DNA from: a virus
Direction: 5' to 3' (one strand)
Virus record (IMG/VR): IMGVR_UViG_3300044641_003548
Coordinates: 37,149-101,148 of that record
Length of the DNA: 64,000 bases
In this document: piece by piece, positions 1 to 64,000 of the stretch
Position numbering within the stretch: position 1 is the first letter of the stretch
How the letters are laid out: the number at the start of each line of letters is the position of its first letter
Position numbers and translations under genes: made by a program
Notes under the pieces: model-generated
What the model was told of the DNA's origin: nothing
What the model saw: the letters and a program-made list of their open reading frames with translations, nothing else
The model's database searches: none

Positions 1-50
1 GCATATTGTCTATCGTGTTGATGCCATTCATGTTTAACAATTGTTACCAT
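1..50 (-). CDS. Partial phage protein, N-terminus only
   Basis: An open frame reading off the left edge of the window begins at an ATG at position 50. A GGAG ribosome binding site lies just upstream on the minus strand (57-60). Only the first sixteen residues are visible, MVTIVKHEWHQHDRQY, so no function can be given. It follows the DNA ligase gene in the same direction. Confidence 0.5.
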   Translation of the reverse strand, partial: MVTIVKHEWHQHDRQY

Positions 51-75
51 AGTATTCTCCTAATAAGTTATTTTA

Positions 76-1413
76 TCATTTATCGTCACGGAAACGAACA
101 AATCTGGGGAAACGCAAACTGTAAGTACCATCTTGATTCTGGGTAATCACATCACACAATACTTCAGCAGTGCGACCAATGACCAAATTGCGGTTAGTCC
201 AATAATCATCTCTATCACCGTCACTAAAGCCACTACCCACATTGACTGTGATTTCTTTTCCATCATCGATTCCATGACAAACAAGTGCTCCAAGTCTTCC
301 TAAGTTTCTACCAGTACCTTCTTCAATGCCCACGACCTCTAAATCTACAGTAATAGTTGGCTTCCACTTCATCCAATCTGTGCTACGTTTGCAGATATAT
401 GGTGCTTGTAATTCTTTAATCATAATGCCTTCAAAGCCTAGATTAACTTGATCCTTAGCATAACGATCCAACTGGTCACGACCAGCGGCTGTATCTAAGT
501 CAACCATGATGTGTGGCAGTAATTCAACATTAGGCATGTTATCAATTACTGGACGCATATCTTCTAATATCTTAATGCGCTTTTCAAGTTGACTATTCCA
601 ATGACCTTCACGGAAAGCATCAAGCGGTAGAATGTCAAACACGTTGAACACGCTATCTTCTGCCTGAGCATTTTCTTTACGGCGTGCTTGTCGCATCAGT
701 TCTTGGAAGCTATTACCAATAACCTCACCGTCAAGCACAAAGCCCATGCTTAAGTTACTTGTTCCGGCTTTGCGAACCATCTTGATCCAGTTACTGCGAA
801 CCTGTTCTTCAATGTGACCAAAGTTATCAAACTGTTTGCCATTACGACTAAAACAGATAGTAGTAACATCGCCAAAATCACTTGGGATAACCATCAACAA
901 CATACGAACGCCATCTAACTTAGGCTCAAGGCGTTTGATACTTTTCATCTCAGGACGACCTTCACTATTAGTAGCAAGTTGACAACCAAAGATTGGAATT
1001 TCGTAAGCTGTTTTCTTACAAATCTTATTGATTGTTTTGTCACTAATACCAGCACGTAAGTCTCTACGCAATACTGGTGCTAAGAATGTATTCCATTCAT
1101 CACTATCAAATCGTTCAGCCGTACTTTGAATGGCATCACGTGCGGCATGACCTGTTAATCTACGTTGACTAAGTTGTAGCATCAACTCATTAAACTCATC
1201 CCAGGGATTTTCTGCATCAACGATACCTGTTGTGTCTGGTACTTGACGAACACCAAAGGTAACGTAAGGATTGTAACATGCTTTTACAAATGACAAGAAA
1301 TTGATAGCATTACTGCTACCAAGGACACTTGCCTCTAATGCTTGTTTGAGTACATCTTCTTTATGAAGGCGGCTATCTGATTCATTTAGTTTACGAATCC
1401 ATGAGGCTGACAT
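76..1413 (-). CDS. lig: ATP-dependent DNA ligase
   Basis: A 445-residue ATP-dependent ligase of the T4 gp30 type, which seals nicks during phage replication and repair. The adenylation motif I reads EPKLDGVR with the nucleotide-accepting lysine at about residue 165. Further nucleotidyltransferase motifs follow in order: VLDGEVIG (motif III), EGIMIKE (motif IV) and WMKWKP (motif V), then an OB-fold region to the end. About 160 residues precede motif I, as expected for the helical DNA-binding domain. A consensus sigma70-type promoter lies directly upstream (1442-1470), suggesting early expression. Family is certain; the exact phage subgroup is not. Confidence 0.95.
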   Translation of the reverse strand: MSASWIRKLNESDSRLHKEDVLKQALEASVLGSSNAINFLSFVKACYNPYVTFGVRQVPDTTGIVDAENPWDEFNELMLQLSQRRLTGHAARDAIQSTAERFDSDEWNTFLAPVLRRDLRAGISDKTINKICKKTAYEIPIFGCQLATNSEGRPEMKSIKRLEPKLDGVRMLLMVIPSDFGDVTTICFSRNGKQFDNFGHIEEQVRSNWIKMVRKAGTSNLSMGFVLDGEVIGNSFQELMRQARRKENAQAEDSVFNVFDILPLDAFREGHWNSQLEKRIKILEDMRPVIDNMPNVELLPHIMVDLDTAAGRDQLDRYAKDQVNLGFEGIMIKELQAPYICKRSTDWMKWKPTITVDLEVVGIEEGTGRNLGRLGALVCHGIDDGKEITVNVGSGFSDGDRDDYWTNRNLVIGRTAEVLCDVITQNQDGTYSLRFPRFVRFRDDK

Positions 1414-1441
1414 GAAAGTTCCTTAAGTTAATAATTTGTAA

Positions 1442-1470
1442 ATTATATCACACCGATGTTTTGTTGTCAA
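1442..1470 (-). promoter_or_regulatory. Consensus sigma70 promoter of the ligase gene
   Basis: On the minus strand this reads TTGACA, a 17-base spacer, then TATAAT, a perfect match to the bacterial housekeeping consensus. Predicted transcription start is near 1435, about 20 bases before the ligase ATG. It overlaps the 3' end of the neighbouring membrane protein gene. Confidence 0.85.
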
Positions 1471-1678
1471 CATCTTCGGTTATGTTTTTCCGTCTCCTAC
1501 ATTCCTCAAGAACTTCGGGCGGAATATTTTTGTACTCTCTAATTACACTACATTTATATTCAATAGTAACATCATCCAGATTATAATAATCACTTTCCAG
1601 ATCGGACGTCAGCCAAACAAACATCAAAATTAGTGTTAAGATAGTTATAATTATATTTTTAAACATTTTGGGAAACAC
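1448..1678 (-). CDS. Small membrane protein
   Basis: A 76-residue protein with one hydrophobic segment at about residues 8-25 (IIITILTLILMFVWL) followed by an acidic and basic tail with two cysteines. This topology suggests an inner-membrane anchored or secreted small protein. No family is recognised. The gene ends within the ligase promoter. Confidence 0.55.
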   Translation of the reverse strand: MFPKMFKNIIITILTLILMFVWLTSDLESDYYNLDDVTIEYKCSVIREYKNIPPEVLEECRRRKNITEDVDNKTSV

Positions 1679-1701
1679 GCTATACCTCGTAGCGTATTTA
1701 G

Positions 1702-1827
1702 CTATAAATGTTGTTCTTCCAATATAACCACTCTATACTCAGATTTCGGATAAGTTGCCAATAGCCATTCTAACATTTCTTCGCTATATGGCAACCTAAC
1801 CGAATCGTATTTGTTTGTTATATACAT
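1702..1827 (-). CDS. Small hypothetical protein (41 aa)
   Basis: A 41-residue frame starting MYITNKYDSVRLPYSEEM and ending in EEQHL. Its ATG overlaps the TAA stop of the upstream gene (TAATG), an arrangement that favours translational coupling and supports reality despite the short length. Function unknown. Confidence 0.45.
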   Translation of the reverse strand: MYITNKYDSVRLPYSEEMLEWLLATYPKSEYRVVILEEQHL

Positions 1828-2255
1828 TACCAACTACTGTTATAAAATACTTTCAATCCTAAGAACACTTCTGCCTTAGCGTTGTTAACAAACTCAAGGT
1901 CTTGTTCATAGTAATAATTATCACTAGGATTACCAAAGAAGAAACCTTCTGTATTAGGAAGTCTACCTTGACGAATATCTCGTTCAAGTTTATCTAAGTC
2001 ATCCCATGTTAATTCAAGTTCAATCCCGTTGAACACCGGCCAAGCGACACTTTGCCTTGGACGACCTTTACTAATCCATAGTTGTTCCATCCAACCATGC
2101 AAGTTAGGATGCTTACGCCAATAAGCAAGTTCGTGTGGCTTAGTAACAGTAGTGCTTACAAATTCATTAACTGTCTTATCAAACTCGGCAGTTTCATAAT
2201 ATTCACTTTGTTGACCTTTCTTGCTGGCAACATAAGCATACATATCTAGTCCCAT
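1827..2255 (-). CDS. Conserved phage protein, MGLDMY family
   Basis: A 142-residue protein opening with MGLDMYAYVASKKG. This start is characteristic of a family found in many phages and some bacteria whose function is unestablished. Aromatic and charged residues dominate (LAYWRKHPNLHGWMEQLW). It is the third of a run of accessory genes downstream of a consensus promoter at 3.8 kb. Confidence 0.7.
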   Translation of the reverse strand: MGLDMYAYVASKKGQQSEYYETAEFDKTVNEFVSTTVTKPHELAYWRKHPNLHGWMEQLWISKGRPRQSVAWPVFNGIELELTWDDLDKLERDIRQGRLPNTEGFFFGNPSDNYYYEQDLEFVNNAKAEVFLGLKVFYNSSW

Positions 2256-2384
2256 TTACTTCACCTGTTCTACCGTTACTTCTTTAATCTTGTTAACACC
2301 GTTGTCAGCCATTCTAGCAATACCACTAAAGCCGACAGTTGAAACAACGATACCAAGAATAAAACCTACTAGTAATTTAGTCAT
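2256..2384 (-). CDS. Small membrane protein (42 aa)
   Basis: A 42-residue frame, MTKLLVGFILGIVVSTVGFS and onward, with a hydrophobic N-terminal segment and a short charged tail ending in VEQVK. It fits exactly between its neighbours (stop abuts the next ATG at 2255). It could be a single-pass inner-membrane protein or a small lysis or exclusion factor. No homology is recognised. Confidence 0.5.
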   Translation of the reverse strand: MTKLLVGFILGIVVSTVGFSGIARMADNGVNKIKEVTVEQVK

Positions 2385-2386
2385 AA

Positions 2387-2620
2387 TTAAATCTCCGGAA
2401 ATTCAAATTTTTGCCAGTCTTCGGGATACTCGTTTGCTAACATAGTTGCCGCATCTGTATAACCATGATTGACTAATGCTTGAACACATTCTGCAATAAC
2501 TGACCCGGCAAATAAATCAGGGTCAAAATTTTCTGTATAGGTAAAACGATTACCTTTACTGTCAATTTCAACATAGCCACCAGCCTGCTTAAAAAGCCAT
2601 TCAATAGTTTTATTCATCAC
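2387..2620 (-). CDS. Small acidic accessory protein, distant FAELIVRE-type
   Basis: A 77-residue protein with the segment FDPDLFAGSVIAECVQAL, a diverged form of the FDxEKFAELIVREC motif seen in the genes at 2610, 11698 and 26921. These look like members of one small paralogous family in this phage. Overlaps the upstream gene by 11 bases. Function unknown. Confidence 0.6.
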   Translation of the reverse strand: MMNKTIEWLFKQAGGYVEIDSKGNRFTYTENFDPDLFAGSVIAECVQALVNHGYTDAATMLANEYPEDWQKFEFPEI

Positions 2621-2837
2621 TCATCTCCTCAACACCAAAATGAATTAACAAGTCTCTACCTAACAAAGGACCATGTTCCCATACACTACGGGCATACCGG
2701 TCACACTCTCTCACAATCAGTTCTGCAAACTTTTCAGTATCAAACCGATCTACCATATAATTGTCAAACGCATTAGTACCACGCATTTCACGCACGATAC
2801 ATTGTGCCTTCAATTTATTAATTAATTCTGTATTCAA
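2610..2837 (-). CDS. Small paralogous protein, KFAELIVREC family
   Basis: A 75-residue protein with FDTEKFAELIVRECDRYA in the middle and LIHFGVEEMSDE at the end. The same two blocks recur in the 110-residue protein at 11698 and, more loosely, the 63-residue protein at 26921. It overlaps both neighbours by a few bases. Small acidic helical proteins of this kind are common in T4-like phages; no role is known to me. Confidence 0.65.
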   Translation of the reverse strand: MNTELINKLKAQCIVREMRGTNAFDNYMVDRFDTEKFAELIVRECDRYARSVWEHGPLLGRDLLIHFGVEEMSDE

Positions 2838-3487
2838 GCAATCACCTTTACACGATTAAATTGGGTTGTATTATCACGCTGTGATTTGACAGTGCCGTAA
2901 ATGTCAAACATCTTACCTACTGGCAGTTCACTCTTGTAAGCAAAGAATACTACTTGGTCATCACTAGTAATACCAGTAACAAAATTAGTCATCCACTTTT
3001 GTGAAAAAACACACCTCAACACCTCAACTGAGGTTGATACTTTATTGCCAACTGCACTAATGTAACCACCTTTAGCAAAACTGATACGCTGTTCTACTGA
3101 CTGGCGCACGACACCTCGCTCATAGCAACTTGGCAAACTGCAAATAACTGCAAAGTCATAATTGCTAGAGATAACATCACGATTGGACAACACCATTGCG
3201 TTATTGTCAAACTCATTCAATTTTTTACCTTGCAAGATTTTGAAAGTCAATGCCTGATAAAATGCACGAACCTTTTTACTTTGCTCACGGTCTTCATCCG
3301 TGATACTAAAGGGGTCAGTCAACAATTGCATTGCCAACATACGATTAGACAACTTTGTAAGTGAAGGATCTGACTCGGAGATCATTGCCAACTTAACATA
3401 ACTGCCATTGATTCGTTGTGCCGCACATGCCGCCGCCCACACATCATCGGCATTGAAAGTGAAAACTGGGTCTTGATTGCGAGCCAT
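2834..3487 (-). CDS. Hypothetical protein (217 aa)
   Basis: A 217-residue soluble protein, not recognised. The N-terminal half is helical. The C-terminal 80 residues alternate hydrophobic and polar residues in short strands (QVVFFAYKSELPVGKMFDIY, then TQFNRVKVIA), which could be an OB-like barrel. Its stop overlaps the next ATG. It sits in an accessory operon read from the promoter at 3.8 kb. Confidence 0.6.
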   Translation of the reverse strand: MARNQDPVFTFNADDVWAAACAAQRINGSYVKLAMISESDPSLTKLSNRMLAMQLLTDPFSITDEDREQSKKVRAFYQALTFKILQGKKLNEFDNNAMVLSNRDVISSNYDFAVICSLPSCYERGVVRQSVEQRISFAKGGYISAVGNKVSTSVEVLRCVFSQKWMTNFVTGITSDDQVVFFAYKSELPVGKMFDIYGTVKSQRDNTTQFNRVKVIA

Positions 3488-3496
3488 GACTACTCC

Positions 3497-3754
3497 TTAA
3501 ACGAATTCGTAAAACTTAACTGAGGGATCTAATTTTTGCAATTCACGTGCCGCCATTGTCAATTCCTTGTAGCGTTTCTGAACCAGACTACGGGGCAGTT
3601 CACCGTCACAAGATAAATTCTCGGGACTCAAATCTGAATCGATTGAATCGGCAATCTTTTGACGGTCAGTAGCATTGTCTAAAGTAAGTGCTTTTGCACC
3701 AAAGATTGTAGCGTAAGCGTTCTTGCGATCCAGATATGTTTTTAATGCTGACAT
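3497..3754 (-). CDS. Small hypothetical protein (85 aa)
   Basis: An 85-residue, probably helical protein of unknown function, first gene after the consensus promoter at 3789-3817. A strong CAGGAG ribosome binding site precedes the ATG. Likely early expressed because of that promoter. Confidence 0.65.
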   Translation of the reverse strand: MSALKTYLDRKNAYATIFGAKALTLDNATDRQKIADSIDSDLSPENLSCDGELPRSLVQKRYKELTMAARELQKLDPSVKFYEFV

Positions 3755-3788
3755 TTTTAACTCCTGTTGTTTAACTGACTAAGACTCT

Positions 3789-3817
3789 ATTATATACCCA
3801 AATCCATTTATTGTCAA
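3789..3817 (-). promoter_or_regulatory. Consensus sigma70 promoter, repeat copy 1
   Basis: TTGACA, 17 bases, TATAAT on the minus strand. Even the spacer (ATAAATGGATTTGGGTA) is shared with other copies at 4053, 4810 and 5074. The transcribed leader after the -10 box (AGARTCTTAGWCAGTTAAA) is also shared with 4810 and 15810, so this is a dispersed promoter-leader module. Confidence 0.88.
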
Positions 3818-3821
3818 CCTT

Positions 3822-4046
3822 TTAGCCACGAATTTCAAACGCAAATTCAGTGCCGGATCTAGTGACATAAATCTTACGGCCATAGACCGTAATGTAACCC
3901 CATTCACCGTCTTGGTAAATGTCGTGCGGATCCTTTTCAATAGTGACATTACGTACTATTTCACAGAAACCATTGCGCCATGTAGGCAATTTCTGCTTGA
4001 AATACTTGTCGTTGTCACGTTGAACAATAAAGATTTTTGATTTCAT
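3822..4046 (-). CDS. Duplicated small basic protein, copy A
   Basis: A 74-residue protein nearly identical to the one at 4843-5067, differing at about ten positions. It starts MKSKIFIVQRDND and ends GTEFAFEIRG; it is beta-rich by composition. An upstream in-frame ATG at 4061 lies inside the -10 region of the promoter, so the start is taken at 4046. That places the ATG six bases after TATAAT, at the predicted transcription start, with no room for a ribosome binding site. Function unknown. Confidence 0.7.
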   Translation of the reverse strand: MKSKIFIVQRDNDKYFKQKLPTWRNGFCEIVRNVTIEKDPHDIYQDGEWGYITVYGRKIYVTRSGTEFAFEIRG

Positions 4047-4052
4047 AAATGT

Positions 4053-4081
4053 ATTATACACCCAAATCCATTTATTGTCAA
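4053..4081 (-). promoter_or_regulatory. Consensus sigma70 promoter, repeat copy 2 (leaderless)
   Basis: TTGACA, 17 bases, TATAAT on the minus strand, with the shared spacer except for one base. The gene start at 4046 coincides with the expected +1 position, predicting a leaderless transcript. Confidence 0.87.
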
Positions 4082-4085
4082 CTTT

Positions 4086-4451
4086 TTAATACCTATGCTT
4101 CTCTAAATTTCTGCCATCTTTAGTGAGCATACAAATATACATGCGTTCGCTCCAGTCCAAATCTTGATTCATTTGATTATTGGCATTTCTATGAGCGTAT
4201 ATTGCAGTATCTCGACAAGCAGATAAACCAACAGTAGTTCCTACTAGTCTGTCAGACTTATCACTGTTAAGATACCGCCAATAATACACATCGTAGGTGG
4301 CCTTGTTGTAAACATATTCACAGTTGAATTGTTTTGAATACACTCCGCCTTTTTCGCACGAACCTTTTTCGGTGATACTGGAAACAGTGCCCGAAGAATT
4401 ATTGTAGAAAAATATGCCAACAATCGCACTGATAATTAAAAAGCCCTTCAT
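4086..4451 (-). CDS. Secreted or membrane-anchored small protein
   Basis: A 121-residue protein starting with a short hydrophobic stretch, MKGFLIISAIVGIFFY, followed by an exported-looking domain with four or more cysteines (SCEKGG, FNCEY, SACRD, YICML) that could form disulfides in the periplasm. Own promoter at 4485-4513 and a CAGGAG ribosome binding site. Family not recognised. Possible roles such as superinfection exclusion are speculation. Confidence 0.6.
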   Translation of the reverse strand: MKGFLIISAIVGIFFYNNSSGTVSSITEKGSCEKGGVYSKQFNCEYVYNKATYDVYYWRYLNSDKSDRLVGTTVGLSACRDTAIYAHRNANNQMNQDLDWSERMYICMLTKDGRNLEKHRY

Positions 4452-4484
4452 AATAACTCCTGTTTGTTAATTGTTTAAGATTCT

Positions 4485-4513
4485 ATTATAGCACAAAGCC
4501 CATTTATTGTCAA
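4485..4513 (-). promoter_or_regulatory. Consensus sigma70 promoter, repeat copy 3
   Basis: TTGACA, 17 bases, TATAAT on the minus strand. The spacer has diverged (GGGCTTTGTGC instead of GGATTTGGGTA) but the leader AGAATCTTAAACAATTAA remains similar to the other copies. Confidence 0.86.
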
Positions 4514-4776
4514 ATTCTGTATGAGCAATAACCACGGATTTTGCTTTGCCTGTTGGTAAAACTTTCATTAAATTTGACTTCATAGCCCTTGGCTTTAAGA
4601 GCCGCCATTAGTGTTGACAGGTCACAGTCTTCCTCAAGGAAAGCATTAGTACCATTTTGATAACTGTAAGGGGTGATCTTATCAGCAATACCAAGACTAA
4701 CCAATTTAGCTTTGGGGAAACGTGCCCAAGCGTGTCCGGGGTCACCAAAAACTTTGATAGAGATTTTCTTTGCCAT
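4510..4776 (-). CDS. Conserved small protein with GDPGHAWARFP start
   Basis: An 88-residue protein, N-terminal ISIKVFGDPGHAWARFPKAK, then EEDCDLSTLMAALKAKGYEV. I recall similar small proteins in phages and plasmids, without known function. The compact beta-alpha pattern suggests a stable soluble fold. Own consensus promoter at 4810-4838 and a standard ribosome binding site. Its 3' end touches the next promoter. Confidence 0.65.
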   Translation of the reverse strand: MAKKISIKVFGDPGHAWARFPKAKLVSLGIADKITPYSYQNGTNAFLEEDCDLSTLMAALKAKGYEVKFNESFTNRQSKIRGYCSYRI

Positions 4777-4809
4777 TTTGTAGTCCTTTATTTAACTGTC
4801 TAAGATTCT

Positions 4810-4838
4810 ATTATATACCCAAATCCATTTATTGTCAA
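4810..4838 (-). promoter_or_regulatory. Consensus sigma70 promoter, repeat copy 4
   Basis: TTGACA, 17 bases, TATAAT on the minus strand with spacer identical to copy 1, followed by the leader AGAATCTTAGACAGTTAAA that is also present at 15810. Confidence 0.88.
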
Positions 4839-4842
4839 ATTT

Positions 4843-5067
4843 TTAGCCACGAATTTCAAATGCAAATTCAGTGCCGGCCCTAGTGACATAAATCTTTTTA
4901 CCATAGACTGTGATATAACCCCACTCACCATCCAAATAGATACCGTGCGGGTCTGGTTCAATTATGACATTGCGAGTAATTTCACAAAAACCGTTGCGCC
5001 ATGTAGGCAACTTTTGCTTGAAATAATTGTCGTTGTCACGCTGAATAATGAAGATTTTTGATTTCAT
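4843..5067 (-). CDS. Duplicated small basic protein, copy B
   Basis: A 74-residue paralogue of the protein at 3822-4046 (shared KLPTWRNGFCEI and GEWGYITVYG blocks). The two copies are separated by two unrelated genes, and each is preceded by the same promoter with the same six-base distance from -10 box to ATG. The duplication therefore includes the regulatory region. Function unknown. Confidence 0.7.
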   Translation of the reverse strand: MKSKIFIIQRDNDNYFKQKLPTWRNGFCEITRNVIIEPDPHGIYLDGEWGYITVYGKKIYVTRAGTEFAFEIRG

Positions 5068-5073
5068 AAATGA

Positions 5074-5102
5074 ATTATATACCCAAATCCATTTATTGTC
5101 AA
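5074..5102 (-). promoter_or_regulatory. Consensus sigma70 promoter, repeat copy 5 (leaderless)
   Basis: TTGACA, 17 bases, TATAAT on the minus strand, spacer identical to copies 1 and 4. ATG of the downstream gene lies six bases after the -10 hexamer, at the predicted +1. Confidence 0.87.
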
Positions 5103-5144
5103 ATTTTGGAGTACCAGTGTTTGACTACGTTTTCGGTGGGTTTA

Positions 5145-5231
5145 TCACGTATAGACTGTGATTAATGTATCAGTACCGGCCCCACCGCAACCAGATAGAA
5201 CATTTGAAATTATTCTAGTAACAAGTTTTTT
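5145..5231 (-). other. Candidate -1 ribosomal frameshift site and extension
   Basis: Near the end of the sulfotransferase-like gene, the zero-frame codons CCA AAA AAC form a perfect A_AAA_AAC slippery heptamer (5225-5231). A -1 slip would avoid the TAA five codons later and add 26 residues, LVTRIISNVLSGCGG and onward, ending at a TGA at 5145. The downstream RNA is unusually GC-rich for this genome (GCGGTGGGGCCGG). It could equally be a degraded gene remnant. Confidence 0.35.
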
Positions 5232-6304
5232 GGAACCTCATTATACCAAGTCTTAACTTCTTCATTTGCTATTTGCTTTAGGTCATTATCAGTATATTTG
5301 ATACCCATCCCGTTTTCATCTACCCATTTATTATATACTTCAATACATTCATCAAAGTTTTTAATTATTTTTCTTTTTTCTGCCATTGTTTGTAACTTAA
5401 TAGGCACATTAGTAGGTAGAGTGCCACGCCAAATAAGTTGTGCTATTTCATCGTGCGCTTTCATGTATTTTGGACCATGCTGTACTAAATAATTTTGGTC
5501 AACTAAACTTAAACTTGTTTGTAATAAAGCCGGAGTCAAATTAGAAACAGCGTTGTTTTCTAGTAGTTTAACATCGGATCCACCAAAGTCACTAATTAAT
5601 TTATGACATTTATTCCAATCATGCCATGGGATATCAAATATATCTCCCCAAGATTTACGTTCTTGATTTGGGAAGATATCTAGTCCTAATATATATTTTT
5701 CAATATCTTTTAAGTCTTTTTCATAATCAAAATATGAAGTAACATTGAAATAGGTGTCACACCAATTTATATATTCTTTATAATCGTTTAGATGCTTTAT
5801 TAATTTAATCGGATGAATAGTCACTCCGTTTTTATAAACATTATAGAATACATCTATTTTTTCTTGATGAGTATACACGTTTAATTTATTTGTTACTCCG
5901 TGTATTCCCCAACTGATAGCATGTTCAAATAAATTATTTCTTCGTGCTGATATTATATAAAAGTTTTCGTTAATATAATTATAGAATTCTACTTGGTCTC
6001 GCAATGAATCATTCCTATTAACAACGTGATACCTAGCCAAACGACCTGTTTTGTAATGATCAGTATCACGCAACAACGTTGTTATTTCTTCCAATGTTTG
6101 GTAGTATCCCCAAGATTTATGGAATTTAGGTTTGCCAAGTACTTCTTTGTTGTAAACATCACTATAGTATAATTGTAAACCATTGGTAAGTTCATGTAGA
6201 TTTATAACTGGCTTGTCATACTCATGTGCATTCATGTATATGGTAATTAAACGTTGTAGTAGTGTGCTTCCTACACGGTCGGGGGTTAGTATTAGTACAT
6301 TCAT
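5210..6304 (-). CDS. Sulfotransferase-like P-loop protein
   Basis: A 364-residue protein with an N-terminal TPDRVGSTLLQRLIT motif. This resembles the PAPS-binding loop of sulfotransferases and occurs in proteins of marine and freshwater T4-like phages. Sulfotransferases move sulfate from PAPS to hydroxyl groups, often on glycans or lipids; the substrate here is unknown. A TATAAATA late promoter octamer ends only five bases before the ATG, so the transcript may be leaderless. The 3' end carries a slippery heptamer. The family call rests on the P-loop and overall pattern only. Confidence 0.6.
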   Translation of the reverse strand: MNVLILTPDRVGSTLLQRLITIYMNAHEYDKPVINLHELTNGLQLYYSDVYNKEVLGKPKFHKSWGYYQTLEEITTLLRDTDHYKTGRLARYHVVNRNDSLRDQVEFYNYINENFYIISARRNNLFEHAISWGIHGVTNKLNVYTHQEKIDVFYNVYKNGVTIHPIKLIKHLNDYKEYINWCDTYFNVTSYFDYEKDLKDIEKYILGLDIFPNQERKSWGDIFDIPWHDWNKCHKLISDFGGSDVKLLENNAVSNLTPALLQTSLSLVDQNYLVQHGPKYMKAHDEIAQLIWRGTLPTNVPIKLQTMAEKRKIIKNFDECIEVYNKWVDENGMGIKYTDNDLKQIANEEVKTWYNEVPKNLLLE

Positions 6305-6309
6305 ACTCT

Positions 6310-6317
6310 TATTTATA
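6310..6317 (-). promoter_or_regulatory. T4-type late promoter octamer
   Basis: Exact TATAAATA on the minus strand, the T4 late promoter consensus recognised by the phage-encoded late sigma factor and clamp. It lies five bases before the start of the sulfotransferase-like gene. Confidence 0.65.
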
Positions 6318-6326
6318 GCCGTAAAG

Positions 6327-6349
6327 GAAGGTTCTGTAAAAGAACCTTC
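6327..6349 (-). terminator. Perfect 9-bp hairpin between genes
   Basis: GAAGGTTCT and its exact complement AGAACCTTC are separated by five bases. It follows the stop of the gene at 6362 and precedes the late promoter of the next gene, a sensible position for a terminator. The following T run is only three bases, so termination would be weak or the hairpin may protect the mRNA end. Confidence 0.45.
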
Positions 6350-6361
6350 GGTTGTTAAGAA

Positions 6362-6637
6362 TTACTTCTTAGACTGTGTTTGTCCTTGATTTACAAAACC
6401 ATACATCTTTTCAGCAGTTTCAAGGATCTTGTCTAATCCTGGAAATTCAGGCATAGATACTGTGCTTACAAGTTGACCTGTTTTTGCATCACGCTTTGCG
6501 CTCATTTCCCAACCCTGAAATTTCATTTGATATTCATGTTGTACCGCATCTTTGGCCATAGCCAAGATATCTGTACGTAGTTCATAGCCATTCTTGTTAA
6601 ATTTAACTTCGGGCAATTTTGGTGTAAAGTCTGTCAT
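6362..6637 (-). CDS. Conserved phage protein (91 aa)
   Basis: A 91-residue protein, MTDFTPKLPEVKFNKNGYEL and onward. It has a FQGWEMSAKRDAKTGQ segment and a C-terminal helix. I believe similar proteins occur in related T4-like phages, perhaps near structural genes, but cannot name a function. A hairpin follows the stop codon. Confidence 0.6.
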   Translation of the reverse strand: MTDFTPKLPEVKFNKNGYELRTDILAMAKDAVQHEYQMKFQGWEMSAKRDAKTGQLVSTVSMPEFPGLDKILETAEKMYGFVNQGQTQSKK

Positions 6638-6661
6638 TTTATTTCCTTAGTGTGTTAATGT

Positions 6662-6757
6662 TCATGTAGTATAAAACATTTTTTTAGGTTGTTCAAATCT
6701 TTCGGGAAAATTTAAACGTTCCCACTCTTCATCCGAGACGGGCCACCAATTATTCAT
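6662..6757 (-). CDS. Micro-ORF (31 aa), third of a coupled trio
   Basis: Frame MNNWWPVSDEEWERLNFPER and onward, 31 residues, tryptophan and acid rich. Its ATG overlaps the TGA of the preceding micro-ORF (ATGA). The trio of ATGA-linked frames at 6662-6932 supports real translation of all three. Function unknown. Confidence 0.45.
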   Translation of the reverse strand: MNNWWPVSDEEWERLNFPERFEQPKKMFYTT

Positions 6758-6852
6758 AACCAACCCTTAAATTCATCGTCAATGATTGGATGTACTTCCC
6801 AACCTTCTTTAGCCCATTTGTATAGCATAATTAGGTCATTAAGTAATCTCAT
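6754..6852 (-). CDS. Micro-ORF (32 aa), second of a coupled trio
   Basis: Frame MRLLNDLIMLYKWAKEGWEV and onward, ending EFKGWL. It is linked by ATGA overlaps at both ends to neighbouring micro-ORFs. Amphipathic and tryptophan-rich; role unknown. Confidence 0.45.
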   Translation of the reverse strand: MRLLNDLIMLYKWAKEGWEVHPIIDDEFKGWL

Positions 6853-6932
6853 TTCATTTTACTCGCTTTGTATTCTTTAATGGATTGAATTGCCTCTAGT
6901 AGGCTTTGAAATAGTTGTTTAAGTGTGTTCAT
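6849..6932 (-). CDS. Micro-ORF (27 aa), first of a coupled trio
   Basis: Frame MNTLKQLFQSLLEAIQSIKE and onward, a 27-residue amphipathic helix. It overlaps the stop of the membrane protein gene upstream (ATGA) and the start of the next micro-ORF. Too short for domain analysis. Confidence 0.4.
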   Translation of the reverse strand: MNTLKQLFQSLLEAIQSIKEYKASKMK

Positions 6933-7126
6933 AGATACCTCTTACTTGAAGCTATTTCATAATCTCTAGTTAGACGTTCTATGTCAGAATTATCTTGTGG
7001 ATTCTTACTGACAATGTATTCCTCTAATCTAGAACCATAAGTATTAGATTCACTTGCCATTGCAATTAGTGGACCAATAATACCAACCATGGCTAGTGCG
7101 CCAATTGTTAATAGAACGCTTACCAT
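6929..7126 (-). CDS. Small membrane protein (65 aa)
   Basis: A 65-residue protein whose first 25 residues (VSVLLTIGALAMVGIIGPLI) form one transmembrane segment; the rest is hydrophilic. It lies directly downstream of the late-promoter gene at 7129-7404 and could be co-expressed. Unrecognised. Confidence 0.55.
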   Translation of the reverse strand: MVSVLLTIGALAMVGIIGPLIAMASESNTYGSRLEEYIVSKNPQDNSDIERLTRDYEIASSKRYL

Positions 7127-7128
7127 GA

Positions 7129-7404
7129 TTACTTAGCCTTTGCTTTTTTTACGTTGAAAGCTGGAACCATTGCTTTGAACTGGTCACCCATTTCTGTGTA
7201 GAAATCTTTGCTTGAGAAAATCATACCCAAAGCCATCATTGATTGCATTCCTGCATCTGCGGCTGATTTAGTATATTTTGATTGTGCATCAATAAAACCA
7301 TTCAATGCTGTTTTGATGCCTTCGTGTTGAACTGTTTGTTCTACGCATTGTTTTTTAAAGTCTGTAACGCCATCGATAAAGGCGTAAGTTGCTGTGTTAA
7401 ACAT
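7129..7404 (-). CDS. Phasin-like small protein (tentative)
   Basis: A 91-residue helical protein ending in a lysine-rich tail (VKKAKAK). The start is placed at MFNTATYAFIDG because an AGGAG ribosome binding site sits just upstream; the longer frame to 7464 lacks one. The composition (helical, alanine and lysine rich) is reminiscent of phasins, which coat polyhydroxyalkanoate granules, but the match is weak. A TATAAATA octamer at 7468-7475 suggests late expression. Confidence 0.5.
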   Translation of the reverse strand: MFNTATYAFIDGVTDFKKQCVEQTVQHEGIKTALNGFIDAQSKYTKSAADAGMQSMMALGMIFSSKDFYTEMGDQFKAMVPAFNVKKAKAK

Positions 7405-7467
7405 TTTATATCTCCTATGTGTGTGTTTAAAAATTGGGTTTTTATGAAGAACCCTTAACTTCATAAC

Positions 7468-7475
7468 TATTTATA
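7468..7475 (-). promoter_or_regulatory. T4-type late promoter octamer
   Basis: Exact TATAAATA on the minus strand, about 64 bases before the start codon at 7404. Leaves room for a normal leader and the AGGAG site. Confidence 0.65.
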
Positions 7476-7488
7476 CAATGTAATGTTG

Positions 7489-8223
7489 TTAAATATTTAT
7501 ATATTTGGATGCTATTATTTTTTCTGCCAAACTATTGCTAGTCTTTATGTCATAATGGTGAAAATCTCTAGCATAGTCTAGTTGATCGAACCAAACTACA
7601 TTTATATTCGTTTTTTCAATCAAATCTTTAAATAATACTTGATAGTCATCGGGTACATTCTTTGGTATAAAAGTATGTATAATAGTCGTATTTCTTTTTT
7701 TAGATTCTACTAAATTTATGCAATCAATATTATGTTGTATATCTTCTTCTGTTGTAGAGTTGCTATGATGCAATGTTCTTTCTTCATCACAATTATCATA
7801 ATCACTACCACCTATTATTATATCTCTTTCTCTGCGATGAATATACGACCATTGAATAATAATATATTTTGGTTGTATTTCTAGTAATTCAATTGTTTTA
7901 CGTGAAATCCACATGTTACTAGCACCGTCCATAGATATATTGATTGTGTGAATATTTGATTTACTTGAAAATACATATGGCCAGGTGTGTTCATATGGCT
8001 GCCCTACACCACTAGTAAAGCTATCACCTACACACCAACATACACTATCGATGTTAGAGGGCCATTCAGGCCCTCTAAAGCCTCTAGAGTTATGTCTGTA
8101 TCCTATCTCATATGGATAATTTGAAAAATGTTCTTTATTCAAACATTTATTAGGAGAATCTATGCCTGTATATCTACCATATAGATGACATTTTAATGTT
8201 AGCTTTAACTTAGATAAAATCAT
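7489..8223 (-). CDS. SGNH/GDSL-like hydrolase 1
   Basis: A 244-residue protein with the SGNH blocks in order: block I VGDSFTSG with the nucleophilic serine, block III DGASN with the oxyanion asparagine, and a late DFHHYD for the catalytic Asp/His pair. SGNH enzymes are esterases acting on acyl or acetyl groups, often on polysaccharides. One of five such genes in this window (7489, 35252, 37109, 39699, 44219), each different in sequence. Substrate unknown. Confidence 0.75.
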   Translation of the reverse strand: MILSKLKLTLKCHLYGRYTGIDSPNKCLNKEHFSNYPYEIGYRHNSRGFRGPEWPSNIDSVCWCVGDSFTSGVGQPYEHTWPYVFSSKSNIHTINISMDGASNMWISRKTIELLEIQPKYIIIQWSYIHRRERDIIIGGSDYDNCDEERTLHHSNSTTEEDIQHNIDCINLVESKKRNTTIIHTFIPKNVPDDYQVLFKDLIEKTNINVVWFDQLDYARDFHHYDIKTSNSLAEKIIASKYINI

Positions 8224-8480
8224 AACACATATTTATTATGATATGCCTCTAGTGCTAACATTCTTGCCTGTGCAAGTCTCTTTAAAATATTATCCGATAA
8301 TTCATCATCATCCCAAAGATTAGAACCGACTAGTCTTGGTCGACTATAACTACGATGTAAGTCTAAATCAACTATATCATAGTTATCGTCATCATCTACT
8401 TCATTTAGCTGATTTGGCGTCTGCTTTAGGAGCAGTTGTTGCTGGAGCCGCTTGTGTCGTGGTAGGAGCACTTTTGGCAT
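8220..8480 (-). CDS. Small acidic protein overlapping its neighbour by 81 bases
   Basis: An 86-residue frame. The plausible protein core is DLDLHRSYSRPRLVGSNLWD and the helical tail. The first 27 residues are read out of frame from the end of the Ala/Pro-rich gene and look like shadow sequence. No ATG or GTG occurs closer to the core. An AAGG four bases before ATG 8480 could serve as binding site. A +1 slip at the TGA of the upstream gene would also enter this frame. Start uncertain, function unknown. Confidence 0.5.
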   Translation of the reverse strand: MPKVLLPRHKRLQQQLLLKQTPNQLNEVDDDDNYDIVDLDLHRSYSRPRLVGSNLWDDDELSDNILKRLAQARMLALEAYHNKYVL

Positions 8481-8667
8481 CTGCCTTGGGGGCGTCCTTT
8501 TTCTTAGCTAATTTCATTTCTTCTTTTGGTGCTTCTGCTTTAGCAGGTGCAGCCGGTGCTGTAGCTGCCGGAGCAGTTGTTGCTGGCTTTGCGGCAGGGG
8601 CTGTATTCTGAGCCATTGCTGTTGCTACTGACAATGTAGCGATTAGGGCGATTGCTAATGTTTTCAT
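8401..8667 (-). CDS. Exported Ala/Pro/Lys-rich low-complexity protein
   Basis: An 88-residue protein with a clear signal peptide (MKTLAIALIATLSVATAMAQ, cut probably after AMA), followed by repeated APAA, KAEAPK and PKADAKSA units. This composition resembles bacterial periplasmic filler or cell-wall spanning segments. Ribosome binding site AAGGAAAC. Probably host-derived; role unknown. Confidence 0.7.
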   Translation of the reverse strand: MKTLAIALIATLSVATAMAQNTAPAAKPATTAPAATAPAAPAKAEAPKEEMKLAKKKDAPKADAKSAPTTTQAAPATTAPKADAKSAK

Positions 8668-8744
8668 TTTAAGTTTCCTTTAAGTTAATGAAGTAGATTT
8701 TAATGTCTACATATATATAACGCGGTAGCTATTGATTTCGTTGA

Positions 8745-8752
8745 CATAAATA
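8745..8752 (+). promoter_or_regulatory. Late-promoter-like octamer, plus strand
   Basis: CATAAATA, one mismatch from the T4 late consensus, six bases before the ATG at 8759. The predicted transcription start falls at the start codon. Confidence 0.5.
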
Positions 8753-8758
8753 CATATT

Positions 8759-9247
8759 ATGTTATATATATCTTACCAGGGTATCTTTGATAGCCAAAAC
8801 TTTGAGGATGCTAATACACCTGCACAAATTGGGAAAGCATTCAATGCAGGCTATTCCTGTATGGTCGATGTTTGGAGAGTAGACGGACAGTTATATTTAG
8901 GTAGCTATGAACCAATTATTCCCGTAACTGACAAATATCTACAAGGTGTGCGCTTTTGGATAAACGCTAGAAATACAGATATGCAAAATTGGTTAACTAC
9001 TCAACCAAGTAAACTATACCCAAATTACTTTTGGTTCCCAAACGCTACAGAAAGTACGCCAGTCACCACTAGTAGTGGTAAACTTATCACTCCTGGTACA
9101 GTACCTATTAACAACACTAGTATTATATTTCTTCCAGAAATAGATGACCGTAGTTTGTTTAGTACGGTACAATTAAAATGCTACGGAGTATGTAGCACTT
9201 ATTTAAATCTAATCAAACGAATGCGTAATGAAGGTAGATGGTATTAA
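8759..9247 (+). CDS. Degenerate GDPD-fold-like phage protein
   Basis: A 162-residue protein, the only plus-strand gene in the first 17 kb. The pattern SCMVDVWRVDGQLYLGSYEP resembles the second strand and loop of glycerophosphodiester phosphodiesterases (typically VExDVxxxDGxLVxxHD). However, the catalytic HR and HD pairs are absent, so activity is doubtful. No ribosome binding site precedes the ATG; a late octamer lies six bases upstream. Its TAA shares a TTAA with the stop of the opposing gene. Confidence 0.6.
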   Translation: MLYISYQGIFDSQNFEDANTPAQIGKAFNAGYSCMVDVWRVDGQLYLGSYEPIIPVTDKYLQGVRFWINARNTDMQNWLTTQPSKLYPNYFWFPNATESTPVTTSSGKLITPGTVPINNTSIIFLPEIDDRSLFSTVQLKCYGVCSTYLNLIKRMRNEGRWY

Positions 9248-9411
9248 CCACCACGACCACTTCTACGAACAACCGTTGCACCACCGTTACCCTTAGTTGG
9301 TTTAGGTCCTTGGCTTTTAGGTGCTTTACCTAATCCAGGGTGCTTACTATCTTTCTTAGCGGCGTTGGCTAAGTTTATAAATGGGTTCTTGCTTTTCTTT
9401 TCTTCTGTCAT
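9244..9411 (-). CDS. Small basic Gly/Pro-rich protein (55 aa)
   Basis: Frame MTEEKKSKNPFINLANAAKK and onward, ending VVRRSGRGG. Short, basic and probably disordered. It overlaps the stop of the plus-strand gene by four bases and the next minus-strand gene by four bases, as typical for the operon. Probably nucleic-acid associated on composition alone. Confidence 0.55.
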   Translation of the reverse strand: MTEEKKSKNPFINLANAAKKDSKHPGLGKAPKSQGPKPTKGNGGATVVRRSGRGG

Positions 9412-9800
9412 TTTCTTGCCTTTACTGATTCTAAGTAACTATGTACATCACCATATAGTTGTATCATCATAGCGATTTTACTGTCATACAATCTTATGTA
9501 TGCCTCTTTTTCTTTCAAATCATTTTTATTGACACCAAAATAGTACGGGCATTTAATCTTCTTACTGCAATCAACTATGAACTTGTGCCAATTATCCTGA
9601 GTAATTTTTAGTGGTAAGTTAAAAAATTCTATTTGTGCGTGGCGAAAACTTAAATCACCAATAGCGGATAGGCGCAATCCTTCACTGGATCTAGTGAACC
9701 ACCACTCATTAATTATTTTGTCTATTGGTTGATCTGTAGGCGGCAACTGTTTAAGTACAGCCTCGGTGATACGTTGTTTCTTTGATTTATTATCACTCAT
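9408..9800 (-). CDS. Conserved T4-like phage protein (130 aa)
   Basis: A 130-residue protein with segments NEWWFTRSSEGLRLSAIGDL, KIKCPYYFGVN and KIAMMIQLYGDVHSYLE. This pattern belongs to a small family I recall from many T4-like phages with no assigned function. The start is taken at MSDNKSKK, which overlaps the upstream stop, rather than at 9821. Confidence 0.65.
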   Translation of the reverse strand: MSDNKSKKQRITEAVLKQLPPTDQPIDKIINEWWFTRSSEGLRLSAIGDLSFRHAQIEFFNLPLKITQDNWHKFIVDCSKKIKCPYYFGVNKNDLKEKEAYIRLYDSKIAMMIQLYGDVHSYLESVKARK

Positions 9801-10086
9801 CGGGGTACACAGTAGTACCATTATTCATAAACACGACAGTAAATTTATCAGATTTAAATTGTGTGTTTAATTTTCTACACAAGTTTCGTGCATGACCAGG
9901 ATTACTGAAACTGGTCTTCTTGTATTTAGGTGTTGCTTCATTATCTAAGTAATGCTGTGACTTTAGATTGATAGGTTGTCCGTCATAGAATACAGCCCAG
10001 ATGCCACTTGCCTCAACGATTTGATCGCATTTGTATGTTACTTTGTCTACTAATTCTAGTAAGACTTTAGGTTGTGTTCTACTCAT
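9793..10086 (-). CDS. Hypothetical protein (97 aa)
   Basis: A 97-residue basic protein, beta-rich by pattern, with KTSFSNPGHARNLCRKLN in the middle and a strand-rich C-terminus. ATGA-type overlaps on both sides place it in the same translational chain as its neighbours. Not recognised. Confidence 0.6.
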   Translation of the reverse strand: MSRTQPKVLLELVDKVTYKCDQIVEASGIWAVFYDGQPINLKSQHYLDNEATPKYKKTSFSNPGHARNLCRKLNTQFKSDKFTVVFMNNGTTVYPDE

Positions 10087-10280
10087 TTAAATCCTCCCCC
10101 GGATATTTGAACTTGAATTACCTCTTCCGGGGAATCCTTTTTCATTTCATAGTGGTCTGCTAATAGTTTTGCTAATTCATCACGTAGGCCTCTAGCGTCA
10201 GATATTGGAATAACCACATCTTTCCCTTGTCGCCCCTCAATCAACGATACTTTCTCAATAAACCGCTTAATTTGAATCAT
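10083..10280 (-). CDS. Conserved small protein, EGRQGKDVVIP type
   Basis: A 65-residue protein with SLIEGRQGKDVVIPISDARG followed by a helix (LRDELAKLLADHYE). I recall similar short proteins in other T4-like phages. Function unknown. Confidence 0.6.
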   Translation of the reverse strand: MIQIKRFIEKVSLIEGRQGKDVVIPISDARGLRDELAKLLADHYEMKKDSPEEVIQVQISGGGFK

Positions 10281-10738
10281 TAGATATTTATCAAGTCTTT
10301 TGCTTCATCTTCAGTTTTAAATGGACCTACATACTCATAACGCTGAATAAAGATGTATTTAGGGCAAAATTCTATAGTAGGTTCACTTCCCTGACTAACA
10401 ATATACCATCCTGCGGCATAATAGCACTTACTTTTGGATGTTTTTGTAAACAAGTGAATCTTACGTTTAATGTCTAGTATAGAATTATATACCTTTTTAG
10501 GTGTTGGATATTCACTAAAAGGAATTTCTTGTTTAACTTTTTCTTTAGTAACTCTTTGAAACTCAATTTTAGTTTGCTTCTCAATAGCATTTGTATTCTT
10601 AAAATGAGTCTTGTTGCCGTTCAGTTTAACTTCAAAGCCAGAACCATCAGCTAATACATTACCTACTTTTTCGTTTCCGTCTGTTACTATCCAGAACTGA
10701 TTCTTTACTACTGGTTTTGCGATTAGTGTTTTTGTCAT
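10280..10738 (-). CDS. Hypothetical protein (152 aa)
   Basis: A 152-residue protein. The N-terminal third is a beta hairpin region (QFWIVTDGNEKVGNVLADGS), and the C-terminal half holds aromatic strands (YYAAGWYIVSQG, YIFIQRYEYVGPF) ending in a helix FKTEDEAKDLI. It may adopt a small alpha/beta domain. Overlaps the upstream gene by 80 bases in another frame. Unrecognised. Confidence 0.6.
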   Translation of the reverse strand: MTKTLIAKPVVKNQFWIVTDGNEKVGNVLADGSGFEVKLNGNKTHFKNTNAIEKQTKIEFQRVTKEKVKQEIPFSEYPTPKKVYNSILDIKRKIHLFTKTSKSKCYYAAGWYIVSQGSEPTIEFCPKYIFIQRYEYVGPFKTEDEAKDLINI

Positions 10739-11000
10739 TTGTTTCCTCTATGATTGATACCAATTTTGATATCTTTTTAAACTCTTTATGTTTTGCTATT
10801 ATAACAGTACGTATTACCTTTTCATAGCAAATTGGTAAATCTAAATGAATACTAAGTTGTGGTCCAACTAATTCACTTATTACGGTGTCGTTCCCTACAG
10901 TGCCAACAAACGGAATGTTATTCCAATATCCAAAGATACGATCACCAATTTGATATTTGGCTTTGTATCTATTTTGTTCAAAGTATTCTGCTAGGTTCAT
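10659..11000 (-). CDS. Hypothetical protein with SH3-like start (113 aa)
   Basis: A 113-residue protein. The segment YQIGDRIFGYWNNIPFVGTV has the shape of a small SH3-like barrel found in DNA- or wall-binding proteins. The last 35 residues are lysine and arginine rich and fall mostly in the 80-base overlap with the next gene. Function not known. Confidence 0.55.
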   Translation of the reverse strand: MNLAEYFEQNRYKAKYQIGDRIFGYWNNIPFVGTVGNDTVISELVGPQLSIHLDLPICYEKVIRTVIIAKHKEFKKISKLVSIIEETNDKNTNRKTSSKESVLDSNRRKRKSR

Positions 11001-11194
11001 AACTGAAACTTCTTTAAGTATTCTCTTGCTAATGTATATTCTTCTACAACAGGTTCATCTAACATCTTACGATAGTCGGTAAGAATTTCTATGGCATACT
11101 GTTGTTCATCTTCACTTAATAGTTTCCACCATGCATGTAATTCTTTTGGGGATTTATTTAGAATAAACACAATGTTATTAAAATCTTTATTCAT
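10997..11194 (-). CDS. Small helical protein (65 aa)
   Basis: A 65-residue helical protein, with LHAWWKLLSEDEQQYAIEIL as core. Overlaps both neighbours by four bases. Function unknown. Confidence 0.55.
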   Translation of the reverse strand: MNKDFNNIVFILNKSPKELHAWWKLLSEDEQQYAIEILTDYRKMLDEPVVEEYTLAREYLKKFQL

Positions 11195-11472
11195 TTTAAG
11201 TTCTCTAATTCTTTTTTCAATCTACTATGGAAGCTATCTTCACCGTCATCACCTGACACTAGCCAATCGATACGCTGTGTATAGATATGTGCTTGTCGTA
11301 GAATAGCTAAACCCTTTTTAAATTCTTCAATGGTTTCTGTAGTGAAATGACAACCTTTTCTATCGCCCCATTGATCTTTTTCTTCACTATCATTGTCAAT
11401 GATTAGTTGTTCTACTTCATCGGCAATATTACCTATTTCCCATTGCTTGTATTGAAAATGCCCGCCACTCAT
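11191..11472 (-). CDS. Conserved MSGGHFQY family protein
   Basis: A 93-residue protein beginning MSGGHFQYKQWEIGNIADEV. This opening defines a widespread phage and bacterial family of unknown function. It includes a two-helix region and KGCHFTTETIEEFKKG. Likely real because of this family signature. Confidence 0.75.
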   Translation of the reverse strand: MSGGHFQYKQWEIGNIADEVEQLIIDNDSEEKDQWGDRKGCHFTTETIEEFKKGLAILRQAHIYTQRIDWLVSGDDGEDSFHSRLKKELENLK

Positions 11473-11473
11473 T

Positions 11474-11701
11474 TTATTCTCCTACCTTTTCCCAAACATA
11501 ATCTGATTCTTTAACATGTGCGACGGGTTTGATCCAACCGTGATTCATACATTCAGCAATCAAACTTGCATAATTACTTGGGCATCGTTGGCTAATCTTA
11601 ATGGCAGCTCGTGGTACTAATTTGATACCATCATTCATCATAAAGTCTGGATCACCTTGATTGATTTCTTTAAAAGTTGTACCAGTAGTAGTGAATTTCA
11701 T
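11474..11701 (-). CDS. Hypothetical protein (75 aa)
   Basis: A 75-residue protein, with FMMNDGIKLVPRAAIKISQR and CMNHGWIKPVAHVKES segments, the latter often seen in small phage proteins. Part of the run of short genes downstream of the exonuclease gene. Unknown. Confidence 0.55.
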   Translation of the reverse strand: MKFTTTGTTFKEINQGDPDFMMNDGIKLVPRAAIKISQRCPSNYASLIAECMNHGWIKPVAHVKESDYVWEKVGE

Positions 11702-12030
11702 TCTTCAACTCCAAAATGTTCTTTAATCTTTTCTTGAATGTGTACGCCTCTAACTGTTTCGGGATTATTCCAATACGCTTTGTAGGCAATTTCTCCACAT
11801 TCTCTCACAATCAACTCGGCGAACTTTTCCTTGTCAAAGATCCAGCCTTCGCCACTATTAGATGTTGGCTCAATATAAGTTGTAGCCTGTTCAGCAAGTT
11901 CTCGGATTCTCATTTTACCTAATGATTGATTACGGCCCCTGACAAATTCATCATACTTTTCTTTAGTGCCTAGACTATAACCACCATCACCTGCGTTGAG
12001 GTCTGCACCTGCTTTAATATTATCGTTCAT
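11698..12030 (-). CDS. Small paralogous protein, KFAELIVREC family
   Basis: A 110-residue protein. After a variable N-terminus it has IRELAEQATTYI and then FDKEKFAELIVRECGEIA, ending EKIKEHFGVEE. The C-terminal half matches the 75-residue protein at 2610-2837. Next to it, at 12027-12068, a 13-residue frame ends in EHFGVEV, apparently the remnant of another copy. Function unknown. Confidence 0.65.
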   Translation of the reverse strand: MNDNIKAGADLNAGDGGYSLGTKEKYDEFVRGRNQSLGKMRIRELAEQATTYIEPTSNSGEGWIFDKEKFAELIVRECGEIAYKAYWNNPETVRGVHIQEKIKEHFGVEE

Positions 12031-12068
12031 ACTTCAACTCCAAAATGTTCTTGATATTTGTCCGTCAT
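12027..12068 (-). pseudogene. 13-residue remnant of the FAELIVREC family, still coupled
   Basis: Frame MTDKYQEHFGVEV. The last six residues equal the C-terminal signature EHFGVE of the neighbouring paralogue. Its ATG overlaps the exonuclease TGA, and its own TGA overlaps the next ATG. This looks like an internal deletion of a former tandem copy that kept both translational junctions. Confidence 0.45.
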
Positions 12069-13063
12069 ACCAATGAACCAGTATAGGGACTGTTTAACCA
12101 TTTAGCATAAGTCTCGGCTTGTTCGCTAATCTTAGTCAAATCATACTTACCACAAAATCTCATAAAGTGAATACCAACTTGAGGGGTAGTAGTTATACGC
12201 ACACCCTCACGAATAGTTGTATCAACCTTATCTTTGATTTCTTGTGGTTGTGCAGTCAAATCAATTAAGATACGATTACGTTCATAATCTTCACGTACAC
12301 GATGTTCCACTTCATTGTGGTCAGTCCAACGTTGTAGCATTAGATTGTTCCAATCAAAGCCTTGCTTATGTCTATCAGCGTATGCTTCAATCAAGCCAAC
12401 TTTATTCTTGCTACCTTTCTCACGTACACCTGGATAAGCACTAAACACATTGTCAGTACCGTCGCCCCGCATACATTTTTTGAATAGCAAATATTGAGGA
12501 TCCTCTAACAGTTTGGGTTCTTTAGTTTTCTTATCTTTGACAATCTTACCCTTATCGTCAAAGTAACCATCAAGTGTGATTAATTGATTAGCTACACCGT
12601 TATATTGTTTCACGTTCTCGTTAATCAATTGAACATAGTCACTATCACTACTGATAATAAAATGTTCGTCATCGGGATGCAAGTGAACAAAACGTGCGAT
12701 TAAGTCATCAGCTTCAGCCTCAGCATGTCGCAAAACGCTAACATTAGTTTTCTCACGTAGAAAAGTTGTAAACTTCTCATACGTATCCCAGAACATTTCG
12801 TTTTCTTCAATCTCTGCTTCTGTCTGTGATAATGTATCAACAATACGATTTTTCTTGTATGGCTCATAGAAGCTCTTACGCCAGCTACGACCTTCTAAGC
12901 AAAATACAACGTGATCGATTCCAAACTTGCGAACGATTTGATTAGTGCTTGCTAATGTTAAGTGAAGGGCCATGCCGATCTTTTCCCATGTATCACTATT
13001 ACGTGATGCAATGTGACGGGCACGGAAGAATGTGTTAGCTGTGTCAATAAGTGCGTATTTCAT
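12065..13063 (-). CDS. FEN-like 5'-3' exonuclease / RNase H
   Basis: A 332-residue PIN/FEN-type nuclease in the T4 RNase H or T5 exonuclease family, expected to remove RNA primers and flaps during replication. It has the N-terminal metal site in MKYALIDTANTFFRARH, then HAEAEADDLIARF and IISSDSDYVQL, all acidic metal ligands. A helix-hairpin-helix-like segment follows, RGDGTDNVFSAYPGV. The ATG lies six bases after a TATAAT box, suggesting a leaderless mRNA. Confidence 0.9.
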   Translation of the reverse strand: MKYALIDTANTFFRARHIASRNSDTWEKIGMALHLTLASTNQIVRKFGIDHVVFCLEGRSWRKSFYEPYKKNRIVDTLSQTEAEIEENEMFWDTYEKFTTFLREKTNVSVLRHAEAEADDLIARFVHLHPDDEHFIISSDSDYVQLINENVKQYNGVANQLITLDGYFDDKGKIVKDKKTKEPKLLEDPQYLLFKKCMRGDGTDNVFSAYPGVREKGSKNKVGLIEAYADRHKQGFDWNNLMLQRWTDHNEVEHRVREDYERNRILIDLTAQPQEIKDKVDTTIREGVRITTTPQVGIHFMRFCGKYDLTKISEQAETYAKWLNSPYTGSLV

Positions 13064-13069
13064 GTGTCT

Positions 13070-13098
13070 ATTATATACTACTATTTAGATTAAATCAA
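13070..13098 (-). promoter_or_regulatory. Sigma70-like promoter of the exonuclease gene
   Basis: TTGATT, 17 bases, TATAAT on the minus strand. The -10 box is perfect, the -35 box partial. The start codon at 13063 coincides with the predicted +1. Confidence 0.65.
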
Positions 13099-13595
13099 AT
13101 ATTATGGTCTATGAGACAACTAGGCACTTCACTAATATCCAAATATTGCAAAGGGTTATTTTTAACATTGTAATTGGTCATTTTTTTGTGGCGAGTACTA
13201 TTATTGAAAGGCAGATAAATATTTTTCACAGAAAAAATATCATATGATTCCGAATCAACTATATCCAAAATTAAATTATACAGTGATTGTACTGTCATAC
13301 CGCTATCAAAACTTAACCATTCAACCGGTTCTCCGTAAATAAAAGCGGTTTTACTAGCTAGTTTTTCCTTGACAATATTTTCCAAACTAGTTTGTTGTCT
13401 ATAATCACCGTAAAGAATATGAACAAATTCTTGTTCTCCTCCACTATGGTCAGCATATTGACTTAAACGTTTTTTGGGTCCTATAGTGATACCATAACCT
13501 AAACGACGCACCGGTTTACCGTCATGCAAGAAGTGATGTGCAGTTTCAATAATATAAAAGAATTGAAACTCAGGTAGTTGACGTTTATTTGACAT
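13095..13595 (-). CDS. GIY-YIG / T5orf172-like protein
   Basis: A 166-residue protein. The N-terminal FFYIIETAHHFLHDG, LGYGITIGPKKRLSQYADHS and a later conserved glutamate region (TSLENIVKEKL) follow the layout of GIY-YIG nucleases of the T5orf172 type, with Y, the GIT turn and the arginine. It sits immediately after the ParB-like gene, overlapping by 11 bases. It could be a homing-like or DNA-processing nuclease. Family assignment moderately sure. Confidence 0.6.
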   Translation of the reverse strand: MSNKRQLPEFQFFYIIETAHHFLHDGKPVRRLGYGITIGPKKRLSQYADHSGGEQEFVHILYGDYRQQTSLENIVKEKLASKTAFIYGEPVEWLSFDSGMTVQSLYNLILDIVDSESYDIFSVKNIYLPFNNSTRHKKMTNYNVKNNPLQYLDISEVPSCLIDHNI

Positions 13596-14814
13596 ATTTT
13601 TTCAAATCTTGAGTAATAGACTTTGAAAGGTATTTCAATAAATCTCCTGATTTAGGACTCTTGAAATTGTTAACAATATCCGGAACCTTGTGGGTACCTC
13701 CTAGGACAACATATAACTTTAACATTAATACAAGTGAAGCAAACTTGTCTACCCCTATTTCATCTGTAGAAGGGTCAAGATTCCACTCGGCAGCAAACCA
13801 TTTCGTATAGGTAACTGTGCTTTCGCTTGCTAAATTATCAGGACCGCCCTTGAAAAAAGTTTGCATAATAGCAATAAAAGGCTCCATAAAATCCTTTTGA
13901 AAACTATTACTATAAACATCAACCCCCTCTATATTAGACATATACTTGTATAGTTCACAGAACAGAGTAATCTCCATCTGATGGATTTGACGATTAGGGA
14001 AATTCTGAGCATGAGTTCTCAACATAAAACGCCAAGCGTCACGTTTTTCAGAAGTTTTTGCATATTTACGCATTTGATCCACTGCTTTGATTGCTTTGGG
14101 ATGATCTATGTTTTCAAAATCAAATTCACTAATAGGTTCATAACCCTCTTCCTCACATACCTTTTGTATTAGGTGAGCATTTTTATATTTTTGATCTGTT
14201 TTATCATCTACTCGCCAGCACAAAACTTCAACACGATGATGGTCATAGGGTTGTGGCTTCTTACTTGCCATACCATTGCGAACATACCAATCATATCGCA
14301 AAATTGACCGGTCATCGGTTTCAATGTATACAAAAGGTACTGTTAATTCTTCTACCTCACCGTCGTAATCATACCAAAGACCATGATAATCAAGGGCCGC
14401 CTCATATATCAATGTATGCTGACCATTGCTTGAATGGTACTTGCCACTTGAATCCTTACTTCCAGTAATCACAGACATAAAGGGAACTGCAAATGTGTCA
14501 GGATCACCTATTTTTAATACATGACCGTGATCCAATTCACGCTGAATATCATCATCGATGTTAATATCTTTTATTTTTACTAATTCAAATTTAACTCTTT
14601 GTTTTCGGCTATACATTTTACCTTCTTTTTTTAATTGGTCAAAATGTTTTTGTACCTGTACTCTATCACTATTTAAAAATTCATGTAGTCTGTCCATAGC
14701 ATTCGTAGTACTGTACTCGTTCTTTTTTCTAAGAAGCCGATGTATAAGTGATTTATTGTATTTCAATACTTTGGGTTTAGTATATTTCAAAATAACTTTT
14801 TGATTAGTAGCCAT
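13585..14814 (-). CDS. ParB/Srx-fold protein
   Basis: A 409-residue protein with a ParB-like N-terminal domain at about residues 75-190: VKIKDINIDDDIQRELDHGH and YHSSNGQHTLIYEAAL, the latter resembling the nucleotide-binding GxxR/H block. The remainder is helical. ParB-like phage proteins act as CTPases, nucleases or DNA-binding factors; the exact role here is open. The next gene encodes a GIY-YIG-like protein, suggesting a joint role on DNA. Confidence 0.6.
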   Translation of the reverse strand: MATNQKVILKYTKPKVLKYNKSLIHRLLRKKNEYSTTNAMDRLHEFLNSDRVQVQKHFDQLKKEGKMYSRKQRVKFELVKIKDINIDDDIQRELDHGHVLKIGDPDTFAVPFMSVITGSKDSSGKYHSSNGQHTLIYEAALDYHGLWYDYDGEVEELTVPFVYIETDDRSILRYDWYVRNGMASKKPQPYDHHRVEVLCWRVDDKTDQKYKNAHLIQKVCEEEGYEPISEFDFENIDHPKAIKAVDQMRKYAKTSEKRDAWRFMLRTHAQNFPNRQIHQMEITLFCELYKYMSNIEGVDVYSNSFQKDFMEPFIAIMQTFFKGGPDNLASESTVTYTKWFAAEWNLDPSTDEIGVDKFASLVLMLKLYVVLGGTHKVPDIVNNFKSPKSGDLLKYLSKSITQDLKKYVK

Positions 14815-14816
14815 GA

Positions 14817-14987
14817 TTAGTGTCCTTTAGTTTGTTGTGAAAGATTGTTCAATTCGTTATATACACGCATGATTGTGTTATAGCAGACCTCGTCAAAGCC
14901 GTCGCCGTATTCAACGTCAAGTAGCACTCCTTGCAATTCGGATTGTAAACATTGTAATTGTTCGGAAACAGTAGTATAGTTTCTCAT
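14817..14987 (-). CDS. Small hypothetical protein (56 aa)
   Basis: Frame MRNYTTVSEQLQCLQSELQG and onward, 56 residues, mostly helical and acidic. It lies two bases upstream of the ParB-like start and so heads that operon. A weak AGGAATACA precedes the ATG. Unknown function. Confidence 0.5.
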   Translation of the reverse strand: MRNYTTVSEQLQCLQSELQGVLLDVEYGDGFDEVCYNTIMRVYNELNNLSQQTKGH

Positions 14988-15002
14988 TGTTGTATTCCTT
15001 TG

Positions 15003-15611
15003 TTAAACAGCAAATTGTTTGCTGATGTCACGTGCCTTACTAACATACTTCGGCACTTGATCCCTAGCAGATACTTTAGTGTAACCCATTTCAACGTATT
15101 GTGCATACAGTTGACGCTTCAGTTCTTCACCTTCGTCTTTGGACAAACCAAACTTAACGATGTGATAGGTACCTGCGTCCTCATCACACGGCCACTTCAC
15201 AGTCATAGTAGACCAATCAATGCCTTTCATGTACCTTGGATCATTGGAATCTCGGCTACAGATATGTACCATCATTGTGAGTGGGCACAAAAATACCTTA
15301 AGGATGTGATTGTTGGGCTCATCAAGCACTCTAGCACGTAGAGGTTTGGGGTTACTACAATCATAACCTGCAAGATAGTAGTTGTCCAACAATGTATGTT
15401 TCAAACGATTGGCCCGTTGACCATCTAATCCTTTGAACACGATAGGCACCTCTTTGTAAGTGCCGTTGGGGTGAGTCCAGCGTAAGAATTCACCACTGGG
15501 TTTAGTAACGATTGATGCACCATTTGGTAGTGCCAACTCATCTACTACAGTTGCGGTTGCGGTCTGCTTAGAATGATTCACAGCCGTTGCAATCAAAAAA
15601 CTATCTGTCAT
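15003..15611 (-). CDS. Hypothetical protein (202 aa)
   Basis: A 202-residue protein, beta-rich, with SFLIATAVNHSKQTATATVV at the start. I take the start at 15611 because AGGAAA lies just upstream, while the longer frame to 15650 begins in a low-complexity leader. No family recognised. Two promoters precede it (15721-15749 and 15810-15838), which suggests strong early expression. Confidence 0.6.
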   Translation of the reverse strand: MTDSFLIATAVNHSKQTATATVVDELALPNGASIVTKPSGEFLRWTHPNGTYKEVPIVFKGLDGQRANRLKHTLLDNYYLAGYDCSNPKPLRARVLDEPNNHILKVFLCPLTMMVHICSRDSNDPRYMKGIDWSTMTVKWPCDEDAGTYHIVKFGLSKDEGEELKRQLYAQYVEMGYTKVSARDQVPKYVSKARDISKQFAV

Positions 15612-15720
15612 ATATTTCCTTTGGTTCATATAAAAAAAATTAACTAACAAAAAAAACAGTTTTACCTGTTATCCCTGAGTAGAATTCAACTTAGTTGTCC
15701 TCATCTCAGTAGATGTATGT

Positions 15721-15749
15721 ACTATAACACATGATTGAATTATTGTACA
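15721..15749 (-). promoter_or_regulatory. Second sigma70-like promoter upstream of 15611
   Basis: TGTACA, 17 bases, TATAGT on the minus strand. Both boxes have one or two mismatches. It lies between the consensus promoter at 15810 and the gene. Confidence 0.4.
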
Positions 15750-15809
15750 GTATTCAGTTTCCCGAATTTTTTTCTCTTTTTAGACCGTTATCTAACTGTC
15801 TAAGATTCT

Positions 15810-15838
15810 ATTATATAGCCAATTGGATTTATTGTCAA
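15810..15838 (-). promoter_or_regulatory. Consensus sigma70 promoter, distant repeat copy
   Basis: TTGACA, 17 bases, TATAAT on the minus strand. The leader AGAATCTTAGACAGTTA is identical to the copy at 4810, eleven kilobases away; the spacer is partly changed. It drives the 202-residue gene, with a leader of about 190 bases. Confidence 0.85.
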
Positions 15839-15870
15839 ATTTTGGATTGTTGTATTTTTACAACACTATT

Positions 15871-16302
15871 TCAACTTACCTCTGTTCTACCATCACCAAG
15901 GTCCTTAGCACGAACCACACGCATGTCCGTAGCCATTGCCCGATTCTCCGGATCGGCCTGCTGTTGCTCATAGAGTTCTAGTGCTACATTACGACATACT
16001 GTTTGAAACCAACGATCTACAATAATTGTATCAGTATCATCTTCACGTATTTTATATCCTGCACGAATCAAGTTTAACACAAACTTATCATTAAAGTCAA
16101 GTTCGAATGCGCCCGTATTAATATCATATGGATCAAGTTCCATCTTAAGAATATTAACATAAGGCAATCCTTCTTTGGTTGCCTTTTCTTTATCAGATAG
16201 AACGCTATCTTCTTTTTTCTTCTTAGGCTGACGAGGTTTCTTTGCCTGTACAGGCTTTACAGGTTCTGGCTTTTTGAATAAGTTCTTTATTTTGTCAAAC
16301 AT
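15871..16302 (-). CDS. Conserved T4-like phage protein (143 aa)
   Basis: A 143-residue protein. The first 40 residues are lysine and proline rich and probably disordered (KPRQPKKKKEDS). The rest holds VNILKMELDPYDINTGAFEL, FNDKFVLNLIRAGYK and IIVDRWFQTVCRNVALELYE. I recall this second part from cyanophage and other T4-like genomes, with no role assigned. Overlaps the UvdE gene by 16 bases. Confidence 0.65.
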   Translation of the reverse strand: MFDKIKNLFKKPEPVKPVQAKKPRQPKKKKEDSVLSDKEKATKEGLPYVNILKMELDPYDINTGAFELDFNDKFVLNLIRAGYKIREDDTDTIIVDRWFQTVCRNVALELYEQQQADPENRAMATDMRVVRAKDLGDGRTEVS

Positions 16303-17315
16303 TTATATCTCTCTAATAATTTAAAGCTGGCAAGATTCTTTGCCTTCGATTCGCACATCATATCAAAATTATCAATGAATGTCAATGCCCAATCGTTCAC
16401 CGCTTCGTTCCAATAGTAATCACTATGTGCCCGAAGTTTTTGCTTACTGTATCCCGATTCAATCAACGCACCATGATTGGGTAACTGTGATCCGGAATGG
16501 CCGACAAGTACGTCCTCACGGCTGACGGAGTAATGTAAAGTAGGCCTAATACCGCGCCAACTATCAATAACTTTTTTAACCCTGTCATCATTGGGGGAAA
16601 TATATTCTCCTTCACGAATCCAGTGATGGTGAATGTCCATGACCGTAGGTACGAGGTCAGATAATGATAAGCAGTCTGTAAGTCCATGTGTGTATTCCTC
16701 ATTCTCTAATGTAAGTGTGTTTCGTGCCTCGGGGCTAAGTCTATTATAAACATCTCTGATGCCCTGAGGACCTTTGCGACCAGAGATGTGAACATTGATT
16801 TTCATATCTTGAAACTTCTGACCATAGCCCATCCAACGAGCCATGTCACAATGATATTCAAATTCATCTATACTCTTATTTACTACTTCTTCACGGTCAC
16901 TTGCTAAAACTACAAATTGATCGGGGTGAAAACTTAGACGAACATCATTAGCCCTAGCAGTTTCACCGATCGGTGCGAACCATCGTTGTAAACTGTTTTG
17001 TACATCAGTTGATTGCCAAAAGTCTTTGTACTCATCCATAGTGTAGAAACTGAGCATATCGCTAGTAAGACGCAACATACGCAATTGTGGATCAAGTGTT
17101 GCAACTTTCTTAACAAGTGCATGTGTATTTAGAATATTGCGTTTAGCAACATCCATAATCTTTTCTTCTACGACACTACGACTATTACGCTTTGCCCAAG
17201 CATGAGTTGTACCACCTGTGTTAAGACCTTCGGCTGAAACAATCTCACCCTTCTTGTTAATTTCTGCCCATTTGCAAGCAAAACCGATACGTTTGACTGA
17301 CTGATTTGTGTACAT
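16287..17315 (-). CDS. uvdE: UV damage endonuclease UvdE
   Basis: A 342-residue TIM-barrel nuclease that nicks DNA 5' to UV photoproducts, starting an alternative excision repair. Metal-binding signatures are visible in order: RLSFHPDQFVVL, LTLENEEYTHG, VMDIHHHWI and LRAHSDYYWN. The N-terminus RIGFACKWAEINKKG matches the family start. Length is normal for bacterial UvdE. It has its own sigma70-like promoter (17346-17374). It likely protects or repairs phage DNA in sunlit water. Confidence 0.92.
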   Translation of the reverse strand: MYTNQSVKRIGFACKWAEINKKGEIVSAEGLNTGGTTHAWAKRNSRSVVEEKIMDVAKRNILNTHALVKKVATLDPQLRMLRLTSDMLSFYTMDEYKDFWQSTDVQNSLQRWFAPIGETARANDVRLSFHPDQFVVLASDREEVVNKSIDEFEYHCDMARWMGYGQKFQDMKINVHISGRKGPQGIRDVYNRLSPEARNTLTLENEEYTHGLTDCLSLSDLVPTVMDIHHHWIREGEYISPNDDRVKKVIDSWRGIRPTLHYSVSREDVLVGHSGSQLPNHGALIESGYSKQKLRAHSDYYWNEAVNDWALTFIDNFDMMCESKAKNLASFKLLERYKCLTK

Positions 17316-17329
17316 AGATAGACCAAAAT

Positions 17330-17337
17330 GATAAATA
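17330..17337 (+). promoter_or_regulatory. Late-promoter-like octamer of the cargo operon
   Basis: GATAAATA on the plus strand, one mismatch from the T4 late consensus, 55 bases before the first cargo gene. The same GATAAATA variant precedes candidate virion genes at 46582, 53553 and 62214 on the other strand. Confidence 0.5.
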
Positions 17338-17345
17338 ATAGATAT

Positions 17346-17374
17346 AGTGTAGCATACCTACGCAATAAAGTCAA
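17346..17374 (-). promoter_or_regulatory. Sigma70-like promoter of uvdE
   Basis: TTGACT, 17 bases, TACACT on the minus strand, 31 bases before the uvdE start. Good spacing, one mismatch in the -35 and two in the -10 box. It overlaps the leader of the divergent cargo operon. Confidence 0.6.
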
Positions 17375-17392
17375 CTATTTACGGGAACTAAC

Positions 17393-18823
17393 ATGAGAGC
17401 AAACGAATTTTTAATTGAAAATGTGTTAAATGAGGGTGTAGAATTGCCATATAAAGGCTATGTTATTAAAGCATTTACGCTTAAAAATTCCAACACTGCT
17501 AAAGCCTGGGTGGGTGATAGAAATGGTAACCAAGTTACTAATATAACAAAACTTTTTCCTGAGGTTGAAGTTGGATCTGAAGAAGAAGCAGTAGAAATTC
17601 AAAAACAAAAAATAGATGACTACACGAACACTAGTTCAGTAGTAACAAAATATTTTAAAACATATCCAAATAAAAATTTACAGAGCATTCTGCATTTACC
17701 TGATTATATTTATGCGGGTGTGGATTCAGGAGGCATTGTGTATATTAGTACAAAACCTCAACCCGGATGGTTAAAAAAAAGCGTAACATATGCAGATGGT
17801 AGTGGCACTGGTACACCTATTCATATAGACGATTTAAAAAAAGCTGGGCTTGAACCGGGTACTAGATATGAGGTGATAAGTAAAGAGGTTATGGATCCCG
17901 ATACAGTAGCACTAAAAGTAAAAGAATATAATAGAATAACACATAGCGGTGACAAAGATGATAATAGAGTACCATTAATAGTAATTCAAATGGCCGGCAG
18001 AAATAAAGGTGTGGGGGAAGCCGCAAACCCAGCACAACAAGCCGCTATTGCTATCAATATGAAAAAACATCATCAGAAACCTAAAAGTGAAGGCGAGCTA
18101 AATGAATTTGCTCCTAATAAGCCTCCCACAGGCGGTGGTGGCGGACCAAAAGATTATGGTAAACCTACTAGTTCACGTTATATAGGTGGTAACAAGTTTG
18201 TAGTAGGTACTACCAATAACTATGTGTTAACTGCAACAATAGACAAATGGGGATTAGAATGGGATGAAGATGATGAAATCTGGTTCTTAGATAGCCCCGG
18301 TGCCGCACATATTGCTGATGCCAGTGAAGGTGAAATAGAATTACCTCCACCAATGGAACAAAGAAATCAAATTCACGATTTAGTAACTGATTATCTCAAT
18401 GCTAGAAATTCTGCTGATTTACAAAAAGTAGCCGCATATTATGGTCATAGTGATGATGGTGAAATGGCAACAAATGAAGGTGAGAATTGGTCAAAGCACA
18501 ATAACAAACGTGTTGGCGGGATGAGCAAAAAATCTGTGAGTAGTTATCGCCGCAGTCACCCTGGTAGCAAGATTCAAACAGCAGTAACTACTAAACCTAG
18601 CAAACTTAAAAAGGGTAGTAAAGCCGCTAAACGCCGTAAGTCATTCTGTGCTAGAATGAAAGGTATGAAGAAAAGTAGAACAAGTGCCAAGACAGCAAGA
18701 GATCCAAATAGCAATATTAATAAGAGTTTACGTAGATGGAATTGTGAATCCATTGAGCAGATGGAAGAATTACTAATGCTTGCCGAACAAATGGTAGCTA
18801 AAGCTAGGAAAGAAATACTATGA
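17393..18823 (+). CDS. Candidate head-cargo protein with modular C-terminus
   Basis: A 476-residue protein starting MRANEFLIE-NVLNEG, a capsid-targeting-like leader with an L-I-E cleavage signature. Residues 15-200 form an unknown alpha/beta region; then a Gly-rich linker (PPTGGGGGPKDYG). The last 110 residues are very basic: VGGMSKKSVSSYRRSHPGSK, then SFCARMKGMKK and DPNSNINKSLRRWNCE. This cysteine-containing basic module recurs in phage and giant-virus proteins and may bind DNA. First gene of a seven-gene operon with no gaps. Confidence 0.7.
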   Translation: MRANEFLIENVLNEGVELPYKGYVIKAFTLKNSNTAKAWVGDRNGNQVTNITKLFPEVEVGSEEEAVEIQKQKIDDYTNTSSVVTKYFKTYPNKNLQSILHLPDYIYAGVDSGGIVYISTKPQPGWLKKSVTYADGSGTGTPIHIDDLKKAGLEPGTRYEVISKEVMDPDTVALKVKEYNRITHSGDKDDNRVPLIVIQMAGRNKGVGEAANPAQQAAIAINMKKHHQKPKSEGELNEFAPNKPPTGGGGGPKDYGKPTSSRYIGGNKFVVGTTNNYVLTATIDKWGLEWDEDDEIWFLDSPGAAHIADASEGEIELPPPMEQRNQIHDLVTDYLNARNSADLQKVAAYYGHSDDGEMATNEGENWSKHNNKRVGGMSKKSVSSYRRSHPGSKIQTAVTTKPSKLKKGSKAAKRRKSFCARMKGMKKSRTSAKTARDPNSNINKSLRRWNCESIEQMEELLMLAEQMVAKARKEIL

Positions 18824-20298
18824 ATTTTAAAGAACTATTTGAAGGCGCAGAGCCAAAAATGCCCGGAGCACCGAGTGGCATACAAATTATGACACCTCAG
18901 CAATTCGTTGCTAAAGCTGGTGATATGCCCGGTGAAAAAGAAGTTGACGAGGGAGTTCGTGATTTAGGTTATGATGCACAATCTCTTATAATGAAGTTGC
19001 GCCGTGATGTTGAAGAAAGAAGACTACAACCAACTAGAGAAGCAGTATTGGCAGCGGCAAGAGAATTAGCCGGTGACATGGATTTTGCTCCCGAACTACT
19101 AGTTCAACAAGTGTTGGGCAAAAGCGTAGCAGAAGGTTTAGACAGAATTCGCAAACTATCTGGATTAGATGAAGCAACTAAACTACCAGCAAGTAGCCGT
19201 GAGTTTGGTGGTGACGAGTTCCAAGACTACATGAAACGTATCATTGGTACTCCTGATGTTGATAAACAAGGTAATGTTAAGACTGACAAGAAGGGCAATG
19301 AAAAGTATGTGTCTGGTAAAACAAAGACAGACAGATATAAAATGCCTTACATACATCGTAGTAGTGTGATTGAATATTTAGGTCCTGATGGTCAAACATA
19401 TAATGAAGATAAAATCAAACAAGCATTGGCACAAAGACCAAAAGCATTATTAAAGCAAAACGAAAAGATGAAGCATAGTAACGGTGAATTAGAACAGTTC
19501 TTTAACGTTGGCTTTGCGGCATTGACTGGTATCGCATTGGATGAAGATACAAACAAACTAATCATTGTTAATACATGCCCAGGAGCTGGTTCATGTAAAA
19601 TAGATTGTTTTGCCATGAAGGGTGGTAAAGTTCAGTTCAAAGCCGCTTGGCAGAGTGATGGTCGTATACTAACATATCTATTGAATGACCCAGATGGTTT
19701 CTTCAGTCAACTAAGCAGTGAAATTGCCAAAGAAGAAAAATTAGGTCAGAAGGGTGGTTATACAGTAACCATTCGTTGGCATGATGCTGGTGACTTCTTT
19801 AGCCCAGAATACTTAGATTTAGCATTGAAGATGGCTGCAAAGCATCCTGATACTAAGTTCTATGCGTATACAAAGATGGCTGGTGCCGCGCTAGGTCAGA
19901 AACCACCTAACTTCATTATCAACTGGAGTGAAGGTGCTAATACAGGACAAGAGAAGCAAGTCAAAGCCAAAGATGCTAACTTAGATACAACTAAGAATAG
20001 TCGCATTGTTCCAGATGATTTGTTCCAAGATTTGTTAGTTAAGGACGAAAAGAAAAACTTAGTTAAGGGGTCAGAAGGCCAATGGCAAGTACAACCTAAC
20101 AAGTTACCTGAACTAAAGAATCGTCTTGCTAAAGAGTATGGACTAAGTGCTAACAGTATTCTAAACTATGATGAGTACATGGCTAAACGCAAATCTATCC
20201 CTGCAGGTATGAAGTACAATGTTATTGTTGCTCCTGGTGAAGGTGATATCAGTGCTAATGATCCTAACATCATATCTACATTACTATTGAAACACTAA
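18820..20298 (+). CDS. GP88-domain protein with cargo leader
   Basis: A 492-residue protein. It starts MNFKELFE-GAEP, ending in an L-F-E signature. Residues 30-135 form a helical region with further LxE sites (KSVAEGLDR, SGLDEATK). The C-terminal two thirds carry NTCPGAGSCKIDCFAMKGGK, then IRWHDAGDFFSPEYLDLALK and KFYAYTKMAG. That pattern matches the gene-product-88 domain of mycobacteriophages. The cysteines could bind metal. Its catalytic role is not established. ATGA overlap with the preceding gene. Confidence 0.7.
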   Translation: MNFKELFEGAEPKMPGAPSGIQIMTPQQFVAKAGDMPGEKEVDEGVRDLGYDAQSLIMKLRRDVEERRLQPTREAVLAAARELAGDMDFAPELLVQQVLGKSVAEGLDRIRKLSGLDEATKLPASSREFGGDEFQDYMKRIIGTPDVDKQGNVKTDKKGNEKYVSGKTKTDRYKMPYIHRSSVIEYLGPDGQTYNEDKIKQALAQRPKALLKQNEKMKHSNGELEQFFNVGFAALTGIALDEDTNKLIIVNTCPGAGSCKIDCFAMKGGKVQFKAAWQSDGRILTYLLNDPDGFFSQLSSEIAKEEKLGQKGGYTVTIRWHDAGDFFSPEYLDLALKMAAKHPDTKFYAYTKMAGAALGQKPPNFIINWSEGANTGQEKQVKAKDANLDTTKNSRIVPDDLFQDLLVKDEKKNLVKGSEGQWQVQPNKLPELKNRLAKEYGLSANSILNYDEYMAKRKSIPAGMKYNVIVAPGEGDISANDPNIISTLLLKH

Positions 20299-20666
20299 TG
20301 CTATCCAAAGAGTTTATTTTTGAAAATACAAATGATCATACTCAATTATGGCATGGAACATCTGAGCCAGCTGATGTTATTCAACAGCAAGGTCTAAGAG
20401 GTGGTAGACACCATGCAGTATTTTTAACAGATAATCCTGACTTAGCATTAGAGTATGCGGTGTCAGACCAAGAAAGAACTGGTAATGATTATGTAACATT
20501 AATCACAGTTGATGTAAATAAATTAGACCATAAAAAACTTGTAGGAGATTTGGATCATACTACAGTTGATAATTGGATTGACAGTTTAAAAGAAACAGAT
20601 CAATGTATGTATTTGGGTGATATATTACCTAATATGATTGTACAAGTTGAGGATTATACAGACTAA
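20298..20666 (+). CDS. ADP-ribosyltransferase-fold protein with cargo leader
   Basis: A 122-residue protein starting MLSKEFIFE-NTND, an I-F-E signature. The body reads LWHGTSEPADVIQQQGLRGG, HAVFLTDNPDLALEYA and ILPNMIVQVED. This is the layout of the ART fold of the Tpt1/PARP (H-Y) group: HGT in the first strand, then a [F/L]LTD strand with A-x-x-YA helix. T4 Alt, an injected ADP-ribosyltransferase, is a functional parallel. Substrate unknown; RNA phosphate transfer is an alternative. TAATG coupling with both neighbours. Confidence 0.65.
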   Translation: MLSKEFIFENTNDHTQLWHGTSEPADVIQQQGLRGGRHHAVFLTDNPDLALEYAVSDQERTGNDYVTLITVDVNKLDHKKLVGDLDHTTVDNWIDSLKETDQCMYLGDILPNMIVQVEDYTD

Positions 20667-21220
20667 TGCGTGACTTAATTACTTTACTTGAGGATAAGAG
20701 TAAACCCCAAGACATAGAAATCATTCCACTAAACTTTACTGAAGGTGAACTTGCACCTGTTCTTAGTAAAGATACAATAGAACTTCACTATGACAAACTA
20801 GCTAAAGGTTATGCTGAACGCTATAACAAGGGTGAGGGTGATAAGGATTTTAACTATGCAGGTGCATTTTTACATAATACATTATTCCCTCAGTTCCGTG
20901 AAGTGAGAAATAAAAATAATCCCAATGGTCCTATGATGGGCTTTATTAACAAACATTTTGGCTCATACGAATCAATGAAGGATCAGTTTGAAACTGAAGC
21001 AATGAAGATTCAAGGTAGTGGTTGGGTATACTTAGCAACTGATGGTAAGATTAAAACTATCAAGAACCATGAAGTACGCAATGACATACTGTTGTTAGTT
21101 GATTGGTGGGAACATGCCTGGATATTAGACTATGGTTCTGACAAAAAGAAATATTTGAAAGAACAGTGGAAGATTATTAACTGGAATGTAATCAATACAC
21201 GTTGGGGTAAGAGTCTATGA
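20666..21220 (+). CDS. sod: Fe/Mn superoxide dismutase with cargo leader
   Basis: A 184-residue iron/manganese superoxide dismutase, converting superoxide to peroxide and oxygen. All four metal ligands are visible: His41 in LHYDKLAKGY, His70 in FLHNTLF, and Asp146 and His150 in VDWWEHAW. The DxWEHAY-type signature is nearly intact. Unlike host enzymes, it has about 20 extra N-terminal residues starting MRDLITLLE-DKSK, ending in an L-L-E signature like the other cargo proteins. Packaging in the capsid is inferred. Confidence 0.9.
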   Translation: MRDLITLLEDKSKPQDIEIIPLNFTEGELAPVLSKDTIELHYDKLAKGYAERYNKGEGDKDFNYAGAFLHNTLFPQFREVRNKNNPNGPMMGFINKHFGSYESMKDQFETEAMKIQGSGWVYLATDGKIKTIKNHEVRNDILLLVDWWEHAWILDYGSDKKKYLKEQWKIINWNVINTRWGKSL

Positions 21221-21399
21221 ACTTAGACGAACTTAAAAGACTTGCTGGTGTAAATGATTATAGAGGAAAACCTACATCTTCTATTCCTATAGACCGTAGT
21301 AAGATTACTGCAAAGCCGGGCACTGATGAATGGTTCAAATCAATGTTCCCCGTTAATGATTTACATATGCCAGCAGGATTTAGAGGACGTAAGAAATGA
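21217..21399 (+). CDS. Small protein of the cargo operon (60 aa)
   Basis: A 60-residue basic protein, MNLDELKRLAGVNDYRGKPT and onward. Starts with an amphipathic helix LDELKRLAGV, a leader type also common among phage head proteins, but without the LxE signature. ATGA overlap on both sides. Unknown function. Confidence 0.6.
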   Translation: MNLDELKRLAGVNDYRGKPTSSIPIDRSKITAKPGTDEWFKSMFPVNDLHMPAGFRGRKK

Positions 21400-21950
21400 G
21401 AGCCACTGAGTTTATCACAGAAGCCAAAGTAAGTGTTAAGGATCAAATCATCAATGCTGTTAAGCGTGATGGTGGCAGACCAGAAGAATACTTTGTTCGC
21501 TTTACTGACATTGACCAGTTAGGCTTTAGTGCTAAACAAAAGTTTGGACGTAGTGTTGACATTGACCATCCAGACTATTATCCAGATTATATTGGTGCAG
21601 GCAAGGGTAATCCTGCATTGTGGTTCTATCCATTAAAAACTTATATAAATGATAATGACTTGTATGCTATGGAAAAGCCTTATGTTTGGTTAGTTAGATT
21701 AAAACCAAATGCATGGTTACAACCAGTTGATAGAAATACAACTGATAAACAAGAAGCACCACAAGGTAAAGAACGTGTGGGAATGATGAAAAATATCAGA
21801 CCTTTCCCGGCTGCAATTTTCTTTAAGCATGGATTCGATGTAGTAGGTAAATTCTATGACTATGGTAGTCAACATAAACGTCATGGAGAAGTTAAAGGTC
21901 CGTCAAAGGGTAAACCAAGTTTCTTTGATAGAGTTAGGGGTTATACATGA
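21396..21950 (+). CDS. Candidate head-cargo protein (184 aa)
   Basis: A 184-residue protein starting MRATEFITE-AKVSV, leader with I-T-E signature closely matching T4 internal proteins (MKTYQEFIAE). The body has EEYFVRFTDIDQLGFSAKQK and ALWFYPLKTYINDND, then YVWLVRLKPNAWLQPV. This alternation of strands and an LGF turn faintly recalls ADP-ribosyltransferase folds, but no catalytic motif is certain. Function unknown. ATGA coupling to both neighbours. Confidence 0.65.
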   Translation: MRATEFITEAKVSVKDQIINAVKRDGGRPEEYFVRFTDIDQLGFSAKQKFGRSVDIDHPDYYPDYIGAGKGNPALWFYPLKTYINDNDLYAMEKPYVWLVRLKPNAWLQPVDRNTTDKQEAPQGKERVGMMKNIRPFPAAIFFKHGFDVVGKFYDYGSQHKRHGEVKGPSKGKPSFFDRVRGYT

Positions 21951-22954
21951 GAGCTAATGAATTTATAATAGAACGCAAAAAATCTAGAAAAAAATCTAAA
22001 AGAATTCGCAGAACAGGAGGATATTATTTTCCTGGTTATGGCTACTACGGAGGTAGTGGAGAATCCGGTGAAGGCGGAGGTGATGGTGGCGGCGGAGAAT
22101 CAAGGTCAAGTGTGGCGGAAGGCTATTCAAACACTACATTTAATGTTGACCGTAGAAAATTAAATGTACCGGCTCTTATACAAAAGGGTGCGATATTAGT
22201 TACTCATCCTCACGGTGAACAAGGTTGGGAAACTGATGATAAAGAAGACTGGGCTTTTAGTTTACTATCATTATATAATGTTCTTCAAGGTGGATGGCCT
22301 AGTGAAGCTAAAAAGTATCTCAAACCTCAAAGCTATAAACGAGCAGAACAACAAATTAACTCTAGTGCGCCAAATCTAGGATCTGACAAATTAGTATATG
22401 ATGGAAAATATAATCAAATACTGTGGAGCATTAAAAAGCTAGGCATACCAGACAATGTAGCATTTCTAGATAAAGGTCAGCAAGGTGTCACAGAAGGCAC
22501 ACTAAGTGTAGACGTACCTAATGAGGATTGGTTACAAAGCAAGATTGACTATGCTAAAAAGCAAGGACGCAATAGTTATGGTGTACCATATATGGGCAGT
22601 ACTACAGCTTCAGTAAGAGGAACACCACCAAGAGTACGTGTAATGCGTTTGGCATCATTGCCGGGTATGCGCCATGAACAAACTAATGTCCGTAAAGCTG
22701 ACTTAAAGTGGTTGATGGATTATATGGAAAAGACTGGTAAATTACCACCCATGTCACACAGTCCCGATCACGAATATCTTCCATACATCATGGTTGCCTA
22801 CAACGGTGAAGCATGGGTCAACGAAGGCAATCATCGTATCATGGCTGCATACAGATTAAACTGGCAAGATATGCCTATTGAAATACGTTACTTTGACGGT
22901 GGTGAAAGAATCAAAGACGGGCCAATGTATCCGGGAAAGATTGGTTTAAGTTAA
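21947..22954 (+). CDS. Candidate head-cargo protein with ParB-like C-terminus
   Basis: A 335-residue protein starting MRANEFIIE-RKKSRKKS, leader with I-I-E signature. A glycine-rich stretch (about residues 25-55) precedes SSVAEGYSN; a second V-T-E-G junction occurs near residue 180. The last 100 residues contain EYLPYIMVAYNGEAWVNEG and NHRIMAAYRLNWQDMP, resembling the GxHR nucleotide-binding block of ParB/Srx-fold proteins. Last gene of the operon; its TAA shares TTAA with the opposing epimerase stop. Confidence 0.65.
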   Translation: MRANEFIIERKKSRKKSKRIRRTGGYYFPGYGYYGGSGESGEGGGDGGGGESRSSVAEGYSNTTFNVDRRKLNVPALIQKGAILVTHPHGEQGWETDDKEDWAFSLLSLYNVLQGGWPSEAKKYLKPQSYKRAEQQINSSAPNLGSDKLVYDGKYNQILWSIKKLGIPDNVAFLDKGQQGVTEGTLSVDVPNEDWLQSKIDYAKKQGRNSYGVPYMGSTTASVRGTPPRVRVMRLASLPGMRHEQTNVRKADLKWLMDYMEKTGKLPPMSHSPDHEYLPYIMVAYNGEAWVNEGNHRIMAAYRLNWQDMPIEIRYFDGGERIKDGPMYPGKIGLS

Positions 22955-23781
22955 ACCTTAAGTAACTCATCCATCGTATACAAGTTACGCATATAGGGCG
23001 ATACATTTTTTAGTACACTACTAGCAATGTCGCCCTTTCTTCTTGGCCCGTATTTTATATTAAAGCTAACATTATTGACTTTTTGAAATTCATCAACAAT
23101 TTCTTTAACAGTCCATCCTACTCCGTGCCCAAGTGATTCAACACTATTGCTAGGTTTTTCAATTGCTTGCATTAATGCGTCACATATTTCATTGACATGT
23201 ACATAGTCACGTACACAGGTACCATCATCACTCACATCATAGTCATTACCAAATATAGTAAACTCACCACTCTCACGTGCCTTCATTAAGTTATACATTA
23301 ACCCATCGGGGTTAGTGGGAGATACGACGGTGCTTCCAATAACATTATAAAATCTAAAGATTGTATATGGTGTTTCTCGATGGTTTGTACAATATTCTCT
23401 AACTACATCTTCTGCCGCACGTTTACTAATACCGTATGCGCTATTACAATCTTGTGCGGCACCTGTACTTGAAAATATAAAGTTCTTTGCTTTTATTCTG
23501 TTGATAACATTCATCGTACCATTCAAGTTAGTGATATAATATTTGATTGGTATTTGTTCACTCTCGCCAACACGAACTAATGCGGCTAAATGAATAACAG
23601 CATCGTATTCAATATCTTCCGGCATTGTAAATTGTCTATTGATATCACATCGATAGAATTCATTGAGCGGTGCCTGTGGATCAACAATATCTAATCCATG
23701 CACCTCATAGTCATTTGCTAATAGTTTACATAGATGCGATCCTATGTAACCTGAACAACCTGTTATTAAAACTTTTTTCAT
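22951..23781 (-). CDS. galE: NAD-dependent sugar epimerase, GalE-like
   Basis: A 276-residue extended short-chain dehydrogenase. It has the NAD-binding GCSGYIGSH near the start, the catalytic serine region FSSTGAA and YGISK for Tyr and Lys, and RDYVHVNEICDA toward the end. These are typical of UDP-glucose 4-epimerases, although it is shorter than the usual 330 residues. It likely supplies a nucleotide sugar for the adjacent glycosyltransferase. Confidence 0.85.
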   Translation of the reverse strand: MKKVLITGCSGYIGSHLCKLLANDYEVHGLDIVDPQAPLNEFYRCDINRQFTMPEDIEYDAVIHLAALVRVGESEQIPIKYYITNLNGTMNVINRIKAKNFIFSSTGAAQDCNSAYGISKRAAEDVVREYCTNHRETPYTIFRFYNVIGSTVVSPTNPDGLMYNLMKARESGEFTIFGNDYDVSDDGTCVRDYVHVNEICDALMQAIEKPSNSVESLGHGVGWTVKEIVDEFQKVNNVSFNIKYGPRRKGDIASSVLKNVSPYMRNLYTMDELLKV

Positions 23782-24299
23782 AATAAATTTAATGCCGGTA
23801 TACCAAAAATAGAAAATCTTTGTTTATTAAGAATAGGATCAAGCGACATAATACACTTTGTTTCTAGATATTCCATTTCATCCTTACTAAGGTTAACTGT
23901 TTCATACCAAAGAACTTGGCAATTACTTTGCCAAATGCCATTAACACCACCATGTCCTTTTGAATTTAACCAATTTTCAAAATAGTTAAAACTCGGAACA
24001 ATAGTATTATTGTTTAAATTAAAAGTTCCTGTTGCTCTTTGCCAATGTTTACGAACACGGTCTCTTAGAGTTGAAGTACCAGTTATACCCACATACCATA
24101 GCGCATCCTTTTTATATAATCCGTGTTGATTGTCATCATACAAAAAATATATCCCGCCTTTAACTTTTATTGAGGAATTATTTACTAACTGATTTAAAGT
24201 AAAAATTTGCGGTCCAGGTGACACAATTGACTTATTTAAAACATTAAACGTATTTTGAAAGTCAGATGAATTTATAAAATTAGTTATTTTCTGTTGCAT
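23778..24299 (-). CDS. GIY-YIG nuclease-like protein
   Basis: A 173-residue protein. The stretch KGGIYFLYDD, LWYVGITGTSTLRDRVRKHW and a later conserved glutamate (DEMEYLETKCI) reproduce the GIY-YIG domain: the two-strand signature, the arginine and the metal-binding glutamate. It lies between an epimerase and a glycosyltransferase. It could be a mobile or selfish nuclease or a repair function; nothing decides. Confidence 0.7.
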   Translation of the reverse strand: MQQKITNFINSSDFQNTFNVLNKSIVSPGPQIFTLNQLVNNSSIKVKGGIYFLYDDNQHGLYKKDALWYVGITGTSTLRDRVRKHWQRATGTFNLNNNTIVPSFNYFENWLNSKGHGGVNGIWQSNCQVLWYETVNLSKDEMEYLETKCIMSLDPILNKQRFSIFGIPALNLL

Positions 24300-25683
24300 C
24301 AGTATCTTCGTAAAACAAATTGTTGTAGGGTTGAACTAACCTATCAGCGTTATCTTCTTTAACTTCTACCATAGGGTCAATTGGAATATAATTTTTATCT
24401 TTAGATAAATGGGTGTGATTATCTGTATAAATTACGTCAAACTTATGCTTGTTGTTATAAATTGCTCGTAAGTCATTACCTAAACTTATTTGTGTTCTTT
24501 TTAAACTCTTTATAAAGGTATCATAGCATACAGATGTTTGTTGATTTATAGAAGCACTATCACCTTTAACTTGTTTAGGAATAAATGCGTCAAAACATTT
24601 CTTCCATTTAGAAAACACTTGACTTTCTAATTCAGAATAATATTCAACTACATTGATGTTATACCATTCTTCTGCTTTATCAAAATGCCCGTATAAACTC
24701 GTAATAGTATCAACCATAGTTTTTTTATCACAAGTATAATAATAATCACTATTGAAATTATTTAACCAACGCATGCCATCTAACGCTACTGTAGGTAATT
24801 GTATAGTTTGTTCATGGAATGCCATACCATAACTTTCAACTATACTAGGATTGAACGCTATTCTAGCACTTGTTATAAAATCAACTTTTGATTGTCCTAC
24901 AAGACTGTGTTTAATTTCATACTTAACACCTAATGGTTTTAATGCTTCCTCAAACTTTTTTACGCCATTAGGGCTTGTTAAAACTTTTGCAGGTAAACCT
25001 GTTTGTTTTATTAAATCAATAAACAATTCTGGTTTCTTACCTGGTTCCCAACGACCAACGAATAATACACCTTCTCTCTTGTTGTTATATTTTTTCAACA
25101 ACGTTGCTTCTGTCAATGGAATAGGACATTCATACACGTTTGGTCTATTAAATTGTTTTGCGTTAAAATCACTCTGAGTAGCAACAAAGATTCCTGAAGT
25201 TGTAAGATTTTGCCTCATTAATTCATTTGCTTCATCACAGAAAGGATTACTAGTGTTAGTAAAAATTTGACTTTCTAGATGTGTATATGCAATTATTTGT
25301 ATGTTTTCTGACATACCTAATGATATTGCGGTAAAAATACTCTCAGGTGAGTTACACACAAATATATCATACATATTAGTAGTCATAGCCTTTAGAATTG
25401 AATTTCTAAAGTTTAGCATTTTTTCTAAATTATAACTATCAGGTTTAGCAAAAATGGCGCTGTGCTTTCCATCTTTATATGGGTCATCTGGTGTAATGAT
25501 ATTCACTCCTAATGAGTTTGCAAACTCTTTATAGTGCGGGGTTTTATCAGTAATGATATCTACTTTAATTTTATTTTTTGACATCAAGTCGCAAAAACTT
25601 CTAGCAAATTGTCCATTGCCACCTGTAGATTTTATATGTTCAGAGTTTATTAAAAACCCAATTCGTTTATCGTATGTTCTCAT
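24280..25683 (-). CDS. Glycosyltransferase, GT4-like
   Basis: A 467-residue GT-B fold glycosyltransferase. The N-terminal domain has RIGFLINSEHIKSTGGNGQF; the C-terminal domain has GVLFVGRWEPGKKPELFIDL and later FNPSIVESYGMAFHE, the typical E-x7-E region. I chose the start MRTYDKRIGF because its ATG overlaps the preceding stop. It probably transfers sugar to host surface glycan, DNA or virion protein; substrate unknown. Confidence 0.85.
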   Translation of the reverse strand: MRTYDKRIGFLINSEHIKSTGGNGQFARSFCDLMSKNKIKVDIITDKTPHYKEFANSLGVNIITPDDPYKDGKHSAIFAKPDSYNLEKMLNFRNSILKAMTTNMYDIFVCNSPESIFTAISLGMSENIQIIAYTHLESQIFTNTSNPFCDEANELMRQNLTTSGIFVATQSDFNAKQFNRPNVYECPIPLTEATLLKKYNNKREGVLFVGRWEPGKKPELFIDLIKQTGLPAKVLTSPNGVKKFEEALKPLGVKYEIKHSLVGQSKVDFITSARIAFNPSIVESYGMAFHEQTIQLPTVALDGMRWLNNFNSDYYYTCDKKTMVDTITSLYGHFDKAEEWYNINVVEYYSELESQVFSKWKKCFDAFIPKQVKGDSASINQQTSVCYDTFIKSLKRTQISLGNDLRAIYNNKHKFDVIYTDNHTHLSKDKNYIPIDPMVEVKEDNADRLVQPYNNLFYEDTDATENN

Positions 25684-25853
25684 GTATCTTTTACTGTAGG
25701 CACATCTTGCCACTCAGTCCATTCACGCTTTTTAGTAAAACTACCGTTTGTAGTAGTTCCACTATAGTCTGTAACTTCAAGTTGTGTTCTATATTGTAAC
25801 ACTTTTTCTGGTCCGTCCCAACCGTTTCGGACAAGATATCTTAATTCATACAT
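25680..25853 (-). CDS. Small conserved phage protein (57 aa)
   Basis: Frame MYELRYLVRNGWDGPEKVLQ and onward, ending KKREWTEWQDVPTVKDT. The pattern of VLQYR, DYSG and EWQDVPTV is one I associate with small phage proteins of unknown function. Its TGA overlaps the glycosyltransferase ATG. Confidence 0.6.
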   Translation of the reverse strand: MYELRYLVRNGWDGPEKVLQYRTQLEVTDYSGTTTNGSFTKKREWTEWQDVPTVKDT

Positions 25854-25857
25854 ATAT

Positions 25858-26088
25858 TTACCTTGTTAGTTTCCACATAATATGGGTATTCTTATCGTGC
25901 CATCTATACTCAAATATAGATTCACCTGGCCCAGTAATGATTCTAGTTAATCGGTATCCATACTTTAACCAAATACGTTCACCTGATATATCACATCTCT
26001 TAGGTAACCAAGCAAACTTGTATTCGGTTCCGATCATCCTTTCATAGAAATGATCGTATGGCTGTGTTTGCGGCATTAAGTTCCCCAC
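25858..26088 (-). CDS. Small hypothetical protein (76 aa)
   Basis: A 76-residue protein, basic and aromatic (FAWLPKRCDISGERIWLKYG), likely beta-rich. ATG at 26088 overlaps the end of queE by 13 bases; an internal ATG (MPQTQPYDHF) is a possible alternative start. The CDISGERIW segment hints at a small zinc or hairpin fold. Unknown. Confidence 0.55.
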   Translation of the reverse strand: MGNLMPQTQPYDHFYERMIGTEYKFAWLPKRCDISGERIWLKYGYRLTRIITGPGESIFEYRWHDKNTHIMWKLTR

Positions 26089-26924
26089 TCATTTTTAAAG
26101 AGTGGTACTTGTAGTCTGTCGCTATAACGATAACCACGATTCATTGCTTCAATAGCAACATTCTTTGCATTTAAGTTATACAATGATTCTACACCACCGC
26201 ATGGCATGAAGTATACTGGACCTCTAAAACCTCTACCACGAAACTCTTTTACTGCTTCATCAGCTTCAATTGCATCTTCTTTTGTGGCAATGACAAACTT
26301 AAGATATACAAATCCTATGCTTTCATATTGATGAATAATTTCGGGACAAATTGCTTCACTCCACTTCTCACCGCTGATACTTAGTTTAGGACTCACACTA
26401 AATGTAAGTGCATTCTTTTCTCTGTTAATCTTCCATTTCTGTAGATATATTTTAAAGTCTTGATTTAGTTCTTGTGTGCCATTAGTTTCAAATGTAATCT
26501 CTTTCAATGCTCTCATTTTCTCATGTGACAGTAAGTCAGGATACGCTCTTTGCCAGCCAAGAAGAGGTTCACCACCTGTAATAACAAGATGTTCATCCAT
26601 CCAACGACCATGAGGAAGTATATCACAAATGCTGTCAACAATACTATCGGTAGCGATGACAGGACTAAGATGTTTAAAACGAGGGTCCCAACTTGCGTAA
26701 CTATCACATCCTGTACTGACAAGCGGTAAGGATTTATAGTCTGTATAATCTTCTGCTTTAATCGCAATAACATCTCTCTCACTACTCAATTCCCCTTTAG
26801 GCATGCCGAATCCACCGCATGTAAAATTGCATCCATATGTTCGTAAGAACACGGAGGGAACTCCCATGAATCTACCCTCACCTTGAATACTATAAAATAA
26901 CTCTGATACTTTTAAATGACTCAT
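26076..26924 (-). CDS. queE: QueE, 7-carboxy-7-deazaguanine synthase
   Basis: A 282-residue radical SAM enzyme that turns carboxytetrahydropterin into 7-carboxy-7-deazaguanine. Family marks: SELFYSIQGEGRFMGVPSVF, then RTYGCNFTCGGFG, LVITGGEPLLGWQ and ETNGTQ. The cluster motif is C32-x3-C36-x2-F39, so the usual third cysteine is a phenylalanine; a later GCDSYASWDP may provide the ligand. Forms a 7-deazaguanine pathway with QueD (27294), FolE (30791) and the TGT-like protein (38159). Confidence 0.9.
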   Translation of the reverse strand: MSHLKVSELFYSIQGEGRFMGVPSVFLRTYGCNFTCGGFGMPKGELSSERDVIAIKAEDYTDYKSLPLVSTGCDSYASWDPRFKHLSPVIATDSIVDSICDILPHGRWMDEHLVITGGEPLLGWQRAYPDLLSHEKMRALKEITFETNGTQELNQDFKIYLQKWKINREKNALTFSVSPKLSISGEKWSEAICPEIIHQYESIGFVYLKFVIATKEDAIEADEAVKEFRGRGFRGPVYFMPCGGVESLYNLNAKNVAIEAMNRGYRYSDRLQVPLFKNEWGT

Positions 26925-27112
26925 TTGATTTTTATATTAAAATGTTTAAGAATAACTTCACCCCAAGTGCCGCCACCTTGTTTATAAAGATGGTTAACTT
27001 GTTTAGCACAGTCTCTAATTACTAACTCAGCAAAATGTTCATAACGTTTTTCATCCATTATATCATCTCGTTGAGCGGCTTCTTCCCATAGTTCTTTAAT
27101 TTTTTTATTCAT
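26921..27112 (-). CDS. Small paralogous protein, FAELVIRDC family
   Basis: A 63-residue protein with RYEHFAELVIRDCAKQV and a C-terminal VILKHFNIKIK. It is the diverged third member of the family at 2610 and 11698 (FAELIVREC and HFGVEE blocks). Overlaps the queE start by four bases. Function unknown. Confidence 0.6.
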   Translation of the reverse strand: MNKKIKELWEEAAQRDDIMDEKRYEHFAELVIRDCAKQVNHLYKQGGGTWGEVILKHFNIKIK

Positions 27113-27115
27113 ATT

Positions 27116-27307
27116 TTACCAATGATGTATAGTATTTGCTATAATAAAACAACATGTTATCACATGTAGCACCACCCAGAAAGTTTTTAGGAACAATGCA
27201 ATTCTTGCTTCACCCAATGTAAGAATAGGCACATCAGGCCTGTCATCATCGGTGTTACCCATTAGATGACCTGTTGCCCTAGCCCAGATTTTCTCAAGCG
27301 AATTCAT
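27116..27307 (-). CDS. Small membrane protein, MNSLEKIWARATG family
   Basis: A 63-residue protein: cytoplasmic part MNSLEKIWARATGHLMGNTD, then one transmembrane helix (FLKTFWVVLHVITCCFIIA). I recall close relatives in T4-like phages near queuosine genes. Start set at 27307; the longer frame to 27355 runs inside queD. Function unknown. Confidence 0.65.
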   Translation of the reverse strand: MNSLEKIWARATGHLMGNTDDDRPDVPILTLGEARIALFLKTFWVVLHVITCCFIIANTIHHW

Positions 27308-27776
27308 TGTCTTCCCTGTGACCACCACGTCCTGCCATGTTACTATCAGTCTCACGAACCTCTACTCTACAGCACCAGACACGTTTTGCTTCTTCACTAC
27401 CGCAGTTAGGTAAAAAGATTGTGTTAATATATTCATACAAGAAGTCAGCAATACCTTCACAACCAGTACGTTCTACTTCTGTAATCTTTGCTAATTTCAA
27501 ACGACCTAGTTCTAATAAATGTTCACGCATTGGGTCATCTTGTGCAACTAGTAATGTATGATCGAACCATTCTTCTAGTTTATCTTTGAGTGGTCGTAAT
27601 CCACCGAAGTCTGTTACCCAGTTACGGGCATCAAGTGTATCAGCTTCAAACTCAAAGTGAAAACTCATAGCATAGCCATGAATTAAATTACAATGACTGT
27701 CTGCACGCCATTGACGATATGCAACAGGACCTATTTGTCGGTATGTCTTTGTTGAAAAGAATTTTTTGTTTGCCAT
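27294..27776 (-). CDS. queD: QueD, 6-carboxytetrahydropterin synthase
   Basis: A 160-residue T-fold enzyme making carboxytetrahydropterin from dihydroneopterin triphosphate. Motifs: SHCNLIHGYAMSFHFEF (catalytic Cys, zinc His), TDFGGLRPLK, FDHTLLV, TGCEGIADFL and VEVRETDSN. The usual HGH is HGY, a phage variant I recall from other T4-like QueD proteins. Good ribosome binding site AGGAG. Works between FolE and QueE. Confidence 0.9.
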   Translation of the reverse strand: MANKKFFSTKTYRQIGPVAYRQWRADSHCNLIHGYAMSFHFEFEADTLDARNWVTDFGGLRPLKDKLEEWFDHTLLVAQDDPMREHLLELGRLKLAKITEVERTGCEGIADFLYEYINTIFLPNCGSEEAKRVWCCRVEVRETDSNMAGRGGHREDNEFA

Positions 27777-27794
27777 TGTGTTCTCCTATGTTAG

Positions 27795-27800
27795 ATTATA
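27795..27800 (-). promoter_or_regulatory. Extended -10 promoter of queD
   Basis: TGCTATAAT on the minus strand, an extended -10 box, 19 bases before the start codon. The matching -35 region is weak. A 7-bp inverted repeat ATACCGG/CCGGTAT lies just upstream (about 27820-27853). Confidence 0.5.
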
Positions 27801-27858
27801 GCATAGGACGCAGAATTTGTATACCGGGATGAGCCCAAAGAGACCGGTATTGGTAAAG

Positions 27859-28566
27859 TCAAAGATTTGTTAAAAAATCCATAACCTCTTGTTTATTTAT
27901 AATTAAATCAAATGGGTCACCTTTAATTGACTTTTCACTTTGATATTTAAATTTTGTGTTGTAGATGTTTTCCATATCTGAATGTATAGATTCATAATTT
28001 ACTGTTTGATATTCAATATTGTGTAATACCACAGATAAGTTCTTTTCCCATAATAGATGACTATCATAGATGTGAGTTAGTGCTTTATTTAATTTTCTAA
28101 GATCAATGTATACCGGTTGATTTATTTCACTATTAATTCTAAATACATTTTTTACATAAGAGCGGGCAATCATGTAACTTAATAGTTGTTCTTTTATATC
28201 CCTTTTCAATGTGATAAATTCAAAACCTATATTTTTTAATTCCATTATTATATTAGATAGTATATCTTTATCATGTTGATCCATCAAAAATATTCTTAGT
28301 GTTAGTGGCTGATTTATATTTGTATTTTTCAATAAATCAAGTCGTTCTTTAAATCCTTCAAATAGTTTAAAGTCTGTAGGAATGCTAGCAAAATTCTTTA
28401 ATAATATATTATTGTCCACATCAGTGATGTATTCACTACGATTCCAATTTTCGAAATATTCACCCAATTGAATCCCTGAGTTTACCTCATTAGCTAATTG
28501 TTCACATAATTGACTACCCGTGCGTGGTAAGCAAATAATACAAGTTCGGTTACCGTTCATCTTCAA
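27859..28566 (-). CDS. Stf0-like sulfotransferase-type protein
   Basis: A 235-residue protein with ICLPRTGSQLCEQLANE, the PAPS-binding loop pattern of Stf0-like sulfotransferases, and a later IKEQLLSYMIARSYV, fitting the 3'-phosphate binding helix. One of three sulfotransferase-like genes in this window. Two adjacent Met codons allow start at 28566 or 28560. Substrate unknown. Confidence 0.65.
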   Translation of the reverse strand: MKMNGNRTCIICLPRTGSQLCEQLANEVNSGIQLGEYFENWNRSEYITDVDNNILLKNFASIPTDFKLFEGFKERLDLLKNTNINQPLTLRIFLMDQHDKDILSNIIMELKNIGFEFITLKRDIKEQLLSYMIARSYVKNVFRINSEINQPVYIDLRKLNKALTHIYDSHLLWEKNLSVVLHNIEYQTVNYESIHSDMENIYNTKFKYQSEKSIKGDPFDLIINKQEVMDFLTNL

Positions 28567-28568
28567 AA

Positions 28569-28793
28569 TTAATCTTTATCTGTCACAATTACTGCAACCT
28601 TATTTACCCAAACTATTCTACCATGGCAAGCAATATTCCATTTGGTTTCGCCATATTCATGTGTGCATTCGGTAAAAGTTTCTCCAATGATGCGAACATC
28701 TGTTGCCAAATGTTCTACACCATTTTCAAAAACACGCCAGACTAGTTCACTACCGTTATGTTTGGTATTAAATCTAACGTGGTATTTGTTCAT
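28569..28793 (-). CDS. Conserved small phage protein (74 aa)
   Basis: A 74-residue protein, MNKYHVRFNTKHNGSELVWR and then VFENGVEHLATDV, TKWNIACHGR. I recall this family in many T4-like phages. Small beta-sheet protein of unknown function. ATGA overlap with the next upstream gene. Confidence 0.7.
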   Translation of the reverse strand: MNKYHVRFNTKHNGSELVWRVFENGVEHLATDVRIIGETFTECTHEYGETKWNIACHGRIVWVNKVAVIVTDKD

Positions 28794-29584
28794 TTTAATC
28801 CTAATTCCTTACGAATCTTTGTGGCACTAATACTATGAATAGCATCATCAAAAGTTTCTTGTTCAATCTTATATCCAACATCACGCCCATATGTAATGTT
28901 CACAATGTTAGGAACAACTTGTATTTCGTACTGACCTTGGTACAGAGGATCTAAGTCTCTACGAATAAAACTCTTTACTTGTTCAATAGCAAATGGATTA
29001 CTTCCTTGCCATCCTTGACAATCACGTATTTGAATCACTACCTGTCCTGTTTTAGCAATAGCACGTTCAAATAATGCACGATGTCCTGGATGCCACGGTT
29101 GCCAACGTCCTAACATCTGTACTGTTTCTTTCTGCCAATCAAACACCGGTCTACGGCGATTATCATATATATGGGCGGCAATAAACTCACCCCACCATTC
29201 AGCACGTTGTTCTGTAATTCTAAAGTCGTAAACTTCAGGAGGTACAAATGCTTTGTTGGTATCTTCGTAACGACCTTTGTCAATGGTGTCAACCCATATA
29301 GTCCAATCTGCTTTGAAGTTGTTACGCATTTCAACTAAAGGTGCAACAAAGTCGCAGATAACATAATCATACTCTGTCATTGAATCTGCTAGTTCACGCA
29401 TACGTAGACTTTGACGAATACGGCCTGCTTCAGTGAAATCCCAGTCGTTGTATTTTTTACGAACATCGTCGGCATTGAGCCAACCCACTTTTTTCTTTTC
29501 GTTTTGTAAATGTTCTAGTACATATTGTGCTAGATAAGTCTTACCCGATCCGGGTAAGCCCATGATTAAGATTCTTTGAGACAT
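28790..29584 (-). CDS. APS-kinase-like / adenylyltransferase fusion
   Basis: A 264-residue two-domain protein. Residues 1-125: P-loop kinase like adenylylsulfate kinase (MGLPGSGKTYLAQYVL, then GWLNADDVRKKYNDWDF). Residues 145-264: nucleotidyltransferase of the NMN/pantetheine type with GRWQPWHPGHRALF (HxGH) and SISATKIRKEL (STxxR-like). Such fusions occur in T4-like phages. The kinase might supply PAPS for the sulfotransferases, or the pair may act in NAD salvage; the sequence does not decide. Confidence 0.8.
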   Translation of the reverse strand: MSQRILIMGLPGSGKTYLAQYVLEHLQNEKKKVGWLNADDVRKKYNDWDFTEAGRIRQSLRMRELADSMTEYDYVICDFVAPLVEMRNNFKADWTIWVDTIDKGRYEDTNKAFVPPEVYDFRITEQRAEWWGEFIAAHIYDNRRRPVFDWQKETVQMLGRWQPWHPGHRALFERAIAKTGQVVIQIRDCQGWQGSNPFAIEQVKSFIRRDLDPLYQGQYEIQVVPNIVNITYGRDVGYKIEQETFDDAIHSISATKIRKELGLK

Positions 29585-29586
29585 TT

Positions 29587-29790
29587 TTAATTTTCCTTTA
29601 AGCCTTGTATTAGTGTTTTTAATTCTTCATCTGTCATAAAAAAATTATATGTTGATGTATCAATAACTGTTCCATCTTTTAGATTTTCTTGTATAAACTC
29701 TATAGAATTTAAATCCGACGGAGTAAGACATTTATTTAATTGAACACGGAGTCTAAATGCTTGATTTTCTTTAACTGTAAAATTTTTCAT
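29587..29790 (-). CDS. Small hypothetical protein (67 aa)
   Basis: A 67-residue protein, MKNFTVKENQAFRLRVQLNK and onward, helical at both ends. Coupled between two nucleotidyltransferase genes. Unknown function. Confidence 0.55.
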   Translation of the reverse strand: MKNFTVKENQAFRLRVQLNKCLTPSDLNSIEFIQENLKDGTVIDTSTYNFFMTDEELKTLIQGLKEN

Positions 29791-30251
29791 ACTTTATTCC
29801 TTTCTGCTTCTGCTACACGTTTGCGTAAACTTGAACTACTAAAACTATGGTCACGCTTATTAAATATAACTTGGACACCACGACCTGCACCCTCATTACG
29901 TCCGGTAAAGTTCTTATCCTCATACTCTGTACCCAAAATACGAACATCTAATGGGAGTATCAACAACAAGTCAATCAAGTCTTGTTCAGTTTGATAAACT
30001 ACTACTTCATCAACATAACGACAAGCCGCTAGTTGAATCTGTCGCTCAACAATACTTTGAATAGGTTTGTTCTTAGTATCAGGTCTATCAATAGTTGGGT
30101 CAGTTTGTAATCCACAAATCAAGTAATCACAATGATTTTTAGCTTCACTTAACATAGCAACATGGCCTGCATGAAGCATATCAAATGTACTGAAAGTAAC
30201 ACCAATCTTCTTACCCTGTAATTTTAGTTCTTTAATGTGATTGAAAATCAT
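29787..30251 (-). CDS. Cytidylyltransferase-type nucleotidyltransferase
   Basis: A 154-residue protein in the TagD/HldE family: GVTFSTFDMLHAGHVAMLSE with the catalytic HxGH, and SFSSSSLRKRV for the STxxR end motif. These enzymes join CTP, ATP or FAD precursors to phosphoalcohols or sugar phosphates. The start at [10 protein letters not shown] has an ATGA overlap with the upstream gene; the six residues before it belong to overlapping sequence. Substrate not resolvable. Confidence 0.8.
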   Translation of the reverse strand: MIFNHIKELKLQGKKIGVTFSTFDMLHAGHVAMLSEAKNHCDYLICGLQTDPTIDRPDTKNKPIQSIVERQIQLAACRYVDEVVVYQTEQDLIDLLLILPLDVRILGTEYEDKNFTGRNEGAGRGVQVIFNKRDHSFSSSSLRKRVAEAERNKV

Positions 30252-30484
30252 TTTGAAAGAGTTCTCCACATCTTAGTTTGGTCATGTTCTTTTAAGAATT
30301 CATCCTCACCTGCAAATGTAGGACTGTCAGCCATAATCTCATCTAACAACCATTTTAACTTATGTAAATCTTGTTTGATTCCCCATTGAACATAACCGTC
30401 ATTATACGGGCTATGTAGTTCTACCCCTGCTAGATAGATTTGATGATGTACTGAATTATAATCCATTGGTGCTCTAAATCCCAT
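30248..30484 (-). CDS. Small conserved protein (78 aa)
   Basis: A 78-residue protein, [20 protein letters not shown] and onward, helical, with [14 protein letters not shown] start at 30484 because upstream residues overlap the DfrB gene in another frame. Unknown, but consistently coupled to its neighbours. Confidence 0.6.
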
Positions 30485-30662
30485 TATTAATCTCCCAAAG
30501 TTCAAGGGCCTTTGCAGGATATATTTGCACAGAGCCCTTCTCAGTAGAACTTTCAACTGCATAACCTTCAGGGGTCAATTCAGTTGAATACGTACCTACT
30601 ACCTTACCGTGCCATTGTGAACCTGACACTTTCTTAACCATATCACCTAACTTAAATTTCAT
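30474..30662 (-). CDS. dfrB: DfrB-type (R67-like) dihydrofolate reductase
   Basis: A 62-residue SH3-barrel protein matching plasmid R67 dihydrofolate reductase: [28 protein letters not shown] and [12 protein letters not shown]67 works as a homotetramer with one central pore, resists trimethoprim and uses Lys32, Gln67, Ile68 and Tyr69. Here these are K11, Q46, I47 and Y48, all kept. Only the disordered N-terminus is shorter. Likely supplies tetrahydrofolate for nucleotide synthesis. Activity is inferred. Confidence 0.88.
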
Positions 30663-30794
30663 TTATTTATTCCCACATGTGCAATTACGACCTTGATTGC
30701 AGTCGCCTGTACAGCTACTATTATTTGGCATTGTAGCAAATAATACTACGATGCCAACTACTACCGCTATTGTAATTAATAATGTAATAGTCAT
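30663..30794 (-). CDS. Small cysteine-rich membrane protein (43 aa)
   Basis: Frame MTITLLITIAVVVGIVVLFA and onward: one transmembrane helix, then SCTGDCNQGRNCTCGNK with four cysteines, a possible metal site or disulfide set. ATGA overlap with folE and abutting dfrB support translation. Unknown function. Confidence 0.55.
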   Translation of the reverse strand: MTITLLITIAVVVGIVVLFATMPNNSSCTGDCNQGRNCTCGNK

Positions 30795-31471
30795 TTGCAA
30801 CCTTTGTTAGCAATCTGTAAGAACTCTTGTCTTGCCGCTGGATCAGTTTTGAAACCACCACCTAAACGACAAGTAACAGTACTACTACCTGTATCTTCTA
30901 CACCACGTGATTTTACACAATAGTGTTGTGCATCAATCATAACTGCAACATCTTCTGTTTCAAGGATGAACTGTAAGGTGTGGAAAATTTGCTCTGTTAA
31001 CCTCTCTTGGATTTGAGGCCTTTTGCTAAAATATTCTACAATACGGTTTATCTTACTAAGCCCTAACACTCGTTGTTTAGGGACATAAGCTACAGTAGCC
31101 AATCCGTCAATGATGACAAAATGATGTTCGCAGTTAGATTGAACATTAACATTACGCTCTACAACCATTTCGTTGTATTGCATCTTGTTGTCAACTGTTG
31201 TGCATTTAGGGAATGCTTCATAGTCTAGTCCCCAAAAGATTTCATTTACATACATCTTAGCAACACGCTTTGGTGTTTCAATCAAACTATCGTCTGACAG
31301 GTCTAGACCCAATGTAAGCATAATGTTTGTGAAAGCATTTTCGATGATTTCGATTTTAGCTTTACGATCAATACTGTTATTGACTGTAGGAGTTTCTACA
31401 CCACACTTAAGTAAATGCTGATGTACTTTTTGACCCAATTCTGGATCTGTTTTTGTCTTATTATAACTCAT
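30791..31471 (-). CDS. folE: FolE, GTP cyclohydrolase I
   Basis: A 226-residue enzyme making dihydroneopterin triphosphate from GTP, entry to folate and 7-deazaguanine pathways. Signatures: ETPKRVAKMYVNEIFWG, NVQSNCEHHFVIIDG with zinc Cys and His, GLSKINRIVEYFSKRPQIQE, and DAQHYCVKSRGVEDTGSSTV with the second zinc Cys. All catalytic parts are present. An operator-like inverted repeat lies upstream (31510-31527). Confidence 0.95.
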   Translation of the reverse strand: MSYNKTKTDPELGQKVHQHLLKCGVETPTVNNSIDRKAKIEIIENAFTNIMLTLGLDLSDDSLIETPKRVAKMYVNEIFWGLDYEAFPKCTTVDNKMQYNEMVVERNVNVQSNCEHHFVIIDGLATVAYVPKQRVLGLSKINRIVEYFSKRPQIQERLTEQIFHTLQFILETEDVAVMIDAQHYCVKSRGVEDTGSSTVTCRLGGGFKTDPAARQEFLQIANKGCK

Positions 31472-31509
31472 AGATAACCCTCCGTTGTGAGTGTTTTGTT
31501 TTGACGTTT

Positions 31510-31527
31510 TGTAACCTTTGTGTTACA
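31510..31527 (-). promoter_or_regulatory. Operator-like inverted repeat upstream of folE
   Basis: TGTAACACAAAGGTTACA on the minus strand: half-sites TGTAAC and GTTACA around six bases. Fourteen of eighteen bases match the site upstream of pstS (TGTAACACAATTGTCACA), at a similar distance from the start codon. May bind the same regulator. Confidence 0.45.
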
Positions 31528-31531
31528 TCTT

Positions 31532-31539
31532 TATTTATC
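31532..31539 (-). promoter_or_regulatory. Late-promoter-like octamer near folE
   Basis: GATAAATA on the minus strand, four bases before the operator-like repeat, so any initiation would place the repeat at the transcription start. One mismatch from the T4 late consensus. Confidence 0.35.
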
Positions 31540-31553
31540 ATTTAATTTGTCTG

Positions 31554-32039
31554 TTAAGAAAAAGGCCATGCCGCATTTGGATCTAATGGGGGACGTTCTT
31601 TTAATTTTACATTCTCTTTGATTATATCACCGTTGTCACTAGCGTAGTCAACACTAAAGGGTGCCAACACAATAACATAATCATCTTCGGTTTGCCAATC
31701 ATGCTCACCGTCAAACAACCAAGCCGCACCACCTTCGTAGTATGACTCTTTGATTTCTTGTTGTTCTAATTCTGGAATATCGTCTGAGAATTCCCAATCT
31801 ATACTGATAGAATCTTCAAACTCACAACCCCAACCTGCATCTGTTCTACAGTGAGCAGACTTGTCGCCTTTCCAAGGTAGGTTGCAATCAAGGTCTTCTT
31901 CAATAAAACCTTGACCCCAACGATATAGTTCTTCCATATTAAACCAACTGATAGAACCGTCCTCATTCTCACGGTACATTTCTACCCGCCAGCTAATACT
32001 TTTCTTTTCTAGTGGTTTAATACAGTAGACATTTGCCAT
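31554..32039 (-). CDS. Hypothetical acidic protein (161 aa)
   Basis: A 161-residue, tryptophan and acid rich protein, MANVYCIKPLEKKSISWRVE and onward, with two cysteines in the HCRTDAGWGCEFE segment. Composition suggests a compact beta-rich soluble protein. Not recognised. Lies upstream of folE but separated from it by 80 bases holding a promoter-like and operator-like element. Confidence 0.6.
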   Translation of the reverse strand: MANVYCIKPLEKKSISWRVEMYRENEDGSISWFNMEELYRWGQGFIEEDLDCNLPWKGDKSAHCRTDAGWGCEFEDSISIDWEFSDDIPELEQQEIKESYYEGGAAWLFDGEHDWQTEDDYVIVLAPFSVDYASDNGDIIKENVKLKERPPLDPNAAWPFS

Positions 32040-32041
32040 TT

Positions 32042-32212
32042 TTAATCCTTAGATTTTCTACCAGAAGTTTTAGCACGTAAGCCTTCTTTGTAGATTTCAG
32101 CCCAACTACGAATAAAGCTACCACGTTGATGGTCATCTAAAATAGTGGCTGCTCTGCGTTTTACTTCTTTAGGGACTTTAACTGCCCTGCTATCATAGCC
32201 TCTGCAGGTCAT
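32042..32212 (-). CDS. Small basic conserved phage protein (56 aa)
   Basis: Frame MTCRGYDSRAVKVPKEVKRR and onward, with HQRGSFIRSWAEIYKEGLRA. A positively charged helical protein; similar short proteins occur in related phages as far as I recall. Possibly DNA-associated. Confidence 0.6.
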   Translation of the reverse strand: MTCRGYDSRAVKVPKEVKRRAATILDDHQRGSFIRSWAEIYKEGLRAKTSGRKSKD

Positions 32213-32213
32213 A

Positions 32214-32408
32214 TTAAGCCTTTACTTTTGCTTCAGCACGTGCGGCTTTTTCTGCTGTAATTTCATTACGGCGAGCCTTAACCGCTTTTGCTAATTCAGC
32301 TAATGCTTTACGGGCACGTGTACCTGCGGCTGCATTGCCTTTGTTAAACTTATCGTTCTCAGCGTTGTATGCTGCCAAACTAGTTTCAATATCGTTTTGT
32401 GCGCTCAT
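32214..32408 (-). CDS. Histone H1-like small basic protein
   Basis: A 64-residue protein with GNAAAGTRARKALAELAKAV and a lysine/alanine tail. The GTRARKAL pattern matches the Hc1/histone H1-like bacterial family that binds and compacts DNA. May coat phage or host DNA. ATGA overlap with the next gene. Confidence 0.65.
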   Translation of the reverse strand: MSAQNDIETSLAAYNAENDKFNKGNAAAGTRARKALAELAKAVKARRNEITAEKAARAEAKVKA

Positions 32409-32599
32409 TGTTTTTCCTTTTTTAATTTGCGTTTTGTTTTTGGTACTTCTACCGAGCTGAGTGCTTCTCGCACTTCTTTTAATAATGCTTCGTCATCCCA
32501 TTCTAGCACAGTTTTGCCATCAGGGAAAGTAGTTACGGTTAAGTGATTACCCTTAACTACGGTTGGTTCTAAGTTTTCTTTTTTCTTACGTGTTACCAT
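32405..32599 (-). CDS. Small basic protein (64 aa)
   Basis: A 64-residue protein with lysine-rich ends (TRKKKEN and KTKRKLKKEKQ) around a small beta segment (LTVTTFPDGKTVLEWDDE). Encoded directly with the histone-like protein; likely nucleic-acid binding on charge. Unknown. Confidence 0.55.
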   Translation of the reverse strand: MVTRKKKENLEPTVVKGNHLTVTTFPDGKTVLEWDDEALLKEVREALSSVEVPKTKRKLKKEKQ

Positions 32600-32601
32600 G
32601 A

Positions 32602-33291
32602 TTATTTTCTATCACCAAAAAGTTGTAGCAAGTTGATAAACAAGTTGATAAAGTCCATGTATAATGTTAATGCACCACGAACTTCAACAGCATCGCTGGT
32701 GTTTACACTAACTTCCTCACGGATCTTCTGTGTATCGTAAGCAGTAAGCCCAAGAAAGATAATAATTGCTAACGCACTAATTACCATTTGCATTACAGTA
32801 CTGCCAATAAAGATATTAACAATGCTAGCAATGATGATAGCGATAAGGCCAACAAACATAAACTTACCTAAACTATCTAGGCTTTGTTTAGTAAAGTAAC
32901 CATAGCCACTCATTACACCAAATAATATTGCCGCACCCATGAATGCTGACACAATACTACCCATAGTGAACACAGCAAAGATTGTGGCAAAACTCAAGCC
33001 CATCAATGCCGCAAAACCATGTAAACATAACTGTGCTACACTTTTACTAGGATTGTTAGCTAGTACCATCATAACACCAAAAATTGCTACTAGTGGTGAA
33101 AAAATCACAATCCACTTTAACCAGCCTGTAAAAAAGAATGCCAACAACTCGGGGCTAGAACCCACAAAGTAGCTGACAAACATTGATACAATAACAGCAA
33201 GACTCATATGTCCATAGACACGGCCCATTGCTGAATTAATTTCGCTTGCTGAACGATAATTTACATTATCTGTATAAGTTGTTTCAAACAT
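32602..33291 (-). CDS. Bax inhibitor-1 / YccA-type membrane protein
   Basis: A 229-residue polytopic membrane protein of the TMBIM (Bax inhibitor-1) family with about seven transmembrane helices and the family signature near the end, LGLTAYDTQKIREEV. Bacterial YccA modulates the FtsH protease; others leak calcium. In a phage it could delay host membrane collapse or protect a phage factor from FtsH, which is inference. AAGGAG ribosome binding site. Confidence 0.88.
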   Translation of the reverse strand: MFETTYTDNVNYRSASEINSAMGRVYGHMSLAVIVSMFVSYFVGSSPELLAFFFTGWLKWIVIFSPLVAIFGVMMVLANNPSKSVAQLCLHGFAALMGLSFATIFAVFTMGSIVSAFMGAAILFGVMSGYGYFTKQSLDSLGKFMFVGLIAIIIASIVNIFIGSTVMQMVISALAIIIFLGLTAYDTQKIREEVSVNTSDAVEVRGALTLYMDFINLFINLLQLFGDRK

Positions 33292-33303
33292 AATATTCTC
33301 CTT

Positions 33304-34503
33304 TTAGTATTTACTTTCTCTAGTGTGTTTGCGATAGTCTGTGTCCATACGCAACCATTGTCGTCCCTTACCCTCTAGAATATCACAGATTCTATCAATA
33401 GTACCGTCAGTCCAATCACTGATTTTACCTTGATTCATATGCGGCTGATGTAACATATTATACAACTTAATTGCCGCATCTTCAACAGACCAGGGCGCAT
33501 ACATTCTTGTATAATCATTCGCAAACGTTTCCGGGAAACTGCGATATGCTGGATACAATACATTACAACCCAAACTATCTGCTTCGCTGACTGTATTGCT
33601 TACCCAATCTTGTAACGCACAGTTAAACAATACTCTAGTATTATTTAACAATTCATAATATGCGTTCTTGTCCAAATCTTCATAAACTTTTAATAATCCA
33701 CGACCTTGAAAATCTCTTGTGCGTTGCATATAACTATCGTTATTGCTTTTTAATTTACTACCACTGAACACACAAAACTCTACACCACGATAAGTACCAT
33801 AACGATCCTTCTCACCATACCGATTAAAGAATTCTTCAATCACATCCATATAGAAGTCTGGTTGCTTTTCTTGATCCCATCTTGCACTAAATGCAATACG
33901 CATTGGTCGTTCATCAAAGGGTCTGATGACATTATCTACACGACTACGTACTTCTTCTTTACCAAATGCTAAACCACTGATATTGTAGATTGGCGCTTTC
34001 CAACCTGCAATCTTCATATGCATAACCATTTCTTCGTTTGAAGCAAGAACACCATCAGCAAAACTGTCTACCATCTTCTCATAATGACCCATGAACTCAC
34101 TCATGCCCCAGACATGAACAAAATCATCAGGATCAATACTTTGTGCTAAACAACGAACAAAAATCTTAGGACGACTTGTGATAGGAATCTGTTTCATAAT
34201 ATAGGGCAATGATTCAATGCCTGGCTGAAACATATCTTCAAAGTATACGATATCACCCGCACCCACATCACCTTGCTTCATCATACGTACAAGATTCATT
34301 AGTTGACTCATACCAAAGTATGTTCGACCGTGTGCGTCTAGTACCTGTCCTGTGACAATAGCCTGATCGTTGCTGAGTGTCTCGCCGGGTACAATAACAT
34401 AGTTAATACCTCTACGTTTAAAAACACGTTCATTCCACTCTTGTAATTGTAGTGTGTATCGTGCTTTATACGGTTCTAGCCCCATGTAATATAGTGTGTT
34501 CAT
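33304..34503 (-). CDS. Glycosyltransferase, GT-B type
   Basis: A 399-residue protein with GT-B layout: N-terminal region with DIVYFEDMFQPGIESL, and a C-terminal domain with RIAFSARWDQEKQPDFYMDV and later DWVSNTVSEADSLGCNVLYP, the donor-binding acidic region. Common in T4-like phages. It is coupled to a nucleotidyltransferase-cupin gene (ATGA), so both may act in one surface-sugar route. Acceptor unknown. Confidence 0.75.
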   Translation of the reverse strand: MNTLYYMGLEPYKARYTLQLQEWNERVFKRRGINYVIVPGETLSNDQAIVTGQVLDAHGRTYFGMSQLMNLVRMMKQGDVGAGDIVYFEDMFQPGIESLPYIMKQIPITSRPKIFVRCLAQSIDPDDFVHVWGMSEFMGHYEKMVDSFADGVLASNEEMVMHMKIAGWKAPIYNISGLAFGKEEVRSRVDNVIRPFDERPMRIAFSARWDQEKQPDFYMDVIEEFFNRYGEKDRYGTYRGVEFCVFSGSKLKSNNDSYMQRTRDFQGRGLLKVYEDLDKNAYYELLNNTRVLFNCALQDWVSNTVSEADSLGCNVLYPAYRSFPETFANDYTRMYAPWSVEDAAIKLYNMLHQPHMNQGKISDWTDGTIDRICDILEGKGRQWLRMDTDYRKHTRESKY

Positions 34504-35255
34504 TCTTTTCTTTCAATATCTTCTTCTACACAACGTGAGCCATATTGAATTTCTACAATACGACATACTTCACTGTATGGATTACTTAGCTGATGCCAGT
34601 CACCTACAGGAATTTTATATGAATTATGTTTTGTTAATATTTGTGTTGGAAGTGCGTAACCATTTGGCATCATAGAGTGAACATCACACTTACCTTCACT
34701 AACTAACCAATATTCGCTTCTGTTGGAATGTTTTTGCATACTCAATGATTTACCTGGATCAATAGTTAATTCTTTTACTTTACAACCCTCTACATCATGT
34801 AGTATACGATAATATCCCCATTGACGCAATGTTTTCGGTTGTTTCCATTCACGTAGTATCCAACTACTACTATTCATTTTGTTCTCGCCACCTACGCCAA
34901 AAACAAATTCAACATCATCAAATACCATTTCTGGAATATTATCTGATGTTCTATCACCACCGTTAGCAAAAATTATATGTGCTTCCGGATACATCATCTT
35001 TACGTTACGAATAGCTTCAATGCTAGATCCATCATTGTCATCATAGATAACACAATGATCTACCATTTTTAAATTCTCAATGATTGACATACGTTCAGTA
35101 ATAGGCATAAAAGGTTGGCCCTTTTTGCGAGCCAACCATGCATCACTGTTTATCCCGACAACTAATTTGTCGCCGAGTTTTCTTGCAGACTTGAAGTATT
35201 CAATATGACCGCTGTGTAATGGATCGAATCCACCGGTGACTAATACAATTTTCAT
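34500..35255 (-). CDS. HldE-type nucleotidyltransferase fused to a cupin
   Basis: A 251-residue fusion. Residues 1-130: RfaE/HldE-type adenylyl- or cytidylyltransferase with VTGGFDPLHSGHIEYFKSAR. Residues 140-245: cupin resembling type II mannose-6-phosphate isomerase (WGYYRILHDVEG, then SLSMQKHSNRSEYWLVSEG). I start at MKIVLVTGG because that ATG overlaps the preceding stop. Combines sugar-phosphate activation and isomerisation in one chain. Confidence 0.8.
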   Translation of the reverse strand: MKIVLVTGGFDPLHSGHIEYFKSARKLGDKLVVGINSDAWLARKKGQPFMPITERMSIIENLKMVDHCVIYDDNDGSSIEAIRNVKMMYPEAHIIFANGGDRTSDNIPEMVFDDVEFVFGVGGENKMNSSSWILREWKQPKTLRQWGYYRILHDVEGCKVKELTIDPGKSLSMQKHSNRSEYWLVSEGKCDVHSMMPNGYALPTQILTKHNSYKIPVGDWHQLSNPYSEVCRIVEIQYGSRCVEEDIERKE

Positions 35256-36211
35256 ATATTCTTTGTCCATTTAGATTGTTCTATTAGATAGTCTGCCCAT
35301 ACTCTATGACCTTCAATTGAAGGGTGATTGTTATGATACTTGTTTTTATGTATGAATGTCAAGGTTTTATCTATCTTAGATAGTTGATCGTTAGCCCAAT
35401 CTAAATCTAAGTAAACCGATCCGTCAATGAACAAACTAGATTTAGGGTCGACTGCCGTTGCATTAAGGATAACAAGTTCTTGATAATCGACACCCAATAA
35501 CATAGCTGAGTATGCGATCCAACTTGGTTTGATATGCTTAAACAAGTACTCTTTGTTAGAGTCAAACATGCAGAAATTAGACCAAACAATAGGATCAATG
35601 TTCAAGTTATAATATTTATCCAACGTAGTCTGATACCAATCTAACAATGTTTTATGATATAGTTTTACCCATTGCTCATATGATACAGGTTGATTAAAGT
35701 AATTTTTACCTAAGTATATTTTACTCAGCGGTGTACTATTAAAATAGGATCTACTTGTATATGCACCGTCTCTGTGAGATTCAGTTATCTGTAAAGATAG
35801 ATATATTTTTTCGTAACCCATAGATGCTACGTATTTTAATATATTATCTAAATCTACTAACATATTGACATTAGAATTGCCCGGTACTGCGTGTTGATAT
35901 AAATCACAGTCTAAAGTTTTAGCCATCTGTGTGCCAAAAGTATATAGCAACTGACTGCCAAAACTATAAATATCGCTACCAGTAGAGATACTATATGACC
36001 CGTCCAATGACGGCAGACGCTCACCATAAGTCCAACTCTCGCCTATATTAATAAACAGAGTCTTTTTTCCTCGCTTCAAATAGAAGCTAGCAAATTTAAC
36101 ATCATCTTTATGCGCCGGTGTAAAATCATTAAAGATGATACTTTGTGTATCAGCTAAAATTGAATTAGCCGGTAGTACAGGCCATTCGCTAACTGGTAGC
36201 TCTTGCATCAT
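35252..36211 (-). CDS. SGNH-like hydrolase 2
   Basis: A 319-residue protein with FINIGESWTYGERL (block I, Ser nucleophile in GES), VPGNSNVNML (block III Asn) and YHNNHPSIEGHRVWADYL (block V, His). It is longer than typical SGNH esterases and lacks a signal peptide, so it acts in the cytoplasm or on virions. Coupled to the HldE-cupin gene. Confidence 0.7.
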   Translation of the reverse strand: MMQELPVSEWPVLPANSILADTQSIIFNDFTPAHKDDVKFASFYLKRGKKTLFINIGESWTYGERLPSLDGSYSISTGSDIYSFGSQLLYTFGTQMAKTLDCDLYQHAVPGNSNVNMLVDLDNILKYVASMGYEKIYLSLQITESHRDGAYTSRSYFNSTPLSKIYLGKNYFNQPVSYEQWVKLYHKTLLDWYQTTLDKYYNLNIDPIVWSNFCMFDSNKEYLFKHIKPSWIAYSAMLLGVDYQELVILNATAVDPKSSLFIDGSVYLDLDWANDQLSKIDKTLTFIHKNKYHNNHPSIEGHRVWADYLIEQSKWTKNI

Positions 36212-36218
36212 GCAATTT

Positions 36219-36425
36219 TCATGGACGTGCGTGTTCCAGCCATTGATTTTTTGCAGGCTTACCTGTCATGTACTTTGCAAACTGACGGAAGACATAGCTA
36301 CGTTGGTCGTAGAGGTCTGCCTCGTTGTATTTGTATCCATAATCTTGACAAAATTCAAGATAGTTTTCCAAGTCCTCAAAGATTTGTTGAACACGTGGAT
36401 TAGATTGATATTGTTGTTTTGCCAT
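36219..36425 (-). CDS. Conserved T4-like phage protein (68 aa)
   Basis: A 68-residue protein: RVQQIFEDLENYLEFCQDYG, YKYNEADLYDQRSYVFRQFA, then KPAKNQW. I recall close relatives in cyanophages and other T4-like phages. Helical. Function unknown. Confidence 0.7.
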   Translation of the reverse strand: MAKQQYQSNPRVQQIFEDLENYLEFCQDYGYKYNEADLYDQRSYVFRQFAKYMTGKPAKNQWLEHARP

Positions 36426-36437
36426 TTTGATAATCCT

Positions 36438-36890
36438 TTAAATAGCTAATTGTTGATAAGGTTGTGTTGTGTTGTAATAAATCGTTGCACCGTTCTCACC
36501 GTCTTCCGAGACAGTAATCTCAATGTTACGATCGGGATAGCGAGTAGCAATAACTTCATAGAGGTCATCACTAATCATTTCACAACTTTTGTAATTCAAT
36601 TCAAGTGTTCCGCCTTTATAGAGATTCTCTAACCAGCGTTTAAATTGAATGAATTCAATATCCCTGTCATTGTGAAATACTTCAATCGCCACGTTAAAGT
36701 GAAAGATGTGACGATGTGGAGTTCCTAAAAAGCTAACATCATATTCATCACCCGTTGCGAGTAATGGATCTGTTGCCGCTGCCGGGTATTTGTGAATACC
36801 CTCTTTTTGAAATGTTACGAAAATCATACGCTTGGCATGTTGCTTAATGCGTATACGTTTTTCTGTTTGTGCTTGAATATTTTGTTCCAT
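36438..36890 (-). CDS. Conserved protein, possible T-fold (PTPS-like)
   Basis: A 150-residue protein. TPHRHIFHFNVAIEVFHNDR holds an HxH-type strand, RDIEFIQFKRWLENLY resembles the QueD FxxLK helix, and LNYKSCEMISDDLYEVI, then ITVSEDGENGA, resemble its LN...CExIA and V-x-E segments. That suggests a T-fold related to 6-carboxytetrahydropterin synthase, but zinc and catalytic residues are incomplete. Frequent in T4-like phages; role open. Confidence 0.55.
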   Translation of the reverse strand: MEQNIQAQTEKRIRIKQHAKRMIFVTFQKEGIHKYPAAATDPLLATGDEYDVSFLGTPHRHIFHFNVAIEVFHNDRDIEFIQFKRWLENLYKGGTLELNYKSCEMISDDLYEVIATRYPDRNIEITVSEDGENGATIYYNTTQPYQQLAI

Positions 36891-37112
36891 TTAATAAGTC
36901 CTGTTTAATGTAGCCCATGTTAACCACTGATGAAATGTATTATACACTATTTCAGCTTCTTTGTCATCCTGATTTACCCGTTTACCACGAACATAAAACC
37001 CATCTTTTGCCACACGTAACATTTCCTCTGAGCCACCTCTAAATGAAATGGTAGACTCTTCGGTGTCAGCCGATAATGTTGAATTAATAGTTAGTGATGG
37101 TTTACTATTCAT
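36891..37112 (-). CDS. Conserved small phage protein (73 aa)
   Basis: A 73-residue protein with MLRVAKDGFYVRGKRVNQDD followed by EIVYNTFHQWLTWA. This segment recurs in other phages without known function. ATGA overlap with the SGNH gene. Confidence 0.65.
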   Translation of the reverse strand: MNSKPSLTINSTLSADTEESTISFRGGSEEMLRVAKDGFYVRGKRVNQDDKEAEIVYNTFHQWLTWATLNRTY

Positions 37113-37945
37113 TTAAAAAATCCTGTTCGTTCCAAGTGCGGTAATAAAACATTATCTAACCAAACCATATGCCCATGTGCATTTGGGTGAGGATCAGTTA
37201 CTGATTTAAAGTATTGACAATTTTCTACTTCCATTGATTTCAAATATCCATGTATAGATTGTGTAGTAACATAATTTGATTTATCTAACAAATCATATAG
37301 ATGTTTACATTCTTTATGATCCTTGTGATCTTCTAAACAATCATATGCACCATCCATATAAAATTGTTCATATAATTTAATATTATGTGTTTTACATATA
37401 GATTGTAACATAATCATGTTTTCTAATGAAAGCGTTATGGATTCCTGTATCCCCTCAGTGAACATTAAATATTCCTTAAAGAAAGGAACTTCATCATGCC
37501 ATCCACCGGTTATGTACCACCCACCATTCTTGTTATATGGAACATATAAATTAGTATTCAACGAACCTAATTCCGTAAGACTATCTCCGCTATTTTCTAA
37601 ATCACCAAACTGTAATGTATATCTTGTTTTAGTTTTTGCCCAATGATTTACAATACGTTCAACTGTATCCTTGTTATTGATATAAAAACTACGTCTATCA
37701 TGTCCAGACCACATTACAATAACGCATATTTCTTCCGGTTTATAACCTTCATTAAGTGCTTTCCAGATAGCATGAACTGTTTTCTTTTGAATAAGTTGTT
37801 GTCCTTGGCTACTCAATCCTCTATGGTCAAACACTAACTCAGGATAAATTCTTTTAAGATTTCTTTCTAAGAGGTTTACCCAAGTATATGGTGTGCCAGG
37901 ATCACTGAAGCTACAACCGCAGGTTATAATTTTTTTATATTTCAT
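37109..37945 (-). CDS. SGNH-like hydrolase 3
   Basis: A 278-residue protein: IITCGCSFSDPGTPYTWV (block I with Cys-Ser), GLSSQGQQLI, VIVMWSGHDRRSFY and DPHPNAHGHMVWLDNVL (Asp and His of block V). The GCSFSD variant is common among phage SGNH-like proteins. Substrate unknown. Confidence 0.7.
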   Translation of the reverse strand: MKYKKIITCGCSFSDPGTPYTWVNLLERNLKRIYPELVFDHRGLSSQGQQLIQKKTVHAIWKALNEGYKPEEICVIVMWSGHDRRSFYINNKDTVERIVNHWAKTKTRYTLQFGDLENSGDSLTELGSLNTNLYVPYNKNGGWYITGGWHDEVPFFKEYLMFTEGIQESITLSLENMIMLQSICKTHNIKLYEQFYMDGAYDCLEDHKDHKECKHLYDLLDKSNYVTTQSIHGYLKSMEVENCQYFKSVTDPHPNAHGHMVWLDNVLLPHLERTGFFK

Positions 37946-38157
37946 TAACGGTCATCACTAAGGTCAATAGAATTATGGTCATTATCCCATTGAGCCCGAA
38001 TCATTAATCTAAGTTCTTTGTTATACTTGTCTTTAATTTCTTTTAATTCAGATAATTTTTTAACATCATCTGAACCATTTTTTTCTAAATTAAAAATTTG
38101 GTTGTCTAATAATCTAATTGATTCTTCTAGTGTCTTAATACGACTTTGGTATGGCAT
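37945..38157 (-). CDS. Small coiled-coil protein (70 aa)
   Basis: A 70-residue protein, nearly all helix with heptad pattern (IKTLEESIRLLDNQIFNLEK). Likely oligomeric. It is directly coupled to the SGNH gene and the TGT-like gene. Unknown. Confidence 0.55.
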   Translation of the reverse strand: MPYQSRIKTLEESIRLLDNQIFNLEKNGSDDVKKLSELKEIKDKYNKELRLMIRAQWDNDHNSIDLSDDR

Positions 38158-38158
38158 A

Positions 38159-39712
38159 TCATTCTCCTAATACTTTTGCGATTTCGTCATCACTATCTTC
38201 AATGACTTCATCAATTTCCGGTTCATCTGTATTTACTTCAAATAATTGGTCAAACATTGTCATAGCATTAACTGTGCGTTTACCGCTAATACCTTGACTA
38301 CCCGATTGAAATTGCATCCAGTAGCTACGGTGATAATCAATTAAGTCAATAGATTCTTGTTTAGTTTTCTTGCTGAATATTTCATCAACTAATTCACCAA
38401 AAAACTTACTACCTTCAAACTTATGAATAAGCATTTTAGGTACAATTCCTGTTTCATATTGACGATTAGCCTCTTGCACAGCATTCATATGCATCCAAAC
38501 ATTATGACTTTGAATCAATGTATAACTTAATGTATCCCAGCTAGTTTTAGTTTCTTTACCATGTTGTCCTAAGAATCCATGACCCCTATAACACATGTCC
38601 TTAAGTACTAGTTTATCAGTTACTGGACTATCTGTAAAGAGTTTATGGATGCCCTCAGCTAATACAGCATCACGGTACTTACGATTATCAATAGCATATT
38701 CTTTCTTTTCAGCAGTTTTTTCCATACTGTATGACCATTTCTTATTATGCTCAATGTTAGTATTGAAATATGCTAAACCTTTAGCCGCACTATAGAATGG
38801 GCTTGCACAATCAAATGTAATATGAAGTTTAGGGTTGTGATACTTACGAATAGCTTTCTGAATATCAGTAAACAGTACAGCATACTCTAAGATACTTGTA
38901 CCCAAACAGTGAATCAAATCATGCTTACCTTCTTGTAACAAACCATCATGGATAATATCAACCATGCGTGTTAACATCAAGTGTACATCAATTTTATTCT
39001 GACCACCAAACGCCCAGCCATTAAAATGATTATCTGGATAGATATTTGGGTCACAATACTTCTTCATCTCATTATACCAATCTTCTGACTGACCATGATT
39101 ACGACCTTGAAGAACATTTAAGAACTTACATTTACCATTACGATTCTTAATAAAGTATTCATTATTGATATGAGTAGCAGTAATAGCTTCTTCAATAGTA
39201 CTGATACCATGCAGGCTATTACCATTCTTATCTTTCATGTGATAAGTTGTTAATGACTGTGATGGAATATCTAAACACATGCCATAGTCCATGTATGTAT
39301 CCATCCAGTTCAAGACTGCTTTACGCTTTACCATAGCACGTGGACAATTAGGATCTTTCCAGTCAGCAGGCCATTGACCTTTAAGAATCTGAAATCCACC
39401 ACTATCACCTAACATAAATGTACCTTCTTCACGCTCTCTAATAATTGATTCATTAGGATCGTCTTTAGTGGTATCTAAGTTAGCATGACCAGCACTATAT
39501 AGTCCCCATTTATAATAATAGAGACCTTCTTTGCTGTTTAAGAAATTTAGTTTCTCAACATCACCATTGAAGCCTGCAGGGATTCGTGCTTTATCAAAGT
39601 ACTCTTCACCTTTACGTTGCTTACCCAAGCCAGCAATATAAAAACTACTGACTGCAGGTAAAAACAATGCCCATTCTGGGTTTTGTTTTTGTGATAAATT
39701 ATCTTGATCCAT
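38159..39712 (-). CDS. TGT/DpdA-like DNA guanine transglycosylase
   Basis: A 517-residue protein of the tRNA-guanine transglycosylase fold. Family marks in order: TFMLGDSGGFQILKG (substrate-pocket Asp, about residue 104), CLDIPSQS, KFLNVLQGRN, GWAFGGQNKID, LIHCLGTSI and HITFDCASPFY, whose Asp near residue 300 aligns with the TGT nucleophile. It lacks the usual zinc-binding C-terminus of tRNA enzymes, so a DpdA-type role, exchanging DNA guanine for a 7-deazaguanine, is favoured. Confidence 0.82.
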   Translation of the reverse strand: MDQDNLSQKQNPEWALFLPAVSSFYIAGLGKQRKGEEYFDKARIPAGFNGDVEKLNFLNSKEGLYYYKWGLYSAGHANLDTTKDDPNESIIREREEGTFMLGDSGGFQILKGQWPADWKDPNCPRAMVKRKAVLNWMDTYMDYGMCLDIPSQSLTTYHMKDKNGNSLHGISTIEEAITATHINNEYFIKNRNGKCKFLNVLQGRNHGQSEDWYNEMKKYCDPNIYPDNHFNGWAFGGQNKIDVHLMLTRMVDIIHDGLLQEGKHDLIHCLGTSILEYAVLFTDIQKAIRKYHNPKLHITFDCASPFYSAAKGLAYFNTNIEHNKKWSYSMEKTAEKKEYAIDNRKYRDAVLAEGIHKLFTDSPVTDKLVLKDMCYRGHGFLGQHGKETKTSWDTLSYTLIQSHNVWMHMNAVQEANRQYETGIVPKMLIHKFEGSKFFGELVDEIFSKKTKQESIDLIDYHRSYWMQFQSGSQGISGKRTVNAMTMFDQLFEVNTDEPEIDEVIEDSDDEIAKVLGE

Positions 39713-40355
39713 ATAATGTGTTTATTTTTTCTATAATTGTGTTGGCTATTTTTCTATGGCCGGCTGGGGTAGGGTGTAAATATGCCTCGCCTACTTTAAA
39801 TCTATCATCTCCTGCTATAGTAGATATCGGGGTATCTATTTCTTGTACATTACTCATATAAGGTACTTTTATTCTGCGAGATACATAATTCTCATGGTAT
39901 TCAAAAGTCCACGCATCAACAAAATCAAAGTTACAATAGTTTAATAATGTTTTTACCGACAGTGCATTATAAATGCTACGATTTAATGCATATGGTGCAT
40001 TATAGTTGTCAATCATGTAATCTTTGAAATATACAACTGTGCTTTCACTGATTGTAGTGGTACTCTTTAATTTATTAGAATAAATCTCAGTTCGACTTGG
40101 TTCGGTATATGTAACAACCACTAGTGGATTAATGCCTTCATCTTTAAATTTTAAAATATCCGAATATACTGTTTTGGCAATATGTTCATTACTGCATCCA
40201 GCTACGGCATTGTTAACGCATTCCAATCCATAATGAGTTGCAATTAAATTACTAAATCTGTTTTCGACCGTAACTTCACGGTTGATATCATCATCTTGAC
40301 CTTGACCGACAACAAAGCTATCACCCATACAATAAAGCAAATCATATTTTTTCAT
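39699..40355 (-). CDS. SGNH-like hydrolase 4
   Basis: A 218-residue protein: LYCMGDSFVVGQGQ (block I), AVAGCSNEHIAK (block III Asn) and YLHPTPAGHRKIANTI (block V). A clear SGNH pattern, compact. Overlaps the TGT-like gene start by 14 bases. Substrate not known. Confidence 0.75.
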   Translation of the reverse strand: MKKYDLLYCMGDSFVVGQGQDDDINREVTVENRFSNLIATHYGLECVNNAVAGCSNEHIAKTVYSDILKFKDEGINPLVVVTYTEPSRTEIYSNKLKSTTTISESTVVYFKDYMIDNYNAPYALNRSIYNALSVKTLLNYCNFDFVDAWTFEYHENYVSRRIKVPYMSNVQEIDTPISTIAGDDRFKVGEAYLHPTPAGHRKIANTIIEKINTLYGSR

Positions 40356-40717
40356 TAAACTTTTACTTCTTCTTTTACCAATGACTGAACAATACTAATT
40401 TGTTCTTCTTTGTCTTTAATTTGATCCATCAAATCTTTAATAGCGGGGTTTGTTTCTGCTAATTTGTTGCGCTCGGCTTCTGCTAGCATTTTCTGTTCAG
40501 CCCACTTTAAGATACTAACAGCATTTTCTGTCAAATGAATGTTAGCAACTCCTCCACCTAATGTTAGCCAATTAGTGCCATCAAACACTTTCATAGTTTG
40601 ACTAATACCATCATACGCTACCATACCAGTAATAGGATTTGTAGTATTGATGTAAGGAGTTGAACCCCTATGGCTGTTAACATTTAGGAACTCGCCACCG
40701 TATACGTGATCAATCAT
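40355..40717 (-). CDS. Small structural-like protein (120 aa)
   Basis: A 120-residue protein. The first half (STPYINTTNPITGMVAYDGI, then MKVFDGTNWLTLGGG) resembles repeats at the base of phage tail fibres. The second half is a coiled coil. It could be a virion accessory. Sits between the clamp gene and an SGNH gene. Confidence 0.55.
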   Translation of the reverse strand: MIDHVYGGEFLNVNSHRGSTPYINTTNPITGMVAYDGISQTMKVFDGTNWLTLGGGVANIHLTENAVSILKWAEQKMLAEAERNKLAETNPAIKDLMDQIKDKEEQISIVQSLVKEEVKV

Positions 40718-41442
40718 TTTGCTTGTGCTGGGAGTCTAAAGCAATATGTAGCTAAACCTGAATCAACGATAATTTCTGTTGCACCAGCGTCACTGATACG
40801 AACAATCTTATCACCGACTAGATCCATAATACCGATGACTTGTTTAACGGGCCAGTACCAGCTCTTAGTCAATGTACCACCTACTTGTGGATGAAACACA
40901 AAACTACCGCTGTGTGTTGATGGATCACCGAAATAGAATTTCAAGTCATCACCATCTGTTTTAGCAACAAAATGTTCTTCTTCGCTATTAGCTTGTGCTT
41001 GTTTTTTCAAACGCTGAACACCTGCGATTGTAGGCTCAAAGCTAACGTTCCATGGTGGAGTTTTAAAGCCAACTGATTTAATCTTTTCTTCAACAACTGT
41101 TCTGTACATCAAACGATAGTCATTGATAAAGTCACCTGTCTTTGTTTCAAAGTGAATTGCACCGGGAACATCTTCACCATCACGTTGTGTTTTAGACACA
41201 TTGATTTTAGCATGTTCATCATACTCATCAAATCCAACGATTGTTTTTAGTTTACCTAAGTTAGGCATACCAAACACACCCATGAAGTCGTGAATAGGGT
41301 TTTTAAATGTACCGCTAACAATAACACTTTTATCTTCTGCAATAGCATTGAATTGTGTTTCTGTGTCAGTACCTGTGATTTTAATCAAATCGATACCAAG
41401 ACCATGTGTATGGTCGATTAAGTCTTTAAGATAGTCTTTCAT
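40714..41442 (-). CDS. DNA polymerase sliding clamp, gp45-like
   Basis: A 242-residue protein, consistent in length with T4-type trimeric clamps (about 220-230), located just downstream of a family B polymerase with its own promoter. The end of the chain, SGLATYCFRLPAQ, and the pattern of strands such as ITGTDTETQFNAIAEDKSVI match clamp-like proteins of cyanophages. The clamp gives processivity and, in T4, also enables late transcription. I am fairly sure, mainly by context and pattern. Confidence 0.75.
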   Translation of the reverse strand: MKDYLKDLIDHTHGLGIDLIKITGTDTETQFNAIAEDKSVIVSGTFKNPIHDFMGVFGMPNLGKLKTIVGFDEYDEHAKINVSKTQRDGEDVPGAIHFETKTGDFINDYRLMYRTVVEEKIKSVGFKTPPWNVSFEPTIAGVQRLKKQAQANSEEEHFVAKTDGDDLKFYFGDPSTHSGSFVFHPQVGGTLTKSWYWPVKQVIGIMDLVGDKIVRISDAGATEIIVDSGLATYCFRLPAQAK

Positions 41443-41486
41443 GTTTTTCCTTTATGTATAGTACTATTTAGGTAGTTATGCTGTGT

Positions 41487-41515
41487 ATTATAATGGCATT
41501 TATTGCGAATGTCAA
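41487..41515 (-). promoter_or_regulatory. Consensus sigma70 promoter of the clamp gene
   Basis: TTGACA, 17 bases, TATAAT on the minus strand, unrelated in spacer to the repeat copies at 3.8-5.1 kb. Predicted start about 40 bases before the clamp ATG; AAAGGAAA serves as ribosome binding site. Confidence 0.88.
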
Positions 41516-41523
41516 TAAGCAAT

Positions 41524-44232
41524 TTAACCAAATGAGAATAAATCATCAAATGTCGATTTAACATCAATGTTACTCTTAATGTCCCAATTAAGAACACCAA
41601 GTAAGTTGTCAACCTTTTCATCCACTAGAGTAGATTCCATTGCACCATCATCAAATGGTAACTCTTTAAACCAAGTAGGCAATCGTAATTCATCAACCGG
41701 ATAAGCAATACTGTTGAAGCCTAATGGATTGGGTTTCAGTTTACAAACGATAATCTTCATACCATCAACAATTTGTTGACTGTAATTGTCACCGTTCATT
41801 CTGCGTAGATAGTTCCAGTTAATAGCGGCACGTGCATGACCAACACCACACTTGCCTGTCTTTTCAAACACTTGTGTATGCTTAGTCAAGTTGTTAACTG
41901 ATTTAGGTGAACCCTTAGTCCAACTGTCTTGTTCAACTAGTACACGCTTAAACTCTTTAACACGCTCAATGACTTCCTCACGATTTTTACCTCGTTGAAG
42001 AACCATCTCAAGCACATCCATTAAGAATTCTTGCACATACTTAGGGGTATCAGCACGTTTCAAGTCAAGACCCATAGCCTTGATATCACCTAATGCACCG
42101 TCTTTGTCTTTACGCTTGCCTTCTTTATCAAAGATGTTGATAGCATAACGCTTCTTAGTGATAAAGATACTACGATCACCAATCAATTCACGACCAGCTT
42201 TAATGATAGCACCATTCTTTCTTGGAGCATGAAATGCTTTCTCCATGAATGCTGGGAACGATTCATTAGCTTGGTCAGCAATGCCATCATATAATCCGAT
42301 ACAAGTTTCTTTGTCCCAAGTCAATTCACCGCTATCAATCTGAGGTTTAAGAGCAGGATATGCTGTGAAATAACATGAGTCAGTATCACCATATACGATT
42401 GCAGGACCTTCGTGATTGTAATCACCAGTCACAGATTCATTGATGGTACTCATCATGTGTCTAACAATTTGACGACCACTTAGTGTAACAGATTGACCGA
42501 TACGCTTATCATAGAACCGACAATGTTCATTCAATAGTGCACCATAAGCTGAGTTTAATAAAATCTTACGAACAAGCTGACGCTTATCGTAATATTCATA
42601 TTTGTCAGTTCCGTACGCTTCTTTAGCAAGTTTCTGTGTCTCTTTACGCTCTGAGTACCATCGACTGAGTAGACCAGGAACAACGCCTTCTTTTTCATAA
42701 GTAAAGATTGTACCATTAGCACTTAACATCCAGGGCTTATGACTATCAAAGACCATCTTCCATACTTCTGCGGCTGACATTTCTTCACTGCGACCATCTT
42801 CGTAATCTACAGTTAGCATTGTGCCACGCTCTTGGTTCATAATAGAAGTATATTCTAGTGAACCAAACAGGTTCTCCCATAATATAGCACCAGTCACATC
42901 TTCATCGCCTTCTTTGAAATATTTCTTTCCTTCAGCGAGATTGCGACCTTTTTCTTTCATGTAATGGTCAGTTAGTGTTTGTCTGACTTGTGCGACAATC
43001 GTTTCTCCACCCATGTTGACGGCACGAATAACCGAGGGATAGAGTGAGTTAATGTCGACGGCGCCGACCCATTCGTGCATTCCTCTTTTCGGCGTAGCAA
43101 CATAGGCACCTGCTGCCTGCTGGACTTCTTCTGCATTTTCAACCTTTCGTTTTTTATCTGGAACAACTAACCCACGTTCGTGAGCCTCATTAAAAATTGC
43201 CATCTCAATCATTGCAACTGAACCCATAACTGTTGGGAGCAGTACTGTGTTTTCATGTGCAAGTTGATTAGCTAATTCTAAAAACTTAAGTTTGTTGTGA
43301 ATCTTCACCAACAACATCGTATCTTGTCTGTTGTATTCAATGAACTTTTTAAAGTCTTTGTTATACAACTGGTCAAGAGTACCTTCATATTGCGTTTTGT
43401 TTTCACCGACCTCCATCTCACCGATAGAGTCAAGTTTATAACTGTGGCGTGATTCATAGTTATACTTTTTGTACAACTGTAAATAGTCCATGTGAATACG
43501 ACCTACTAAGTCATAAGTTGTTTCACTTTTACCGAATCGTTCGTATTCTCTAGGCTTGGGCAGTTGACCCATCAAGCAAAACTTGCGTGTGTCATCCTTA
43601 CTCATCACTCTAGTAACACGATTGACCATATAGGGAATATCATAGCCCTCTGAGTTCCAGCCAGTTAATACATCAGCATCTTCAATTAGTTGAAAGAAAA
43701 CATCAAACATTTCCTTTTCACCAGTGAATAGCATTGTGTTTTCAAATTCATTAACAATCTCTTGTGCTGTCTCTGGACTCATGTGTTTGGGCGCAACAAC
43801 AAGAGTAATGCATTGGTCAAGCCAATCTAAGTAACAACTGATAGCAGTTACAGGATTAAATGGGTCTGATGTTGGACTGAAACCTTTAACAGGATCAAAG
43901 TCCACCTCAATGTCAAAGAAACAAGTATGAAGTTTAGGAGCATCAACTTTAAGATAGTTCTCGCTTAGACAACGAAAGACTACATTGATATCAGATTCAA
44001 ACAATGTTTTACCTGAATGGATACGCTTTTCTTTTTCAAACTCTGTGCGTTTGCGTGTACTGAAACGACTAACTGGATTGCCATAGATACTACGATGCTT
44101 ACCCTTAGGATCAGGATAATACATTACATAGTTAGTAGGGTATTCTTTGTACTGGCGTTTGCCATTCTTATCCCGTTCTACTACATAGATACGGTCTTCG
44201 TCCCTACTGTGAATTGCATCAATGTATGACAT
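41524..44232 (-). CDS. Family B DNA polymerase, gp43-like
   Basis: A 902-residue replicative polymerase with proofreading exonuclease. Exonuclease motifs: CFFDIEVDFDP (Asp107, Glu109), GWNSEGYDIPYMVNR and EYNRQDTMLL. Polymerase motifs: VDINSLYPSVIR (A, about 394), KILLNSAYGALLN (B, about 560) and VYGDTDSCYF (C, about 615). Length equals T4 gp43. Starts overlapping the upstream SGNH gene by 14 bases. No inteins or breaks seen. Confidence 0.97.
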   Translation of the reverse strand: MSYIDAIHSRDEDRIYVVERDKNGKRQYKEYPTNYVMYYPDPKGKHRSIYGNPVSRFSTRKRTEFEKEKRIHSGKTLFESDINVVFRCLSENYLKVDAPKLHTCFFDIEVDFDPVKGFSPTSDPFNPVTAISCYLDWLDQCITLVVAPKHMSPETAQEIVNEFENTMLFTGEKEMFDVFFQLIEDADVLTGWNSEGYDIPYMVNRVTRVMSKDDTRKFCLMGQLPKPREYERFGKSETTYDLVGRIHMDYLQLYKKYNYESRHSYKLDSIGEMEVGENKTQYEGTLDQLYNKDFKKFIEYNRQDTMLLVKIHNKLKFLELANQLAHENTVLLPTVMGSVAMIEMAIFNEAHERGLVVPDKKRKVENAEEVQQAAGAYVATPKRGMHEWVGAVDINSLYPSVIRAVNMGGETIVAQVRQTLTDHYMKEKGRNLAEGKKYFKEGDEDVTGAILWENLFGSLEYTSIMNQERGTMLTVDYEDGRSEEMSAAEVWKMVFDSHKPWMLSANGTIFTYEKEGVVPGLLSRWYSERKETQKLAKEAYGTDKYEYYDKRQLVRKILLNSAYGALLNEHCRFYDKRIGQSVTLSGRQIVRHMMSTINESVTGDYNHEGPAIVYGDTDSCYFTAYPALKPQIDSGELTWDKETCIGLYDGIADQANESFPAFMEKAFHAPRKNGAIIKAGRELIGDRSIFITKKRYAINIFDKEGKRKDKDGALGDIKAMGLDLKRADTPKYVQEFLMDVLEMVLQRGKNREEVIERVKEFKRVLVEQDSWTKGSPKSVNNLTKHTQVFEKTGKCGVGHARAAINWNYLRRMNGDNYSQQIVDGMKIIVCKLKPNPLGFNSIAYPVDELRLPTWFKELPFDDGAMESTLVDEKVDNLLGVLNWDIKSNIDVKSTFDDLFSFG

Positions 44233-44830
44233 TTATTTTATCCAATAATTCTTTTGCAATATTCATATGAGTATTAGGGCCTGGGTGCATACCGTCTAAT
44301 GCTCTATCAACTAAATATTTTTTAATGAAAATATCTTTCATTAGTGTTGGTATTTCTATATTCGGAAATTTATACAAGAGCACATCGATCGGCCCTATAA
44401 TAAACAAATGTTTTATATTTTTGTTTGTTAAATGTAAATAACCATGATGGATATCTATAATGTTTCTGATAACAATGTTTTCCTTACTTAAAGTAGGTAG
44501 TGATTTTACTACGCTATCTTCATAGTTATCCCAATCGATATTGTCCGAATCGTATTTTAAATTACTAAACGGTTCTCTACCAAAGTGACTCCACATTATA
44601 ACACACAGATCATCATCTGTAAAGTCAAAATTTAACAATTTCCACAATATATGTATATTGCTTGCCCCGGGGTCACTACAATTAACTACATCTAATCCTA
44701 ACATTTGTCCTAGCAAATTAGGCCATGCATATTTGCTAGGATTTGGGCCATGGGATTTAGGTTCAATATGACAATCTTCTAAACCATGCCCATACGTATA
44801 TGAGCACCCGAATGTAATCAATCGACTCAT
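44219..44830 (-). CDS. SGNH-like hydrolase 5
   Basis: A 203-residue protein: LITFGCSYTYGHGLED (block I), DPGASNIHILW (block III), VIMWSHFGRE and DGMHPGPNTHMNIAKEL (block V). Same cyanophage-style GCSYTYG variant. Overlaps polymerase start; stop of the next upstream gene overlaps its ATG. Confidence 0.75.
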   Translation of the reverse strand: MSRLITFGCSYTYGHGLEDCHIEPKSHGPNPSKYAWPNLLGQMLGLDVVNCSDPGASNIHILWKLLNFDFTDDDLCVIMWSHFGREPFSNLKYDSDNIDWDNYEDSVVKSLPTLSKENIVIRNIIDIHHGYLHLTNKNIKHLFIIGPIDVLLYKFPNIEIPTLMKDIFIKKYLVDRALDGMHPGPNTHMNIAKELLDKINVIH

Positions 44831-45093
44831 AGAGTTTTGCCGACTGTTTCCAAGATAGTGTTGAGTTCATCATGGTCTTTGTTAGTTTGACCTAGGCTTG
44901 CTTTGTGAGCAATCTTAATTGCTTTTTTCAATGTAGAAGCCTTGATTTCAAGTTCTTCTGCCACTGCTTTGATAGTGTCATTCAAACCACCATTCAATGT
45001 GTCGATTTCATGTAGGACTGTCATGCCCTCATTTACCAATTGTGTTAGTTTGATTTTAGCTTCGTTGTTAAACGAACGATTATAGTCTGACAT
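44827..45093 (-). CDS. Small helical DNA-binding-like protein (DsbA-type?)
   Basis: An 88-residue helical protein, MSDYNRSFNNEAKIKLTQLV and onward, with TIKAVAEELEIKASTLKKAI, which fits a helix-turn-helix-like region. Position and pattern resemble the small dsDNA-binding DsbA-type proteins of T4-like phages that assist late transcription. My recall of that family is not exact. Own sigma70-like promoter (45117-45145). Confidence 0.55.
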   Translation of the reverse strand: MSDYNRSFNNEAKIKLTQLVNEGMTVLHEIDTLNGGLNDTIKAVAEELEIKASTLKKAIKIAHKASLGQTNKDHDELNTILETVGKTL

Positions 45094-45116
45094 AGGTTCT
45101 CCTTAAATAATTAGTT

Positions 45117-45145
45117 AGTATACATGGGTTATGTAGAGAAGTCAA
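45117..45145 (-). promoter_or_regulatory. Sigma70-like promoter
   Basis: TTGACT, 17 bases, TATACT on the minus strand, one mismatch in each box. Predicted start lies about 20 bases before the AAGGAG site of the 88-residue protein gene. Confidence 0.72.
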
Positions 45146-45738
45146 GTGTTTTTCTTTCCTTCTACAATCTTCTTGACCAAAGTATGAATACCCGGATTGA
45201 CTTTCAATACATGTGGCATCATCTCATTACGGATATAGTTGCGTGTGTATTTGGGATTTTTATTTGAGTTATCTTCACACCATTCAATATTGTGGCTCTC
45301 ACACCAATATACAAAATCTTGTTTTCGGGTAGTTAAAAACGGTCGCAATACATTACCACGTGTGAGCGGAATAACTTTGGGTGTGCCATGCAGTGCCGAC
45401 CAAATATATGTTTCAACACAATCATCCAAATGATGACAGGTAATGATTGGTCCATGTTTAGCAAAATATTGATAGCGTTCTTCTCTCCAGAATTCTTCTT
45501 GGCTCATTGATTTAGGTTTTTTACGATTTAATATACCCAAATACATTGGTAGATTTCTATCCTCACAGTATTTAGATACAAAGTCTAATGCTTTGTTACT
45601 ATGTTCAGTACCATGATGGAAGTATACACAAGACACATCATGCTTACGGCTTAGGAAGTCAACAACAGCGCAACTGTCCACGCCACCACTAAATGCTACG
45701 GTAACTTGTTTGGGTAATGGGACTGTTAACTTGATCAT
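45142..45738 (-). CDS. tilS: TilS-like PP-loop ATPase, single domain
   Basis: A 198-residue protein. It has the ATP pyrophosphatase loop VAFSGGVDSCAVVDFL, then IITCHHLDDCVETYIW and the TilS-type end CEDNSNKNPKYTRNYIRNEM. TilS changes the anticodon wobble cytidine of a minor tRNA-Ile to lysidine. The usual C-terminal domains are missing, which is also true of some archaeal-like or phage enzymes. Start lies six bases after TATAAT, hence probably leaderless. Confidence 0.8.
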   Translation of the reverse strand: MIKLTVPLPKQVTVAFSGGVDSCAVVDFLSRKHDVSCVYFHHGTEHSNKALDFVSKYCEDRNLPMYLGILNRKKPKSMSQEEFWREERYQYFAKHGPIITCHHLDDCVETYIWSALHGTPKVIPLTRGNVLRPFLTTRKQDFVYWCESHNIEWCEDNSNKNPKYTRNYIRNEMMPHVLKVNPGIHTLVKKIVEGKKNT

Positions 45739-45744
45739 CTATGC

Positions 45745-45750
45745 ATTATA
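45745..45750 (-). promoter_or_regulatory. Extended -10 box of the tilS-like gene
   Basis: TGCTATAAT on the minus strand, with no good -35 box. The ATG at 45738 begins six bases after the hexamer, at the expected transcription start. Confidence 0.5.
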
Positions 45751-45764
45751 GCATAGATTATGTT

Positions 45765-46337
45765 TTATTGAAAGATATGATGGTTCTGTTCGCCGTAAAT
45801 TTTGATGTATTTGCCCGCAAGCATATCTGCCATTGCTTCAATTGGGCTACCTGGGTAACTATCACCCGGCTTAATCATATCTAGTTCACCTTGACGAACG
45901 TGAACTAATTCATGGAATACTGTACGTAGTATATCTACTAGGTTACGATTATTTACATATACCCAAATACTGTCAGCACCCATTTGATGACCACCGGTAT
46001 GATGATTATCTTGTGCTTCTTCAGTATCCATACTTAGTTCGATATGTGGCTTACTTTTTATATGTAAACGCTTACAAGCCCAATCACAGAATTTATCAAC
46101 TTCTTGTTGCAAATCAGAATCATCACCCTCATCTAATTTATGATTAATCCAATTATCAGGCGTTCTTTTATATTTTCTTACAAATAAGTCATGTAATGCA
46201 TTACCGCTCATACTATGTCGGTTGGCAATGCTTCTCATTAATTTGTCAATGGTATCATAGTCGTGTTTAGCTAATGAGGGTAGCTTTTTAGCTAACTCAT
46301 CTGCGGCTGATTCTGCTATAAAATTATTAGATATCAT
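45765..46337 (-). CDS. Zinc metalloprotease-like protein with cargo leader
   Basis: A 190-residue protein. VFHELVHVRQGEL carries the HExxH zinc signature, and the downstream PIEAMADMLAGKYI supplies a likely third ligand Glu, as in gluzincins. The N-terminus MISNNFIAE-SAADEL ends in the I-A-E prohead-protease signature (T4 IPIII has EFIAEA). A cargo role is inferred. It may cut host or virion proteins. Confidence 0.72.
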   Translation of the reverse strand: MISNNFIAESAADELAKKLPSLAKHDYDTIDKLMRSIANRHSMSGNALHDLFVRKYKRTPDNWINHKLDEGDDSDLQQEVDKFCDWACKRLHIKSKPHIELSMDTEEAQDNHHTGGHQMGADSIWVYVNNRNLVDILRTVFHELVHVRQGELDMIKPGDSYPGSPIEAMADMLAGKYIKIYGEQNHHIFQ

Positions 46338-46560
46338 ATTCCATTACTACAGCACCATCTTCCATAACAACGTGTGAGATAATTTGTTCTTCTTGTACCC
46401 AACGACTATATAGTGCTAGTTTTTCCGGTGGCATCGGTGCGCCCTCAGTAACGGGATCCATATAAACTTCTAAATCTGCAGGAGATAAAGTTGCGTGAGC
46501 CCAGTCGTCCCATGATAGGAATGATTCGCCCTTTGATGAGGTGTAGACATGTTGTTGCAT
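46327..46560 (-). CDS. Small acidic protein (77 aa), late expressed
   Basis: A 77-residue protein, MQQHVYTSSKGESFLSWDDW and onward, acidic. AAGGAG ribosome binding site and GATAAATA late octamer upstream. It overlaps the metalloprotease start by 11 bases, so both are probably late genes. Unknown. Confidence 0.6.
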   Translation of the reverse strand: MQQHVYTSSKGESFLSWDDWAHATLSPADLEVYMDPVTEGAPMPPEKLALYSRWVQEEQIISHVVMEDGAVVMEYDI

Positions 46561-46581
46561 AGTATATGCTCCTTAGTATAG

Positions 46582-46589
46582 TATTTATC
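46582..46589 (-). promoter_or_regulatory. Late-promoter-like octamer
   Basis: GATAAATA on the minus strand, 21 bases before the 77-residue gene with a normal ribosome binding site between. Confidence 0.55.
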
Positions 46590-46648
46590 ATTAAAGCTCA
46601 CTTTAGACTTCTGAGTAGCGAATTCATACGTCAAGCCAGCAGCCGGCT

Positions 46649-46681
46649 ACACCACGGTAACGAGTACCGGTCCTAAGGTGT
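46649..46681 (-). other. Stem-loop in the 3' region of the 2OG oxygenase gene
   Basis: An outer stem ACACC/GGTGT encloses CGGTA, a five-base loop and TACCG. Positioned five bases after the gene stop. Its core GGTACTCGTTACC is similar to GGAACTCGTAACC in the hairpin after pstS (62271-62287). No T run. Possibly an RNA end-protecting element. Confidence 0.4.
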
Positions 46682-46685
46682 GTTC

Positions 46686-47369
46686 TTACCAATCATTTGA
46701 TCTCTCATTTAATTCGTGTTTTTCAAAACGTGCTAATCTCTTTAAGAAATCATTAGTTTTTTCTGTGATAATACCGGTTAACTGATATGTAACTCTAGGA
46801 TTATGACCTGCATTAGCAGTAGAATGAGGGATATTTTGCCAATCAAATGTTGTTACATCACCTGCACGCCATTGTTGATGATTATAATTACCATAACTCC
46901 AGAAATGTCCTTGTTCCCAGTCAGTTAATGCTACTTGAATACGTATTACACGCCATGGCTCATTTGGTAACCATTTCTCTAATTTGTCTAAATGTAAGTT
47001 CCAAACTTCACCGGGCATCTGTACGTGAATACGTTCCATGCAATCATCTAGTCCAAACAAGTCACTAATCTTTTTTAGATTAGGAGTTATTTCCCAATTC
47101 AAGTGCGTGATTTGATAATCTTTGCCGTAACCGAATCGTTCTAAATCATAGTCCTCTGCGGCTAATTCTTCTTCAGGTCTAGTTTTACCTACAGCACCAC
47201 GTGTACGCCATGTTGCTGGTTTAGCTGTCTTTACTGCATGTTTAACATCTTCTGTATAGTCTGCTAAAATCTTACCAATCTTAATTACTTTATCAACTTG
47301 TGAATCGTTTTTAAAGTTATCAAAATGATAATTACTACGTTTTTTACTTTGTTCCCAACTACTTATCAT
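46686..47369 (-). CDS. 2OG-Fe(II) oxygenase-like protein
   Basis: A 227-residue protein. HVQMPGEVWNLHLDKLEKWL contains the HxD iron pair, and DWQNIPHSTANAGHNPRV holds the distal His and the arginine that binds 2-oxoglutarate. This arrangement resembles aspartyl/prolyl hydroxylase-type cupins found in cyanophages. Target may be protein or nucleotide. Coupled by ATGA to the upstream gene. Confidence 0.75.
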   Translation of the reverse strand: MISSWEQSKKRSNYHFDNFKNDSQVDKVIKIGKILADYTEDVKHAVKTAKPATWRTRGAVGKTRPEEELAAEDYDLERFGYGKDYQITHLNWEITPNLKKISDLFGLDDCMERIHVQMPGEVWNLHLDKLEKWLPNEPWRVIRIQVALTDWEQGHFWSYGNYNHQQWRAGDVTTFDWQNIPHSTANAGHNPRVTYQLTGIITEKTNDFLKRLARFEKHELNERSNDW

Positions 47370-47986
47370 ATTACTGTTACCCTTACATCTGATGCCCCGT
47401 AGCTTTGTTCATACTCGCTCGGTGGTAGTTCTATATTTAGCATCTTACATAGCATGTGATTAGTTAATGGGAGTTTGCTAGGATACTTATATGTTGCTTT
47501 AATGATACCTTGATTCTGTTCTTTAATCTTAGTAGCCATTACTTTTAAGTTCTGATAGTATTCACTATAGTCAGGGTATGTAATGTCAAAGTGACCACAT
47601 TTAACCCACCATCCTAAACAAGCATCATCAGGACGATGTACTAAAATGATAGGACAATCAGGCCATGTTTCTTTTATGAAATCAATGTGATTACTAAACA
47701 CGTGACTTTTAACGATACGAACTCCTTCACCAGTGAACGCTTCATCAAAGTCACGTTCTAATGTTTCTTTGTCATACATAGGTAGACGATGGAACAGTTT
47801 ACCAAACTCCATACCAGGATCATAGTATGCGCCCAAATGCATTAGTTCATTTTTACCAGATGCATCATGGTAGTATGTTCTACTATCACTGTAATCAGAT
47901 TGGTCTACGTTAGGACTATAGTAAATGTTCTTTACTACGCTACTCCACTTACTACCGGGGGCACCTGCTACAAAGATATATTTCAT
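47366..47986 (-). CDS. Sulfotransferase-like P-loop protein
   Basis: A 206-residue protein: FVAGAPGSKWSSVVKNIYY (nucleotide loop), RIVKSHVFSNHIDFIKE (common sulfotransferase strand) and IILVHRPDDACLGWWVKCG (binding of the 3'-phosphate). The pattern is known from cyanophages. Third sulfotransferase-like gene here. Substrate unknown. Confidence 0.65.
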   Translation of the reverse strand: MKYIFVAGAPGSKWSSVVKNIYYSPNVDQSDYSDSRTYYHDASGKNELMHLGAYYDPGMEFGKLFHRLPMYDKETLERDFDEAFTGEGVRIVKSHVFSNHIDFIKETWPDCPIILVHRPDDACLGWWVKCGHFDITYPDYSEYYQNLKVMATKIKEQNQGIIKATYKYPSKLPLTNHMLCKMLNIELPPSEYEQSYGASDVRVTVI

Positions 47987-48945
47987 TTTTTACTTAATTG
48001 TGTTATGATAGGTTTAAAATTCTTTCTTAATGTTTCAGCATATGCTTTAACACCGTCTGTATTTAATTGCTTTTCGTCAATCAAAATATAATTATTGTAA
48101 GCCCACTCTTTATACTCGTCACTTTTTATTGCTTTGCTAAACTCAATTTGATACCAGATTAATATCTCCGTAGGTGTTTCAGGAGGCAAACTCACCATCC
48201 AACCAGCATAAACACTAATGCCCGGGATACTATCTTCAAGTAAAGGGGCACCTGCAATTTTTCCAGGAACCTTATCTCCAGTAAGACCTACCAATTTTAC
48301 TTTTCCTGCGTCAATTAATGGTCTTGCTATAGCTATTGGCATAATACCAAATTCTACTTCTTTATCGCCGGCTACAGCAGTAACTGCTTGTTGAGGTCCA
48401 CCATATCTTACAGCACGAATTTTGTCTTTGTCACCTTTTGTTTTTAGCATGATGTATTCGTATGCCATTTGATGTGCTCCACCACCTACAGCAATGTTTA
48501 TATTTCTATGGCTAGATTGAACTGTTGCTAAGAATTGTTGTGGCGTGTCAACTAGGCTTGATTTATTAGCTACTAATGCTAATGGACTTTGTCCAAGCGT
48601 TACCACATTATTAAAAGAATTATATTGAAACTTTTTTACATCCTGTTGCCAAATGTCATTAGTTATAAATAAACTCATATGACTAGGAACGCTGATTGTC
48701 AATCCATTTTTCTCTGCGTTAAATAATAAGTTCTGTGAAACTACAGCATCAGCACCGGGCTTGTTTTCAATTATGAAATTTGTGCCAGGGTTGTTTTTCT
48801 CCACGATACTTGATGCTTTTCTAAATGAGATTTCATTACCTGATCCGGGTGCAAAACCTACTAATACTTTGACTGGTTTCGTCGGTTGCCATGCAAATGC
48901 TGACAACGTGAATAATGCGAATAATGTTACTAATATTTTTTTCAT
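47983..48945 (-). CDS. TctC/Bug-family periplasmic solute receptor
   Basis: A 320-residue tripartite tricarboxylate transporter receptor. It has a signal peptide (MKKILVTLFALFTLSAFA), then WQPTKPVKVLVGFAPGSGNE, the family's start, and AVGGGAHQMAYEYIM, ligand pocket, and later PLLEDSIPGISVYAGWM. Bug receptors bind carboxylates such as citrate or aromatic acids. They are hugely expanded in Burkholderiales. A phage-borne copy suggests support of host carbon uptake. GGAGG ribosome binding site. Confidence 0.9.
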   Translation of the reverse strand: MKKILVTLFALFTLSAFAWQPTKPVKVLVGFAPGSGNEISFRKASSIVEKNNPGTNFIIENKPGADAVVSQNLLFNAEKNGLTISVPSHMSLFITNDIWQQDVKKFQYNSFNNVVTLGQSPLALVANKSSLVDTPQQFLATVQSSHRNINIAVGGGAHQMAYEYIMLKTKGDKDKIRAVRYGGPQQAVTAVAGDKEVEFGIMPIAIARPLIDAGKVKLVGLTGDKVPGKIAGAPLLEDSIPGISVYAGWMVSLPPETPTEILIWYQIEFSKAIKSDEYKEWAYNNYILIDEKQLNTDGVKAYAETLRKNFKPIITQLSKK

Positions 48946-48957
48946 CTTTCCTCCAAG

Positions 48958-48965
48958 AATAAATA
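48958..48965 (+). promoter_or_regulatory. Late-promoter-like octamer, plus strand
   Basis: AATAAATA, about 39 bases before the methyltransferase gene. One mismatch from consensus. The divergent receptor gene starts a few bases to the left. Confidence 0.4.
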
Positions 48966-49004
48966 TGATGTGACTATTATTTAGTCCATTTTATAAAAAA
49001 TCAT

Positions 49005-49733
49005 ATGAATACTAAAATTTTTAATCTTTTACAAGAAAATTTACAACTTGCGTTTAATTTACCCAAGTATTCCAAAATTTCTATAACTGAACAAACTATT
49101 GTACAAGACTTACCTTGGACACCCGCACGATATAGTAAATTTAAGGATGCAGTAGAAGCTGAACTACAACTACCCTGTGATTATGTGGGTTCACTGAAAG
49201 ATATTGTCAGTGACTTATCAGAACGATATATCCTAAGATTTTTTAGTGAGATTTGGAAGCCAAGAACAGGAGACTATGAGCATACTGGTTGGGAACTTGC
49301 TGATGAAGTTAATAAACTAAACCCAGAGAAAGTACTTGATGTTGGTTGTGGATATCATCCGTTCAAGGGCCGCATTCAGAATCTGATTGGTATTGATCCA
49401 TACAACAATCAAGCTGACTATGAAGTTGATATCTTAGAGTATAAAGTTAAACCAAAATCATATGATGTAATACTAGCACTTGGATCAATTAACTTTAACA
49501 GTAAGGATGAGATTGAAGTACGATTTGAACATTGTGTCAATCTATTGAAAAAGGGTGGGAAATTCTATTTAAGAGCTAATCCAGGTATTCCGCACAAGAC
49601 AGGGCCTTATGTTGATATATTCCCTTGGAGTTTTGAAGTTGTAAATGAGTTTGCTGAGAAGTACAATCTAAAGTTAGATGCCTTTAAGAAAGATGCCAAC
49701 GATAGATTATACTTTGTTTACACTAAGAATTAA
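49005..49733 (+). CDS. SAM-dependent methyltransferase
   Basis: A 242-residue class I methyltransferase: VLDVGCGYHPFKGRIQNLIG for SAM binding, YDVILALGSINFNSKDE (motif IV region) and LLKKGGKFYLRANPG. The N-terminal 85 residues are extra. Target cannot be told; small molecule, lipid or sugar methylation are all possible. Its stop shares TTAA with the opposing nuclease gene. Confidence 0.8.
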   Translation: MNTKIFNLLQENLQLAFNLPKYSKISITEQTIVQDLPWTPARYSKFKDAVEAELQLPCDYVGSLKDIVSDLSERYILRFFSEIWKPRTGDYEHTGWELADEVNKLNPEKVLDVGCGYHPFKGRIQNLIGIDPYNNQADYEVDILEYKVKPKSYDVILALGSINFNSKDEIEVRFEHCVNLLKKGGKFYLRANPGIPHKTGPYVDIFPWSFEVVNEFAEKYNLKLDAFKKDANDRLYFVYTKN

Positions 49734-50164
49734 CACCAAGATTGCTTGGCTTCACCAAAGTACTCACGGGCAAAGCCATTAGCAATCAGTTGTTGGCGTA
49801 GACTTTTACCGTCTAATATAATGTCACCTAGAACACGGCCGCCAAACTTATCCCAGTCATATAATATCACTTGACGCTTTTGACTACTACCTACTAGTTT
49901 TTTAGTAAACTCACTAGCGGCTAAGCCTCGTTGATTTTCTGATTCGCACTTAGCTCTGAAGCCTTTTTCAGGGGTATCAACACCAAATATACGAACAGCT
50001 AACTGCGGCTTTAGTGGCGCTGGTAAGAATGGTGCGGCAATAACTATGGTATCACCGTCACTTACTTTTAAAATGTTTGCATCATATGTTACCCCTTGTG
50101 GAGTTTTCTGTGCAAATACACTAACGGATAGTGTTAATAATAATGTTGTTATAATTTTTTTCAT
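49730..50164 (-). CDS. Exported thermonuclease-like nuclease
   Basis: A 144-residue staphylococcal-nuclease-type protein. It has a signal peptide (MKKIITTLLLTLSVSVFA), VSDGDTIVIAAPF, AVRIFGVDTPEKG with the catalytic Arg and Glu, and DKFGGRVLGDIIL with the second Arg. Expected to act in the periplasm, cutting foreign DNA or nucleic acid from lysed cells. Two cysteines (CESENQ, SWC) might pair. Confidence 0.88.
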   Translation of the reverse strand: MKKIITTLLLTLSVSVFAQKTPQGVTYDANILKVSDGDTIVIAAPFLPAPLKPQLAVRIFGVDTPEKGFRAKCESENQRGLAASEFTKKLVGSSQKRQVILYDWDKFGGRVLGDIILDGKSLRQQLIANGFAREYFGEAKQSWC

Positions 50165-50170
50165 GTTATA

Positions 50171-50611
50171 TTACTCACGTTCTGTTTTAAGAATAGAACG
50201 AATAAACCATGCTTTCTTGCCATACAAGTCTTGTAGTTCAGCCATATAGTTTTCTATACCATGTTGATTTTCATTGGCGGCCTCATCAAACATTGCTGTT
50301 ACTAATTGAAGCATTGTTTCACAATCTTGTAGCGACTCAGCAAACATCAATTCAGCACGTGGAATTTTAGTTTGGTCTTGAATGATACTTAACTCAGCAT
50401 AGCGAGTTAAACTACCAGGAGTATAATGACCTAAGATTCTAATATATTCGGCGATTGGATCAATAGTGTCACTTACATCTTCATACAATTTGTTAAAAAA
50501 TTTGTGATATTCTGGAAATTTACTACCTTCAACATTCCAGTGAAAATTCTGTGACTTGATAGCAAAACTTTGGGTGCTTGCTAATAATATTTTTAAGTTA
50601 TCTGATAACAT
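50171..50611 (-). CDS. dps: Dps/ferritin-like protein
   Basis: A 146-residue Dps-type ferritin fold protein: KSQNFHWNVEGSKFPEYHKF, FFNKLYEDVSDTIDPIAEYI. The His, Asp and Glu set at the dimer ferroxidase centre are visible in these segments. It would bind iron and protect DNA from oxidative damage. TAATG coupling with the micro-ORF ahead of it. Confidence 0.85.
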   Translation of the reverse strand: MLSDNLKILLASTQSFAIKSQNFHWNVEGSKFPEYHKFFNKLYEDVSDTIDPIAEYIRILGHYTPGSLTRYAELSIIQDQTKIPRAELMFAESLQDCETMLQLVTAMFDEAANENQHGIENYMAELQDLYGKKAWFIRSILKTERE

Positions 50612-50658
50612 TATATAGGGTATCCTTTTCTATTCCAATAAAATTCAAAATCTGTCAT
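50611..50658 (-). CDS. 15-residue coupling ORF
   Basis: Frame MTDFEFYWNRKGYPI. Its ATG overlaps the stop of the 749-residue gene (ATGA), and its TAA overlaps the dps ATG (TAATG). It thus bridges two genes by translation. May be a genuine micro-protein or a pure coupling device. Confidence 0.4.
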   Translation of the reverse strand: MTDFEFYWNRKGYPI

Positions 50659-52904
50659 TTGTTTTTTCCTTGACAATGTGCTTTTTGACTGAAGCCTTTA
50701 GGATTACTACAGTTGATACTGTCTTTGTACTTCTGTGACCACTTTTCATCAAGTTGATCTTCGTTCATTTGTTTCAATAATTCTTGTGCCTTTTCAACAC
50801 TAATCATATATCTACCAGTGCGATTTGGATCTGCGGCTTTTTGTAGATATTCTTTACTAAAGCCCTTTGGTGCTTCTGCAGCCGGCTTGTCATCAGACGG
50901 TGATATCACAGTTGCACTTGGTTTTAATCCACCAGTAAATCCACCTTGTCCATCAGGTGTTACACGACTATGAGCGGCACCGGCTCCTAGTGCCATTGAG
51001 CCTGCTAATGCGGCTGCGCCTAGTTTTTCTTTCCAACCTTCGTCCAAACCTTCGTTTGACTTTTTCTTAGTGTTAACATTGATTGCTTTACCACTACGCT
51101 CTGGATTAGGATCTTCTCTGCGCTTACGTTGAGCGGCACTAGCACGACCCTTCTTACCCAAGTTCTGCGCTTTACTTTGTGGTAAACACTTTGGTTTACC
51201 TTCACTATCATCACCTCTAGCACAGTCGCCTCGGATCTTGCCATCAGGACCAAAACGAACCCATTTTTCTTTGAACCATTTATTTAAGTTCTCATCTACT
51301 TGTTCAATACCTTCTAAGATAGAACTTTCATTCTTCTTTCCACCATTACCCCAACTGTCTGCGCCCTTCTTGCGGCATTTAACTAAAGCACCGCTAGCAT
51401 AAGCACTTGGCCATACTTTATAACGGCTCTTAACTTTATAGTAGCAAGCATCTTTCTTTTCGTTCATCAGTTCTTCACTGACCAATTCGCCACCGCAGTG
51501 TGGGCAATTATGTTGTTCTTTCACTACACCTTGCTGTTGTTTTTCTTTTTCTGCTTTACGCTGTGCGTAATATGCTAGTAACTTATCATCAGTTTTGGCT
51601 TGTACTTCTTCGTTCATATCATCTTTAGACCAACCGATATCTTTAATAAATTGCATCCAGGCTGCTACAGGTGGCATGTTAGCATACTTCATTATTGCTT
51701 GACCTTGATTGTCAGCGAGGTCTCGTAAATGTAGAAACTGTTCAATAGTATCTACTATACCTGCTCTTTTCAAACCACGATAACCATCTACATCATATTT
51801 TTTCAATCCCGAATTGGCAATGACTCTAGCATCATCACCTACTATATTACCAAACGGCATTGAACCTACGCTCTGTGGATCATAGTGAACCATATTACCT
51901 TTTTGTATTGCCATCAATGCTGAATGAACTAATTCTGTAAGTGATCCTTTATTTAGACTACTGCCAAAATTCTTTTGTTCTAATTTGCTCAATTGTCTTG
52001 CCAATGCAGGGCGCTGACTTTCATGTGCTCTATACAATCTCTTGTTGACTTCTTTTGACCAGTCTTCTAAGTCTTGTGATTCTTCTTGCCAACCCTCTGC
52101 TACACCTTCATTCTTCACACAGTTAGGAACAGTTTTGCCAAACATTTTTTTGTTACCTTCTTTGTGATATCCCTTCCAGCAGTTCTCATCTAACTCATCT
52201 TCATCAATGTCACGCATCATACTATGAACTGTGCCTGGCTTACCTTTAGGAATTTCACCTGTAGTACGACCAAACGGATCAGCTGGTAATTTTTTTGAAA
52301 CACCTTTTAGTCGTTGTGGTCTTCCTCGTTCGCCAGCGCCATCACCTTTATTAAGTTCTTTGTATGTACTTCCGGAAGTGTTAGCAGGAAGATCCATACC
52401 ATAATCACCACGTAGTCTAGCATCATGGTAATCGCTAAAATCATATCTACCTTCAGCCACACCTTCATCTACTAGAGATATAATAGCGTTAGAAAGATCA
52501 ACTCCAGTGGCGGCTTGTTGTTTACCAAATTTGATTAAGTTGCTACGACCCATAATTGGTTTAGGATTTAATGGCTTACCATCAATAGTAAGATTGTACA
52601 TTCTAAGTTCTCTAGGATCTTGTCCTGGTACATCTAAATCGTGGCGCTCATTATCTCGTTGACCACGACTAAAACCTGTGCGATTTGATTGATATTTGTT
52701 GTATGCTTCGTCTACTTCTTTCTTTTCGTCATTAGCAAATTGTTTCTTAGTTGCTTTAACAATGCCACTCATACGCTTGTCAGCCTTCTTAGTATCACCT
52801 GCCTTGTCAGCGGCAGTAGCATCAGCACCAGCGGCTTTTTTATATTGTCCTAACTTCTCATTAGACAATTCGTTTAATTGTAAACCTTTTAGAATATTGC
52901 TCAT
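50655..52904 (-). CDS. Large modular cargo-like protein (749 aa)
   Basis: A 749-residue mosaic. The start MSNILKGLQLNE has an L-N-E signature. Modules separated by E-G-V-A-E-G-like junctions (DEGVAEGRYD, NEGVAEGWQEE, DEGWKEKLG). They include YKVKSRYKVWPSAYASGALV (the SAYASGxLVKC module found in phages and giant viruses), a cysteine-rich DPDGKIRGDCARGDD-like region, and a C-terminal KYKDSINCSNPKGFSQKAHC. A CxxC pair (HNCPHCGGEL) could bind zinc. Likely a processed head protein. Confidence 0.65.
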   Translation of the reverse strand: MSNILKGLQLNELSNEKLGQYKKAAGADATAADKAGDTKKADKRMSGIVKATKKQFANDEKKEVDEAYNKYQSNRTGFSRGQRDNERHDLDVPGQDPRELRMYNLTIDGKPLNPKPIMGRSNLIKFGKQQAATGVDLSNAIISLVDEGVAEGRYDFSDYHDARLRGDYGMDLPANTSGSTYKELNKGDGAGERGRPQRLKGVSKKLPADPFGRTTGEIPKGKPGTVHSMMRDIDEDELDENCWKGYHKEGNKKMFGKTVPNCVKNEGVAEGWQEESQDLEDWSKEVNKRLYRAHESQRPALARQLSKLEQKNFGSSLNKGSLTELVHSALMAIQKGNMVHYDPQSVGSMPFGNIVGDDARVIANSGLKKYDVDGYRGLKRAGIVDTIEQFLHLRDLADNQGQAIMKYANMPPVAAWMQFIKDIGWSKDDMNEEVQAKTDDKLLAYYAQRKAEKEKQQQGVVKEQHNCPHCGGELVSEELMNEKKDACYYKVKSRYKVWPSAYASGALVKCRKKGADSWGNGGKKNESSILEGIEQVDENLNKWFKEKWVRFGPDGKIRGDCARGDDSEGKPKCLPQSKAQNLGKKGRASAAQRKRREDPNPERSGKAINVNTKKKSNEGLDEGWKEKLGAAALAGSMALGAGAAHSRVTPDGQGGFTGGLKPSATVISPSDDKPAAEAPKGFSKEYLQKAADPNRTGRYMISVEKAQELLKQMNEDQLDEKWSQKYKDSINCSNPKGFSQKAHCQGKNK

Positions 52905-52905
52905 A

Positions 52906-53529
52906 TTATTTCTTCTTGTTCTTGTTGTCTAACATGCCACGCTTGTTAGCTGTAGCCCAAGCAATGTTCTCTGCTTCGTCTTTACTCTTGCCTAATTTCT
53001 TTTCTGATTTTTCAATGTGCTTAACCATGCGGTCAACTTTAGCACCTTCAACTACTGATTCTTGTTGAATCCGTTTACCTTCTAAATATTCACGTATAGT
53101 GTTTAGATAATCATTTGCTTTGATAATCTTTTCTTGTACCCAACCTTCAAGTCCTTCATCTTCACTAACATCTTTAATCATAGCATAGACTTGTTGAGCA
53201 TTCTTTGCGGCACTGAACAAATCACTACGTGCCATTTCAACTTCGTGGTCTAAACGACTTTGGCCGTGTGGTACAAATCCAGTTTTCATTTTGCGTCCTT
53301 GTCCGGGAACTAAAATGATATCATCTTCTTGTAGGTCAGCTTCACTAAGTTCTGCGCTTTCATTGATGCTATTACCATAAGGGCCTTTTTTCTTTGATGC
53401 ACCACCCATTACTTTTTGTACGGGTTGTAGACCAGCAACTTGAGTTCTTGTTTGAGTTTTGCCTAATGGCATTGCTACAGTTGATACTGAGCCTGATGTT
53501 GTAGATTCTGATATTTCTGTGAAACGCAT
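52906..53529 (-). CDS. Candidate head-cargo protein (207 aa)
   Basis: A 207-residue protein starting MRFTEISE-STTSG, ending in an I-S-E signature, with further LxE/VxE sites (NESAELSEADL, SVVEGAKVDR). The C-terminus RMVKHIEKSEKKLGKSKDEA and NIAWATANKRGML is a basic helical module common in phage proteins. GATAAATA late octamer 23 bases upstream. Probably packaged and processed with the 749-residue protein. Confidence 0.65.
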   Translation of the reverse strand: MRFTEISESTTSGSVSTVAMPLGKTQTRTQVAGLQPVQKVMGGASKKKGPYGNSINESAELSEADLQEDDIILVPGQGRKMKTGFVPHGQSRLDHEVEMARSDLFSAAKNAQQVYAMIKDVSEDEGLEGWVQEKIIKANDYLNTIREYLEGKRIQQESVVEGAKVDRMVKHIEKSEKKLGKSKDEAENIAWATANKRGMLDNKNKKK

Positions 53530-53552
53530 AATGGAATTCCAATGTTATATAG

Positions 53553-53560
53553 TATTTATC
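53553..53560 (-). promoter_or_regulatory. Late-promoter-like octamer
   Basis: GATAAATA on the minus strand, 23 bases before the 207-residue gene. Confidence 0.55.
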
Positions 53561-53587
53561 AAAAATCTATATAGACACGGAATTCTA

Positions 53588-54382
53588 TTATCGTTGCATT
53601 AATGATGCAATAATGTTGTCAATAAAATCAACCTGTAGAAAATCAGTTGTCAAAAAATCAACATCTAAAACTGATATAATTGCGCCTGTCGTTGCATTAG
53701 GAAGCGAACCTGTCTCCCACATAACTGATGGGTATGCATTACCGCCCGTTAACGGAGTTGTCATCGTTGTCCCCTGATTTATATTAAGCCAACCGCCCGG
53801 GGCATACAAAGTAACTATATTATTATTATTAGCTATTAAAAATTCAGGTTTAACTGTAGAAGTAATGATGCCGTAATATGTAGGATCCATCGACAAAACT
53901 GTAGGTTGACCTGTATTTGCGCCCAACACATTTAGAAATTCTTTAATAGTTGACCACCTGGTAAGTTCTGGAGAAGGTCCGGGTTGATTCAATCCAGAAT
54001 TTTCACCTAGCATGAACATAGAACCACCACCTTGAAGAAATGTAGTTAATTTACTAGTAGGATCCGTCAATGGATTAATGCTATATGGACTCACATAACC
54101 TATATCCCATACATGAGAATAGATACTCATGTCTGCTGGTAGATTGTCATATCCAACAATTAGTTCCGGCTCATATCCGGCAGCTATTTCTCTACTTTGT
54201 ATATTAGGATAAATTGCTGTTGCGGGATCTGGTGTACCGTACTCGGGATTATAAAAATCATTGTATACACCCCCTCCGGAATACACATAGGTAGTTGGAT
54301 CATAGAACACTAATACTTTAGTTTTTGTGATCCGACTTGGGGGTCTAAACCAAAATCCTAATCTACTCCCACCAAAGTTCAT
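53588..54382 (-). CDS. Tail-fibre-associated protein, amidotransferase-like fold
   Basis: A 264-residue protein coupled to the fibre gene by ATGA. TTFLQGGGSMFMLGENSGLN and STIKEFLNVLGANTG resemble the nucleophile-strand region of glutamine-amidotransferase or ThuA-like folds, but the nucleophile Cys is absent. Aromatic, Gly/Asn/Thr rich surface fits a virion protein. It may be a fibre tip, adhesin or chaperone. Confidence 0.6.
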   Translation of the reverse strand: MNFGGSRLGFWFRPPSRITKTKVLVFYDPTTYVYSGGGVYNDFYNPEYGTPDPATAIYPNIQSREIAAGYEPELIVGYDNLPADMSIYSHVWDIGYVSPYSINPLTDPTSKLTTFLQGGGSMFMLGENSGLNQPGPSPELTRWSTIKEFLNVLGANTGQPTVLSMDPTYYGIITSTVKPEFLIANNNNIVTLYAPGGWLNINQGTTMTTPLTGGNAYPSVMWETGSLPNATTGAIISVLDVDFLTTDFLQVDFIDNIIASLMQR

Positions 54383-57300
54383 GCCGCATATCCTGTTGTT
54401 AATGTAGCATAATATGTGCCGCCAATATTGACCATGTTAACCATGTCTACAGCGCCAGCTGTTGTACTTAGAGCTTTATAACCAGAAGCCCAAAGAACAG
54501 TACTACCATAAGTAGCAAGATACGGGGCTCCTACACCCTGTGTTATTATCAATGTAATACTCTGTCCTGATGCAACTGATGATATGTTAAAGAATGTATT
54601 AGCTGTCATTGTACATGTTTGAATAGTACCGTTGTTAATATTAATTGTAGTAGTGCCTGAAACATTACCCAAGTCGTAAATAGTATCACCTGCACTAGAG
54701 CCTGGAATAGTAACAGTAGCTATACCTGATCCCGGCGCTACTGTAGCCGTAACACCTAGACCAACAAAGTTAAGAGCACCAATTGAACTAACAAAAGGAA
54801 CACCCTCGTCATATACAGTAATACCACCATTTATTGTGATTGTTGCAACACCACCTACATTACTTGCTTCAACACCTGCACCTACAAAATTAAACGTATT
54901 AGTTGAACCAACTACAACGTTACCTTCATCTTGTATAATAACTCCGGGTATACCTGCAATATTAATTGTAGCAACACCACCTACATCACTTGCTGTAACA
55001 CTAGGGCCAACAAAGTTCAGTGTAGTAGCATTAGCTAATACGTTAGAACCTTCGTCTTGTACAGTAATACCAGTAATTTCATTGTAATAACTTATACCTC
55101 CACCTACTACGGCTGCATATCCATCTACTGCGGTAGTCCATGTCATTGTCAATGTGTTAGCATTTACAAAATTAATTGTTGGGAAATCATATCTTCCATT
55201 ATAAGAATTATTATTAGCATCAACTGGTTCTACTACAACATATGTTCTATTAAGATTGTGAGTTACTGTCCAAACATTACTTGCAACTGATTGTGTATGT
55301 AGATAATAACCTCCTGGAGTATTAGCTGTCCCGTCACTCCAACTTAAATTACCAGTACCGTCCGTAGTCAATACTTGTCCAGGTCCACCACCTGTAATAG
55401 TAACATTAGCATTTGAACCCAAGTTAGCTGTACTTGTAACTACAAAATTATTAACAGTTAATAATGTTAATGTCTCATCAAATGTGAATGTCGCATCACC
55501 ACCAAATGAACCATCATCATTGTATTGAACTTGTGTATTTGTACCGCCGGCTTCAAATGTAATTGTTGCCCAACCTAAATTACCTGCTCCGTCAATCGTA
55601 GCAATAACATCAAACGGATTACCACCGGTAATATATACGTTACCTAAGTCACCTAACTCAGTAATAGAAGTTACTGTTAAGTTATTTGCTGTAACTAATG
55701 TTAATCCCTCGTCAAATGTCAATGCTGGGTGACCACCTAATACGCCGTCATCGTTATACTGAATTTGAGTATTAGCACCACCTGCCTTGATGTTGCCAAC
55801 GTCACCTGCGGCTAAGTTAGCCCAACTTAGCGTGCCTGTACCATCGGTAGTTAATATATAATTAGCATTACCACCACCAATATATACATTACCAACATCA
55901 CCTAAGTTAGCTGTACTTGTTGCCGCAAAATTATTTGCTGTAACTAGTTGTAATCCTTCATCAAATGTAAATGCTGGGTGACCACCTATTATGCCATCAT
56001 CGTTATATTGAACTTGAGTATTTGCACCACCTGCTTTAATGCCAATTGTAGTTGCTGATAAATTAGCCCAACTTAGGTCACCAGATCCATCAGTGACTAA
56101 TACATAATTTGCACCGCCACCTGAAATGTGAATATTACCAACATTACCTAAACTAACGTTTGATGCTGATATAAAGTTAGCAGTAGTCGTAACAGCTAGA
56201 TTATTGGTTGTGAGTAAAGTATTTGAACTATTAAAAGTAAATCCAGCACTTGCACCAAAATTACCTGCATCATTGAATTGAACTTGTGTATTTGCTCCAG
56301 CTGGTATTCCATTACCTGCATTTCCGCCTGTTTGTGCTGTCCAAGTTAAATTACCTGCTCCGTCAGTTTGTAGAACATAACCATTAGTACCACCGGTAAT
56401 TGTAACATTACTAACTGCACCCAAGTTAGCTGTGCTAGTTGCTACAAAGTTATTAGCAGTAATTAATGATAATCCCTCATCAAATGTAAATGCTGGGTTA
56501 CCACCTAATATGCCATCATCATTATATTGAACTTGTGTATTTGCACCACCTGCCGCAATATTACCAGCACCGCCGCCGGCTAAGTTAGCCCAGGATAAGT
56601 TACCTGTACCATCAGTAGTCAATATGAAATTAGCGTTACCACCTGCGATATGTACATTACCAACATTACCTAAACTAACATTTGATGCTGTTGTAAAATT
56701 AACAGTACTATTACCAATAATATTATTTGCTGTAAACGTAGTAGTTGTTTTGTCGAATGTAAAACCAGCAACAGCACCAAAGTTACCTGCGTCATTAAAT
56801 TGAATTTGAGTGTTGGCACCTGCAACTTGTCCGTTACCCGGTAAGCCAATTGGAACACCCCATACTAAGTTACCTGTTCCGTCTGTCTGTAAGAAGTATC
56901 CGTTAATACCACCATCGATATGAACATTGCCAACGTTACCTAAACGAGTAATAGAGCTTACTGTTAAGTTATTAGCAGTAATTAATGATAATCCCTCATC
57001 AAATGTAAATGCTGGGTTACCACCTAATATGCCATCATCATTATATTGAACTTGAGTATTTGCGCCACCTGCGGCTACATTGGCAATACTATTACCACTA
57101 GTCCAACTTAAGTTGCCTGTACCGTCAGTTGTCAATACAAAATTAGCTGTGCCACCGTCAATGTGAACATTGCCAACGTTACCTAAACGAGTAATAGAAC
57201 TTACTGTTAGGTTATTAGCAGTAATTAAAGTAGTGCCTTCATCAAATGTAAACGCCGGGTTACCACCTAGTATACCATCATCGTTGTATTGAACTTGTGT

Positions 57301-60300
57301 ATTTGCACCACCGGCTGCAATATTGCTGGTTGCTGATAGATTAGACCAAGTTAGTGTGCCGGTACCGTCAGTTGTCAACACATAGTTAGCAGTACCACCA
57401 CCAATATATACATTACCAACATCACCTAAGTTAGCTGTGCTTGAAGCAACAATGTTGTTTGCTGTTAATGTAGTAGATGTTTTGTTGAATGTAAATCCAG
57501 CAACTGCACCAAAGTTTCCTTCGTCATTGAATTGAACTTGAGTGTTAGCACCAGCAACACTACCATTACCTGTGCTGTTACTTCCAGGAGCCCATGTTAA
57601 GTTACCTGAACCATCAGTTTGTAGATAGTAACCATTAGTACCACCTAAGATAGTTACATTAGATACTGAATTTAAATTAGATTTGCTACTTACAGTTAAG
57701 TTATTAGCAGTAATTAATGATAATCCTTCATTAAATGTAAATCCTGGATTTCCACCTAATATGCCATCATCATTATATTGAACTTGTGTGTTTGCACCGC
57801 CGGCAGCAAGGTTACTTGTAGCAGATAAGTTAGACCAGCTTAATGTACCTGTGCCGTCAGTTGTCAATACATAATTAGCTGTGCCACCTAGAATTGTAAC
57901 ATTAGCAACATCACCTAAGTTAGCTGTGCTTGTAGCAACAAAATTGTTAGCTGTTACTGTAGTATTAGATTCATCAAATGTGAATCCTGGATTTCCACCA
58001 AATATATCATTATCATTATATTGTACTTGACCATTTGCGCCACCTGGTGATCCGTTTCCACCTGCACCTGGAATAGTAATAGTAGCAACACCACCTACGT
58101 TACTTGCAACCACGCCTGCACCCACAAAGTTCATTATACTTGCTGATGTTAAAACATTGGCTCCTTCATCTCGCACAGAAAGTCCAGCTCCTGCATTACT
58201 CCAAGTTAAATTACCATTACCATTAGTAGTCAACACTTGACCTATAGTACCACCAGTAATAGTAATATTTGATACACTGTTTAAATTAGACCTGCCTCTG
58301 ACCAATAGACTACCGACATTTGCTGTACCAGAGTTACTTGTCCAACTGGGGATTCCAGGTAAAGTAAAATTACCATTATAATCTAGGTTTAATAAAGGAG
58401 TCCAACCGTTTTCATTTCCTGTAGTAGGTGATGTATTTGCAATACTGTCAATTATACTAAAACCAAATGCGGTTACAGGTACATTACCTGCGCCTGGTCC
58501 TATTGAACCATCTGCTATAATAAGTGCTTGATTGAAATTTCGTTCTTCATTTGTTAACGCTAAATATGCCGGGCCAGATCCTGTGTTTTGATATGTAAAT
58601 CCATAACCTGTGTTTATATTAGCATTTTGAACATTTCCTGGAAACATTCGTAAACGACCCCAAGCATCAGACACATTAGAAAAACCTTGATCGTATCCAA
58701 AATGTAGTTCTGAGTTTGCAGTAATATTACCAGGAGCTCTTAACCAACCAGTAGTTGAATCAAATGTAAAGCCTGAACTTGCACCAAAGTTTCCATTATT
58801 GTTATATTGTACTTGTGTATTAGAACCGGCTGGAGTACCATTAGCACCACTACCTCCACCAGCACTCCAACTTAAGTTACCAGCCCCGTCAGTTGTCAAT
58901 ACATAATTAGCAGTACCACCGGTAATATGTAGATTAGCTACGGCACCCAATGATACATTTCCACCATATAAACTAATGTTAGAAGGAACACGAACACCTG
59001 CAGTTGCTATCAAATCTAAATTAGTGCCTGAGGTAACTGTTGGTGTGTTTGAACCTGAACCAATAAAGTTAACAGCAAGAACATTACTACCAACAGTTAA
59101 ATTGCTAGTTGTTTTATCAAATGTTAAGTTAGAACTTGCACCAAAGTTACCACCATCATTAAATTGTAATTGTGTATTAGAGCCAGAAACTGCACCGCCA
59201 CCGGTAATTGTAATAGTAGCAACGTTACCTACATTACTTGCTGTAACACCTGAACCGACAAAGTTGATTGTATTTGCTGTGGCTAGTACATTAGTACCTT
59301 CTTCTTGAACCGCAATGCCACCAATACCACCGGCAATTGTAATAGTAGCAACGTTACCCACGTTGCTTGCAGTAACACCATTACCAACAAAGTTGATTGT
59401 ATTTGCTGTTGCTAGTACATTAGTACCTTCTTCTTGTACAGTGACACCACGAGCACGTGCTACCCAACTTAAGTTACCAGCACCATCAGTTGTCAATACA
59501 TAATTAGCAGTACCGCCACCTATAGTTATATTACCTACATTACCCAACAATACATCTGGATTATTTGTAGCAAAATCTACAACACCACCATTACTAGTAA
59601 ATGAGTTAGCGAATATAACGTTAGCACCTGTTAAATTGCCGCCTATAGCATTACCAACTACAATATTACCCGGCACACTTAATTCACCAATTGTTGAATC
59701 AAATGTAAAACCACTGTTTCCTCCAAAATTACCACTATTGTTGTATTGAATTTGAGTGTTACTACCACCCGGTACGCCATTACCACTACTGTTACCGCCG
59801 GGAATATTAATATAGGCAGTGTTACTACCAGTGACTGTAACTCCATCACCAGTAAATATTAGTTGTTGTACAGCATTAGATATTAAATTATTTCCATCAT
59901 ATATTCCAACGTTAGATAGGAATGTATTGTAAACATTGGTAACGTTAATAATGTTACCTTCATCAACCGGAAGTGCTTCATTTGTTACTAATGTATTTAA
60001 GAATCCATCAGGACCAACCACTGTATTAGCTGGGGTAGGTACAGTGAACTCAATTTGAGGTACTGGTTCAGGAATTTCATCATTAGGAACTACAAGATTT
60101 GCAGGATCTGGGAATACGGGTCCTGGAGGAAGAGGATTAGTACCTGTTCCCGGTCCCGGTACGATAGGGGGTGTTGGGCTAGATGCAGTAGTAGTAAGTA
60201 CAGGGCTTGTCGTAACTGTTCTTCTTACCTCTGGAGTAACCGATGACGTACTATTAGTTTGAATTTGATTTACTGATGGTCTAATAGAGGCTACTGCCGA

Positions 60301-60408
60301 AGTAACAGATGATGTACTATTAGTTTGAATTTGATTGACTGTTGTTGGTCCGGTAGATGTTACTGTCGGAGTAACATTTGAAGTAGTATAACTATTTGCG
60401 ATTGGCAT
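54379..60408 (-). CDS. Giant repetitive tail fibre (2009 aa)
   Basis: A 2009-residue fibre. A Ser/Thr/Pro-rich N-terminus precedes about fourteen repeats of roughly 70-110 residues. Each carries NTQVQYNDDGILGGNPAFTF-like strands, then GNVHIxGG and YVLTTDGTGNLSW. A second repeat type, VQEEGTNVLATANTINFVG followed by NVATITI, occurs at least six times. C-terminal block ends YYATLTTGYAA. Such fibres bind host receptors; modularity allows host-range change. DNA repeats follow the protein repeats. AATAAATA lies upstream. Confidence 0.85.
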   Translation of the reverse strand: MPIANSYTTSNVTPTVTSTGPTTVNQIQTNSTSSVTSAVASIRPSVNQIQTNSTSSVTPEVRRTVTTSPVLTTTASSPTPPIVPGPGTGTNPLPPGPVFPDPANLVVPNDEIPEPVPQIEFTVPTPANTVVGPDGFLNTLVTNEALPVDEGNIINVTNVYNTFLSNVGIYDGNNLISNAVQQLIFTGDGVTVTGSNTAYINIPGGNSSGNGVPGGSNTQIQYNNSGNFGGNSGFTFDSTIGELSVPGNIVVGNAIGGNLTGANVIFANSFTSNGGVVDFATNNPDVLLGNVGNITIGGGTANYVLTTDGAGNLSWVARARGVTVQEEGTNVLATANTINFVGNGVTASNVGNVATITIAGGIGGIAVQEEGTNVLATANTINFVGSGVTASNVGNVATITITGGGAVSGSNTQLQFNDGGNFGASSNLTFDKTTSNLTVGSNVLAVNFIGSGSNTPTVTSGTNLDLIATAGVRVPSNISLYGGNVSLGAVANLHITGGTANYVLTTDGAGNLSWSAGGGSGANGTPAGSNTQVQYNNNGNFGASSGFTFDSTTGWLRAPGNITANSELHFGYDQGFSNVSDAWGRLRMFPGNVQNANINTGYGFTYQNTGSGPAYLALTNEERNFNQALIIADGSIGPGAGNVPVTAFGFSIIDSIANTSPTTGNENGWTPLLNLDYNGNFTLPGIPSWTSNSGTANVGSLLVRGRSNLNSVSNITITGGTIGQVLTTNGNGNLTWSNAGAGLSVRDEGANVLTSASIMNFVGAGVVASNVGGVATITIPGAGGNGSPGGANGQVQYNDNDIFGGNPGFTFDESNTTVTANNFVATSTANLGDVANVTILGGTANYVLTTDGTGTLSWSNLSATSNLAAGGANTQVQYNDDGILGGNPGFTFNEGLSLITANNLTVSSKSNLNSVSNVTILGGTNGYYLQTDGSGNLTWAPGSNSTGNGSVAGANTQVQFNDEGNFGAVAGFTFNKTSTTLTANNIVASSTANLGDVGNVYIGGGTANYVLTTDGTGTLTWSNLSATSNIAAGGANTQVQYNDDGILGGNPAFTFDEGTTLITANNLTVSSITRLGNVGNVHIDGGTANFVLTTDGTGNLSWTSGNSIANVAAGGANTQVQYNDDGILGGNPAFTFDEGLSLITANNLTVSSITRLGNVGNVHIDGGINGYFLQTDGTGNLVWGVPIGLPGNGQVAGANTQIQFNDAGNFGAVAGFTFDKTTTTFTANNIIGNSTVNFTTASNVSLGNVGNVHIAGGNANFILTTDGTGNLSWANLAGGGAGNIAAGGANTQVQYNDDGILGGNPAFTFDEGLSLITANNFVATSTANLGAVSNVTITGGTNGYVLQTDGAGNLTWTAQTGGNAGNGIPAGANTQVQFNDAGNFGASAGFTFNSSNTLLTTNNLAVTTTANFISASNVSLGNVGNIHISGGGANYVLVTDGSGDLSWANLSATTIGIKAGGANTQVQYNDDGIIGGHPAFTFDEGLQLVTANNFAATSTANLGDVGNVYIGGGNANYILTTDGTGTLSWANLAAGDVGNIKAGGANTQIQYNDDGVLGGHPALTFDEGLTLVTANNLTVTSITELGDLGNVYITGGNPFDVIATIDGAGNLGWATITFEAGGTNTQVQYNDDGSFGGDATFTFDETLTLLTVNNFVVTSTANLGSNANVTITGGGPGQVLTTDGTGNLSWSDGTANTPGGYYLHTQSVASNVWTVTHNLNRTYVVVEPVDANNNSYNGRYDFPTINFVNANTLTMTWTTAVDGYAAVVGGGISYYNEITGITVQDEGSNVLANATTLNFVGPSVTASDVGGVATINIAGIPGVIIQDEGNVVVGSTNTFNFVGAGVEASNVGGVATITINGGITVYDEGVPFVSSIGALNFVGLGVTATVAPGSGIATVTIPGSSAGDTIYDLGNVSGTTTININNGTIQTCTMTANTFFNISSVASGQSITLIITQGVGAPYLATYGSTVLWASGYKALSTTAGAVDMVNMVNIGGTYYATLTTGYAA
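55300..59850 (-). repeat. Tandem repeats in the tail fibre gene
   Basis: Recurring DNA blocks within the fibre gene encode NTQVQYNDDG, GGNPAFTFDEG and VLTTDGTGNLSW. Unit length varies from about 210 to 330 bases. Copies near 56460-57300 are the most alike, suggesting recent expansion or gene conversion. Boundaries approximate. Confidence 0.7.
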
Positions 60409-60429
60409 AAAGAATTCCCTTGATACTTG

Positions 60430-60437
60430 TATTTATT
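60430..60437 (-). promoter_or_regulatory. Late-promoter-like octamer of the fibre operon
   Basis: AATAAATA on the minus strand, 21 bases before the fibre start, with AAGGGA as possible ribosome binding site. Confidence 0.55.
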
Positions 60438-60457
60438 CAAAAAGGAATTAATTAATG

Positions 60458-62209
60458 TCAGATTTTGCCGTTTGCTCTCGCTGTTGGTGGTATTCCGGCT
60501 CTGCTAGTGAGCCATCCGAACGCTTTTGCGTTCTTTTTAATACTATCAGGATGAACATCTACTGTTAATGCTGTCTTAAAACGAGGATCATTCTTCTCTT
60601 TTTCTGAGGGAATATATCCTGAGGCTTCTGATATTGATCCACGATATTGATTATCTTCAAGACCACCGTATGGATTTACTGCGGATGTTTTTTCTGATGC
60701 ATATTGCATAGTATCATCTTCTGCTACTGACTTGTTTATTCTACTTAACTCGTATATAACTTTGTTGCCAGTGTCTGCACGGAACGCTCTAAAACCCCAA
60801 GCTCTAGCATAACGCTGTACCAAACTGTCATATAGTCTTGCTCTACTTTGTGCGTTTTGTCCTTGTTCGACTTCTTTACTAGCTGAAAAGATTACACGAT
60901 TGGGCTTGTACTTTTTAATAAATTTTTGAATAGCACTTAGTACAGTAGCAAATACTCGTTGAGCATCGCCCTCACCTGTTACTTCTTGGCTGTTGTTTCT
61001 ATAGAATTCAACATTCCATGCTTCTTCTTTATCTTGGTTATATCCTTTGTTGAACATGATACTTAGATAAGTTCCGTCATCTAGTTTAGCATACGCATCA
61101 ACATCTCCGTAATCACCATGTTCCCATTTAAGTCTATAGGGTTGGTCAAATGCTTCACTAACATTATATGTAGGATCGACTTTCTGACGCTTCATGCCTT
61201 TTGGTTGATTAGGGTCAACTGGATCAATGTCGGTAGTTGTTAATCCTGTCTTTTCTAAATCTTTAATATATTCATGTTCAGTATCTTCATCACCGAATGA
61301 GAAAATAGTACTTGGTGGACCTGCACCGAAATCATGCTTACCTAACCCTTTAAGATTACTGATATGCTGACCTAGCTTATACCAATCATACACATCACTT
61401 ACATCTACTTTAACAGTACCAGCAGGCATCGTGGGTTTGAACTCAGGGCCAGGAGGAGTCGCATTAGGATGATAGTCATCATTTATAGGCTGATACATCG
61501 TTTCAATAGTCAACTTCTCACTATGTAACTTGTCTCTTAAATCATATAGTTTTGTAATGTATCCCTGCGCTCTTAATGCTTTGTATGCTAAATTCTCAGG
61601 ACCAAACTCGCCACCCTTATCTAATCCTGATTGTCTATATCTTTTGATTGTTTTAATTATGTTACTTACTTTACTGTATTTTCTGGATTTGAGGGCTAGC
61701 TCTATTAATGTTAATAACTTTTCGTATTTTGTTTTGGTGGCGGTTTGGTCAAAATTTGCTCTGCGCTTTGATGGGATTTTAAGCCAGTTATCATTTTTGA
61801 GACTGTACTCACCTAGACTTACGACTGGTTCTCTGGCGTCTTGTACATATAACTCTACTGGTATCCCATGTATCTTTATATCGTGGCTGTCATTGTATAA
61901 TGATTTTTTCGCTGTGAATAATTCTCTGTAAACTTCATTGTTTGGCAACTTACTCATATCAACTAATATGTGTAAGTCTAGGTCGCTGTTAGGTGTATAA
62001 CTGTATGCGGCATTAGATCCAGATACAGTCATGTCTGCTACATCTAAACCATTAATGCCTAATTCTTCTAAAAAATCTTCTGCTATGATTAATAATTGTT
62101 GTTTCACTTCAGAACGCAATTTATTATTATTCCATAACTTAGGGTTCAATTTGTCATGGAAACTAATAGCGTCGGAAATACGGAAGGAATCAAGTTCTTT
62201 TAAATTCAT
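60458..62209 (-). CDS. Nucleotidyltransferase-domain virion-type protein
   Basis: A 583-residue protein. Residues 60-120 hold a pol-beta-type nucleotidyltransferase core: TVSGSNAAYSYTPNSDLDLH (Gly64-Ser65, Asp76 and Asp78) and later IPVELYVQD for the third acid. The middle region is helical. The last 60 residues follow a S-I-S-E|A site: GYIPSEKEKNDPRFKTALTV, AFGWLTSRAGIPP, a module I recall from other phage proteins. ATG four bases after a late octamer; probably leaderless. Target unknown. Confidence 0.72.
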   Translation of the reverse strand: MNLKELDSFRISDAISFHDKLNPKLWNNNKLRSEVKQQLLIIAEDFLEELGINGLDVADMTVSGSNAAYSYTPNSDLDLHILVDMSKLPNNEVYRELFTAKKSLYNDSHDIKIHGIPVELYVQDAREPVVSLGEYSLKNDNWLKIPSKRRANFDQTATKTKYEKLLTLIELALKSRKYSKVSNIIKTIKRYRQSGLDKGGEFGPENLAYKALRAQGYITKLYDLRDKLHSEKLTIETMYQPINDDYHPNATPPGPEFKPTMPAGTVKVDVSDVYDWYKLGQHISNLKGLGKHDFGAGPPSTIFSFGDEDTEHEYIKDLEKTGLTTTDIDPVDPNQPKGMKRQKVDPTYNVSEAFDQPYRLKWEHGDYGDVDAYAKLDDGTYLSIMFNKGYNQDKEEAWNVEFYRNNSQEVTGEGDAQRVFATVLSAIQKFIKKYKPNRVIFSASKEVEQGQNAQSRARLYDSLVQRYARAWGFRAFRADTGNKVIYELSRINKSVAEDDTMQYASEKTSAVNPYGGLEDNQYRGSISEASGYIPSEKEKNDPRFKTALTVDVHPDSIKKNAKAFGWLTSRAGIPPTARANGKI

Positions 62210-62213
62210 TAAG

Positions 62214-62221
62214 TATTTATC
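62214..62221 (-). promoter_or_regulatory. Late-promoter-like octamer
   Basis: GATAAATA on the minus strand, four bases before the nucleotidyltransferase gene start at 62209. Confidence 0.5.
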
Positions 62222-62243
62222 AAATCCAATTTATAGCTAGCAT

Positions 62244-62267
62244 TAAAAAAGAGCCTTTCGGCTCTTA
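62244..62267 (-). terminator. Rho-independent terminator after pstS
   Basis: AAGAGCC, loop GAAA, GGCTCTT, then T run on the minus strand. Textbook terminator 45 bases after the pstS stop. Confidence 0.85.
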
Positions 62268-62270
62268 GTA

Positions 62271-62287
62271 CTGGTTACGAGTTCCAG
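62271..62287 (-). other. Hairpin in the pstS 3' region
   Basis: CTGG and CCAG flank AACTCGTAA on the minus strand, between the pstS stop and its terminator. The core resembles the stem-loop at 46649-46681. Confidence 0.4.
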
Positions 62288-62310
62288 TCACACTCTATTT
62301 TGTGTGCGTT

Positions 62311-63318
62311 TTACTTGATTTGTGTCCAAACACGCTCACGTATTTGTTTTGTTAATGCGTCTGGTAATGCCACATAGTCTAAGTCTGCGGCATCTTTCTT
62401 GCCATTCTTAAATGCCCAATCAAAGAACTTTAATACTTCATCGCTGTTGGCTTTGTTGGCAGGGTTCTTATACATAATAATAAAACTTGCTGAACTTACT
62501 GGCCAAGCATTAGGATTACGTTGATCCACAATACTCAACCCCATGCCAGGAACACTGAACCAATCAGCACCGTCTGCGGCTGCGGCAAATGTTAAGTCAT
62601 CTGGGCTAACATACTTGCCTGACTTGTTTTGTAGTTGCAGGAATGTCATATTGTTTTTCTTAACATAAGCATACTCTACGTAACCAATACTACCTTTAAC
62701 ACGGTTCACATTGGCTGCAACGCCTTCGTTGCCTTTTCCACCTATTGAAGTAGCAGCCGGCCATTTAACTGCGGCACCACGACCTACACGCTGTAGCCAC
62801 TCTGGACTTACTGTGCTTAGATAGTCTGTCCAGTTAAATGTTGTACCTGAACCATCAGCACGATGGACTACTGTGATTGGTTCGTTAGGTAAATTCTTAC
62901 CTGGATTTAGTGCTACAAGTTTAGGATCATTCCACTTAGAAATATTGCCCATGAACACTTCAGCCAGTACTGGGCCTGTGATACGTAGTTCGCCCGGCTT
63001 GAAACCATCTAAGTTAACGACAGGAACTGTGCCACCGATAATAGCTGGGAACTGAACTTGCGCCATCTTGTCCAAGTTCTCTCCGCTTACTGGAGCATCT
63101 GTGGCACCAAAGTCTACTGTCTTTGCGTTGATTTGTCTAATACCACCTGAGCTACCAATGCTTTGATAGTTCATGCCTGTACCTGTGACTTTTTTGTAGC
63201 CTTCAGCCCACTTGGCATAGATTGGGAACGGGAACGTTGCCCCTGCCCCTGTAATGTCTGCGCTAAATGCAATTGTTGATATTAACAATCCACCTACGAA
63301 TGCGGTTAATTTTTTCAT
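62311..63318 (-). CDS. pstS: PstS, phosphate-binding periplasmic protein
   Basis: A 335-residue phosphate ABC-transporter receptor. It has a signal peptide (MKKLTAFVGGLLISTIAFSA), ITGAGATFPFPIYAKWAEGY, YQSIGSSGGIRQI and HRADGSGTTFNWTDYLS, which make the phosphate pocket, full length and no breaks. It should raise host phosphate uptake during infection, as in cyanophages. Regulated by the Pho-box-like repeat upstream (63363-63384); ends at a strong terminator. Confidence 0.95.
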   Translation of the reverse strand: MKKLTAFVGGLLISTIAFSADITGAGATFPFPIYAKWAEGYKKVTGTGMNYQSIGSSGGIRQINAKTVDFGATDAPVSGENLDKMAQVQFPAIIGGTVPVVNLDGFKPGELRITGPVLAEVFMGNISKWNDPKLVALNPGKNLPNEPITVVHRADGSGTTFNWTDYLSTVSPEWLQRVGRGAAVKWPAATSIGGKGNEGVAANVNRVKGSIGYVEYAYVKKNNMTFLQLQNKSGKYVSPDDLTFAAAADGADWFSVPGMGLSIVDQRNPNAWPVSSASFIIMYKNPANKANSDEVLKFFDWAFKNGKKDAADLDYVALPDALTKQIRERVWTQIK

Positions 63319-63362
63319 GTAATAGTCTCCTTGTGTGTTTATTACAAAGTATTTACTTCAGT

Positions 63363-63384
63363 AATTGTGACAATTGTGTTACAA
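63363..63384 (-). promoter_or_regulatory. Pho-box-like operator of pstS
   Basis: On the minus strand two 11-base direct repeats, TTGTAACACAA and TTGTCACAATT, share TTGTxACA. Spacing and sequence resemble the PhoB box (TGTCA repeats 11 bases apart). It can also be read as inverted half-sites TGTAAC/GTCACA. A possible -10 (TAAATA) follows. Confidence 0.6.
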
Positions 63385-63406
63385 AATGGTTATTATTTTA
63401 CCCGTT

Positions 63407-63429
63407 AAAAAGCCCCTTTCGGGGCTTTT
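63407..63429 (-). terminator. Rho-independent terminator
   Basis: AAAAGCCCC, loop GAAA, GGGGCTTTTT on the minus strand, right after the stop of the glycosyltransferase-like gene. It insulates pstS from upstream transcription. Confidence 0.88.
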
Positions 63430-63432
63430 GTT

Positions 63433-64000
63433 TTATTGTGCTTTAATTGATTTGACTTCGTTGCCGTCTTTGTCAACTAGTTTTAATCCAGCTTGTTGTT
63501 GCTGTTCTAGGAACATAGGGCCTATTGTTTTCATCAAGTGTTCTTGGTTCTCTTGGCAGAAAACATATGAACCACTGTGACGTAACAATACACGCTTATC
63601 AACCCAGATGCGTCCACCGATATCACGCCAGTTTTCACAGAACGTCCAGTCTTCACTGTAGTAACGATTCTGACGAACTGCTGTATCAAAGTAGGTCTTC
63701 AAGTGTTGGTCGAATCTTGGATCTAAACCAATGTCATTCTTATACTGCTTAACAGCAGGATGAGATTTCATCTTCTCAAATACATGCTTCTTCATTAACA
63801 AGAAACCTGTACCTGCTTTAGATACTTCTTGTAAGCCATCAGCCCCTTCTTCTGCACCTTCAAATCCATTAACTACCCACTTGATTGGCATAGTCTTCAT
63901 TGGATACAATCCACCGATAACATCAACGTCACGGTTTAATAGTACCAACAAGTGCCATGGTTCCCAACCAATGTCAGCGTCAACAAAGAATAAGTGTGTT
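63433..64000 (-). CDS. Glycosyltransferase-like protein, C-terminal part
   Basis: The frame continues past the right edge; 188 codons are visible, with FVDADIGWEPWHLLVLLNRD at its start. The DADI segment has the metal-binding DxD form of GT-A transferases, and RDVDVIGGLYPMK and KAGTGFLLMKKHVFEKMKS follow the same family. A DWTFCENWRDIGGRIWVDK end fits acceptor binding. Terminated by a strong hairpin. Substrate unknown. Confidence 0.7.
   Translation of the reverse strand, partial: THLFFVDADIGWEPWHLLVLLNRDVDVIGGLYPMKTMPIKWVVNGFEGAEEGADGLQEVSKAGTGFLLMKKHVFEKMKSHPAVKQYKNDIGLDPRFDQHLKTYFDTAVRQNRYYSEDWTFCENWRDIGGRIWVDKRVLLRHSGSYVFCQENQEHLMKTIGPMFLEQQQQAGLKLVDKDGNEVKSIKAQ

Follow-up and report, generated by a model that had tools for sequence, protein, structure and literature searches.

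Why do genes with unrelated bodies, packed into one operon, begin with variants of a single short peptide? The operon lies in a window of 64,000 nucleotides, the whole stretch of DNA analysed here, which is part of a 101-kb contig, a fragment without head genes. The leader genes come from a giant bacterial virus (jumbo phage) of fresh water that has not been cultured. The closest long relative (G001) has 113 of 155 genes in common with the contig, at a median identity of 74%. We think it likely that the operon holds genes for internal head proteins of a jumbo phage related to T4, with T4-like capsid-targeting propeptides on modular cargo; virion data are lacking both for this phage and for its close kin.

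An operon of leader genes

A first-pass annotation had described seven plus-strand open reading frames behind a late-type octamer. Their coordinates were confirmed (Table 1); all start with ATG, and they overlap or abut. The octamer is GATAAATA, which in four genomes of the clade occurs upstream of genes 104 times in sense and 16 times in antisense orientation; the T4 control octamer TATAAATA gave 11 sense and 3 antisense occurrences. Late-type promoters count in favour of the head-protein reading.

Table 1. Features of the operon and of the leader genes elsewhere in the window. A slash marks a predicted cut.
Feature	Position	Strand	Details
Octamer GATAAATA	17330..17337	+	Probable late promoter octamer of the clade; 63 bp before ATG
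Operon	17393..22954	+	Seven open reading frames
Gene 1, 476 aa	17393..18823	+	Leader, novel N-terminal region, AANPAQQAAIAI module, DUF6321 module
Gene 1 leader	17393..17419	+	MRANEFLIE; predicted cut after E9
Border GVGE/A	18008..18022	+	Gene 1 residues 206-210; precedes AANPAQQAAIAI module
Border ATNE/G	18467..18481	+	Gene 1; precedes DUF6321 module
Gene 2, 492 aa	18820..20298	+	GP88 domain; leader MNFKELFE at 18820-18843
Gene 3, 122 aa	20298..20666	+	Possible ADP-ribosyltransferase-type fold; leader MLSKEFIFE at 20298-20324
Gene 4, 184 aa	20666..21220	+	Fe/Mn superoxide dismutase; leader MRDLITLLE at 20666-20692
Gene 5, 60 aa	21217..21399	+	Starts MNLDELKRL, without leader
Gene 6, 184 aa	21396..21950	+	Unknown body; leader MRATEFITE at 21396-21422
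Gene 7, 335 aa	21947..22954	+	Leader MRANEFIIE at 21947-21973
Border GVTE/G	22484..22498	+	Gene 7 residues 180-184; precedes module TLSVDVPNEDWL
Second-site leader protein	45765..46337	-	MISNNFIAE/SAADELAKKLPS
749-aa multi-module protein	50655..52904	-	N-terminus MSNILKGLQLNE/LSNEKLG; same class
Leader protein	52906..53529	-	MRFTEISE/STTSGSVSTVAMPLGK; behind GATAAATA octamer

The same annotation had proposed T4-like leaders ending in [L/I]-x-E. Such peptides do stand on six of the seven genes, and two outlying leader genes were confirmed, but the ending alone lies close to noise: the bare motif M-x(2-7)-[L/I]-x-E occurs on 19 of 155 genes, where shuffles give 8.4, a roughly twofold and genome-wide weak excess that we rejected as evidence. 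This weak excess is what can be said for the view that a loose motif is matched at N-termini by chance alone, a reading to which we give practically no weight. The fuller form with E-F-[I/L]-x-E was found on 6 of 155 genes against 0.58 expected (maximum 4 in 2000 shuffles), and a rule taken from T4 internal proteins only, F[I/L]xE ending at residue 8-12, was met by 6 genes against 0.27 expected (maximum 3 in 1000 shuffles). The MRA[N/T]EF[I/L]xE form, unlike [L/I]xE alone, exceeds chance. In relatives, the leader is present on 60 of 136 unique genes in operons around the gene 2 homologue and on 36 of 969 genes elsewhere in the same loci (p = 5e-36). With this concentration in one operon and recurrence in 80 loci, chance is already refuted for the specific signature.

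Alignment of homologues, a check proposed at first reading, showed that the leader is kept independently of the body. The 97 unique leaders, with consensus M-R-A-[N/T]-E-F-[I/L]-[T/S]-E, stand on bodies that form 19 single-linkage clusters. One cluster resembles a chance match, which leaves at least 18 unrelated bodies among the 80 related loci and three long relatives compared. Column information is 4.3 bits at E9 and 1.0, 0.5 and 0.7 bits directly after it; position 3 is hydrophobic in 95%. The underlying DNA varies synonymously (66 peptides from 88 DNAs), with MRATEFITE encoded in seven ways. Judged from these alignments, the leader is conserved as protein, not as codons, and its conservation ends at the E. 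In T4 IPIII, residues 4 and 7 serve targeting and residues 8 and 10 processing (PMC9026906); leader positions 3, 6, 7 and 9 match these four residues with a shift of one.

Individual families follow the same pattern. In gene 2 homologues, P3 is L or I and P1 is E in 42 of 42 distinct N-termini, with P2 variable. The gene 6 leader is retained in five aligned members, and the SAADELAKKLPS body stays conserved whether it follows one of 11 different N-terminal leaders or, in one case, an internal VAE site. The 749-aa protein has modules in common with phrog_727/3477, and a relative begins MKTNEFLTE/LSNDKLGKY.

Protease and capsid genes in the relatives

For the gp21-type prohead protease, invoked from T4 as the enzyme that cuts such leaders, the search was positive in all six relatives of at least 230 kb and negative on the phage's own fragment. 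Neither this protease nor capsid genes were found on the 101-kb contig, which we attribute to its being a fragment. In six of six of the long relatives, an S77 prohead protease (1e-27 to 3e-29) has a gp23-type capsid protein (about 1e-99) as its neighbour, and these genes are in T4 order in the three relatives examined in detail. In these three, the capsid sequence QLLAE/S (SLLAE/S in G008) aligns with the T4 gp23 maturation site FLTE/A, an LxE site being retained. Among cultured phages, the nearest carrier of the protease is Sinorhizobium phage Phosso, at 61%.

Domains of the proposed cargo and internal borders

The domain names given at first reading fared unevenly. Pfam supported superoxide dismutase in gene 4 (Sod_Fe_C, 2.5e-24) and GP88 in gene 2 (4.5e-25) and also matched DUF6321 in gene 1 (2.8e-10); the ART and ParB assignments rest on weak matches only. 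Gene 3 matched Pfam ART-PolyVal with E 0.033 and 15.4 bits, short of the curated cut-off of 31.2, and matched PADLOC PDC-M42A at 9e-4; its AlphaFold2 model was unusable (pLDDT 38). The gene 6 model was of moderate quality (pLDDT 62), and its best fold matches, to PARP/ART domains, were not significant. In gene 7, a basic/Gly-rich region is followed by a C-terminal module with weak likeness to ParB (phrog_1033, E 0.0052 only). A 12-bit chimallin match in gene 2 was taken as chance because it is below the cut-off and missing from the relatives. A search against an anti-defence library found nothing strong.

In the alignment of gene 4, all four metal ligands (H, H, D, H) are present, in IELHY, AFLHN and VDWWEH, at positions that we take to be the ligands partly from general knowledge of the family. 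The N-terminal extension MRDLITLLE/DKSKPQD is missing from bacterial superoxide dismutases, and the leader is retained in relatives. Such an enzyme bears on whether the proteins, if targeted to the prohead and cleaved there, are instead structural parts of the core, neck or inner shell and not injected effectors. In cyanophages P-SSM2 and S-B43, the DUF6321 module does lie within the neck/terminase cluster, annotated 'structural protein' in S-B43, and several bodies are basic, low-complexity and non-enzymatic. We nevertheless hold a structural role to be unlikely: enzymes with intact active sites (superoxide dismutase here and, elsewhere, GNAT, GH19 and ART domains) speak for optional cargo, as does a gene content that varies widely, and the known structural genes of the clade are located elsewhere.

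Where modules are fused in long proteins, E stands directly before the border (P1) at 63 of 79 borders, where 6.3% is the random expectation. The long members therefore have the look of processed polyproteins. These cleavage-like sites, and the apparent polyprotein character of genes 1 and 7, are new beyond the first-pass annotation. The gene 1 module that follows GVGE occurs elsewhere directly after a leader (GVGE/AANPAQQAAIAI versus MRITEFINE/AANLAQQAAIAI), cyanophage DUF6321 homologues show V[NS]E/GAAW at the matching border, and standalone forms of the gene 7 module read MRAKEFITE/GTLSVDVPNEEWL and MRAHDFITE/ATLSVDVPNEDWL. At internal borders, V at P3, or E offset by three residues, is as frequent as L/I, a point against the leader-cargo reading. 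G003 alone shows clear enrichment of QGVxE (10 versus 0.7); in other genomes the motif is rare, yet almost confined to long proteins of the leader class. We are evenly divided on whether these are protease-released cargo polyproteins, in which a uniform leader, QGV[A/T]E linkers and modules shuffled between standalone and fused genes load and release many head proteins from few genes. If so, injected phage effectors could in general be predicted from genomes by their leader.

The borders also bear on whether the leader is some other sorting signal, for a phage compartment or membrane, or a translation-start module spread by recombination. Its shortness and recurrence would fit, as would the Tat-like stretch behind the leader in one cargo family (L058). 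We find this very improbable, given conservation at the protein and not the codon level, a leader whose end falls exactly on E, and the recurrence of that E at internal borders far from start codons. No chimallin was found above the cut-off; only that family was searched, and other nucleus shells are not excluded.

Under the internal head protein reading, the N-terminal 8-10 residues would act as a capsid-targeting propeptide that brings each protein into the prohead scaffold core. The gp21-type serine protease would cut after [L/I/V]-x-E, leaving the mature protein free inside the head, and in multi-module proteins further cuts at the [V/L/I]-x-E linkers (often QGV[A/T]E) would separate the modules. 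The mature proteins would remain with the DNA and probably reach the next host together, acting before phage gene expression; superoxide dismutase would counter oxidative stress in the new host, and ART-like, GNAT and ParB-like proteins would act on host or DNA targets. The leaders, the modularity, the border sites and the protease and capsid protein of sister genomes can be read directly from sequence. Packaging and cleavage are strongly inferred, without virion data for this phage; injection is inferred less firmly, by analogy with the T4 internal proteins and Alt. Cargo functions are likewise inferred, and the 'injected arsenal' first proposed remains an inference, with gene 5 lacking a leader and several functions weakly assigned.

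Virion evidence and comparison with known systems

Proteins that enter the cell with phage DNA work ahead of all phage gene expression, and for want of a common fold few have been identified. With a leader readable from sequence, one could look for them in cyanophages and in jumbo phages known only from sequence data. For cyanophage S-CREM2, SAM hydrolase, kinase, cytidylyltransferase and Cas9 were reported in virions by mass spectrometry, with the authors' caution that non-structural virion proteins could be contaminants. These enzymes bear leaders like MKRFDAFLTE, and among S-CREM2 non-structural proteins leader and detection are associated (p = 0.007, the pattern having been loosened before testing). 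The S-SM1 cytidylyltransferase (leader MKKFSAFLNE) was also detected in virions. In S-CREM2 enzymes and S-SM1 T4-GC190, as in our clade, T4-like leaders stand on non-structural proteins, and the DUF6321 module is common to both groups; the cyanophage consensus is MKxFxxFLxE, not MRAxEFIxE, and the genes are scattered. The sections consulted do not discuss a link between leader and virion enzymes. The leader would directly explain such 'odd' virion-proteome enzymes, which authors could not tell from contamination.

Jumbo phage PA5oct (Arenbergviridae) has a related protease, 54% identical to that of G001, and a superoxide dismutase that is 37% identical to gene 4 and flagged ESI-MS/MS in the record. 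The extension of that enzyme ends IAE/AAS, which does not fit the F[I/L]xE type, and PA5oct, unlike our clade, has no leader set: within the first 200 kb of its genome, none of the proteins flagged by mass spectrometry had an F[I/L]xE leader, nor were looser patterns enriched. This counts against the leader-cargo reading. In phiKZ and SPN3US, a gp21-related protease (gp175/gp245) likewise cuts propeptides of many head proteins, including ejection proteins, after x-x-E; several of these propeptides exceed 100 residues, and a short uniform leader is absent.

T4 offers the nearest parallel. Its gp21-cut IPI, IPII, IPIII and Alt carry the same 8-10-residue leader type, (K/R)-x-hydrophobic-x-E-F-[I/L]-x-E, and T4 and the clade are alike in having unrelated bodies under one leader, a gp21-family protease and a gp23-type capsid protein (both seen in the long relatives), a late-type promoter and a possible ART-like member. 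What sets the uncultured jumbo phages of the clade apart is an operon with several cargo genes, a nearly uniform MRA[N/T]EFI leader, cargo that includes superoxide dismutase, GP88 and DUF6321, and multi-module proteins that carry internal sites. Two kinds of cargo would be new: a superoxide dismutase carried in the head, and polyproteins that are cut there.

Leader and operon

The window spans positions 37149-101148 of a viral metagenome record 101,148 bases long. All seven plus-strand genes proposed by the first-pass annotation were found as described, and six of their products begin with the leader it had claimed, a short N-terminal peptide ending in [L/I]-x-E with a predicted cut after the glutamate (E9 in the consensus); the fifth product (60 aa) lacks it. 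Chance was assessed on 155 predicted genes against shuffles at several pattern strictnesses. The bare rule was a weak signal (19 of 155 genes versus 8.4 in shuffles), whereas the specific form E-F-[I/L]-x-E was strong (6 genes versus 0.58); a rule built only from T4 internal proteins matched 6 genes, with 0.27 expected. A loose pattern gave 14 matches in T4, among them the gp21 substrates IPII, IPIII, gp21, gp22, gp24 and Alt. T4 gp2 (MAIFQIINES) and gp61.1 are possibly unrecognised cleaved head proteins.

With gene 2 as bait, we fetched 80 related viral loci. Bodies and gene order differ among homologues of the seven genes, yet the leader is kept, as expected of a leader conserved independently of its body. 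Across these loci and three long relatives, 113 unique leader proteins fell into 19 single-linkage body clusters; because one short member (MKTAKQIADE) is perhaps a chance match and multi-domain proteins were over-merged, at least 18 distinct bodies is a conservative count. The consensus M-R-A-[N/T]-E-F-[I/L]-[T/S]-E is most frequently followed by A, S or G, and conservation drops sharply past E9. The search pattern partly accounts for positions 2 and 5–9, but for neither position 3 nor the drop. Since 66 leader peptides are written by 88 DNA versions, the leader is held at the protein level. All 42 distinct N-termini of gene 2 homologues have L or I at P3 and E at P1, directly before the predicted cut, with P2 varying (M, L, Y, H, F). 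The body SA[A/V]xxLxxxLP follows eleven distinct N-terminal leaders, each with a terminal E, and in one case an internal VAE. In the related loci, leaders are enriched in the operon around gene 2 (60/136 unique genes versus 36/969 elsewhere).

The late-type octamer claimed ahead of the operon was also found: GATAAATA lies 63 bp upstream of gene 1 and, across four genomes (window upstream regions, G001, G003 and G008), is strongly sense-biased upstream of genes (104 sense versus 16 antisense), consistent with the late expression needed for head cargo. Judged by sequence, it is probably a late promoter variant of this clade, which has it where T4 uses TATAAATA.

Head protease and internal sites

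With T4 as positive control, neither a head protease nor a capsid gene was found on the contig, and the shorter relative fragments all lack Peptidase_S77 (gp21) and a gp23-type gene. The gp21-type protease on which the prediction depended was recovered, with a gp23-type capsid gene, in each of the six relatives that reach at least 230 kb. The closest of these shares 113 of 155 genes with the contig at a median identity of 74% (DNA polymerase, 87%), making its protease a reasonable stand-in. Gene order in the three long relatives examined (G001, G003, G008) follows T4: small core proteins, gp21, a gene in the gp22 position, gp23. The relatives' protease retains the T4 gp21 stretches GE[LV][ND]HP and GVSSRG, and their capsid protein has LLAE/SS (slash, predicted cut) at the position of T4 FLTE/AE. 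Among cultured phages, the closest proteases come from Sinorhizobium phage Phosso (61%) and from the PA5oct group (54%).

When a leader protein's mature start recurs inside a longer protein, the preceding residue is E at 63 of the 79 distinct borders, against 6.3% at random positions within those proteins; 52 of the 79 have [L/I/V/M]-x-E within three residues (random, 6.5%). These borders are not fully independent, the DUF6321 module contributing many; the E-before-border pattern is seen in about ten different modules. Internal GVTE/GTLSVDVPNEDWL of gene 7 corresponds to stand-alone MRAKEFITE/GTLSVDVPNEEWL, and GVGE/AANPAQQAAIAI of gene 1 to MRITEFINE/AANLAQQAAIAI. A QGV[A/T/P/M]E linker occurs 19 times in four genomes, nearly always inside long multi-module proteins. 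Most simply, modules retain a protease site when they are fused.

Predicted cargo and virion proteomes

The predicted superoxide dismutase (gene 4; Fe/Mn type, four metal ligands present) and GP88 domain (gene 2) were confirmed. The ART fold is only weakly supported in gene 3 but clear in a G003 protein with the same leader (ART-PolyVal, 4.7e-14). Relative to bacterial enzymes, the dismutase has an extra N-terminus, MRDLITLLE/DKSKPQD, retained in close relatives; a 59%-identical one starts MYDIVERINE/S instead. Gene 1 contains a DUF6321 module. Also found behind the leader, as further predicted cargo, are GNAT acetyltransferases, a GH19 chitinase, an LRV-repeat protein and a DUF6267 protein.

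For cyanophage S-CREM2, the published virion proteome (PMC10665884) names, lysis group aside, four non-structural proteins: SAM hydrolase, APH-like kinase, cytidylyltransferase and Cas9. Each of the four has a T4-like leader, and so have small proteins 13, 15 and 136. Leader and virion presence were associated among non-structural proteins (p = 0.007), with the pattern somewhat loosened for cyanophages and only the first 150 kb covered, which left out two endolysins. The authors were unable to rule out contamination (PMC10665884); the predicted leader is an independent argument that these proteins are packaged. Cas9, reported in virions, is possibly delivered via the head. S-SM1 cytidylyltransferase T4-GC190, which was detected in virions (PMC3037559), starts MKKFSAFLNE. 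As counter-evidence, no leader–virion association was found in PA5oct (first 200 kb of its genome); its homologue of the gene 4 dismutase carries an ESI-MS/MS flag.

Locations and N-termini of individual features
Feature	Location	Strand	Observation
S-CREM2 SAM hydrolase			MKDFDSFLEE
S-CREM2 APH-like kinase			MKRFDAFLTE
S-CREM2 cytidylyltransferase			MKNFSSFLTE
S-CREM2 Cas9 (gp12)	L173:7704-10313		RFASFMAE/A near N-terminus, behind 17 extra residues
T4 gene 61.1, annotated hypothetical	L163:18966-19130		MKTFKEFIKED, internal-protein-like leader
GH19 chitinase-like cargo	L058:9956-10585 (also L062, L064)		MRASEIIAE, then directly Tat-like DLTRRGFLGAMGAGAA; layout as if cleavage could precede export
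2009-aa protein	window 54379-60408	minus	between the next two proteins
Long multi-module proteins	window 60458-62209; 50655-52904		relatives have QGVAE linkers
PstS-type phosphate-binding protein	window 62311-63318	minus	phrog_5385, 9e-63
Small paralogue pair	window 3822-4046; 4843-5067		near-identical N-termini, MKSKIFI[V/I]QRDND

Comparison with T4

We consider it likely that the leader system works like T4 capsid targeting, with head location and cleavage inferred; injection of the leader proteins into the host, inferred by analogy, is probable. The sequence features of a T4-type system are met, the protease being shown only in sister genomes. What is new is how large and uniform the leader set is, together with the superoxide dismutase as predicted cargo and the polyprotein-like fused members.

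Follow-up and report, generated by a model that had tools for sequence, protein, structure and literature searches.

The receptor gene and its product

The stretch of DNA analyzed here (the window, 64,000 nucleotides) comprises bases 37149-101148 of a 101,148-base IMG/VR virus record. On its minus strand, an ORF with an ATG start occupies exactly positions 47983-48945 and encodes a 320-aa TctC-like solute-binding protein that is predicted to be exported. A GGAGGA sequence resembling a ribosome-binding site is present on the same strand at 48949-48954, and a 59-base region (48946-49004) separates the gene from a divergent gene for a methyltransferase-like protein. A sigma-70 promoter scan upstream of the receptor gene did no better than scans of shuffled sequences, a T4-like late motif (TATAAATA) was not general (6 of 83 upstream regions), and a search for repeats near the gene found nothing convincing.

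The receptor gene is located within a phage genome. The window also encodes PolB (41524-44232; phrog_262, 658 bits), a phage ligase and an exonuclease, and the closest DNA polymerases from isolates are those of jumbo myoviruses (Phosso, Atu_ph07, and RaK2-like; 44-50% identity), in agreement with the viral origin assumed in the original prediction. Elsewhere in the window, nucleotidyltransferase-like and cysteine-dioxygenase-like parts (PHROGs) are fused in one gene (34500-35270), and a 2009-aa ORF with many similar repeats (54379-60408) probably encodes a fiber-type structural protein.

Both sequence family and fold place the 320-aa protein in the TctC superfamily. It scores 52 bits against Pfam TctC (PF03401), above the curated cut-off of 27, and a sequence search of the PDB returned TctC/Bug proteins only, with TphC (7ndr) at the top at 8e-13, and at 3e-35 when the receptor family profile (A1) was used instead. 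An AF2 model built from 42 alignment rows (pLDDT 92.5, pTM 0.88) has the two-domain type II receptor fold. When this model was searched with Foldseek, rows 1-17 were all TctC/Bug chains and TphC ranked first, while VIA-align placed Bug27 (2qpq) at the top (Z 35.8, rmsd 2.0, 290 residues) and gave TphC a Z of 32.2; 11 TctC/Bug entries had Z scores of 30.7-35.8, compared with 16.9 for the next fold. Like the TctC/Bug receptors Bug27, TphC, AdpC, MatC, and BugD, the phage protein has the Pfam family, the full-length fold and the signal peptide pattern, and it shares with them the core residues G64, A65, G81, E163, G183, and A187. The TctC/Bug receptor ORF originally called at this position is real, with position, Pfam score and fold in agreement.

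The N-terminus suggests export to the periplasm. Residues 1-18 (48892-48945, minus strand) have the pattern of a signal peptide, with K2K3, a hydrophobic run, and A-F-A preceding W19. A16 and A18 are invariant across 42 alignment rows, and the -1 residue is A in all 94 core genes (those of the receptor's own clade, described below) that have a recognizable mature W[QED]P start, genes lacking such a start having been left out of the count. The protein had been described as full-length with a signal peptide and ligand-pocket segments; the full fold held up, the signal peptide is a prediction from the sequence pattern, and the pocket segments are present in altered form.

Phylogenetic position and ligand pocket

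Searches of IMG/VR recovered 61 relatives of the receptor from the single sequence and 292 from a profile, on contigs of up to 524 kb. The same kind of pattern scan over 84,980 bacterial and archaeal species genomes gave 75 stretches and 0 relatives, tblastn found no match to the receptor in 50,697 isolate phage records, and a plasmid tblastn returned 212 records, all below 60% identity. With the family profile, all 30 viral records searched had a top match of 380 bits or more, compared with a maximum of 154 bits in eight TctC-rich bacterial genomes and of 164 bits in 399 Burkholderiales and 398 Pseudomonadota genomes, a bacterial search that scored, for each genome, the five candidates ranked highest at first look and that may have missed a relative. 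A tree was built from 84 rows (44 bacterial, 20 core, and 20 other phage TctC), and in it the core phage TctC proteins formed one clade with support of 100/99, recovered in 200 of 200 trees of a bootstrap that had not settled; the core rows were 20 of 105, thinned at 65% identity. Of 62 viral rows, 56 were long enough and 42 were distinct, short and duplicate proteins having been dropped.

The receptor is a member of a phage-only clade, not a recently borrowed host gene. Because the family has long been resident in phages, the donor host is not readable from the phylogeny, and inference of a host from the receptor was rejected, given the 0 relatives in the genome scan and the gap between the best bacterial and viral profile scores. 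The original suggestion that the gene offers a clue to the host and marks its donor is not supported, on the same results. Bacterial contamination of viral bins is unlikely for the core clade, given that all 30 records match, that 13 of the 30 carry a T4-like Gp23 on the same contig, and that PolB is syntenic. The case is less sure for record G017, where no Gp23 match was found and TctA is 50% identical to an Agrobacterium TctA. No report of a phage TctC receptor was found in the literature by a search that was weak on subscription papers and preprints, and five BFVD/UniProt models of uncultured Caudovirales are labeled "PBP2_Bug_TTT" or "Bordetella uptake protein." Such receptors had been called rarely described in phages, which stands for the literature as searched and for isolate genomes, but not for uncultured phages with their 292 IMG/VR relatives.

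Fifteen of the 30 viral records encode two to four TctC-like genes (profile, E <= 0.001). Up to four paralogues per phage record, some within 9 kb, are seen in L006, L028, L036, and records G001 and G019. Other TctC paralogues adjoin ATP-pyrophosphatase-like, glutamine-amidotransferase-like and ferritin-like proteins (weak or partial matches), the first of these being what we take them to be from a motif. One phage record encodes a DctP-type (TRAP) solute-binding protein without an evident signal peptide (L170:3946-4911, 161 bits), adjoining two TctC paralogues and ATP-pyrophosphatase-like genes.

The phage receptor differs from TctC/Bug receptors in its pocket as well as in its phylogeny. The beta1-alpha1 pocket motif (residues 30-38; 48832-48858, minus strand) reads G-F-A-P-G-S-G-N-E, compared with the canonical Bug signature P-F-x-A-G-G-x-x-D (PMC8556258, PMC5812351), which a review, in its available part, describes as almost ubiquitous but not universal. 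Because the canonical signature is changed in this way, we file the phage receptor as a distinct phage subfamily of the TctC superfamily. The comparison covered 105 core rows, 44 bacterial rows and 20 rows of other phage TctC. All 105 core rows have E at position 38, where 43/44 bacterial rows have D, and the loop preceding E163 is two residues shorter in the core, with 15 residues in 101/105 core rows versus 17 in 40/44 bacterial rows. Core TctC also has P184 and P203 as fixed residues, and the docking F of the signature is replaced by N in 80 of the 105 core members. Mapped by eye on the profile alignment, the TphC distal-carboxylate side chain Q150 falls on G154 of the receptor, T155 in a gap, N197 on P203, and T242 on A247.

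The core clade is under purifying selection, with a median dN/dS of 0.10 and a maximum of 0.145 (21 of 63 tested pairs, dS <2). With fixed residues peculiar to the clade and a dN/dS near 0.1, the pocket looks remodeled rather than decayed, and decay of the receptor was rejected on these grounds. A phage-only clade with lost ligand residues had been set in advance against the original reading of the gene; the tree recovers a phage-only clade, while the ligand residues are altered and in that sense alone lost.

The enzyme cassette around the receptor

The receptor had originally been treated alone, a view that missed its membership of a conserved cassette. In this cassette, a divergent gene for a methyltransferase-like protein (MT) is followed by TctC, a sulfotransferase-like protein (ST), and a 2OG-oxygenase-fold protein (OX). 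MT (49005-49733, plus strand) is SAM-methyltransferase-like by weak, sub-cut-off matches to Pfam Methyltransf_25/23/11. Four bases are shared by the end of TctC and the start of ST (47366-47986, minus strand), and four more by ST and OX (46686-47369, minus strand). ST is a P-loop protein whose weak Pfam Sulfotransfer_3 score of 18.4 bits falls short of the curated family cut-off (27); "sulfotransferase-like" is a tentative working name. ST and OX profiles gave no usable match to PDB sequences, and a search of 398 Pseudomonadota genomes at 1e-8 returned no ST homologue, in a run that had no positive control. Among isolate-type records, ST matches only a marine single-cell virus. Weak, sub-cut-off matches of the ST7 family to toxin B-subunit models (16.7 bits, cut-off 175) were taken as chance.

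The motif of 2OG-Fe(II) oxygenases is H-x-D...H...R. In OX, H126-x-D128, H182, and R192 are invariant in 25 rows (alignment A2), and the best match of its AF2 model (pLDDT 92.4) is a proline cis-4-hydroxylase by Foldseek (1.3e-5) and a proline 3-hydroxylase by VIA-align (Z 11.7). OX has the 2OG-Fe(II) oxygenase motif and, as modeled, the double-stranded beta-helix fold, with proline hydroxylases nearest.

ORF clustering found MT, ST, and OX in 121, 115, and 92 of 138 TctC-anchored loci, respectively. Among the 155 TctC genes of these loci, 93 have a divergent MT at -1 and 93 have ST at +1, and the order MT (divergent), TctC, ST, OX recurs in several unrelated flanks. Because these counts were biased by anchoring on TctC, ST- and OX-anchored scans were run, using the best 80 of 585 ST relatives and the best 80 of 283 OX relatives, ranked by likeness to the window proteins and found with profiles built from the TctC-anchored loci. 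Core TctC was present in 52 of 59 ST-anchored loci with enough upstream sequence, another TctC in five, and none in two. When ST was thinned at 90% identity (n = 35), core TctC was present in 31 loci and a pair of TctA and another TctC in three, of which L282 has the pair immediately downstream of ST; one locus had none, so that 34 of 35 had a TctC. The 49 OX-anchored loci were similarly divided into 41 with core TctC, six with another TctC, and two with none.

Distance correlations were highest for MT-ST (rho 0.57), lower for TctC-ST (0.27), and lowest for TctC-MT (0.04, with 104 of 500 permutations as high). The receptor is exchanged in its slot more freely than MT or ST, which suits a specificity part and argues against tight co-evolution. 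MT, ST, and OX occur without TctC in L355, a locus of the same lineage as the window (PolB 81%); the cassette enzymes are therefore not strictly dependent on the receptor.

Several other genes lie near the cassette. A gene with a tRNA-lysidine synthetase N-domain (45142-45738; TilS_N 115.8 bits, cut-off 93.6) adjoins it and is conserved in 22 loci; no tRNA genes were found in the window. A secreted-looking SNase-family nuclease (49730-50164) and a ferritin/Dps-like protein (50171-50611) are encoded beside it. About 18 kb away is a homologue of kin6 (28790-29584, minus strand; 543 bits to the kin6 HMM), a kinase/nucleotidyltransferase found with the cassette in 39 of the 138 clustered loci and having an APS-kinase-like N part and an NMN-adenylyltransferase-like C part (weak matches). 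Also among the cassette members is the glutamine-amidotransferase-like GAT family (L072:7448-7999 and relatives), for which the best NCBIfam match, at 63.6 bits and below the cut-off of 250, is gamma-glutamyl-CDP-amidate hydrolase; GAT was not found in the window's 101-kb record. GAT and kin6 might together provide a phosphoramidate route like that of Campylobacter, a parallel that we in part presume and offer as a lead only.

The C part of kin6 also bears on another explanation, namely that the phage protein is a nicotinate- or quinolinate-type receptor feeding phage NAD synthesis, as proposed for Bug27 and Bug69. The window holds a kin6 homologue, and the top VIA-align Z belongs to Bug27, a quinolinate binder in vitro whose quinolinate contact residues, like those of Bug69, are known (PMC11452294, in the portion available). 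However, Bug27 was solved in an open state, which may alone explain its rank; the Foldseek leader is TphC; kin6 also matches APS kinase; and OX, ST, and MT have no evident role in NAD synthesis. We regard a link to NAD as very improbable.

Permease genes in the receptor slot and the proposed role in uptake

The 101-kb record from which the window comes is classed as linear and may be a fragment; no TctA or TctB gene was found in it. Among 30 large viral records, TctA occurs in three and TctB in one. Across 279 viral loci, a count that includes L169, L170, L172, and L175-L178, which were fetched on TctC/TctA matches, TctA occurs in 16, on 13 contigs. On 11 of these 13 contigs it is part of the ST/OX cassette or adjacent to it, and at most one gene separates it from a second type of TctC. 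The slot swap is clearest in L349, which has the same lineage and gene order as the window (identities: PolB 82%, f15 78%, f12 74%, OX 67%, MT 61%, TilS 59%, and ST 53%); the place between MT and ST that TctC takes in the window is filled there by TctA (311 bits), a gene of 185 aa, and a TctC of 351 aa. In L058, TctA, another TctC, core TctC, and ST form a single tight run. The cassette TctAs are 39-87% identical to one another and 22-25% identical to an Agrobacterium TctA; they are therefore a phage family too. Two TctA carriers, G002 and G030, also have a T4-like capsid gene. The uptake role originally proposed for the receptor is likely, given these relatives with phage-encoded TctA, with organic acids, the cargo proposed for it, as a candidate only. 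Within the fetched stretches, TctA is present in only 1 of 234 core-TctC loci, and given this count, the core-type receptor may rely on the host or have some other function.

We lean, by a small measure, toward the view that a receptor for tripartite-tricarboxylate-type (TTT) uptake has been made the phages' own and that what it brings in probably goes to the cassette enzymes and not to general host nutrition. The receptor would be exported to the periplasm, where an anionic small molecule, probably carboxylated, would be caught in the pocket remodeled in the phage lineage. It would then be passed to a TctA-type permease and transported inward. This permease would be host TctAB where the phage, as far as seen, is without TctA, as in the window, and phage TctA elsewhere. 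The imported compound would most likely serve cytoplasmic OX, ST, and MT of the same cassette. Weighing against this view are the rarity of TctA near core TctC, the changed Bug signature and TphC distal-carboxylate positions, the loose coupling of TctC distances to those of MT and ST, the L355 cassette that has no TctC, and the sub-cut-off matches behind the ST and MT names. Feeding of the cassette enzymes is probable by analogy, because bacterial orphan receptors sit with ligand-using genes, as TphC does (PMC8556258, available part). According to the same text, tphC of the Comamonas tph operon lies beside terephthalate dioxygenase genes, with a divergent regulator. The phage arrangement resembles that operon, as described there, in having an orphan receptor next to enzymes (those of TphC use its ligand), a permease elsewhere, and a divergent gene in front. 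It differs in that the phage enzymes have the look of tailoring enzymes and not of catabolic ones, and in that the divergent gene encodes a methyltransferase, not a regulator. Most bacterial TctC receptors are orphans (PMC5812351, available part).

Among phage genes, the closest precedent is pstS, found in cyanophages as well as other phages and likewise coding for a single periplasmic receptor that, in the present reading, works with a host permease; rare phages carry a whole pstS-type transporter (PMC10987575, available part). Such single receptor genes are the classic case of phages helping themselves through the host membrane. By this model, the TctC-like receptor could serve general nutrient scavenging, raising dicarboxylate-type carbon uptake during infection, with its neighbors unrelated passengers of the same expression unit. 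Cyanophage pstS as a single receptor gene relying on the host permease (PMC10987575), the mostly dicarboxylate ligands of bacterial TTT receptors (PMC5812351), both as given in the available text, and the exchange of TctC independently of MT all suit this explanation, whereas the recurrence of the four-gene order in several unrelated flanks, the 4-base gene overlaps, and the TctA plus TctC pairs that keep to the same slot do not. We consider scavenging unlikely on balance, while giving it more weight than any other alternative to feeding of the cassette. The phage TctC also differs from pstS in its transporter class, in a ligand that by family is not phosphate, in its link to the OX/ST/MT cassette, and in its paralogues within one phage.

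Transport itself might not be the function. An exported protein of this kind could block or retune host TTT or sensor proteins, buffer a signal, or exclude competing phages, as might be suggested by the near absence of TctA beside core TctC, by pocket residues that are changed and fixed, and by the presence of up to four paralogues per phage. On the other hand, TctA adjoins TctC in the same cassette of other phages, once with core TctC; the two-domain fold is intact; and selection is strongly purifying, not diversifying. We judge a non-transport role improbable.

A wider proposal can be made, which we put forward tentatively and consider less likely than not. Large freshwater-type phages may carry a transferable import-and-tailor pathway of their own, in which a phage-evolved TTT receptor (at times with a phage-evolved TctA) would import a building block. 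This would then be converted by a 2OG-hydroxylase, a methyltransferase, and a group transferase of the PAPS or phosphoramidate type, supplied with a nucleotide donor made by the phage, into a small molecule or modification of importance to infection. What is new relative to pstS is a phage-only receptor family with a consistently changed pocket, occupying one slot in a recurring enzyme cassette. This offers a handle on the joint role of sulfotransferase-like, 2OG-oxygenase and methyltransferase genes in large phages, and on whether orphan TctC receptors share a permease; the identity of the ligand would point to the pathway.

The only viral TTT gene found reported, in a literature search weak on subscription papers and preprints, is a tctA-like gene on a SUP05 viral contig, described as a "protein domain hit only" (PMC4164917; listed in PMC6359870). 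It is also a TTT component on a virus, but, in the available parts of these sources, a permease alone in a single report, without a receptor or cassette. Among the viral loci examined here, one from record G017, for which Gp23 gave no match, has a gene with a strong tryptophan-halogenase match (L175:5100-6677; PF04820, 285 bits) just before TctB-TctA.
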